25,210 nt of DNA, taken from a virus. A model generated the notes under the pieces. It saw only the letters and a program-made list of their open reading frames with translations, did no database searches and had not been told where the DNA came from. The stretch is from the IMG/VR virus record IMGVR_UViG_3300043436_002639, positions 1 to 25,210 of that record, one strand, 5' to 3'. The translations under genes were made by a program, and so were the position numbers. Of the stretch, positions 1 through 25,210 are shown in pieces. Within the stretch, counting starts at the first letter, position 1. Every line of letters begins with the position of its first letter.

Positions 1-1
1 C

Positions 2-379
2 CGATCTATCATCATTCGTGAAATTGCTCAAGGTAAATTCATTCGGTTCGGTACGTACGGTGAACCGTCACTACATCCAATTGAAATGATTGAAGCAATG
101 GTAGATGTAGCTGACAATTGGACGGGATACACGCACCAATGGAAACGTAGCGATGTATTGAGTAAGTGGTTCATGGCATCAACGCACACGTTAGATGAGT
201 CGAACGTAGCTAAGGAGCAAGGATACAGAAGTTACATTGCTACACCTACTCCGATAGGTGAAGTAGTTAACTGTCCCGCAAGTAAAGAGTCGGGATACAA
301 GTCAAGCTGTAGCAAGTGCGGTTTGTGTAGCGGTACAGAAGGCAAAGGAAATAAAAGTATTTACATTTTAAATCATTAA
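2..379 (+). CDS. Phage protein of DUF7227-like family, 5' end cut by window edge
   Basis: The frame is open from base 2, so the true start lies before the window and 125 residues are visible. The N-terminal part reads FGTYGEPS, followed by NWTGYTHQW, and the C-terminal part holds a cysteine cluster (NCPAS, then CSKCGLCSG). I recognise this combination from a widespread phage and plasmid family of unknown function; the DUF number is from memory and uncertain. The spaced cysteines suggest zinc binding, which is inference. An internal ATG at 86 exists, but the family-like residues before it argue against that start. The stop codon overlaps the next start as TAATG. Confidence 0.7.
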   Translation, partial: RSIIIREIAQGKFIRFGTYGEPSLHPIEMIEAMVDVADNWTGYTHQWKRSDVLSKWFMASTHTLDESNVAKEQGYRSYIATPTPIGEVVNCPASKESGYKSSCSKCGLCSGTEGKGNKSIYILNH

Positions 380-534
380 TGAAAGCAACAATAAGTTATA
401 AGACACCGAAAGGTGACTACAAAGTAGTTACGAAACAGTTCGCGGACCAGCGACACTTGGATAACTACATCAATTTAATTAGTAAAACAAATAAAATTAT
501 AAGTTATGACAAAGAGACAACAACAAATAATTGA
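379..534 (+). CDS. Hypothetical protein, 51 aa
   Basis: A small frame starts inside the TAATG stop of the preceding gene and encodes 51 residues (MKATISYKTPKGDYKVV...). It is basic, begins with a likely beta hairpin and continues into a helix around residues 22-40. It overlaps the next gene by 29 bases, a longer overlap than most here. The start-stop coupling with the gene before it and the phage-like codon use support it being real. I do not recognise its function. Confidence 0.6.
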   Translation: MKATISYKTPKGDYKVVTKQFADQRHLDNYINLISKTNKIISYDKETTTNN

Positions 535-982
535 TAGCTTAGTAAGTGAGTTCAATAAATTACAACCAGTTATGGGTAAAGGTTTTAATTTAATTAATGT
601 TCAACCTTTAATAGAAAAGACTCAAGCCATTGCTCAGGTTAGATTAGAAGAAGAATTAAGCTCTGATTCATGGGTAGAGGCTGCTCAAATGGAGGCTAGA
701 CGTATTGTAGAATTATTGTCGGACGACTTACCGACATTAGAGGTTTCAGTAACAGGAGTACAGGATACTAGTGTTAGAATCTATAGTCCTGGAAGCGATC
801 GTATTTATATCTATGTAGAGAGAAATTACAAAGATATTAAAAATGAAGAGCTTGGTATTTATGTTAGGCACTATTTAAAATTAACGTACAGTACAAACCT
901 ACGTTCAGATTTTGAATCAGACTCAATTGAAGAGGTATTATCACAACCTTGGTTTTTAGAACGTTTAAGAAAGTTATTATGA
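506..982 (+). CDS. Hypothetical protein, 158 aa
   Basis: Soluble protein of 158 residues without signal or membrane segments. The N-terminal 70 residues look helical (MTKRQQQIIDSLVSEFNK), the middle (about 78-125) is strand-rich and the C-terminus ends in an amphipathic helix (PWFLERLRKLL). I recognise no catalytic motif. Start ATG 506 follows an A/T-rich leader, and the stop overlaps the next start as ATGA. Codon use is AT-richer than in the replication genes downstream. Function unknown. Confidence 0.75.
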   Translation: MTKRQQQIIDSLVSEFNKLQPVMGKGFNLINVQPLIEKTQAIAQVRLEEELSSDSWVEAAQMEARRIVELLSDDLPTLEVSVTGVQDTSVRIYSPGSDRIYIYVERNYKDIKNEELGIYVRHYLKLTYSTNLRSDFESDSIEEVLSQPWFLERLRKLL

Positions 983-1203
983 ACAAATTTGAAATCAACA
1001 CAACAGCATGGAGCGAGGAAAACTTCATGCTTGAAACAGACCTGACTGAACAGCAAGTCATTGATGTAATACTACCTATAGTGGTAGCTGAACGAAACGG
1101 TGGTGCAGAGTATGACAACGAGATGTTGTACAATGAATTAGTATCAACATATCCTAATGCATCCATACAATACGGAATAGAAATAAAATTAATAACGATA
1201 TGA
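979..1203 (+). CDS. Hypothetical acidic protein, 74 aa
   Basis: The start is placed at ATG 979, where it overlaps the previous stop (ATGA). An in-frame ATG at 949 would add ten residues lying wholly inside the previous gene. The product begins MNKFEINTTAWSEENF, is acidic, has a predicted helix around residues 22-52 and no membrane segment. The next gene begins within its stop. No function recognised. Confidence 0.65.
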   Translation: MNKFEINTTAWSEENFMLETDLTEQQVIDVILPIVVAERNGGAEYDNEMLYNELVSTYPNASIQYGIEIKLITI

Positions 1204-1376
1204 TACATAGAGGTACAATAAAAAAACACTTAGAGGAAAAGTTAGAAGTGTATTCAGTTGAAGAAATTCAAATAGAATGTAAAAAAATCTTAAAAGAATT
1301 AAAGGAATTTCCTCAAGACAACAAATGGCAAATTAAGTATTATAATATATTTTGGCAATTACTAAGTGAATATTAA
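1200..1376 (+). CDS. Hypothetical protein, 58 aa
   Basis: Starts at ATG 1200, one base before the preceding TGA (ATGA coupling), and runs to TAA at 1374-1376. The 58 residues are charged and helical (IKKHLEEKLEVYSVEEIQIE) with an aromatic C-terminus (KYYNIFWQLLSEY). No known domain. Coupling and codon use support expression; function unknown. Confidence 0.55.
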   Translation: MIHRGTIKKHLEEKLEVYSVEEIQIECKKILKELKEFPQDNKWQIKYYNIFWQLLSEY

Positions 1377-1383
1377 CAACGAT

Positions 1384-1542
1384 ATGAAAGTAATAAAGGC
1401 AGTAAAGGAACGGTACATTAATGTACCTAACTTAAAGTTAGCAATGTACGAGGACATGGATACGGTGCTAATGAATTTATCAATTGACTTAGACCACGAG
1501 ATGTCTGAGGAAGAAATACTAATGGAAATTAAAGACTTATGA
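1384..1542 (+). CDS. Hypothetical acidic protein, 52 aa
   Basis: A 52-residue frame beginning MKVIKAVKERYINVPN and ending in an acidic helix (SEEEILMEIKDL). It starts seven bases after the previous stop and ends in an ATGA overlap with the next gene. It lacks membrane segments and recognisable motifs. Its place in an unbroken chain of coupled small genes is the main support. Confidence 0.55.
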   Translation: MKVIKAVKERYINVPNLKLAMYEDMDTVLMNLSIDLDHEMSEEEILMEIKDL

Positions 1543-1838
1543 AAAAGTACGCAAGAAGATGTGACGTTACAGGCAAAGGCATGAACGAAGGATGGTGTTG
1601 GGGAGAAGGTGTATACTACACATCAACAAAAGAAGCAACGATTAAGGAGTTACGTAGCGATATAAAAGATGGCGCGTATGACTTTGATGAGTTAGGCTCT
1701 GATGCAATGTTGCAAATGTCTGACGATGATTTGTTGCAGTATGCATACGACAATGACGCATTCTATTATACTGAATGGGAAGACATTGAAGAGCAGGGAT
1801 ACTACTACACAGAAGACGGAGAGGAGATTGAGATATGA
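1539..1838 (+). CDS. Hypothetical strongly acidic protein, 99 aa
   Basis: Begins with a short basic segment and the phrase CDVTGKGMNEGWCWGEG, then becomes very acidic and tyrosine-rich (YYYTEDGEEIEI at the end). The opening with its two cysteines resembles a small motif I have seen in other phage and Bacteroidota proteins of unknown function. The high Asp/Glu content after residue 40 recalls DNA-mimic proteins that phages use against host DNA-binding enzymes, but that is only an analogy. Coupled by ATGA at both ends. Confidence 0.7.
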   Translation: MKKYARRCDVTGKGMNEGWCWGEGVYYTSTKEATIKELRSDIKDGAYDFDELGSDAMLQMSDDDLLQYAYDNDAFYYTEWEDIEEQGYYYTEDGEEIEI

Positions 1839-2050
1839 AATCACGGTACTTTATATTCAGCGATGATGCTGATCTATTCAATGAATTAGAATTCGATTGG
1901 TTCGTTAGGTCATGTAAGTTTAAGTTATATATTCACCATCATGGTTCTTCTATTGATGATTTTATGGATAACTTAGCTGGTACTTTTTACAACGAAATAA
2001 CAAAGCAAGATTATGAACGTTTACAAAGTTGGAGTCAAAGCGAGACATGA
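1835..2050 (+). CDS. Hypothetical protein, 71 aa
   Basis: Starts at ATG 1835 overlapping the previous stop. The 71 residues include DDADLFNELEFDWFVRSC, a short strand KLYIHHHG and a C-terminal helix. There is no membrane segment or known motif. It overlaps the next gene by 38 bases, so one of the two ends may be mis-assigned, although both translations look protein-like. Function unknown. Confidence 0.55.
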   Translation: MKSRYFIFSDDADLFNELEFDWFVRSCKFKLYIHHHGSSIDDFMDNLAGTFYNEITKQDYERLQSWSQSET

Positions 2051-2216
2051 GTTCTGGGTGCTTGAGATAGAAGCATTAAACGTAAGAGAACTTCTAATAG
2101 AGTTAGATGACTACATGATCGACATGTGCATCAAACGTTACGAGGTAACGAAAATAATAAAGTTAAATGGTCCTGCATACACTACATGGGTGTACGAGGA
2201 CGTAATTCTAAATTAA
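2013..2216 (+). CDS. Hypothetical protein, 67 aa
   Basis: Product begins MNVYKVGVKARHEFWVLEIEAL and alternates strand-like and helical stretches, suggesting a small alpha/beta fold. The ATG at 2013 lies 38 bases inside the preceding gene. No later ATG keeps the N-terminal strand, so this start is preferred. The stop is separated from the next start by one base. No function recognised. Confidence 0.6.
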   Translation: MNVYKVGVKARHEFWVLEIEALNVRELLIELDDYMIDMCIKRYEVTKIIKLNGPAYTTWVYEDVILN

Positions 2217-2217
2217 T

Positions 2218-2538
2218 ATGAAAACAATTACAGAGTGGCTCTCGCAATTAGAAGAGCCTTACAGAACAAACGCACTACGATTAGGTAGTAGCGAACTACA
2301 CGTAAAGAAACTTTCATACGCTTTACGTTCATTCAGTTGGTCAGACGACGAGGAAGTATGGAACGATTTGTACCTCAAGGTACTTGACGAAGAGAACCGA
2401 GAGTTTCACGTAACGTGGATGACAAGCAGTACCGAGAGTACGGGAGTTAATGTAAAGGGAACGGATATGATGGACGCACTTGAGCGATTCTACATAGCGT
2501 ATCCTGGTGTTGAACCAATATATATTTTATCTAAATGA
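2218..2538 (+). CDS. TITEWL-family phage protein, 106 aa
   Basis: The N-terminus (MKTITEWLSQLEEPYRTNAL) matches a short recurring family in Bacteroidota phages whose members start with an EWL helix followed by a PEPYR-like turn. The rest is mixed alpha/beta with an aromatic patch (SFSWSDDEEVWNDLY) and a conserved-looking end (YPGVEPIYILSK). The role is unknown. It starts one base after the previous stop and overlaps the next start as ATGA. Confidence 0.7.
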   Translation: MKTITEWLSQLEEPYRTNALRLGSSELHVKKLSYALRSFSWSDDEEVWNDLYLKVLDEENREFHVTWMTSSTESTGVNVKGTDMMDALERFYIAYPGVEPIYILSK

Positions 2539-2678
2539 CAGAATGCGAAACATGTGAAGGTACGGGATGTATCGAAAGATTAAGCTGTACCAATTGGAGT
2601 AACGAATGCTGTGGCGGATGTTACGATGAGATTATGTGTGAAGAATGTAACGGAACTGGATATGAAGAAGAAGAATGA
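2535..2678 (+). CDS. Small zinc-ribbon-like protein with DnaJ-type CxxCxGxG motifs, 47 aa
   Basis: This 47-residue frame (ATG 2535, TGA 2676-2678) starts with CETCEGTG and near its end has CEECNGTG, two copies of the CxxCxGxG zinc-binding repeat known from the DnaJ cysteine-rich domain. Four further cysteines lie between them (CCGGC and a single C). Nine cysteines in 47 residues make a zinc-bound fold very likely; the function (chaperone adaptor, nucleic-acid or protein binding) cannot be told. It is coupled to the preceding gene by ATGA and overlaps the next by 17 bases. Confidence 0.7.
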   Translation: MTECETCEGTGCIERLSCTNWSNECCGGCYDEIMCEECNGTGYEEEE

Positions 2679-2826
2679 AACACGTTTCATGTTAGTGCTA
2701 ATGGTATTTGTTGTACTATTCCACGTACTAACACCAAAGAAACAAAAGAAAAAATTGAGAACACTAACAGAGGACAAGCAGTCAGTTAGTGGAGTTTACG
2801 AACCATTTAATTATGAAATAAAATGA
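2662..2826 (+). CDS. Small single-pass membrane protein, 54 aa
   Basis: The preferred start is ATG 2662 (MKKKNETRFMLVLMVFVV). The frame stays open back to an ATG at 2611, but that would lie wholly in the zinc-ribbon gene. Residues 9-22 form one hydrophobic segment, preceded by lysines and followed by the very basic KKQKKKLR, which by the positive-inside rule leaves the orientation ambiguous. The tail is polar. The next gene starts inside the stop. No function recognised. Confidence 0.55.
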   Translation: MKKKNETRFMLVLMVFVVLFHVLTPKKQKKKLRTLTEDKQSVSGVYEPFNYEIK

Positions 2827-3074
2827 TAAAAGCAAAACGCACACCGCAATTCAACGCAATGTTGAAAATAAACATGCTGATGAAGGGTTACAATGCTGAC
2901 CAGTTCTACAGAAAGTTTAACCTTAATAAGTCTCAGTCAGATCAAATATTATTTAGGTCTCGATTGATTGACGTAGTGTCAGTAGATGGTCTACTTGACT
3001 TAATTGGATTAGAAATTAAAATTAATAAGTATGAGTTGGAAATCGTGGATATACAACAGGGGAATAAGTCTTAA
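2823..3074 (+). CDS. Hypothetical protein with HTH-like helices, 83 aa
   Basis: Starts in the stop of the previous gene (ATGA). The sequence is basic at the N-terminus and largely helical, with FNAMLKINMLMKGYNADQF followed by a phrase resembling a helix-turn-helix (FNLNKSQSDQILF) and an LDLIGLEI helix. A small DNA-binding or regulatory role is possible but rests only on this pattern. Its 3' end overlaps the DnaA-like gene by 44 bases. Confidence 0.55.
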   Translation: MIKAKRTPQFNAMLKINMLMKGYNADQFYRKFNLNKSQSDQILFRSRLIDVVSVDGLLDLIGLEIKINKYELEIVDIQQGNKS

Positions 3075-3624
3075 TGAATTTGCTGACGTAATCAACGAAC
3101 GTTACCCAAAACCAAGTGTTCATTATCACGGTGCATATAGAAGCTACGCTGTGTATCACTGTGTTAAGCTTGGCTTCAACATACGTGACATAGCAAAGGC
3201 GTTTGGTATTAGAGAGAGCGCAGTATCAACACTGACTCGAAAGGTTGTATCTGACAAGATGAAACGCTACAAAGCTGTAGCTGATTCAATGAAAGAATAC
3301 CTAAGCATGAACCTCAATACACCAATGGAATGTAAGACAGCGTTAGAGGAAATTATCGCACCTTATATTACCCAATCGAGGTATCGAGAGTCAACACTAA
3401 AGCGACAGATTATCATGCATTATCTCAGAAACCAACATCAAATGACCCTAAGAGAGATAGCTGAACTGTTCAATCGCAACCATGCGACAGTCATTCACGC
3501 AGAGAAACTAATCAGTAACATGCTATCAATTAAGGACAAATTGGTACTAAAGTATGTTGATGAGCTACGATTAGTGTTGGAAAATGTTGAGAAAAATCTA
3601 ACACAACATTGCGTAACTGATTAA
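3031..3624 (+). CDS. DNA-binding protein with C-terminal DnaA domain-IV-like region, 197 aa
   Basis: Residues about 49-72 (FNIRDIAKAFGIRESAVSTL) form a helix-turn-helix-like unit. Residues about 138-162 (MTLREIAELFNRNHATVIHA) match the pattern of the DnaA box-binding domain, in which a helix-turn-helix is followed by the signature (D/N)HTTVxHA. There is no AAA+ ATPase, so it is not DnaA itself; it may bind a phage origin, act as a regulator, or compete for host DnaA boxes. The start at 3031 lies 44 bases inside the preceding gene; later ATGs would remove the first DNA-binding unit. It is the last gene before the palindrome-bearing gap and could act there, which is inference. Confidence 0.75.
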   Translation: MSWKSWIYNRGISLNEFADVINERYPKPSVHYHGAYRSYAVYHCVKLGFNIRDIAKAFGIRESAVSTLTRKVVSDKMKRYKAVADSMKEYLSMNLNTPMECKTALEEIIAPYITQSRYRESTLKRQIIMHYLRNQHQMTLREIAELFNRNHATVIHAEKLISNMLSIKDKLVLKYVDELRLVLENVEKNLTQHCVTD

Positions 3625-3751
3625 TTATCAGTATATTTATATATAAAAATGTTACAATGTTAAGAAATATTATAAATACTCTCTCATAGAAAAACATAGT
3701 ACTATATATTTCTATACATCTGTATAAGTAACAAAAACTCAACATCTCAAC
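3625..3751 (+). promoter_or_regulatory. AT-rich intergenic control region (probable promoter/operator)
   Basis: These 127 bases are the only clear non-coding gap in the plus-strand half apart from the repeat block. The region is extremely AT-rich and contains two palindromes close to the next gene. I could not find a convincing TTG/TAnnTTTG Bacteroidota promoter or a sigma-70 pair, so a promoter here is inferred from position and composition only. Confidence 0.4.
3696..3726. repeat. Two adjacent perfect palindromes (operator-like)
   Basis: ATAGTACTAT at 3696-3705 is a perfect 10-bp palindrome. TATACATCTGTATA at 3713-3726 is a perfect 6+6 inverted repeat with a two-base spacer. Both lie 26-56 bases upstream of ATG 3752. 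Palindromes arise easily in AT-rich DNA, but two in 31 bases in the single intergenic gap suggest binding sites for a dimeric repressor or activator. Confidence 0.4.
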
Positions 3752-3865
3752 ATGAAACAACATTTTGACAATGCAGCTGGAGTATTTCTTGCTGCGGTTG
3801 GACTACTAGCCGTCGGGTTAGGACCAACACTTTTTATTTACTTACTTAAAACTTTATTAACATGA
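3752..3865 (+). CDS. Tiny membrane protein, 37 aa
   Basis: First gene after the control region. The 37 residues have a short polar start (MKQHFDNAAG) and then one hydrophobic segment spanning about residues 11-32, rich in Ala, Gly and Leu. It ends in an ATGA overlap with the next membrane-protein gene. It is too small for a classical holin but could be a pinholin-like or membrane-modulating peptide; the function is not shown. Confidence 0.55.
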   Translation: MKQHFDNAAGVFLAAVGLLAVGLGPTLFIYLLKTLLT

Positions 3866-4038
3866 TTTATTTCGCATTAAGCTTTGCATTTACATTCTTT
3901 TCATTGAGTGGATTCAAAAGACTTGATCTCTGGTGGCAAAAAGTAATAGGACTTATTTTCTATGCATGCATCTGTATGGTGTGGTTTCCAATGTGCATGG
4001 GTAAACTTTTATACAAATTATATGAGAAACATACTTGA
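3862..4038 (+). CDS. Small two-pass membrane protein, 58 aa
   Basis: Hydrophobic segments at about residues 2-16 and 28-48 are separated by a basic/aromatic loop (FKRLDLWWQK). The C-terminus is basic (KLLYKLYEKHT), consistent with both ends on the cytoplasmic or both on the outer side. It starts in the stop of the previous gene and overlaps the next by 17 bases. Size and topology are compatible with a class II/III holin, but no lysis enzyme is near. Confidence 0.55.
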   Translation: MIYFALSFAFTFFSLSGFKRLDLWWQKVIGLIFYACICMVWFPMCMGKLLYKLYEKHT

Positions 4039-4123
4039 TAAAACATTCGGTGTACTACTTGCGATATTAATGTCGCTACTGTACATGTTCGGTCCGTATT
4101 TGGTCCTTAGTTACGTACTGTAA
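4022..4123 (+). CDS. Tiny membrane peptide, 33 aa
   Basis: A 33-residue frame (MRNILDKTFGVLLAILMS...) that is almost entirely one hydrophobic segment from about residue 9. It overlaps the preceding gene by 17 bases and the next start by one base (TAATG). Short length makes it less certain, but tight coupling to membrane-protein genes on both sides favours it. Confidence 0.45.
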   Translation: MRNILDKTFGVLLAILMSLLYMFGPYLVLSYVL

Positions 4124-4305
4124 TGTTAAGGTTCACCATCATCTGGGTCTCGCAGAACTTATCAATTCCGTTTTGGGTTGTCGGTCACGTTCACTTAAGT
4201 CTCAATATTTACGCTGACTTACATGAGGTGATTGCATCTATGGGAATGAACATAATAGTTGCTACGGGTTTTTACTTAGATTATAAAGAAAGCAAAAAGA
4301 AATAG
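4123..4305 (+). CDS. Small membrane protein, 60 aa
   Basis: Sixty residues with hydrophobic stretches at about 4-24 and 40-53, and a lysine-rich cytoplasmic-type tail (YKESKKK). It begins in the TAATG junction with the previous gene and is the last of four consecutive membrane-protein genes. A 34-base AT-rich spacer then precedes the DUF3310 gene. Function unknown. Confidence 0.55.
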   Translation: MLRFTIIWVSQNLSIPFWVVGHVHLSLNIYADLHEVIASMGMNIIVATGFYLDYKESKKK

Positions 4306-4339
4306 TATTATTTTAAATTACATTAAATATTTTTACAGC

Positions 4340-5032
4340 ATGATACAAGCAATTAACATAGAGCACGGTAAACTTAAGGAGCTGCTCTTTAAACTAAAAG
4401 AACTTGGTTACAAGTGGAACAACGGTAGTGATATTGATTTAGATATATTACCAGAAAAAAATCGCCCAATAATGTGCATCAGAATTAACATGGACGAAAG
4501 ATTAGCAAGCTGGAGCACTACAAAATCTCATTCAGAGTTTGATGAGTTAGACTTCATTACGCAATGCAACATGTCGAATTGTGATGAAATAATTTACAAA
4601 ATCAACGTGCCCGACTTTAAGTTTGCTGTTCTGCATAAACTTGGCATGCTTGGGTATACTTGGGCAACTGGTAAAGAAATAAAACCAACTGACTGGCAGG
4701 ATAAGGCAATTGAATCAATAGTAGCTTGGGATGATAAAACGATTACCTATTCAGAGTATCCAATTCACGATAAAGATGTGATAACTGACGATGAATTTAT
4801 ATCCATGTCTGATACATCATCTGAAGAGTACAACTTCGTTGAACCAAGTCACTACAAGAAAGGTGACAAGGAAGTGTGGGAGATTATGATTGACATCTAC
4901 GGAGAAGAGAAGTTCAATAACTTTTGTTTGATGAATGCATTCAAATATATAACAAGAGCTGGTAACAAACCAGGGGATGACTTCAAGCAAGACATCAGTA
5001 AAGCAGTATGGTATCTAAATAAATTAATATGA
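4340..5032 (+). CDS. DUF3310 (T7 gp1.7-like) protein with duplicated N-terminal module
   Basis: Residues about 168-229 (EPSHYKKGDKEVWE..., FCLMNAFKYITRAG, ISKAVWYLNKL) match DUF3310, the domain of T7 gp1.7, which is reported as a nucleotide kinase and is common in phages. Ahead of it, residues 11-78 and 93-156 look like two copies of one module: a helix, then LGYKWNNGSDI in the first and LGYTWATGKEI in the second, a strand, and a terminal acidic D/E-F helix. The duplication is visible directly; its role is not known. The product may act in phage nucleotide metabolism during replication. The stop overlaps the lipoprotein start. Confidence 0.8.
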   Translation: MIQAINIEHGKLKELLFKLKELGYKWNNGSDIDLDILPEKNRPIMCIRINMDERLASWSTTKSHSEFDELDFITQCNMSNCDEIIYKINVPDFKFAVLHKLGMLGYTWATGKEIKPTDWQDKAIESIVAWDDKTITYSEYPIHDKDVITDDEFISMSDTSSEEYNFVEPSHYKKGDKEVWEIMIDIYGEEKFNNFCLMNAFKYITRAGNKPGDDFKQDISKAVWYLNKLI

Positions 5033-5253
5033 AAAAGTTAGTTATGTTAGCAGGAATTGTCATCGCAATGACATCTTGCAAAAAAGAAAGTTGTAATTGC
5101 GGTGTTATCCAAAGCGATAACGTAAACGATTACTCAGTAGTAATCAAGAATAGTTGCTCACAAAATGTTAAGACATTTTACTTGAGCGAAGGCGATTGGA
5201 TGAATGCTCATCCTGGTGACGACTACTGTATTAATAATGTTGAATCTTGGTAA
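5029..5253 (+). CDS. Phage-encoded lipoprotein, 74 aa
   Basis: Residues 1-16 are a lipoprotein signal (two lysines, a hydrophobic core, then MTSC with the lipidated Cys17), so the mature product is a 58-residue envelope-anchored protein. Cys17 is followed by KKES and then CNCG; further cysteines at 43 and 67 suggest disulfides in the periplasm or at the cell surface. The signal looks typical of Bacteroidota. In other phages, small lipoproteins of this kind block superinfection (for example T5 Llp and the TP-J34 Ltp protein), so a superinfection-exclusion role is a reasonable guess, not shown here. It starts within the stop of the DUF3310 gene. Confidence 0.75.
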   Translation: MKKLVMLAGIVIAMTSCKKESCNCGVIQSDNVNDYSVVIKNSCSQNVKTFYLSEGDWMNAHPGDDYCINNVESW

Positions 5254-5263
5254 ATTAAATAAT

Positions 5264-5740
5264 ATGAATCATTGGAGAGAACTAATGCCATCACCGTACT
5301 TAGGTGCATGGGACGTACCAACTGGCGGTAGCTTGATTGGTAAAATCAAATCAGTTAGCAAGAAGAAAATTTCTGAGCTACAAGGTGTTGAGAAAATTGT
5401 AATTGAGTTTAGTGACTTACCTAAACCTCTTATGGCTAACTCAACTAACATGAAGGCAATTGCAAGTGCAGTTGGTACACCTGACTTCACTAAGTGGGTA
5501 GGTAAGGAAATCGAGTTGATAACAGCTAAGGTACGCTCGGTACAGGACGGCGACATGGTTGACGCAATCAGAGTTAAGCGCGACAAACCTGCACCGCGTA
5601 AGACACCAATCAGCGACAAGGACTTCCCTAAAGCGATCAAGGCTGTACAAGACGGGACGTGGACTAAGGAACAGATACTTAGCACGAGAATATTAACTGA
5701 CGAACAAATCAAACAGTTAGATGAAGTCCAGAGCAAGTAG
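5264..5740 (+). CDS. OB-fold ssDNA-binding-like protein of recombination cassette, 158 aa
   Basis: The start is set at ATG 5264 (MNHWRELMPSPYLGAWDVP), ten bases after the lipoprotein stop; an earlier in-frame ATG at 5204 lies inside that gene. The pattern of PSPYLGAWD, a strand-rich region, SNSTNMKAIA-like residues (ANSTNMKAIASAVG), WVGKEIEL and DAIRVKR is one I know from phage proteins next to exonucleases that are predicted to adopt an OB fold and bind single-stranded DNA. The C-terminal 45 residues form a helical, charged tail. It overlaps the exonuclease gene by 20 bases, supporting a joint role in recombination or end processing. Confidence 0.7.
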   Translation: MNHWRELMPSPYLGAWDVPTGGSLIGKIKSVSKKKISELQGVEKIVIEFSDLPKPLMANSTNMKAIASAVGTPDFTKWVGKEIELITAKVRSVQDGDMVDAIRVKRDKPAPRKTPISDKDFPKAIKAVQDGTWTKEQILSTRILTDEQIKQLDEVQSK

Positions 5741-6446
5741 TGCGTACTCAATCATGGCTGGTAGTCATGGATTGACTGAAGCTCAACATCGCACGTTGAA
5801 TGAGTTGATGATGAAGATTAAGCTAACTGATAAGCAAGCAGAGACTAGAGACGAGTTGATTAAGAAACGCGACGCACAAATAGAGCTTACTCCTGGTGCT
5901 AAGTCTTTCATCGAAGAGTCGGTTGATGCTGAGATATGGCAATATACTTCGTCGTTCAGTAGCTATAGAACTCAGAAAGGAACTATGTGCGAAGATGAGT
6001 CAATAGGTATTGTTAATTCACTTTGGTTTACTAACTTTGTAAAGTCTGACGAAGAGTTAAGTACAGAGTTTTGGACGGGTCACCCAGATATAATTGACTA
6101 CGATAATGAAATGATTATCGATATCAAGACAGCTACAGACAAGAAGAGTTTCATTAAGCACTACAAGGATCCAAAGAATGCTCAGTACGAGTGGCAAGTG
6201 AAATGCTACCTCTATATGAAAGGCTGGACTAAAGGTAAAGTTGTGTATGTATTGGTAGATACTCCAGAGGAATTGATACCAACATACGAAGACTTATCGT
6301 TGCACGAATGTGGTGACTTACCGTTGGAGCTACGTGTTGCGTCGTTTGATGTAGAATTAACAGAAGAAGATATAAAAATGTTTGACGCTAAAGGTAAACT
6401 TGCGTCAGAATACTATTACGAATATAAATCAAAGTTCAATGTTTAA
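5721..6446 (+). CDS. RecB/YqaJ-type PD-(D/E)XK exonuclease, 241 aa
   Basis: The N-terminus MKSRASSAYSIM resembles the RAS..SxIM opening common to phage exonucleases of this group, which supports ATG 5721 despite the 20-base overlap. GTMCEDE (a RecB-type helix glutamate) lies around residues 90-97, HPD at 121-123 and IDIK at 133-136, giving the PD-(D/E)XK catalytic signature, with QVKCY at 159-163 as the RecB-family Q..Y motif. Such enzymes degrade one strand of DNA ends using a divalent metal to prepare ends for recombination. The ssDNA-binding-like gene before and the DUF3127 gene after it form a compact cassette; no RecT/Erf annealing protein is seen. Confidence 0.85.
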   Translation: MKSRASSAYSIMAGSHGLTEAQHRTLNELMMKIKLTDKQAETRDELIKKRDAQIELTPGAKSFIEESVDAEIWQYTSSFSSYRTQKGTMCEDESIGIVNSLWFTNFVKSDEELSTEFWTGHPDIIDYDNEMIIDIKTATDKKSFIKHYKDPKNAQYEWQVKCYLYMKGWTKGKVVYVLVDTPEELIPTYEDLSLHECGDLPLELRVASFDVELTEEDIKMFDAKGKLASEYYYEYKSKFNV

Positions 6447-6744
6447 AGTTCAAGGAACCCTTAAAGTTAAGGGAGACACTGTACAAGTGTCAGATAAATT
6501 CTCAAAGAGAGAGTTTGTATTGTCAATTCAAGATGGTAACTACGAGCAACTTGTCTCGTTTCAGTTATCTCAAAAAAACGTTACGTTACTTGACGGAGTT
6601 AAAGAAGGTGATGAGTGCGAGATTTCTTTCGGTTTGAAAGGGCGCGAGTGGGTTAGTCCAAAAGACGGTGAAGTTAAGTACTTCAACACGCTTGACGCAT
6701 TCAGAGTTGAAGCAACTGTACCTGCTGGTGAGCCTCCATTCTAA
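6439..6744 (+). CDS. DUF3127-family SSB-like protein, 101 aa
   Basis: The start is set at ATG 6439 (MFKVQGTLKVKGDTVQVSDK), overlapping the exonuclease stop by eight bases. The sequence matches DUF3127: GTL.....VQVSDKFSKREFVL, then a strand-rich OB-like region and KDGEVKYFNTLDAFRVE. The C-terminal tip (EPPF) resembles the acidic DDIPF tail of bacterial SSB, so an ssDNA-binding role that recruits partners is likely. That is inferred from family habit and the tail. The intrinsic terminator follows ten bases after the stop. Confidence 0.8.
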   Translation: MFKVQGTLKVKGDTVQVSDKFSKREFVLSIQDGNYEQLVSFQLSQKNVTLLDGVKEGDECEISFGLKGREWVSPKDGEVKYFNTLDAFRVEATVPAGEPPF

Positions 6745-6751
6745 GGGTAAA

Positions 6752-6970
6752 GTGGGGAGAGATAATCTCCCCTTTTTATTCGGTCGTGCGCTATACACCA
6801 AAGAAGGTTGGATAGTGTTGAGCGACAATGTTAAGTACACGGTAGCGAACTTTGATGAGCTAAACGTATTAGATAATCACGACACAGATGTACTATTCAT
6901 TGAGTCATTTGACGCTCACTACTTGCTCCCATTTGGATCGAGTGATAGAGTTTGTGTGGTTAAAACATAA
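6752..6970 (+). CDS. Hypothetical protein with uncertain start, about 72 aa
   Basis: An open frame ends at TAA 6968-6970 and its translation (LSDNVKYTVANFDELNVLD..., FDAHYLLPFGSS) looks protein-like, with codon use like the neighbouring phage genes. It has no ATG outside the DUF3127 gene. Possible starts are GTG 6752, which lies on the terminator stem, or GTG 6815/TTG 6818 downstream of it. The ATG at 6668 would mean 77 bases of overlap with DUF3127 in a different frame and is unlikely. It could also be a remnant that has lost its start. Confidence 0.4.
   Translation: MGRDNLPFLFGRALYTKEGWIVLSDNVKYTVANFDELNVLDNHDTDVLFIESFDAHYLLPFGSSDRVCVVKT
6754..6777 (+). terminator. Strong intrinsic terminator after recombination cassette
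   Basis: GGGGAGA (6754-6760) pairs perfectly with TCTCCCC (6766-6772) around a five-base loop, followed directly by TTTTT (6773-6777). It sits just after the DUF3127 stop and is the clearest Rho-independent terminator in the window. Confidence 0.85.
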
Positions 6971-7002
6971 AAGTATAACAATTGTACAGCAGAAAAGTAT
7001 AA
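6969..7002 (+). repeat. 34-bp dispersed repeat, copy A
   Basis: AAAAGTATAA occurs at both ends (6969-6978 and 6993-7002, 24 bases apart) with AACAATTG between. It matches copy C at 31 of 34 positions and copy B at 30 of 34. The 21 bases 6966-6986 are identical to 7848-7868. It ends 16 bases before the ATG at 7019. Confidence 0.75.
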
Positions 7003-7018
7003 TAATTAAATCAGAACA

Positions 7019-7366
7019 ATGAAACAAACAGCAATGCAAGAACTAAGAGACGACTTAGTTAAATCATTAGAAACGGGTGATGAAGCTCTTAATGTAATTA
7101 AAGATAAAAAACTTAGAGAAAGTTGTCAAAAGGTTGTCCAATTAACATTAGAATCAATTATTAAAAGAATTGATGAAGAGTTATTAGAAATGGAAAAGGA
7201 CCAAAAAGGTTTTAGTGAAGAACAGGTAAAACAAGCTATTACAAATTTTTACATGAATGATTTTTTACTTACAGAAGAAAAACTAACAAAAGTTATTAAT
7301 AACCTTAAACATAATACTATAACAATTGAACAACAGAAAAGTATAACTAAACAACAAGAACAATGA
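7019..7366 (+). CDS. MKQTAMQEL-family helical protein, 115 aa
   Basis: Begins MKQTAMQELRDDL, an opening I know from a family of small helical proteins in flavobacterial phages, related to the MKQTAVEWL proteins further on. It is nearly all charged helix with a likely coiled coil at about 45-75 (LESIIKRIDEELLEMEKDQ). The last 20 residues (KHNTITIEQQKSITKQQEQ) are encoded by copy B of the dispersed repeat, so the tail is repeat-derived. Copy A precedes the start. Function unknown. Confidence 0.7.
   Translation: MKQTAMQELRDDLVKSLETGDEALNVIKDKKLRESCQKVVQLTLESIIKRIDEELLEMEKDQKGFSEEQVKQAITNFYMNDFLLTEEKLTKVINNLKHNTITIEQQKSITKQQEQ
7313..7346 (+). repeat. 34-bp dispersed repeat, copy B (inside a gene end)
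   Basis: Matches copy A at 30 of 34 positions and lies in the last codons of the 115-aa gene, where it encodes NTITIEQQKSI. Like copy A it ends about 16 bases before the next ATG (7363). Confidence 0.7.
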
Positions 7367-7367
7367 A
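7344..7367 (+). repeat. Exact 24-bp leader repeat, copy 1
   Basis: These 24 bases, ending in the ATG and first A's of the gene at 7363, are identical to 7823-7846. A third version at 8081-8100 matches 19 of its last 20 bases. They form an A-rich translation start region shared by several small genes. Confidence 0.75.
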
Positions 7368-7584
7368 ACTACCTAAAGTTGAAAAAAAATATGTTGAGTC
7401 ATTTAAAAATGCTACACATAATGAATCTGTATCTATTACAGAAAACCAATCATTTACTCAAAGAGAATTAAATGTGATAAAACAAAACTCATTTGATAGG
7501 GGTAAAAGACAAGGAGTGTTATTTACTTCAATACTATTTATAATTTCTATATTATTTACTTATTATAAAATTAAAGAACAATGA
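7363..7584 (+). CDS. Small C-tail-anchored membrane protein, 73 aa
   Basis: The start overlaps the previous stop region (ATGA at 7363-7366). The N-terminal 45 residues are polar and helical (SITENQSFTQRELNVIKQN), then KRQG precedes one hydrophobic segment at about residues 51-67 and a short tail (YYKIKEQ). This topology suggests a tail-anchored inner-membrane protein with a cytoplasmic domain. Repeat B encodes the end of the gene before it. Function unknown. Confidence 0.65.
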   Translation: MKLPKVEKKYVESFKNATHNESVSITENQSFTQRELNVIKQNSFDRGKRQGVLFTSILFIISILFTYYKIKEQ

Positions 7585-7829
7585 CACAATTAATTATTTC
7601 TTTTAGTGACCAATCAAACTCATTTACTTATGGTGTTGAGTTTGGTAGGTTGCTTCAGAAAATAGAACAAGGTGATGACATTGTAACCAATAACGGATTC
7701 CCTATCAGATTAGAGAATAAACAACTAATCAAAAACACTTGTGAGCATTATGGTTATATCCCAATATTTATTGAAATCAATAATGATGAATGGATTGACT
7801 TTATAGCTATGCGGACAACTAATAACTAA
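7581..7829 (+). CDS. Hypothetical protein, 82 aa
   Basis: Coupled to the previous gene by ATGA. A soluble mixed alpha/beta protein (MTQLIISFSDQSNSFTYGVEFGRLLQK..., then IPIFIEINNDEWIDF). No cysteine cluster, membrane segment or known motif. It is followed by the second exact leader repeat and copy C of the dispersed repeat. Function unknown. Confidence 0.65.
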   Translation: MTQLIISFSDQSNSFTYGVEFGRLLQKIEQGDDIVTNNGFPIRLENKQLIKNTCEHYGYIPIFIEINNDEWIDFIAMRTTNN

Positions 7830-7846
7830 ACAACAAGAACAATGAA
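7823..7846 (+). repeat. Exact 24-bp leader repeat, copy 2
   Basis: Identical to 7344-7367. Here the ATG (7842-7844) opens only a 15-residue frame made of copy C, so the leader is present without a normal gene behind it. Confidence 0.75.
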
Positions 7847-7889
7847 GCATAAAAGTATAACAATTGTAAAACATAAAAGTATAACTTAA
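7842..7889 (+). other. 15-residue open frame made of repeat sequence (gene remnant or leader peptide)
   Basis: From ATG 7842 to TAA 7887-7889 the frame reads MKHKSITIVKHKSIT, containing HKSIT twice because the DNA repeats with a 24-base period. The same peptide pattern ends the 115-aa protein (KHNTITIEQQKSIT). It may be the leftover end of a lost gene copy, or a translated leader for the gene at 7902; neither is shown. Confidence 0.35.
7851..7884 (+). repeat. 34-bp dispersed repeat, copy C
   Basis: Matches copy A at 31 of 34 positions, with the same internal AAAAGTATAA pair 24 bases apart (7851 and 7875). It ends 17 bases before ATG 7902. The stretch 7830-7901 holds nothing else recognisable. 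Confidence 0.75.
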
Positions 7890-7901
7890 AAACAAATAAA
7901 A

Positions 7902-8096
7902 ATGGAACACTTAAATTTAAAATTACCAATTAAAATTACACCAACAGATAACAATGGCTATGTGATTAAAGATTCAGAAGAATCAGAATACTTTTTTTAT
8001 ACAGATAAAGAAAGTGGAGAATTAATCTATGATGGCTGTTGTGTAACAGTTGAGAATAAAGAAATTGTATTTGACCATATTAAACAACAAGAATAA
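7902..8096 (+). CDS. Hypothetical protein, 64 aa
   Basis: An acidic, strand-rich product (MEHLNLKLPIKITPTDNNGY..., EYFFYTDKESGELIYDGCC) of the kind predicted to form a small beta sandwich or SH3-like fold. It follows copy C of the repeat. Its last codons and the next start lie in the third version of the leader repeat (8081-8100), with TAATG coupling. Function unknown. Confidence 0.65.
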   Translation: MEHLNLKLPIKITPTDNNGYVIKDSEESEYFFYTDKESGELIYDGCCVTVENKEIVFDHIKQQE

Positions 8097-8100
8097 TGAA
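8081..8100 (+). repeat. Leader repeat, third version
   Basis: Matches the last 20 bases of the exact leader repeat (7348-7367) at 19 of 20 positions and likewise carries the ATG of the following gene, here at 8096. Confidence 0.6.
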
Positions 8101-8338
8101 AAAAGAAACAGCAGTAGAATGGTTTGCTAATACACTATCAAAAGCAGGACTAATAACTCAAGATGACTTTGATAGTTTGGTTAAACAAGCCAAAGAAATG
8201 GAAGCTAAAGAAATGTACAGTAAAGAAGAAGTAATAGAAGCTCATGCTCTTGGTATGGATTATTATGCCGAACCAAATGACTGGGACAAAGTTACACCTA
8301 AACAAAAACTTGAAAATTTATTAAATAAAAAACAATGA
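8096..8338 (+). CDS. MKQTAVEWL-family helical protein, 80 aa
   Basis: Begins MKKETAVEWFANTLSKAG and continues with KQAKEMEAKEMYSKEEVIEA, the layout of a small helical family very common in flavobacterial phages: an EWL helix, a linker, then an EMEK-type helix and a GxDYY-like end (LGMDYYAEP). The role of the family is unknown. It is a paralogue of the gene at 8519, with one other gene between them. Start ATG 8096 is inside the previous TAATG; the end is ATGA-coupled to the next gene. Confidence 0.75.
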   Translation: MKKETAVEWFANTLSKAGLITQDDFDSLVKQAKEMEAKEMYSKEEVIEAHALGMDYYAEPNDWDKVTPKQKLENLLNKKQ

Positions 8339-8508
8339 CACCAAAAGAGAAAGCAAAACAATTAATTGAAAGATTTGGAAAAGAATATGCATCAAAAGTA
8401 GTTGATGAGATAATTGCATCAAACCCACATTCAAACCCTTTAAATTCAGAACTTTATTCATCAATGGATTACTGGTTTGAAGTTAAACAAGCAATTAATA
8501 AACTTTAA
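8335..8508 (+). CDS. MTPKEKAK-family protein, 57 aa
   Basis: Fifty-seven residues starting MTPKEKAKQLIERFGKEY, then VVDEII and a YWFEVKQAINKL end. I recognise this arrangement from a frequent family of short proteins in flavobacterial phages, in which the middle usually reads CALIAVDEI and the end YWxEVKxEI. The function of the family is unknown. A second member is encoded at 13691-13909. Coupled to the previous gene by ATGA. Confidence 0.65.
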   Translation: MTPKEKAKQLIERFGKEYASKVVDEIIASNPHSNPLNSELYSSMDYWFEVKQAINKL

Positions 8509-8518
8509 AAAAAATAAT

Positions 8519-8740
8519 ATGAAACAAACAGCGGTAGAATGGTTATCACAGCAAGTCAGTGAAATTATAGGTACAACACCATTAAGTCAAAAGCAAGAAG
8601 AAAAACTTATAAATACTATTAACAAAGCCTTAGAAATGGAAAAGCAACAGATTATTGAGGCTTTTATAGGACATGATTCCGACACAGAAGATAATTTAGA
8701 AGTTGCAGAACAATACTACAACGAAACATTTAAACAATGA
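8519..8740 (+). CDS. MKQTAVEWL-family helical protein, 73 aa
   Basis: The start is placed at ATG 8519 (MKQTAVEWLSQQVSEIIG), the family's usual first residues; an in-frame ATG at 8477 lies in the preceding gene. The body contains KALEMEKQQIIEAF and the end AEQYYNETFKQ, both hallmarks of the family in flavobacterial phages. It is about the usual length. Function unknown. The next gene starts in its stop. Confidence 0.75.
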   Translation: MKQTAVEWLSQQVSEIIGTTPLSQKQEEKLINTINKALEMEKQQIIEAFIGHDSDTEDNLEVAEQYYNETFKQ

Positions 8741-8898
8741 CAATAGAAGAACTAAAATCAAAACTTACGGGTGACATCTTCAAGGATGGAGAGATAATGC
8801 AACAAATTTATGAATTAAAGAAACAGCTAAACCCAGAGATCGAAACTAACCCAGAGTTAGATGACGATGAGGACGGCTGTTTATATTGCGGAAGTTAA
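8737..8898 (+). CDS. Hypothetical acidic protein with C-terminal CxxC, 53 aa
   Basis: ATG 8737 overlaps the preceding TGA and the frame ends at TAA 8896-8898, three bases before the primase-helicase start. The N-terminal half is helical (MTIEELKSKLTGDIFKDGEI), then an acidic stretch (LDDDEDG) leads to CLYCGS, a half zinc-knuckle that could bind metal as a dimer. No known family. Its position suggests co-expression with the primase-helicase. Confidence 0.6.
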   Translation: MTIEELKSKLTGDIFKDGEIMQQIYELKKQLNPEIETNPELDDDEDGCLYCGS

Positions 8899-8901
8899 AT
8901 T

Positions 8902-11280
8902 ATGATAACTGTATTTAAGAATATTAAGGAGACAAGCACTCCATTCTTTAGGGATATACTCGAGGAGTTTGAACGCATTAGAAATGGTGCGTCAAAGGAA
9001 CTTGTTGAGCGTATCCGAGACAAGGGTGAGAAGTCAGACCGAAACGAACTAAAGAAGGACCTACCAGCGATATGTTTCTCAGGTAAGTTTCTTAGACGTG
9101 AGGCAAAAGCAATTGAGCAACACTCGGGATTTATATGTCTTGACTTCGATGGATTCAAGAATAATAAGTTACGAGACAAAAAGAAAGAGGAGCTATCTGA
9201 AGATAAGTACACATTTGCTTGCTTCATATCTCCAAGCAACGACGGACTAAAACTAGTTGTTAGAATACCTCCGTCAATAGAAAATCACAAACAATACTTT
9301 GCAGCACTTGAAGAGTACTACGCTTGTGATGAATTTGATAAGACAACAAAGGACATATCTCGTGTATGTTACGAATCATATGACCCAGACATTTATGTAA
9401 ATGAATTCTCTGCACTCTGGGATAGCTTACCTACAGAGAAGTACGAACAGCTAAGTATCGTTGATACAGTTCCTACGCTTAAGCTAGAGGAGACAGACGA
9501 AATCTCACGTAGACTACTCGTGTGGTGGGAAGCTAAGTTCGGTTTAGTAGACGGATCTCGCAACCACAACCTATACGTACTGTGCCAGGCTATGAATGAG
9601 TTTGGTATATCAGAGGACATGTGTAAGGTTATCGTACGTCAGTTCGAGCAAAAGGATTTCCCTTGGGTAGAGATTAAGACTACAGTAGAGTCAGCATACA
9701 AACAGACTCACTTGCACAATACTAAGTTCTACGAAGATACTGAGCGACTTGACGCGATTAAACGTGATGTGAAGCAAGGTAAACCAATTGATAGTATCAT
9801 TGAATACGTATCGAAAGGTGACAAGAACGAAGTGAAGAAAGTAATTGAGCACATCATTGAACTGAACAGTGAGGATGAGTTTTGGAGTATAAATAGTAAA
9901 GGTGTAGTGTCTCCAGTGCATCACCTGTTCAAGAAGTTTCTACAGGAGAATGGGTTCTATAAGTACTACCACGCAGGATCAGATAAGTTCGTTTTTGTTC
10001 GCATTCAGAACAACTTAATTGATGATGCTACGGAAGATGACATCAAGGTATTCACGTTAGACTACTTAGATAAGCTTGAGAACAAGTCAATCTATAACTA
10101 CTTTGCAGATAAGACGCGCTACTTCAAGGAAGATTTCTTGTCGTTACTTGACAGGCTTGACCCGAAGTTTGTTGTTGACTCAATAGCTGAGAGCTTCATC
10201 TACTTTAGAAACTGTGCACTTAAGATTACACCAACTGAGATACAGCCAATTGACTACATTGACCTTAGTGGATTCGTCTGGAGCAAGCAGATTATCGATA
10301 GAGATTACGTGCCGTCAGAAACGGATGAGTGTGATTTTAAGAACTTCGTGAAGCTTGTGAGCGGTAATGATGAGTCAAAAAAATCACTTGAGTCAACTAT
10401 AGGTTTCTTGTTGCATGGATACAAGCCAGCTTCGTACTGTCCAGCTGTTATTATTAACGATGAGAAAATCTCAGAGAATCCAGAGGGAGGAACAGGTAAG
10501 GGACTATTCTTTACAGCTATAGGTAAAATCAAGCGACTTGTTGATATTGATGGTAAGGATTTTAAGTTTGACAAAACATTCCCGTACCAAACTGTATCAG
10601 CAGATACGCAAGTACTTGTGTATGATGACGTTGTGAAAAATTTTGATTTTGAACGACTATTCAGTATAATTACGCAGGGAATTACACTTGAGAAGAAGAA
10701 CCGTGACGCGATCAAGGTTCCATTCGAGCAGAGTCCAAAGATTGTAATCACTACAAATTACGCGATTAAAGGTAGCGGTAATTCATTCGAACGACGTAAG
10801 TGGGAGATTGAGTTCAGACAGTACTTTAACCGAAACCACACGCCGCAGGATGAGTTCAAACGACAACTTTTCGTTGAGTGGGACAAAGATGAGTGGAATA
10901 GATTCGACAACTACATGATTGGTTGTTTGATGAGATACCTACAGTCTGGGCTACTTAAGGCTGAGTTTCGTAACATCAAGGCGCGTAAGTTCATTGCTGA
11001 CACTTGCTTCGAGTTCTACGAGTGGTGTACAGACAAGGAGAACCACAGAACAAATACGGCTAACGCTCAGTATCAAATGACTGACCTATACAATGACTTC
11101 ACTGAGAAGTATCCTGACTACGGTAGATACGGTAGATACAACTTGCCTCAAGCAAGATTCTACAAGTGGCTAGATAGCTATGGAGTTTACTTCACAGGAA
11201 ACCAACCAGTAACGTCACGTAACTCAGCAGGCAAAACAATTAAATTCATCAGGTTAGATGACAAACAATTAAGTTTTTAG
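8902..11280 (+). CDS. Primase-helicase (VirE_N/BT4734-like plus SF3-type helicase), 792 aa
   Basis: Residues about 50-170 carry the BT4734/VirE_N-type primase-like region: HSGFICLDFDGF (DFDG at 81-84), FISPSNDGLKLVVRI (108-122) and DISRVCYESYDP (151-162), which fit an archaeo-eukaryotic-type primase core. Residues about 200-265 resemble a PriCT linker domain (NHNLYVLCQAMNEFG...). The helicase follows: Walker A EGGTGKG near 528-534, Walker B VLVYDDV near 572-578 and the sensor asparagine in IVITTNYAI near 615, as in D5/SF3-type ATPases. It should make primers and unwind the phage origin or fork. This architecture is common in Bacteroidota phages and mobile elements. The start three bases after the preceding stop is well placed. 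Confidence 0.9.
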   Translation: MITVFKNIKETSTPFFRDILEEFERIRNGASKELVERIRDKGEKSDRNELKKDLPAICFSGKFLRREAKAIEQHSGFICLDFDGFKNNKLRDKKKEELSEDKYTFACFISPSNDGLKLVVRIPPSIENHKQYFAALEEYYACDEFDKTTKDISRVCYESYDPDIYVNEFSALWDSLPTEKYEQLSIVDTVPTLKLEETDEISRRLLVWWEAKFGLVDGSRNHNLYVLCQAMNEFGISEDMCKVIVRQFEQKDFPWVEIKTTVESAYKQTHLHNTKFYEDTERLDAIKRDVKQGKPIDSIIEYVSKGDKNEVKKVIEHIIELNSEDEFWSINSKGVVSPVHHLFKKFLQENGFYKYYHAGSDKFVFVRIQNNLIDDATEDDIKVFTLDYLDKLENKSIYNYFADKTRYFKEDFLSLLDRLDPKFVVDSIAESFIYFRNCALKITPTEIQPIDYIDLSGFVWSKQIIDRDYVPSETDECDFKNFVKLVSGNDESKKSLESTIGFLLHGYKPASYCPAVIINDEKISENPEGGTGKGLFFTAIGKIKRLVDIDGKDFKFDKTFPYQTVSADTQVLVYDDVVKNFDFERLFSIITQGITLEKKNRDAIKVPFEQSPKIVITTNYAIKGSGNSFERRKWEIEFRQYFNRNHTPQDEFKRQLFVEWDKDEWNRFDNYMIGCLMRYLQSGLLKAEFRNIKARKFIADTCFEFYEWCTDKENHRTNTANAQYQMTDLYNDFTEKYPDYGRYGRYNLPQARFYKWLDSYGVYFTGNQPVTSRNSAGKTIKFIRLDDKQLSF

Positions 11281-11283
11281 ATT

Positions 11284-11949
11284 ATGGCAAGAATATTAAT
11301 AGCTTGTGAAGAAAGCCAAGCAACAACAAAAGCATTTAGAGAATTAGGTCACGAAGCATTTAGCTGTGATTTATTACCATGCAGCGGAGGTCATCCTGAA
11401 TGGCACTTCCAATGCGATATATTTGAGATTATAGATAAAGGATGGGATCTAATGGTAGCTCACCCACCGTGCACTTATTTAACAGGCAGTGGAGTTCAGT
11501 GGTTATCAAACCCTGAGGATAAACATCTACCATTTGAGGATAGAAGACCTCATCCAAAATATCCAAATAGAAGAAACGATATGTTGGATAGCGTTGAATT
11601 TGTTAAAGCGTTATACAATTCAAACATTAAACATGTTGCTGTTGAAAATCCAGTAGGATTACTTAGCAGTAGATGGAGAAAGCCCGATCAAATTGTTCAG
11701 CCGTATATGTTTGGAGATGAAGCTACTAAAACTACGTGTTTATGGTTGAAGAATCTACCATTGCTTGAAGCTACTGATATTGTAGGAAAAGGAGAGAGAA
11801 CTGTATTCTCATCAGGAAAATCTCATCCAAAATGGTATGCTGATGCATTGAAGAATGCAAAAACAAAGGAAGAGCGACAAACGCTTAGAAGTAAAACATT
11901 TGAGGGAATGGCTAAGGCTTTTGCTGAACAATGGGGATCAATTCTTTAA
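11284..11949 (+). CDS. Cytosine-C5-methyltransferase-like protein, 221 aa
   Basis: The N-terminus (ILIACEESQATTKAF...GHEAFSCDLLP) fits a SAM-binding motif I, HPPCTYLT (60-67) carries the Pro-Cys of C5-methyltransferase motif IV, and VENPVG (120-125) corresponds to the ENV motif VI. The family is widespread in phages and usually annotated as DNA cytosine methyltransferase. At 221 residues it is much shorter than standard enzymes and lacks an obvious target-recognition domain, so activity is unproven. It could protect phage DNA from restriction or modify nucleotides. Codons (TTA, AGA, GGA) look AT-richer than those of the flanking genes, hinting at separate acquisition. It starts four bases after the primase-helicase stop. 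Confidence 0.75.
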   Translation: MARILIACEESQATTKAFRELGHEAFSCDLLPCSGGHPEWHFQCDIFEIIDKGWDLMVAHPPCTYLTGSGVQWLSNPEDKHLPFEDRRPHPKYPNRRNDMLDSVEFVKALYNSNIKHVAVENPVGLLSSRWRKPDQIVQPYMFGDEATKTTCLWLKNLPLLEATDIVGKGERTVFSSGKSHPKWYADALKNAKTKEERQTLRSKTFEGMAKAFAEQWGSIL

Positions 11950-11952
11950 GAT

Positions 11953-13197
11953 ATGTTAAAACTTAGAGACTACCAAGTTGATATAGCTAATAAGGCTAAG
12001 TCAACACTAGCTGAGCACGGTATGGTGTACATATCAGCCCAGGTCAGAACAGGCAAGACGTTAATGTCACTTGAGACAGCTAGACTTTACGGAGCGACTA
12101 ACGTTCTGTTTCTTACTAAGAAGAAGGCTATATCATCGATTGAATCTGACCACAATAACTTTGGATACGATAAGTACTTTAGCCTTGCTGTGGTGAATGA
12201 CGAGTCGATGCATAAGATTACTAACCCGCAAGTGTTCGACTTAATCATACATGACGAACACCACCGATTCGGATCGTTTCCTAAGCCAGGGCATTACACC
12301 ATGATGTATAAGAAGTTGTTCAAGAAAAAGCCAATGATATTCTTGAGCGGAACAATGTCGCCCGAGTCTTACTCGCAATTGTTTCATCAGTTTTGGATAT
12401 CAGATAGATCTCCGTGGCGTAACTACACCAACTTCTACAAGTGGGCAAACGACTACGTTAACGTGACTAGAAAGATTATCAATGGATTTCCTAAGAACGA
12501 TTACAGTGACGGCATCAGAGACAAGATAATGCAGTCAATTAATCCTTACATGATTACATTCACGCAAGAAGAAGCAGGGTTCAGTACTAAGATTGACGAG
12601 GAGATACTTTACGTTGACATGAGTCCACAGACTTCATTCATAGCTCGTGAGCTAATGAAAGATAAGATAGTTCAAGGTAAGACTGAGGTTATACTTGCCG
12701 ACACTGGAGCTAAAATGATGCAGAAGTTACACCAAATCTGGTCGGGTACAGTTAAGTTCGAAAGCGGTAACTCAACGGTACTTGACAAAAGAAAAGGTGA
12801 GTTCATTAAAGAATATTTTAAAGGTCAAAAGATAGGTATCTTCTATGTATTCAAGGAAGAGTATAACTTACTGCTAGAAGTTTTCGGTGCAGATAACTTG
12901 ACAAACGACTTAGATGAGTTCAACGCGACAAGAAAGAACATTGCCTTGCAGGTAGTATCTGGACGTGAAGGGATTTCGTTGCGTGCTGCTGATGCACTAG
13001 TGTTTTATAATATTGCGTTCAGTGCTGTGTCTTACTGGCAGGCGAGGGATCGTTTGTCTACAATGGACCGTAAAGAGAATAAAGTTTATTGGATATTCTC
13101 AAGTAAAGGAATAGAGAGAAAAATTTACAAAGCAGTACAGGATAAAAAGAATTATACCTTATCTGTGTTTAAAAAGGATTACAATGAAAATAGGTGA
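11953..13197 (+). CDS. SNF2/DEAD-type superfamily 2 helicase, 414 aa
   Basis: Motifs in order: RDYQ at residues 5-8 (Q-like motif), RTGKT at 32-36 (Walker A), DEHH at 101-104 (Walker B), LSGT (motif III) near 135, and in the second lobe GREGISLRAAD and SYWQARDRLSTMDRK, which fit motifs V and VI. The length suits a minimal two-lobe phage helicase without an extra nuclease domain. Such helicases often sit next to VRR-NUC nucleases in phages, as here (13434), and may act in recombination, branch migration or replication restart. It starts three bases after the methyltransferase-like gene and overlaps the next gene by 14 bases. Confidence 0.85.
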   Translation: MLKLRDYQVDIANKAKSTLAEHGMVYISAQVRTGKTLMSLETARLYGATNVLFLTKKKAISSIESDHNNFGYDKYFSLAVVNDESMHKITNPQVFDLIIHDEHHRFGSFPKPGHYTMMYKKLFKKKPMIFLSGTMSPESYSQLFHQFWISDRSPWRNYTNFYKWANDYVNVTRKIINGFPKNDYSDGIRDKIMQSINPYMITFTQEEAGFSTKIDEEILYVDMSPQTSFIARELMKDKIVQGKTEVILADTGAKMMQKLHQIWSGTVKFESGNSTVLDKRKGEFIKEYFKGQKIGIFYVFKEEYNLLLEVFGADNLTNDLDEFNATRKNIALQVVSGREGISLRAADALVFYNIAFSAVSYWQARDRLSTMDRKENKVYWIFSSKGIERKIYKAVQDKKNYTLSVFKKDYNENR

Positions 13198-13477
13198 CAA
13201 AGTAATTTGTGTTGATGATTCGATTAAAGCTGATCAAATTGAGTTTGTACGTGAGGTATACTTGAATTGGATAAAGAAAGATACTGAGTACACTATACGT
13301 GGTTTTACGGATAACGATGGAATAGTTGACGGTATGTGGCTAGAAGAAGTTCACAATATCGAAATTTACCAGAAGCTACTTGGTCGATACCAGGAGCCAG
13401 CATTTAGAATTGACAGATTTAGAAAAGTAGAACATGAAAGAATCGCAAATACAATCGAAAATTATCAAGAAGCTTGA
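13184..13477 (+). CDS. Conserved phage protein, 97 aa (SH3-like fold suspected)
   Basis: The sequence MKIGDKVICVDDSI, followed by KKDTEYTIRGF, MWLEEVHN and EPAFRIDRFRKV, matches a short hypothetical family I know from Bacteroidota phages and prophages. The GDKVxCVDD opening and YTIRG strand suggest a small SH3-like barrel. The function is unknown. It overlaps the helicase gene by 14 bases and the nuclease gene by 44 bases, so the three are probably translated together. Confidence 0.7.
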   Translation: MKIGDKVICVDDSIKADQIEFVREVYLNWIKKDTEYTIRGFTDNDGIVDGMWLEEVHNIEIYQKLLGRYQEPAFRIDRFRKVEHERIANTIENYQEA

Positions 13478-13694
13478 GGCTGATGGATGGTACGTCATTA
13501 AACTGATGAAGACAAACGTAAACGGTATAGCTGACTTAGTTGCAGTTAAACCAAATGACGTTATGTTCGTTGAGGTTAAGACAGAAAAAGGAGTCCTTAG
13601 CGAGATTCAAAAGTATAGAATGAAGGAATTACAGTCTAGAGGGATAAAATATCACGTATGGACAGATTATAACGTAAATTTTGATAAGTTATGA
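13434..13694 (+). CDS. VRR-NUC domain nuclease, 86 aa
   Basis: A stand-alone VRR-NUC domain: Glu3 in an ESQIQSKIIKKL helix, GIADLVAV with Asp34, VEVKTEKG with Glu47 and Lys49, and Gln59 in SEIQ, giving the PD-(D/E)XK metal-binding set. In phages these small nucleases are thought to resolve or nick branched DNA, and they are often paired with SF2 helicases, which fits the gene at 11953. The start at 13434 lies 44 bases inside the previous gene and is needed for the catalytic Glu3 helix. The stop overlaps the next start as ATGA. Confidence 0.85.
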   Translation: MKESQIQSKIIKKLEADGWYVIKLMKTNVNGIADLVAVKPNDVMFVEVKTEKGVLSEIQKYRMKELQSRGIKYHVWTDYNVNFDKL

Positions 13695-13909
13695 CGGCAG
13701 AAGAAAAAGCATGGGATTTATTTACAAAGTTTAATAAAGACGGATTGCATCAGATTTCGAGTGTAATCAATCGACATGTTCGTAGAGAAATGATAAAACA
13801 ATGTGCATTAGTAGCAGTTGATGGTATGTACGATATAGCTTCGGAAAATAATAATGTACAACAAATGAACTATTTAGTAGATGTCAAAAAAGAAATCAAA
13901 ATGCTATGA
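13691..13909 (+). CDS. MTPKEKAK-family protein, 72 aa
   Basis: Product MTAEEKAWDLFTKFN..., with KQCALVAVDGM in the middle and YLVDVKKEIKML at the end, is a clearer member of the family seen at 8335 (usual pattern: MTPKEKAxxL, CALIAVDEI, YWxEVKxEI). It has about the normal length for the family, whose function is unknown. It starts in the VRR-NUC stop and ends in ATGA with the next gene. Confidence 0.7.
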   Translation: MTAEEKAWDLFTKFNKDGLHQISSVINRHVRREMIKQCALVAVDGMYDIASENNNVQQMNYLVDVKKEIKML

Positions 13910-14118
13910 AACTAAAAATAACATTACAGGACTGGGATAGTCATTGCGGTGACGGATGTTGCAGCGATTACGGAACTATGCTTTACTTAAATGACGAGCC
14001 GTTAGATCACCCAGACGACGATACGATGACTAACGCGTACGTTGGAATGCAAGTAAGCACAGCGCTTAAGGCTGTGCTAAAGAAGTTAGGTTACGAAGTT
14101 GAAATTGAAGAGATATGA
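13906..14118 (+). CDS. Conserved phage protein with HCGDGCC motif, 70 aa
   Basis: The phrase DWDSHCGDGCCSDYGTMLYLN resembles a small phage family with an HCGDGCxxDYG motif. The clustered Cys/His could bind a metal ion. The C-terminal half is acidic with one helix (STALKAVLKKLGYEVEIEEI). Function unknown. Coupled by ATGA on both sides. Confidence 0.7.
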   Translation: MKLKITLQDWDSHCGDGCCSDYGTMLYLNDEPLDHPDDDTMTNAYVGMQVSTALKAVLKKLGYEVEIEEI

Positions 14119-14207
14119 GTGATGTTATTCAAAATATAGCGCTATTCAACATAGTAATATTACTAAACGTAATATTAAGAGAGCTAATTAAAATTAGAAA
14201 CAAATGA
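14115..14207 (+). CDS. Tiny membrane peptide, 30 aa
   Basis: A 30-residue frame (MSDVIQNIALFNIVILLNVI...) starting in the preceding stop and ending in ATGA with the next gene. Residues about 8-21 are hydrophobic, followed by a basic end (RELIKIRNK). Without this gene the 85 bases between its neighbours would be empty; coupling at both ends supports it, but the short length limits certainty. Confidence 0.45.
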   Translation: MSDVIQNIALFNIVILLNVILRELIKIRNK

Positions 14208-14410
14208 TGTACGAAACAATAGATACCGTGTCTGTGATGACTATTAATTCAATGACAAGGAACATAGACGAACTTATAAAAGCAACGAAAGAACAACACT
14301 TCGATTTTAATTTTCTTTCAGCAGAATACGTAGGTCAAAGTCAATTCACCGACATGTTTATATATAAGATAAAGTTTAAACACACGATTAGATTATTATT
14401 ACCACGATGA
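14204..14410 (+). CDS. Hypothetical protein, 68 aa
   Basis: Starts at ATG 14204 (a second ATG follows directly) and overlaps the next gene by four bases. The product (MMYETIDTVSVMTINSMTRN..., HFDFNFLSAEYVG) is neutral with a helix at about 18-30 and strands afterwards. No membrane segment or known motif. Confidence 0.55.
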   Translation: MMYETIDTVSVMTINSMTRNIDELIKATKEQHFDFNFLSAEYVGQSQFTDMFIYKIKFKHTIRLLLPR

Positions 14411-14685
14411 AACTCTACATAGCTGACATTAAATTCGTATTAGTTGGTCGACCTAAGCCACGCGCTAGACAGAAAACTAAGCCAAAAGAGGAACGTCATG
14501 TGTTCTCACTTGAAAATATTCCAATCACTTTAGATGACAATCAGAAAATAGCTGAAACACGCTACGACAGTACAATGCGTAGGCTTACAAAGAATCGAGT
14601 TAAGGATTATAAACTGTACAATGTTCAATATTTTTTAACTAATGTTAGGTTTTCATCAAAAATAATGGTAGATTTGCGAGCATGA
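14407..14685 (+). CDS. Hypothetical basic protein, 92 aa
   Basis: Starts MKLYIADIKFVLVGRPKPRA, with a strand followed by a strongly basic stretch (RPKPRARQKTKPKEE) and a second basic helix (MRRLTKNRVKDYK). The charge suggests nucleic-acid binding, which is inference. The C-terminal NVRFSSKIMVDLRA is strand-like. Coupled to neighbours at both ends by ATGA. Not recognised. Confidence 0.6.
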   Translation: MKLYIADIKFVLVGRPKPRARQKTKPKEERHVFSLENIPITLDDNQKIAETRYDSTMRRLTKNRVKDYKLYNVQYFLTNVRFSSKIMVDLRA

Positions 14686-14861
14686 CGCAATACGTATTAT
14701 CCACTATGCAAGAAATTAATGACTATACAGATGATCTGTATGAGGCATTGATGGATAATGATGAGAATGTAATAGCAATATGCGACAACCTAATTAAGAC
14801 ATTGCGCGACGTAAAAAGATCTTATGGAGAAAATAAAATCCAGAGCCATTCAGTTGGTTAA
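14682..14861 (+). CDS. Small helical phage protein, 59 aa
   Basis: Product MTQYVLSTMQEINDYTDDLY, then EALMDNDENVIAICDNLIKTLRDVKRS, is an all-helical hairpin. I know similar EINxLTDxLYEALMDxD proteins encoded just before packaging or phosphoesterase genes in flavobacterial phages; their function is unknown. ATG 14682 overlaps the preceding stop, and the 3' end overlaps the phosphoesterase gene by 38 bases, so its last dozen residues may be variable. Confidence 0.6.
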   Translation: MTQYVLSTMQEINDYTDDLYEALMDNDENVIAICDNLIKTLRDVKRSYGENKIQSHSVG

Positions 14862-15960
14862 TGAAGAGGGGTGCAACTTCTCAGAAGCAGCTAGAATCTT
14901 AGCAAAAGAATTTAACATAGAGAACGTTGACTCAGTCCGCAAAAATGTTTCAAATTGGAATCATAAAAACTCATTCGTTGAAGAGTGTGAAAAGCAAGGA
15001 ATCAACCCGAACGAAGTACCACGCTATTGGTACAAAGGGAAACACTTTTCAATCAACGTAAACCCAGGACAAACAAACATAGAGGATGCCGTAAGAAGAA
15101 TAATCTCTCAAGCTAAACTCACACCACAACCGATTACAAAAGTAGTATCAAGTTCTGAAATGGCTCTACGAGTTGTTTTATCTGACATGCACGTTGGATT
15201 AAACCCTGGCGCTAAAAGTCTTTACAGCTACGAGTACAATGCTGATATTTTCAACCAAAGAATTGATCATGTGTACAATTACATTAGAAGTAAAGTAATG
15301 CAGAACGGACCGTACGACGTTTTATTCATTGACGATTTAGGAGATGGACTTGACGGATACAACGGTAAAACAACTCGTGGTGGTCATGAACTAGAACAGA
15401 ACATGACTACCGAACAACAGTTCGAAACATTTGTTCAAGGAAAGTTACGTCTCATTAGAATGTGCGAATCATTTGCTAAGAAAATTATTTGCCGTAACGT
15501 AACTTCAGATAACCACAGCGGTAGCTTCGCATACATTGCTAACCGCACGATACAGATGGTACTTGAACATATCATGCCTAAAGTTGAGTTCATGGTGTTG
15601 GATGAATTCATTACACCAACTTACTATGGCGATCACTGCCACATCTTAACGCATGGTAAAGATGCTAAGTATATGTTCAAAGGATTTCCGTTGAAACTTG
15701 ATCCTAAGACAAGTACAATCTTGTTGGATTACATATATGAAAAAAACATAACATCTAAGTATATACACTTAGATAAAGGTGACTTACACCAACTTGCTTA
15801 CGACAGAGCACGTCGCTTTGATTACCGTAACTTCATGTCATTTGCTCCACCGTCAAATTGGGTGCAGCATAATTTTGGTGTATCTTACTGTGGGTACAGC
15901 GTACAAGAGATACCGAAGTTCAGTAACGATGTACGCCATACCGACATATTCTTTGATTAA
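14824..15960 (+). CDS. Metallophosphoesterase with N-terminal HTH-like region, 378 aa
   Basis: Residues about 4-45 (AIQLVNEEGCNFSEAARIL...) look like a helix-turn-helix, as in resolvase- or terminase-small-subunit-type DNA binders. The rest fits a calcineurin-like phosphoesterase: SDMH (Asp121, His123), DDLGDGLD (Gly173-Asp174), SDNHSG (Asn230-His231) and LTHGKD (His277), in the usual order for two-metal binding. The third motif reads SDNH instead of GNH(D/E). It may be a DNA or RNA phosphodiesterase related to phage Mre11/SbcD-like or DNA-repair exonucleases; the substrate is unknown. It is the last plus-strand gene and its TAA overlaps the stop of the convergent giant gene. Confidence 0.8.
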   Translation: MEKIKSRAIQLVNEEGCNFSEAARILAKEFNIENVDSVRKNVSNWNHKNSFVEECEKQGINPNEVPRYWYKGKHFSINVNPGQTNIEDAVRRIISQAKLTPQPITKVVSSSEMALRVVLSDMHVGLNPGAKSLYSYEYNADIFNQRIDHVYNYIRSKVMQNGPYDVLFIDDLGDGLDGYNGKTTRGGHELEQNMTTEQQFETFVQGKLRLIRMCESFAKKIICRNVTSDNHSGSFAYIANRTIQMVLEHIMPKVEFMVLDEFITPTYYGDHCHILTHGKDAKYMFKGFPLKLDPKTSTILLDYIYEKNITSKYIHLDKGDLHQLAYDRARRFDYRNFMSFAPPSNWVQHNFGVSYCGYSVQEIPKFSNDVRHTDIFFD

Positions 15961-18900
15961 TCAGTCTTTAATGTTTTGATGTATTCTTCTTTTTCTTTAG
16001 GAGACATATTATCCATTCTTCTGATTGAACGCTTTATTTGATTAAGCGTTGTATGAATTTTTATAAGTTGCTCATCATATTTATCTAATTTATGATTATG
16101 CTCTTTCGCCCATTCTTTAGTTTCTTCACTAATCTTAACTTGATTATCTGTAAGTGAATACTTCTTCCCAACTTTATAAAATGCTTTCTGAGCAATATTA
16201 GATAAATCGGTAGCTCCAGTTACAATACCAACTGCTTTAACAAGTGCTAATGCCTCCATCTTGTCTTTACCTTCTTTTGTTAAAGTCTTCTCAGTCATGT
16301 TACCTTGGTAGTTATCTTCATATATACCAGTTGCAGCAGACTTAGCTATATCTTTAAATTCTACAGCTTTTTGAGCAGCTATTCCATATACACCGAACTT
16401 ATCTAAATATGTGATATCCTCATCTTCATAGAATTTCCACTCCTCATCTTTAAAGAATTTCTCTCTTCTTTTTTTCTCCTGGTCTTCATCTAGTTCGCGT
16501 TTCCCTTGATCTTCTCTTGCCTGATTAATTTCAGCTAATTTAGCCAACCATTTATCTTCAGATGGAGCAAACATATTATCTTCTCCTTCTCCAAGCATCC
16601 AGTTAGCACCACCTACCACTAATGGGTCTAGTAATGGAATAGCTGATAGTAAATCTGTTAATCCTTGTGTGGCAGTTAATTTTAACGCACTTTCAAATGC
16701 TTTCTTTAATGCTTCTTCATCTTCATCATCTAAGAATAAACTTATTGCTCCTTGTATTACAAAATACTTCCAAGCTATATTTATCGTATGGAACGTCATT
16801 AATCCAGCTATAGCACCAGTTAAATCTTGGATAGATTCTTTCCTTAAGCTCCATTCACCTCTACGTATTTTAGCTATATCTCCATAAATTCTATTCTTTT
16901 GGTTTATAGAGAATGAGCTAAATGGAAACAATATTTGTCTAACTCCAGATGCCCATACAGTATTATTAGATCCTAATATACCACGCTCAGCAGCATCACT
17001 AGGTAGAATCTGAACTTTTGTTCTTGTTTCAGCATATTGAGCCGCATCTTCATTAACATTATTTAAGTCAACTTTAATACCATTTTTTCTACAGTATTTT
17101 CTGTAATATGCCATCCATGCACCAATAGCAGCTAATTTATCTCCTTTTTGGTTAGTATATTCTAGCATCTTTTCAGCTAACCATGCGGGCGCATCGAATA
17201 CAGTTCCAGCAGCTTCAGCAGCTTTACTTCTTTTCATCACCTCATCTTGAATCTTTTCAGTAAACCTAATAGCATCCATGCCTCTATTCGCAACCTGAGA
17301 GTCTGCTTTAGCTATAAACTTCTGCACCTCTGGATCAAATGAATCTTTAAATATAGTCGCTACACTTCTAGGTCCAACTGCAAAAATTGTATCAAAGTAA
17401 GTAGTAAATGTTTGAGCAAGGACATTCTTAAATGATCCTAATGCAGCAGCTCCAGACAATGTAGATAATTTGCTGAGGAATTTCTTAACATTTTTCTCAA
17501 CCTCACTATCTTTAGCTCCTTTATTTTCTTTTGCTGTAATATATCTTTTATAAGCTTCTCTGATTATATCAGCATCTTTTGATTTTCTATATTTATCACG
17601 ACCCATGATATCATCAAACTTACTAGAAGCCTGGTATGCTTTATACTTAGTTCTAGCTTCAGCTGTATACAAATCATTCATAGCAGCTCTATATGATCCA
17701 AAGTTATTATCTTCGAAATCCATGTTTATGAATCTATCAGTTAACGCTTCTGGTCTTCTAGCCTCCATTAATACTCCTGATTTATTTACAGTCATACCAG
17801 TGAAGTTTATAAACTCGATTAGATTAGGATCATCAGGAATAGCTCTTTCTATTGAACTATATCTATCTGGCGTATAGAACTCATCTCTACCAATAAGCGT
17901 ATTATGCATACCAAGAGCATGATCATATAATGATGGGTACTTTTTATACCACATATCCTGCATCCATTTAACTGCCTCTAAATTGCTCTTCTCTGCATTA
18001 TTGTTTATCTCATCAACAGTAATCGATTCATTAACAGTACCATCAGATTTTAATATACCTAGCTTTTTAGCTGCTTCTTCTTGTAAATCAGCTATAGCTA
18101 AATTAACTCTACCAGCAGCGTTTCTTAATTGATTAATAGATTCAAGCACTAGTTTTTTTCTTCTTAAGAATTCAGCTGGCTTACCTTCACTATCTAATAC
18201 ATTTCTTTGTACAAATGAAAGCAATGCTCTTTCAGCTTTATTTTCAGAATCGAAGAAATTTTTTACTTTTTTAAATTTATTCTTGTAATCTTTTCTTAGC
18301 TGATTAGTTTCATTCTCACTTCTATTGTATCCCTTTTGTATTAATCCTAATCCAGACTCTTTCAAGAACTTTACAACATCTCCAGATTTTAAAGATTTTT
18401 TCTCTAGCATACTTTCAATGTAATTGAATAAGCTATTATAACCTCTAGCTATTGATCTTCCAGCGCGTAATAATCCAATAGGGGCAAACTTAAGGTTACT
18501 ATCTGCAATAGCTTTAGTTCCTTCATAGTTAGCTACAATCTTATTGAGTCCAGTTTCAAATCCATTATCCAAATACATTGTTAATGCATTAACTACATCG
18601 ATAGCATCAGATAAATTTAAGTAATCTACATCTACATTAGCAGCTCTCTTAACTAAATCGCTTACATCTGGATCATTCTCAACGATAGCTTTAATAGAAG
18701 ATATTTTTTGTTGAACAAAAGATTTAAGTTTGTTAAGCTCATTTTCTTTAGCTTCCTTAATCTTTTTGCTCATATCTTCATCGGTCATTCCATCAGATGA
18801 ATTCTCACCAAACATAGTATCGTAAATGTCAGATATTTCTTTTTTAGATTTCTTAAGTATCTTATCATTATTCTTTTGAACATAATCAAATACTTTATTG

Positions 18901-21900
18901 AAATCAACATTCTTTCTGAATTCGATACCAAGTGGATCTGTTTGTTTATTGTATTTAGATAAAGATTCTTTTATCTGTTTAGCTATAGCTAAGTGTGCGT
19001 CAATATTATCAACTAAAGCTGGGTTAATTCTAGCGAACTCCTTTGCAGTTGATGCAATTGGTTCAACCATGTTTTTATTATTCTTGATAGCCTTATTGAT
19101 AGTATCAATTTCTCTCAATTTTTGAACATACTCAGCCTTCATCATTTTGTTGAATACGTAATCAATAAAGTCATCAACAGATGATTGTTTACTGAAATTA
19201 ACTCTAGACAACTTATTCATGATGTACTTAAACTGCATGCGATCCATTTGACCCTTAGTCACCATTGATTTTATAACGGTTGAGATATTCTTTATCACAC
19301 TCATTATTTCTTTCTTGGAATCGCGCTTTCCTTTAAAGTACGCTTTTACTTCTTCTTTTAATCTGCTTATTTCTTTAGAAGGAACTTTTTCATCACTAGC
19401 AACAGTTACTTCTGATTCTGATTCCTCTACAATAGGTTTATTAATATTTTCAGCTACAAACTTCTTATAATCATACTCAGAAATACTTGCGTTATTATCC
19501 TTTATGAATTTATATCCATCTTTTATTGCTTCTGATAATGATTTACCAGCTTTGTATGATGCTCTGATTATTTTCAATGAAGTATTGGCAAGCATTTGTA
19601 ATGATCCACCTGAGAAATTAAACATCTTACCTTTAAAAGAAGTAGCTGCAATAGCTCTATCAAGTAATGCTAGTATCTTATCATCTTTCTCTCTTTTAAA
19701 ATCCTCAGTTAATTCTGTAGCTAGATTTAATCTATTCGTATCATTTGACTCTCTTATTTTCTTATACTCAGATATAGCTGCTTTTCTTTTTGCATCATCT
19801 TTTATACCAACGAACTTTCCATTTTCATTTTTTTGAGAAACAGAATATGTACCATCAGATTTTTCAGACACGGTAAACTCAGCATCCTTAATTTTGAATG
19901 TAAGTTTCTTTTCTTTTTTGGACTCTTTAGCTATTTCTTGAAGTAAATTATCTTCAAAATCTTTAACTTCTTTTTCTAGTCTATCTTCTTCCGCTTTTAA
20001 CTCTTCTAATGTTTTAGACTCAAACTCTTCTTTTGCCTTTTTAGCATCTTCTTTTTTACTTCTTTTTTTATTCTCTACAACTGGCTCTTTCCCTTCGGTA
20101 GCTAAGTTCAAATTAACACCAGGTTTCTTGTTTTTAGCTAAAGCTTGATCTTTTAAAATTTGCTCAGCTTTTTCACCGATTATTCTTCTTTCTAATCCTG
20201 TTTCTAATTCTTTTACCCTTACTACAGCTTTACCTTTCTTATCTCTTCTTCTGCCTATAATTTTGTATTTTTTACCGTCAAAAGTAATAGCATTAGTTTC
20301 ATCTTGAGCCTTAACTTCTGTCTGTGGAAATAAAGAAATACCAAATGAAGATATATCAGAATCTTTAACATCATCTATAGATCCTAACTCAATTATTTGT
20401 GAATTTGTTTCAAATACAACTGTATTCTCATTTTCAGGATCAATTCTAATTGTTCCATATTCATCGCCAATATAACCAGCTTGATCTAAATTGTCATTAA
20501 TGGTTCCTTCGTCTTTATTTCTAGACAATTCTTCATTTAATGCATCAAGTTCATTTTGAGGAATAACAACATCTTCAACCTCTGTTTCTCTTATTAACGG
20601 AGTAATAATCTTATCGTATTTGTTGTATATTTCATCAAATACTTTTAAGTCATTTTCATCAGTAATCTTAGTTCGATCAATTTTACCATCAGTCATATAC
20701 TGTTCAGCGTTTGGAATAGCTTCCATTAATTCAGCTTGTTCCTTTGCTCTTAAGTCTTCTACTTTTTGGGTGCTTTCTTGGGTAGCTTCTTGCCCTTCGA
20801 GGCTTTGTCCCATTCCTTCACGTTGACCCCCTGTTTCTCCAGCTTGCTCTTGTTCGCGTGGAAGAACTTCCTCTGTGCTTCGCTCTTGTACGGCATTTCC
20901 TTTTAGTTTAGTGTATTCATCTCTAGTTACGGTATATACGTAATCATCTGTTGTTTTTCCAAATCTACCAACCTTAGAGGTTCCTCTATATCTAGCTCTA
21001 TCTCTAAACTCGGTTGGAACTTGATCCAATCCTCTAGCGGTAATACGAATTTCTCCTTTAGCATCATCTTCAACAAGTTGTTTCATCTCATTGTCGATAT
21101 CAACTATACGTTGCTTTTGATCTTCAACTAATGAAGGTTCTTTTCCTTCAATCTCACTTTGTAACTTTTGTTTTTCTTCAATCAACTTCATTGCTTCTTG
21201 CTGATTGGTCTCTAACATATTAGAAGGTACTTTTCCTAATAATGCTTTAAACTCACCAACAGCTCGCAGCTTAGCTTTTGCTTCAGGAATTGACATTTCT
21301 CCTTGTATAATCTTTGACTTCAAGTCATTCTTAAACAAGTCTTGCAAGTCTTCGTCAGTTGCAATTTCTTTAGATAAACCAAAGTTCTCAGGATCACTTA
21401 ACTGTTGCACTGTAGTTCCTAAATTAGACATTGAGTTTACAGTTGCTCCAGCAAAAGATCCGACTAAGAATTCTCTTAATGCATTTTTACCAAATGTACC
21501 CCAATCTTCTTGGAATACATCTTTATCTTTATAAATTTCGTATAAATCCTTTATTTCTTGTTCAGCAGCAGATTGAGATACTTCAACTCCACCTTCTATA
21601 ATACCTTTTCCAGCTACTTTAATTAATTTATCTGCAACTACTTTTTTCATATCAGCATATATAGCTGTATTCATCATTTCCATTGTCGCACCTTTCGGAA
21701 GACCCGATAATAATCTAGCCACACGTTTAGCAACAAATCCTGAAGCAGCCTTGTTACTTGTGATTTTTTCTAATCCATAAGATTCTAATGCTGCCGTAGC
21801 AGTAGCTATAGAGAAAGATAGTTTTCTTTTATCATCATCTGATATATCTAATCCATCCATTGAATCGAAAGCATTAGAGTATCCCATACCCCAGAAATAT

Positions 21901-23846
21901 GCTGTTCCTGGTGCATTCGCAGCAACTTTAGCCGCAACTCCAGTTAATTTTGATGCAGCACCTCTTGTAGCTACATTAGCTAGAATAGCTGGAGCCATTT
22001 GAGTCAGCGCCACTATGGTACTAGTCATTAAACTTCTATCTTCAGATGCTACAAATTCAGATGTTGTATTAGTAAACATCTTAGCTATATTATCCTTAAC
22101 TTTCTGGCGGTCCTCTGTTGTAATTGGACTTTCGTCAAATGCTATTCCATATCCTGCTTGGTATATACCCATTCCAGAATCAATAATAGCATCTGTAAGA
22201 GATCTTCCTATTGCTCCAGCAACTGTTCCTGTTTTTTCAGCAACAAGCTTACTGGCTATAGTAGACGCTGCTTGAGATTGAACTAAATAGTTAACATGTG
22301 AAGAATCTTTTTTAGTTTGATCATACACCTGTTTAAGTTCAGTAGCTTTTTGTTTTAACTCTGCTTCTTTTATAGCTCTTTCTTCTTCACTGTATGTGTC
22401 GTAGTTAGCATTAAAGTCAGCCATATCATTATCAAACTGCTCACTTAATCTTAATGAAAGCTTGTTTCTTAGATTTATATCTTTTATTTCGTTGTTTACA
22501 TAAACCTTGTTAACTTTATTTTGTTCAGCTATAGCTGTTGCAGTTAAATCTCCCTTAAATACTTTTGATGATCCATAAATCTTAGCTTTACGTGCTTTTT
22601 CATCTTGAATTTCACGCATATTAAGTCCAGTCTCTTTTTCTAGATTCTGTATTCTTTCGTTCTTTTTCTGTTGTTCTAAGCTCTGTTGCAATTCAGTTTT
22701 AGGTAAATTCAGTTTACCTGCTTCTAAATCAGCTAATCTTTTATTTTCATCAACATAAGCGTTTCCAGTTCTGTCAAGAGCTATGTTTTGATATTTCTCA
22801 GTAAAAGAAACTTCTTTTTCTTTTTCTTTTGTCAATGCATTTTGACTTAAGTAAGCCTTTAGTATAGCGGCATTATTTGCGTCTTTCTCATCATCCCAAG
22901 AATCCATATTGATAGTGATAGGTTTCACCCCTGGGATAGATGACCTAACAATCATTTGATCACCTAAACCCTCTTCAAATTTAAAACCTAAGTTACCATA
23001 TCTTTTATTTAGCATCGGAACGGCATCAGCTTCATCTCCTCCAATCAGATTAGAGTTTATATCTTTGAATCCTATCTTAGCATATTCTTGTTTTGTCTTA
23101 ACAACATCAAGACCTGCATTTTGTTTAAATTGACGGTTTAATGCTTTTATAGATAATTCGTTATCTACTGTAACCCAATCAGAGTATTCACCTTTATCAT
23201 TCGGTGCGCTTTTCTGCCAAATACCATCAACAACACGATATTTGTTTTGTTCTTTCGTTGGAAATCCTGTGAATACTTTTGCTTTTGATCTATCGCTTTG
23301 TTCTTGCTTATATTTATCATTTATAGCTTGAGCGTTTTCATCAGTACTACGAATTAATAACGTATTGGTTCCTACTTTATCTGGCATATTATAAGTAGTC
23401 AAATCTAAATCATATTTAGCCTGACTCTCTAATACTTTAACACGTTTAGTAACGTCACCTTTTGTTAGTGGCTGGAATTTAGTACCTCCACTTGGATCAA
23501 CGTACCACTGCCCGTTTTCCTTCTTGTAATTTGCCTTTAAGTTCGTTGGGAATTTATATATCCCGTCTGGTTTTGATGAATCCGATGACTGTTTTTGAGG
23601 AGTCTCTGTAGTACCCGAAGAACCAACCGAAGGCTTTGATACCTGTGTAGGAACTTTTTTTTTTGGAGTACCACCTATTTTAGACTCAAAATCATCAAAG
23701 CTACCTAAATCAAACTTACTAGAAACAGCACTATAAAGCTTTTTTCTAGAATCAGGGTTATTCATTTTTGAATTAAAATCATCAAAGCTACCTAAATCAA
23801 ATTGACTAGATAAGGCGTTATATAATTTTTGTCTTGAATCTGGCAT
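15957..23846 (-). CDS. Giant virion (internal/ejected) protein, 2629 aa
   Basis: The start at 23846 follows the upstream stop by one base. Residues 2-59 are two 29-residue repeats (PDSR.KLY.A.SS.FDLGSFDDF), an N-terminal feature I know from very large Bacteroidota phage proteins. About 535-690 is Gly/Ala-rich and hydrophobic, suited to membrane insertion; about 980-1036 is a Glu/Gln/Gly-rich linker; about 1255-1315 is a highly charged coiled coil. About 1950-2450 resembles the C-terminal part of large polyvalent phage proteins, including RQILFPFSSFSINQKNRIYG near 2300 and a hydrophobic stretch near 2335-2370. I see no convincing lysozyme, transglycosylase or RNA-polymerase motif. Likely packaged in the capsid and ejected into the host with the DNA. 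Confidence 0.75.
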   Translation of the reverse strand: MPDSRQKLYNALSSQFDLGSFDDFNSKMNNPDSRKKLYSAVSSKFDLGSFDDFESKIGGTPKKKVPTQVSKPSVGSSGTTETPQKQSSDSSKPDGIYKFPTNLKANYKKENGQWYVDPSGGTKFQPLTKGDVTKRVKVLESQAKYDLDLTTYNMPDKVGTNTLLIRSTDENAQAINDKYKQEQSDRSKAKVFTGFPTKEQNKYRVVDGIWQKSAPNDKGEYSDWVTVDNELSIKALNRQFKQNAGLDVVKTKQEYAKIGFKDINSNLIGGDEADAVPMLNKRYGNLGFKFEEGLGDQMIVRSSIPGVKPITINMDSWDDEKDANNAAILKAYLSQNALTKEKEKEVSFTEKYQNIALDRTGNAYVDENKRLADLEAGKLNLPKTELQQSLEQQKKNERIQNLEKETGLNMREIQDEKARKAKIYGSSKVFKGDLTATAIAEQNKVNKVYVNNEIKDINLRNKLSLRLSEQFDNDMADFNANYDTYSEEERAIKEAELKQKATELKQVYDQTKKDSSHVNYLVQSQAASTIASKLVAEKTGTVAGAIGRSLTDAIIDSGMGIYQAGYGIAFDESPITTEDRQKVKDNIAKMFTNTTSEFVASEDRSLMTSTIVALTQMAPAILANVATRGAASKLTGVAAKVAANAPGTAYFWGMGYSNAFDSMDGLDISDDDKRKLSFSIATATAALESYGLEKITSNKAASGFVAKRVARLLSGLPKGATMEMMNTAIYADMKKVVADKLIKVAGKGIIEGGVEVSQSAAEQEIKDLYEIYKDKDVFQEDWGTFGKNALREFLVGSFAGATVNSMSNLGTTVQQLSDPENFGLSKEIATDEDLQDLFKNDLKSKIIQGEMSIPEAKAKLRAVGEFKALLGKVPSNMLETNQQEAMKLIEEKQKLQSEIEGKEPSLVEDQKQRIVDIDNEMKQLVEDDAKGEIRITARGLDQVPTEFRDRARYRGTSKVGRFGKTTDDYVYTVTRDEYTKLKGNAVQERSTEEVLPREQEQAGETGGQREGMGQSLEGQEATQESTQKVEDLRAKEQAELMEAIPNAEQYMTDGKIDRTKITDENDLKVFDEIYNKYDKIITPLIRETEVEDVVIPQNELDALNEELSRNKDEGTINDNLDQAGYIGDEYGTIRIDPENENTVVFETNSQIIELGSIDDVKDSDISSFGISLFPQTEVKAQDETNAITFDGKKYKIIGRRRDKKGKAVVRVKELETGLERRIIGEKAEQILKDQALAKNKKPGVNLNLATEGKEPVVENKKRSKKEDAKKAKEEFESKTLEELKAEEDRLEKEVKDFEDNLLQEIAKESKKEKKLTFKIKDAEFTVSEKSDGTYSVSQKNENGKFVGIKDDAKRKAAISEYKKIRESNDTNRLNLATELTEDFKREKDDKILALLDRAIAATSFKGKMFNFSGGSLQMLANTSLKIIRASYKAGKSLSEAIKDGYKFIKDNNASISEYDYKKFVAENINKPIVEESESEVTVASDEKVPSKEISRLKEEVKAYFKGKRDSKKEIMSVIKNISTVIKSMVTKGQMDRMQFKYIMNKLSRVNFSKQSSVDDFIDYVFNKMMKAEYVQKLREIDTINKAIKNNKNMVEPIASTAKEFARINPALVDNIDAHLAIAKQIKESLSKYNKQTDPLGIEFRKNVDFNKVFDYVQKNNDKILKKSKKEISDIYDTMFGENSSDGMTDEDMSKKIKEAKENELNKLKSFVQQKISSIKAIVENDPDVSDLVKRAANVDVDYLNLSDAIDVVNALTMYLDNGFETGLNKIVANYEGTKAIADSNLKFAPIGLLRAGRSIARGYNSLFNYIESMLEKKSLKSGDVVKFLKESGLGLIQKGYNRSENETNQLRKDYKNKFKKVKNFFDSENKAERALLSFVQRNVLDSEGKPAEFLRRKKLVLESINQLRNAAGRVNLAIADLQEEAAKKLGILKSDGTVNESITVDEINNNAEKSNLEAVKWMQDMWYKKYPSLYDHALGMHNTLIGRDEFYTPDRYSSIERAIPDDPNLIEFINFTGMTVNKSGVLMEARRPEALTDRFINMDFEDNNFGSYRAAMNDLYTAEARTKYKAYQASSKFDDIMGRDKYRKSKDADIIREAYKRYITAKENKGAKDSEVEKNVKKFLSKLSTLSGAAALGSFKNVLAQTFTTYFDTIFAVGPRSVATIFKDSFDPEVQKFIAKADSQVANRGMDAIRFTEKIQDEVMKRSKAAEAAGTVFDAPAWLAEKMLEYTNQKGDKLAAIGAWMAYYRKYCRKNGIKVDLNNVNEDAAQYAETRTKVQILPSDAAERGILGSNNTVWASGVRQILFPFSSFSINQKNRIYGDIAKIRRGEWSLRKESIQDLTGAIAGLMTFHTINIAWKYFVIQGAISLFLDDEDEEALKKAFESALKLTATQGLTDLLSAIPLLDPLVVGGANWMLGEGEDNMFAPSEDKWLAKLAEINQAREDQGKRELDEDQEKKRREKFFKDEEWKFYEDEDITYLDKFGVYGIAAQKAVEFKDIAKSAATGIYEDNYQGNMTEKTLTKEGKDKMEALALVKAVGIVTGATDLSNIAQKAFYKVGKKYSLTDNQVKISEETKEWAKEHNHKLDKYDEQLIKIHTTLNQIKRSIRRMDNMSPKEKEEYIKTLKTD
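23670..23843 (-). repeat. Tandem 29-residue (87-bp) repeat at start of giant gene
   Basis: Two adjacent 87-bp units encode 29-residue repeats. A 27-base stretch is identical in both (23688-23714 and 23775-23801), exactly 87 bases apart, while the rest has diverged, so the duplication is fairly recent or is kept alike by selection. Confidence 0.8.
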
Positions 23847-23847
23847 C

Positions 23848-25210
23848 TTAATAATTTATTTTTGGTTTAACACCTTGTTTAGCTGTTTGAAGTAAATTGT
23901 TTGCACTTCCCTTTGGACTTTTCTTCTTTCTAAGTCCAGATACATCCCATCTTTCTGTCCATTCTTCAGGAATCTCTCCTAAGAATGTCCATATAGATGT
24001 AGGGCTTTTTAAAGCTGAATCTACCGATATTATTTCATTTCCACTTTTATCCTCAACAATATAACCTGGTCCACTAGGGTTAGGCATAAATATGAATTTT
24101 CCTCCAGTAGCAGACGTTAATTTACCTGACATTACATTTCTGTCTATCTTTCCAACTGGATTGTTAAATGAATCATAAGTAAGCCTCCATAAAGATTGTC
24201 TTTCATCTTCCTGTTCTGCGGCAGTTAACTTTTGATTAGCAGTAAGACCTCCGCCGCCACCTCTATAAGGAGCATATTCGGTTTTACTTCCAAACTGTTG
24301 CTCAATCTTATTTTTAACTAAATCTTCAGCTTTTTTAACTTGATCCTGAGTGAGAGTATAAGTAACATATCCTTTAGCATCTTGCTTACCAAATATTAAA
24401 TCAGCTTCAGTTGCATTCGGATTTCTTCGTCTTAATTTCTCAAGCGCAGTTGCCTTTTCCTCTTCGTCAAAGTAAGTACCCATACCAGCGTAATCAGTTA
24501 AAACAGCAGTAGTGCTTCTTGAATCAACAAGAATATCATTGACTAACACCTTAACATTATTAGTCCATAAGTCACCACTAAGTCTGATGTCAGTTTTATT
24601 TTTCTGCTGCCATTCATCCCACTCCTTTGTTTTGACGCTAATTATACCATCCACATCAACAGTATCGATAGTGGCGTTCATCATATTGTTTAACGCGTTG
24701 ATATCTTGATATGCACCAGTTGGTTTACCGTCTTTACCCATTATAGCAATAAGAACATTACCATTATTATCAAATGTAATTGCTTTATCACCAATGCTGT
24801 TTAACTGACCAATATACTCAACTAACTCTAACTCTGCTTTGGAAGCTAATCCTTTTTCTTTTCTATCTAGTTTTTCAACGTAAAGTTTATCCAAGTTTTT
24901 CATGTAATCTGCCGTATTCTTCCAATTGGTAGATATGTTAGCAAGTGCAGATTTATGTTGAGCACGGCTAATTTCGCCATTTTTCATTAAGTTGTTAAGC
25001 TCAACTATTTTATCTCTACCAGCAAACGCACCATTAGTCTGAAACTTTTGTAAACTTTGATCAGTTAAATTTTCATTTTTACCTACTACATCTTCGGCTG
25101 ATTTTTTAACCTGTTCATTCTCTGCTCTACGTAATTGACGCATACCAGCCGCGGTAGCAATACCAGATGTTAGAGATCCAGCCGCTTTAGTCCAATCGAC
25201 TAATTGACCT
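23848..25210 (-). CDS. Probable internal virion protein, 5' end cut by window edge
   Basis: The frame is open to the window edge (453 residues visible), so the ATG at 25141-25143 is probably internal. The residues before it, DWTKAAGSLTSGIATAAGMR, form a Gly/Ala-rich, weakly hydrophobic segment. A helical charged part follows, with a glycine run (RGGGGGL) near the middle. Phage internal or ejection proteins often have such an N-terminal glycine-rich helix before a charged coil. It lies directly upstream of the giant gene (TAA, one base, ATG), so the two are translated together and may be ejected together. No enzyme motif was seen; the assignment rests on context and composition. Confidence 0.6.
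   Translation of the reverse strand, partial: GQLVDWTKAAGSLTSGIATAAGMRQLRRAENEQVKKSAEDVVGKNENLTDQSLQKFQTNGAFAGRDKIVELNNLMKNGEISRAQHKSALANISTNWKNTADYMKNLDKLYVEKLDRKEKGLASKAELELVEYIGQLNSIGDKAITFDNNGNVLIAIMGKDGKPTGAYQDINALNNMMNATIDTVDVDGIISVKTKEWDEWQQKNKTDIRLSGDLWTNNVKVLVNDILVDSRSTTAVLTDYAGMGTYFDEEEKATALEKLRRRNPNATEADLIFGKQDAKGYVTYTLTQDQVKKAEDLVKNKIEQQFGSKTEYAPYRGGGGGLTANQKLTAAEQEDERQSLWRLTYDSFNNPVGKIDRNVMSGKLTSATGGKFIFMPNPSGPGYIVEDKSGNEIISVDSALKSPTSIWTFLGEIPEEWTERWDVSGLRKKKSPKGSANNLLQTAKQGVKPKINY

What the first reader, a model, noticed from the sequence alone, without database searches (positions are those of the whole stretch)
6961..7901. Small genes bracketed by three copies of a 34-bp repeat: possible cassette-exchange locus
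Three near-identical 34-bp blocks (6969-7002, 7313-7346, 7851-7884; 29-31 of 34 positions shared in each pair) each end about 16 bases before a gene start and divide the region into cassettes: gene 7019, then genes 7363+7581, then 7902 onward. Each block contains AAAAGTATAA twice, 24 bases apart. A perfect 21-bp match links copies A and C. Copy B lies inside a coding end, so the repeats are partly protein-coding. This looks like a place where accessory genes are gained or lost by recombination between short homologies, or like a shared regulatory leader in front of each cassette.
Basis: partly seen in the sequence, partly recalled or inferred. Interest (0 to 1): 0.62.

Follow-up and report, generated by a model that had tools for sequence, protein, structure and literature searches.

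The report
Phage gene-cassette island with shared joints
In a family of viruses that probably infect Bacteroidota bacteria, a short stretch between the DNA-handling genes holds an exchangeable string of small genes, and the repeats mark shared 'stop, leader, start' joints at which one small gene is swapped for another without losing its translation signal.

Summary
The repeats are real: three 34-bp blocks, 29-31 of 34 identical; the best match in Markov-resampled sequence averages 24, maximum 26. They lie in a low-GC (27.5%) hypervariable island, 6963-8740. Relatives 95-98% identical on both sides carry different small genes there. The block occurs in 19 other IMG/VR records, always 15-18 nt before a start codon. 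Records sharing upstream gene plus block and downstream gene hold 0, 1, 3 or more small genes between them, switching at the start codon. The block is the long form of a shorter joint of two types (N, S): 529 instances in 225 loci, before 200 protein families. The joint ends the upstream ORF and supplies an SD-less leader with adenines at -3, -6, -12 and -13, as favoured in Flavobacterium. At reconstructed junctions both parents share a median 32 nt at joints, 10 nt elsewhere. Cassette exchange and shared leader are supported; a promoter role is not. That joints drive recombination is plausible but unproven. It works like mycobacteriophage start-associated sequences but is not a member: a new variant of a known kind.

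The parts
5721..6446 (+). exonuclease gene (phrog_5715; weak RecE-like and Cas4-like matches), candidate recombination enzyme next to the island
   Evidence: E 1.6e-36
6439..6744 (+). single-strand DNA-binding protein gene (phrog_4932 / DUF3127)
6754..6772 (+). intrinsic-terminator-like hairpin between the recombination genes and the island; 7-bp stem kept in L006 with changes on both sides of a pair
6780..6970 (+). conserved left flank of the island: coding region (..LYTKEGWIVLSDN..), start uncertain (possibly a GTG near 6730)
   Evidence: conserved in L005, L006, L007
6969..7002 (+). 34-bp block A at the left edge of the island (two AAAAGTATAA, 24 bp apart)
7003..7018 (+). S-like leader part of joint A (TAATTAAATCAGAACA) before ATG 7019
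   Evidence: sequence
7019..7366 (+). cassette gene (MKQTAMQEL..), C-terminus encoded by block B
7313..7346 (+). 34-bp block B
7347..7362 (+). N-type joint (CTAAACAACAAGAACA) before ATG 7363
7363..7584 (+). cassette gene, small protein with a hydrophobic stretch near its C-terminus
   Evidence: no family match
7581..7829 (+). cassette gene
   Evidence: no confident family match
7827..7841 (+). N-type joint (TAAACAACAAGAACA), supplies the stop of the upstream gene
7842..7889 (+). mini-ORF of 15 codons plus stop formed by joint plus block C (MKHKSITIVKHKSIT*); similar mini-ORFs in L067, L068, L070, L072, L080
   Evidence: sequence
7851..7884 (+). 34-bp block C
7887..7901 (+). A-rich leader (TAAAAACAAATAAAA) before ATG 7902
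7902..8096 (+). cassette gene
8081..8095 (+). N-type joint (TAAACAACAAGAATA)
8096..8338 (+). cassette gene, AVEW family
8335..8508 (+). cassette gene, TPKEKA family (phrog_21441, unknown function)
   Evidence: E 2.6e-8
8519..8740 (+). last cassette gene, AVEW..YYNETF family (predicted three-helix protein); right boundary of the island runs through it (8630) or near its end (8707)
8737..8898 (+). conserved right flank gene; its first codons are replaced in L006 and L007
8902..11280 (+). primase-helicase (BT4734-like N domain, DUF5906), conserved right flank

Best explanation
The region is a gene-cassette island of a phage that most likely infects Bacteroidota. Small genes (about 50-120 aa) are gained, lost and replaced there, mostly one at a time. 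Neighbouring genes meet at a shared joint, which does three things in about 20 nt: it ends the upstream ORF (ATGA overlap or TAAG), it supplies an A-rich Shine-Dalgarno-less leader, and it places the next ATG. The 34-bp blocks are a long form of this joint, made of a 24-bp unit in direct tandem plus the leader, with stops in all three frames. Because the joint is the same in front of unrelated genes, a crossover inside it swaps the downstream gene while keeping expression intact. The likely machinery is annealing-type recombination by the phage's own exonuclease and SSB encoded just upstream. Shown: the shared joint, empty and filled sites, breakpoints at gene starts, the adenine determinants, and joint-length overlaps at junctions. 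Inferred: the enzyme, and that homology in the joint, rather than selection on random crossovers, directs the exchange.
For: Flanks 95-98% identical to L005/L007 but island genes different; identity is lost at 7036/7024 and regained at 8630/8707. The block in other records always lies 15-18 nt before an ATG. Same upstream gene plus block and same downstream gene with 0 (L074, L077, L082), 1 (L078), 3 (L075, L098) or 4+ (L073) genes between. L069 and L071 are identical through the block, then have one gene versus three genes plus a second block, and rejoin at the next start. Of breakpoints, 57% (right ends) and 58% (left ends) lie at gene starts, null 8% and 11%, largest null 13% and 18%. Joints N and S precede 76 of 454 distinct genes, about 1.5 expected. 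There are 529 joints, 424 distinct proteins and 200 families; many of the larger families occur behind both joint types, and upstream stops sit in fixed register. Joints N and S both carry A at -3, -6, -12 and -13, the positive determinants in F. johnsoniae (PMC6847099). Parental overlap at junctions has a median of 32 nt with joints and 10 nt without, p = 0.016. Exonuclease and SSB lie adjacent.
Against: Breakpoints at gene starts occur almost as often without a recognised joint (right ends 32% versus 41%, p = 0.24; small genes 30% versus 46%, p = 0.03), so gene-boundary mosaicism is general here and the joint is not shown to be its cause. The overlap comparison rests on only 7 joint junctions. 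Several window junctions (7581, 8335, 8519, 8737) have only loose versions of the joint. No annealing protein (RecT, Erf or Sak type) was identified in the window. L006 has no block at its left edge. All data are metagenomic contigs; no isolate was found.
Confidence: 0.68

Rival explanations
1. Selection only: crossovers happen anywhere by illegitimate or relaxed recombination, and survivors are those at gene boundaries. The joint is merely a strong translation leader that travels with genes and was spread by hitch-hiking.
For: Breakpoints at gene starts are nearly as frequent without joints. Both joint types carry all four adenine determinants of strong translation.
Against: Joint-length parental overlaps at junctions (median 32 versus 10 nt). 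Exact 15-nt identity before 200 families in two discrete types is more than leader optimisation needs. Families are found behind both types.
Confidence: 0.3
2. Regulatory element: each block is a promoter or binding site of a phage regulator (two direct AAAAGTATAA boxes 24 bp apart) that switches on the cassettes behind it.
For: Fixed position 15-18 nt before starts. A terminator-like hairpin upstream of the island implies that a new promoter may be needed downstream of it.
Against: No TAnnTTTG -7 box on the + strand between 6040 and 10562. Sigma-70-like sites no commoner than in shuffles. Copy B is translated within gene 7019. The first AAAAGTATAA is degenerate in about half of the records. 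L006 does without a block.
Confidence: 0.18
3. Site-specific recombination: the blocks are recognition sites of a dedicated recombinase, as in integrons.
For: Repeated short sequence at cassette edges; single-gene units.
Against: No tyrosine integrase or serine recombinase in 8 records, including two of 67 kb. No stable fold in the single strand. The half-units vary and exchange points are spread over the joint.
Confidence: 0.04
4. Assembly artefact: short repeats joined unrelated contigs.
For: All records are metagenomic; repeats favour false joins.
Against: Blocks of 34-70 bp are shorter than ordinary reads. The same kind of junction recurs in independent data sets (L074 as against L077/L082; L075 and L098). 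Joints are in fixed register with upstream stops.
Confidence: 0.03
5. Coding remnant: the block is the tandemly duplicated end of a small gene (KHKSITI..QQKSITKQQEQ or KYNNCTAEKYNN) kept as peptide or mini-ORF.
For: 24 bp = 8 codons. Mini-ORFs in window copy C, L067, L072 and L080. In L071 copy 2 and L097 the block follows a truncated AVEW-type gene start.
Against: In other records a stop codon comes before the block. Differences between copies are mostly amino-acid changing (by inspection, no test made). It explains origin, not position.
Confidence: 0.1

Closest known systems
Start-associated sequences (SAS) and extended SAS of cluster K mycobacteriophages (PMC3203893)
   Same: Short repeated sequence just before start codons of many unrelated non-structural genes, sometimes containing the upstream stop codon, with a longer form in about half the cases; proposed role in translation initiation.
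   Different: Sequence unrelated (GGGATAGGAGCCC with SD core). The extended SAS is a pair of 17-bp inverted repeats, here it is direct 24-bp units. Here no SD, as expected for Bacteroidota, and the repeat sits at swapped-gene boundaries.
PeSL elements (early promoter plus stem-loop) of T4-type phages (Arbiol 2010, Comeau 2014; described in PMC4503421; originals not held)
   Same: Repeated short elements at gene boundaries in regions of intense shuffling.
   Different: PeSLs carry a promoter and a terminator stem-loop; the blocks here have no stem-loop and no recognisable promoter.
Integron gene cassettes (own knowledge)
   Same: Arrays of single small genes with a shared sequence at each junction.
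   Different: No integrase and no foldable attC-like site found.
Relaxed homologous recombination by phage recombinases producing mosaicism (PMC3945230, abstract only)
   Same: Phage-encoded enzymes exchanging DNA over short or diverged homology is the mechanism proposed here.
   Different: There the key players are Rad52-like recombinases of temperate phages; no such protein was identified here.

Membership tests
SAS/ESAS of cluster K mycobacteriophages | repeat a few nt upstream of start codons of unrelated genes, one orientation | tested here: met
SAS/ESAS of cluster K mycobacteriophages | 13-bp consensus GGGATAGGAGCCC with SD core | tested here: not met
   joint sequences TAAACAACAAGAACA / TAAATCAGAATAAG
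SAS/ESAS of cluster K mycobacteriophages | extended form made of 17-bp inverted repeats | tested here: not met
   direct 24-bp units; no inverted repeat pair within a block
T4 PeSL | early promoter in each element | tested here: inconclusive
   no TAnnTTTG on the + strand; sigma-70-like sites at chance level; a phage-specific promoter cannot be excluded
T4 PeSL | terminator stem-loop in each element | tested here: not met
   only one terminator-like hairpin position in 6400-9000, at 6754-6772, upstream of the island
Integron cassette array | integrase or other site-specific recombinase | tested here: not met
   PF00589 and PF00239 absent from 8 records, which may be incomplete
Integron cassette array | foldable attC-like site | tested here: not met
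   no block folds clearly better than shuffles (z -1.6 to 0.9, RNA parameters)
Bacteroidota-type SD-less translation leader | A at -3, -6, -12 and -13, no SD | tested here: met
   93% of joint genes have all four, against 22% of others (determinants from PMC6847099)
Bacteroidota-type SD-less translation leader | joint raises translation in a Bacteroidota host | not testable with these tools
   needs a reporter assay

The most novel reading that the evidence does not exclude
Bacteroidota phages share a common 'universal joint' (stop, SD-less leader, start) that acts as an exchange currency: any small gene bearing it can be swapped into the array of another, unrelated phage by crossover in the joint, an integron-like gene-capture system without an integrase, with the 34-bp block as its high-homology form.
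Probability: 0.35. Interest if true: 0.8.

Novelty: new variant of a known kind. Interest (0 to 1): 0.6.

Why it matters
Phage genomes hold large numbers of small genes of unknown function, and how they are collected and still expressed is poorly known. Here the same two short joints precede members of about 200 protein families in 225 loci. That gives a sequence handle to collect such genes across uncultured Bacteroidota phages, and a testable model of how a new gene can be inserted already carrying its stop, leader and start.

Tried and rejected
DNA search of GenBank phages with the whole window and with the island: no match. Joint probes in GenBank phages: only chance hits inside Staphylococcus integrase genes for the N probe (80-90% identity, E 0.1), none for S. 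Block in 84,980 species genomes: none; N joint: 2 exact hits, in Arenibacter and a Chitinophagales MAG, not followed up. Families: window cassette proteins match nothing in Pfam at its curated cut-off, nothing in PADLOC, and only unknown-function PHROGs; ten representative cassette proteins likewise have no Pfam match and only unknown-function PHROGs. Integrase and resolvase: none. RNA folding of the blocks: nothing significant. Promoter scans: chance level. Joint versus non-joint breakpoint rates: no clear difference, which weakens the recombination claim. The original PeSL papers are not in the library.

Full report
OBSERVATION. The three 34-bp blocks are present at the stated coordinates, with 29-31 of 34 positions shared and the 21-bp perfect match between A and C (none expected by chance). 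In Markov resamples of the region the best 34-mer pair averages 24 and never exceeds 26 matches. The blocks end 16-17 nt before ATGs at 7019, 7363 and 7902. One detail is wrong: copy B has AAAAGTATAA only once.

SETTING. The window is a 25.2-kb virus record. The primase-helicase at 8902-11280 has a BT4734-like N-terminal domain. Its named relatives are phages of Flavobacterium, Cellulophaga, Polaribacter, Nonlabens, Maribacter and Bacteroides, all under 60% identical, so the host is probably a member of the Bacteroidota (inference). Upstream of the blocks lie an exonuclease gene (phrog_5715, E 1.6e-36) and an SSB gene, followed by a terminator-like hairpin at 6754-6772. In L006 the stem is kept although its sequence has changed, including one pair altered on both sides. 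The segment 6963-8740 has 27.5% GC against about 40% on both sides and consists of seven small + strand genes with no confident function.

THE ISLAND IS HYPERVARIABLE. Three records carry the primase-helicase at 92-100% protein identity. L005 is 98% and L007 95% identical to the window over 6450-6960, and both are 97-98% identical after 8737. Between these flanks their small genes differ almost completely. Identity ends at 7036 (L005), 7024 (L007) or 6939 (L006) and resumes at 8630, 8707 or 8705/8743. The last island gene of L005 resembles the 5' half of window gene 7019 joined to the 3' half of gene 8519 at a shared LEMEK motif, so exchange also happens inside genes.

THE BLOCK IN OTHER RECORDS. 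A pattern scan found the block in 16 stretches of viral contigs; a second scan with the right half added L096-L098. It always precedes an ATG by 15-18 nt and was not found in 84,980 prokaryote genomes. One group shares the upstream gene MKRQTAKANIQ.. with the block and, where the contig reaches that far, the downstream gene ending in the MKQPNKDEIEKLL.. type. Between them lie no gene (L074, L077, L082), one (L078), three (L075, L098) or at least four (L073), and the sequences part at the start codon. The gene METKVLDTVY follows the block in L075, L096 and L098 with a different gene behind it each time, and with a different gene before it in L096. L069 and L071 are identical through the block, then carry one gene versus three genes plus a second block, and become alike again at the next start codon. 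Even between the window and L005, whose upstream flank is 98% identical, the block itself differs at several positions.

THE JOINT. The block is the long form of something commoner. In the 38 record stretches compared, 76 of 454 distinct genes have, directly before the ATG, one of two 15-nt sequences, N (TAAACAACAAGAACA) or S (TTAAATCAGAATAAG), with at least 12 of 15 matches, against about 1.5 expected in scrambled leaders. In all loci held there are 529 joints in 225 loci, with an ORF of 35 aa or more behind 87% (N) and 80% (S), against 36% of control ATGs. They precede 424 distinct proteins in 200 families, and many of the larger families occur behind both types. Upstream genes end in fixed register: a 4-nt ATGA overlap (132 of 267) or 12 nt before for N, TAAG-ATG (109 of 179) or 11 nt before for S. 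The three blocks contain stops in all three frames, bare joints in two. So the joint ends whatever gene comes before it and starts whatever gene comes after.

TRANSLATION. In Flavobacterium johnsoniae, adenines at -3, -6, -12 and -13 are measured positive determinants of initiation (PMC6847099). N, S and the leader of copy C have A at all four; the leader of copy A has two. Of joint-bearing genes 93% have all four, against 22% of other genes. The leader role is therefore well supported by sequence, though not measured for these phages.

RECOMBINATION. Among related records, 57% of the places where identity is lost and 58% of those where it is gained lie at gene starts; random positions give 8% and 11%, at most 13% and 18%. 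Where a record could be explained as upstream from one relative and downstream from another, the stretch shared by both parents had a median of 32 nt at joints and 10 nt at other starts (7 against 27 cases, p = 0.016). In L098 and L075 it was 72 nt, exactly block plus joint (L075 was scored as 'no joint' because its leader is a variant). On the other side, gene starts without a recognised joint carry breakpoints almost as often (right ends 32% against 41%, p = 0.24; small genes 30% against 46%, p = 0.03). The joint is thus a likely crossover homology where present, but it is not the only route, and selection for intact genes may do much of the work. No tyrosine or serine recombinase was found in eight records, which speaks against an integron-like enzyme. 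The exonuclease and SSB next door make annealing-type recombination the likely route (inference; phage recombinases of the Rad52-like group are implicated in such mosaicism, PMC3945230, abstract only).

PROMOTER. There is no TAnnTTTG box on the + strand between 6040 and 10562 (consensus from PMC9723704), sigma-70-like sites are at chance level, and the blocks do not fold. A phage-specific promoter is not excluded.

COMPARISON. It works most like the start-associated sequences of cluster K mycobacteriophages (PMC3203893), but consensus and extended form differ, so it is not a member. T4 PeSLs also mark shuffled genes but carry a promoter and a stem-loop (as described in PMC4503421); the stem-loop is missing here. 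I found no description of these joints in the open literature held, which is a limited search. Verdict: a new variant of a known kind.

LIMITS. All records are metagenomic; some were chosen by exact patterns, so conservation inside the pattern is not evidence. Gene calls are mechanical. The joints were defined from the same data in which they were counted.

Noticed in passing
6754-6772: Strong terminator-like hairpin just after the SSB gene, overlapping a possible ORF start; stem kept in L006 by changes on both sides of a pair.
   Followed up: partly
8519-8740; about 95 relatives in other loci: AVEW..EMEKQQI..YYNETF proteins are by far the commonest cassette family; AlphaFold model of three helices, mean pLDDT 88. 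Two members share 3' halves with different 5' halves, so the family is itself mosaic. Function unknown.
   Followed up: partly
7184-7200 and 8630-8648: Shared TTAGAAATGGAAAAG motif at which the last island gene of L005 appears fused from relatives of two window genes.
   Followed up: partly
7842-7889; L067, L068, L070, L072, L080, L071, L097: Mini-ORFs of about 15-20 codons formed by joint plus block; in L071 copy 2 and L097 they begin with a truncated AVEW-type gene start. Origin of the block unexplained.
   Followed up: partly
3031-3624: Protein with a DnaA-like C-terminal helix-turn-helix (PF08299, E 6.5e-12), possibly a replication initiator of the phage.
   Followed up: no
23677-23850 (overlapping the start of the minus-strand ORF 15957-23846): 87-nt tandem duplication (77% identical) at the N-terminus of a 2629-aa ORF.
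   Followed up: no
13434-13694: VRR-NUC / Holliday-junction-resolvase-like nuclease, another candidate recombination gene.
   Followed up: no
L099 (Arenibacter), L100 (Chitinophagales MAG): The only two exact N-joint 20-mers in the GTDB genomes; whether they lie in prophages was not checked.
   Followed up: no
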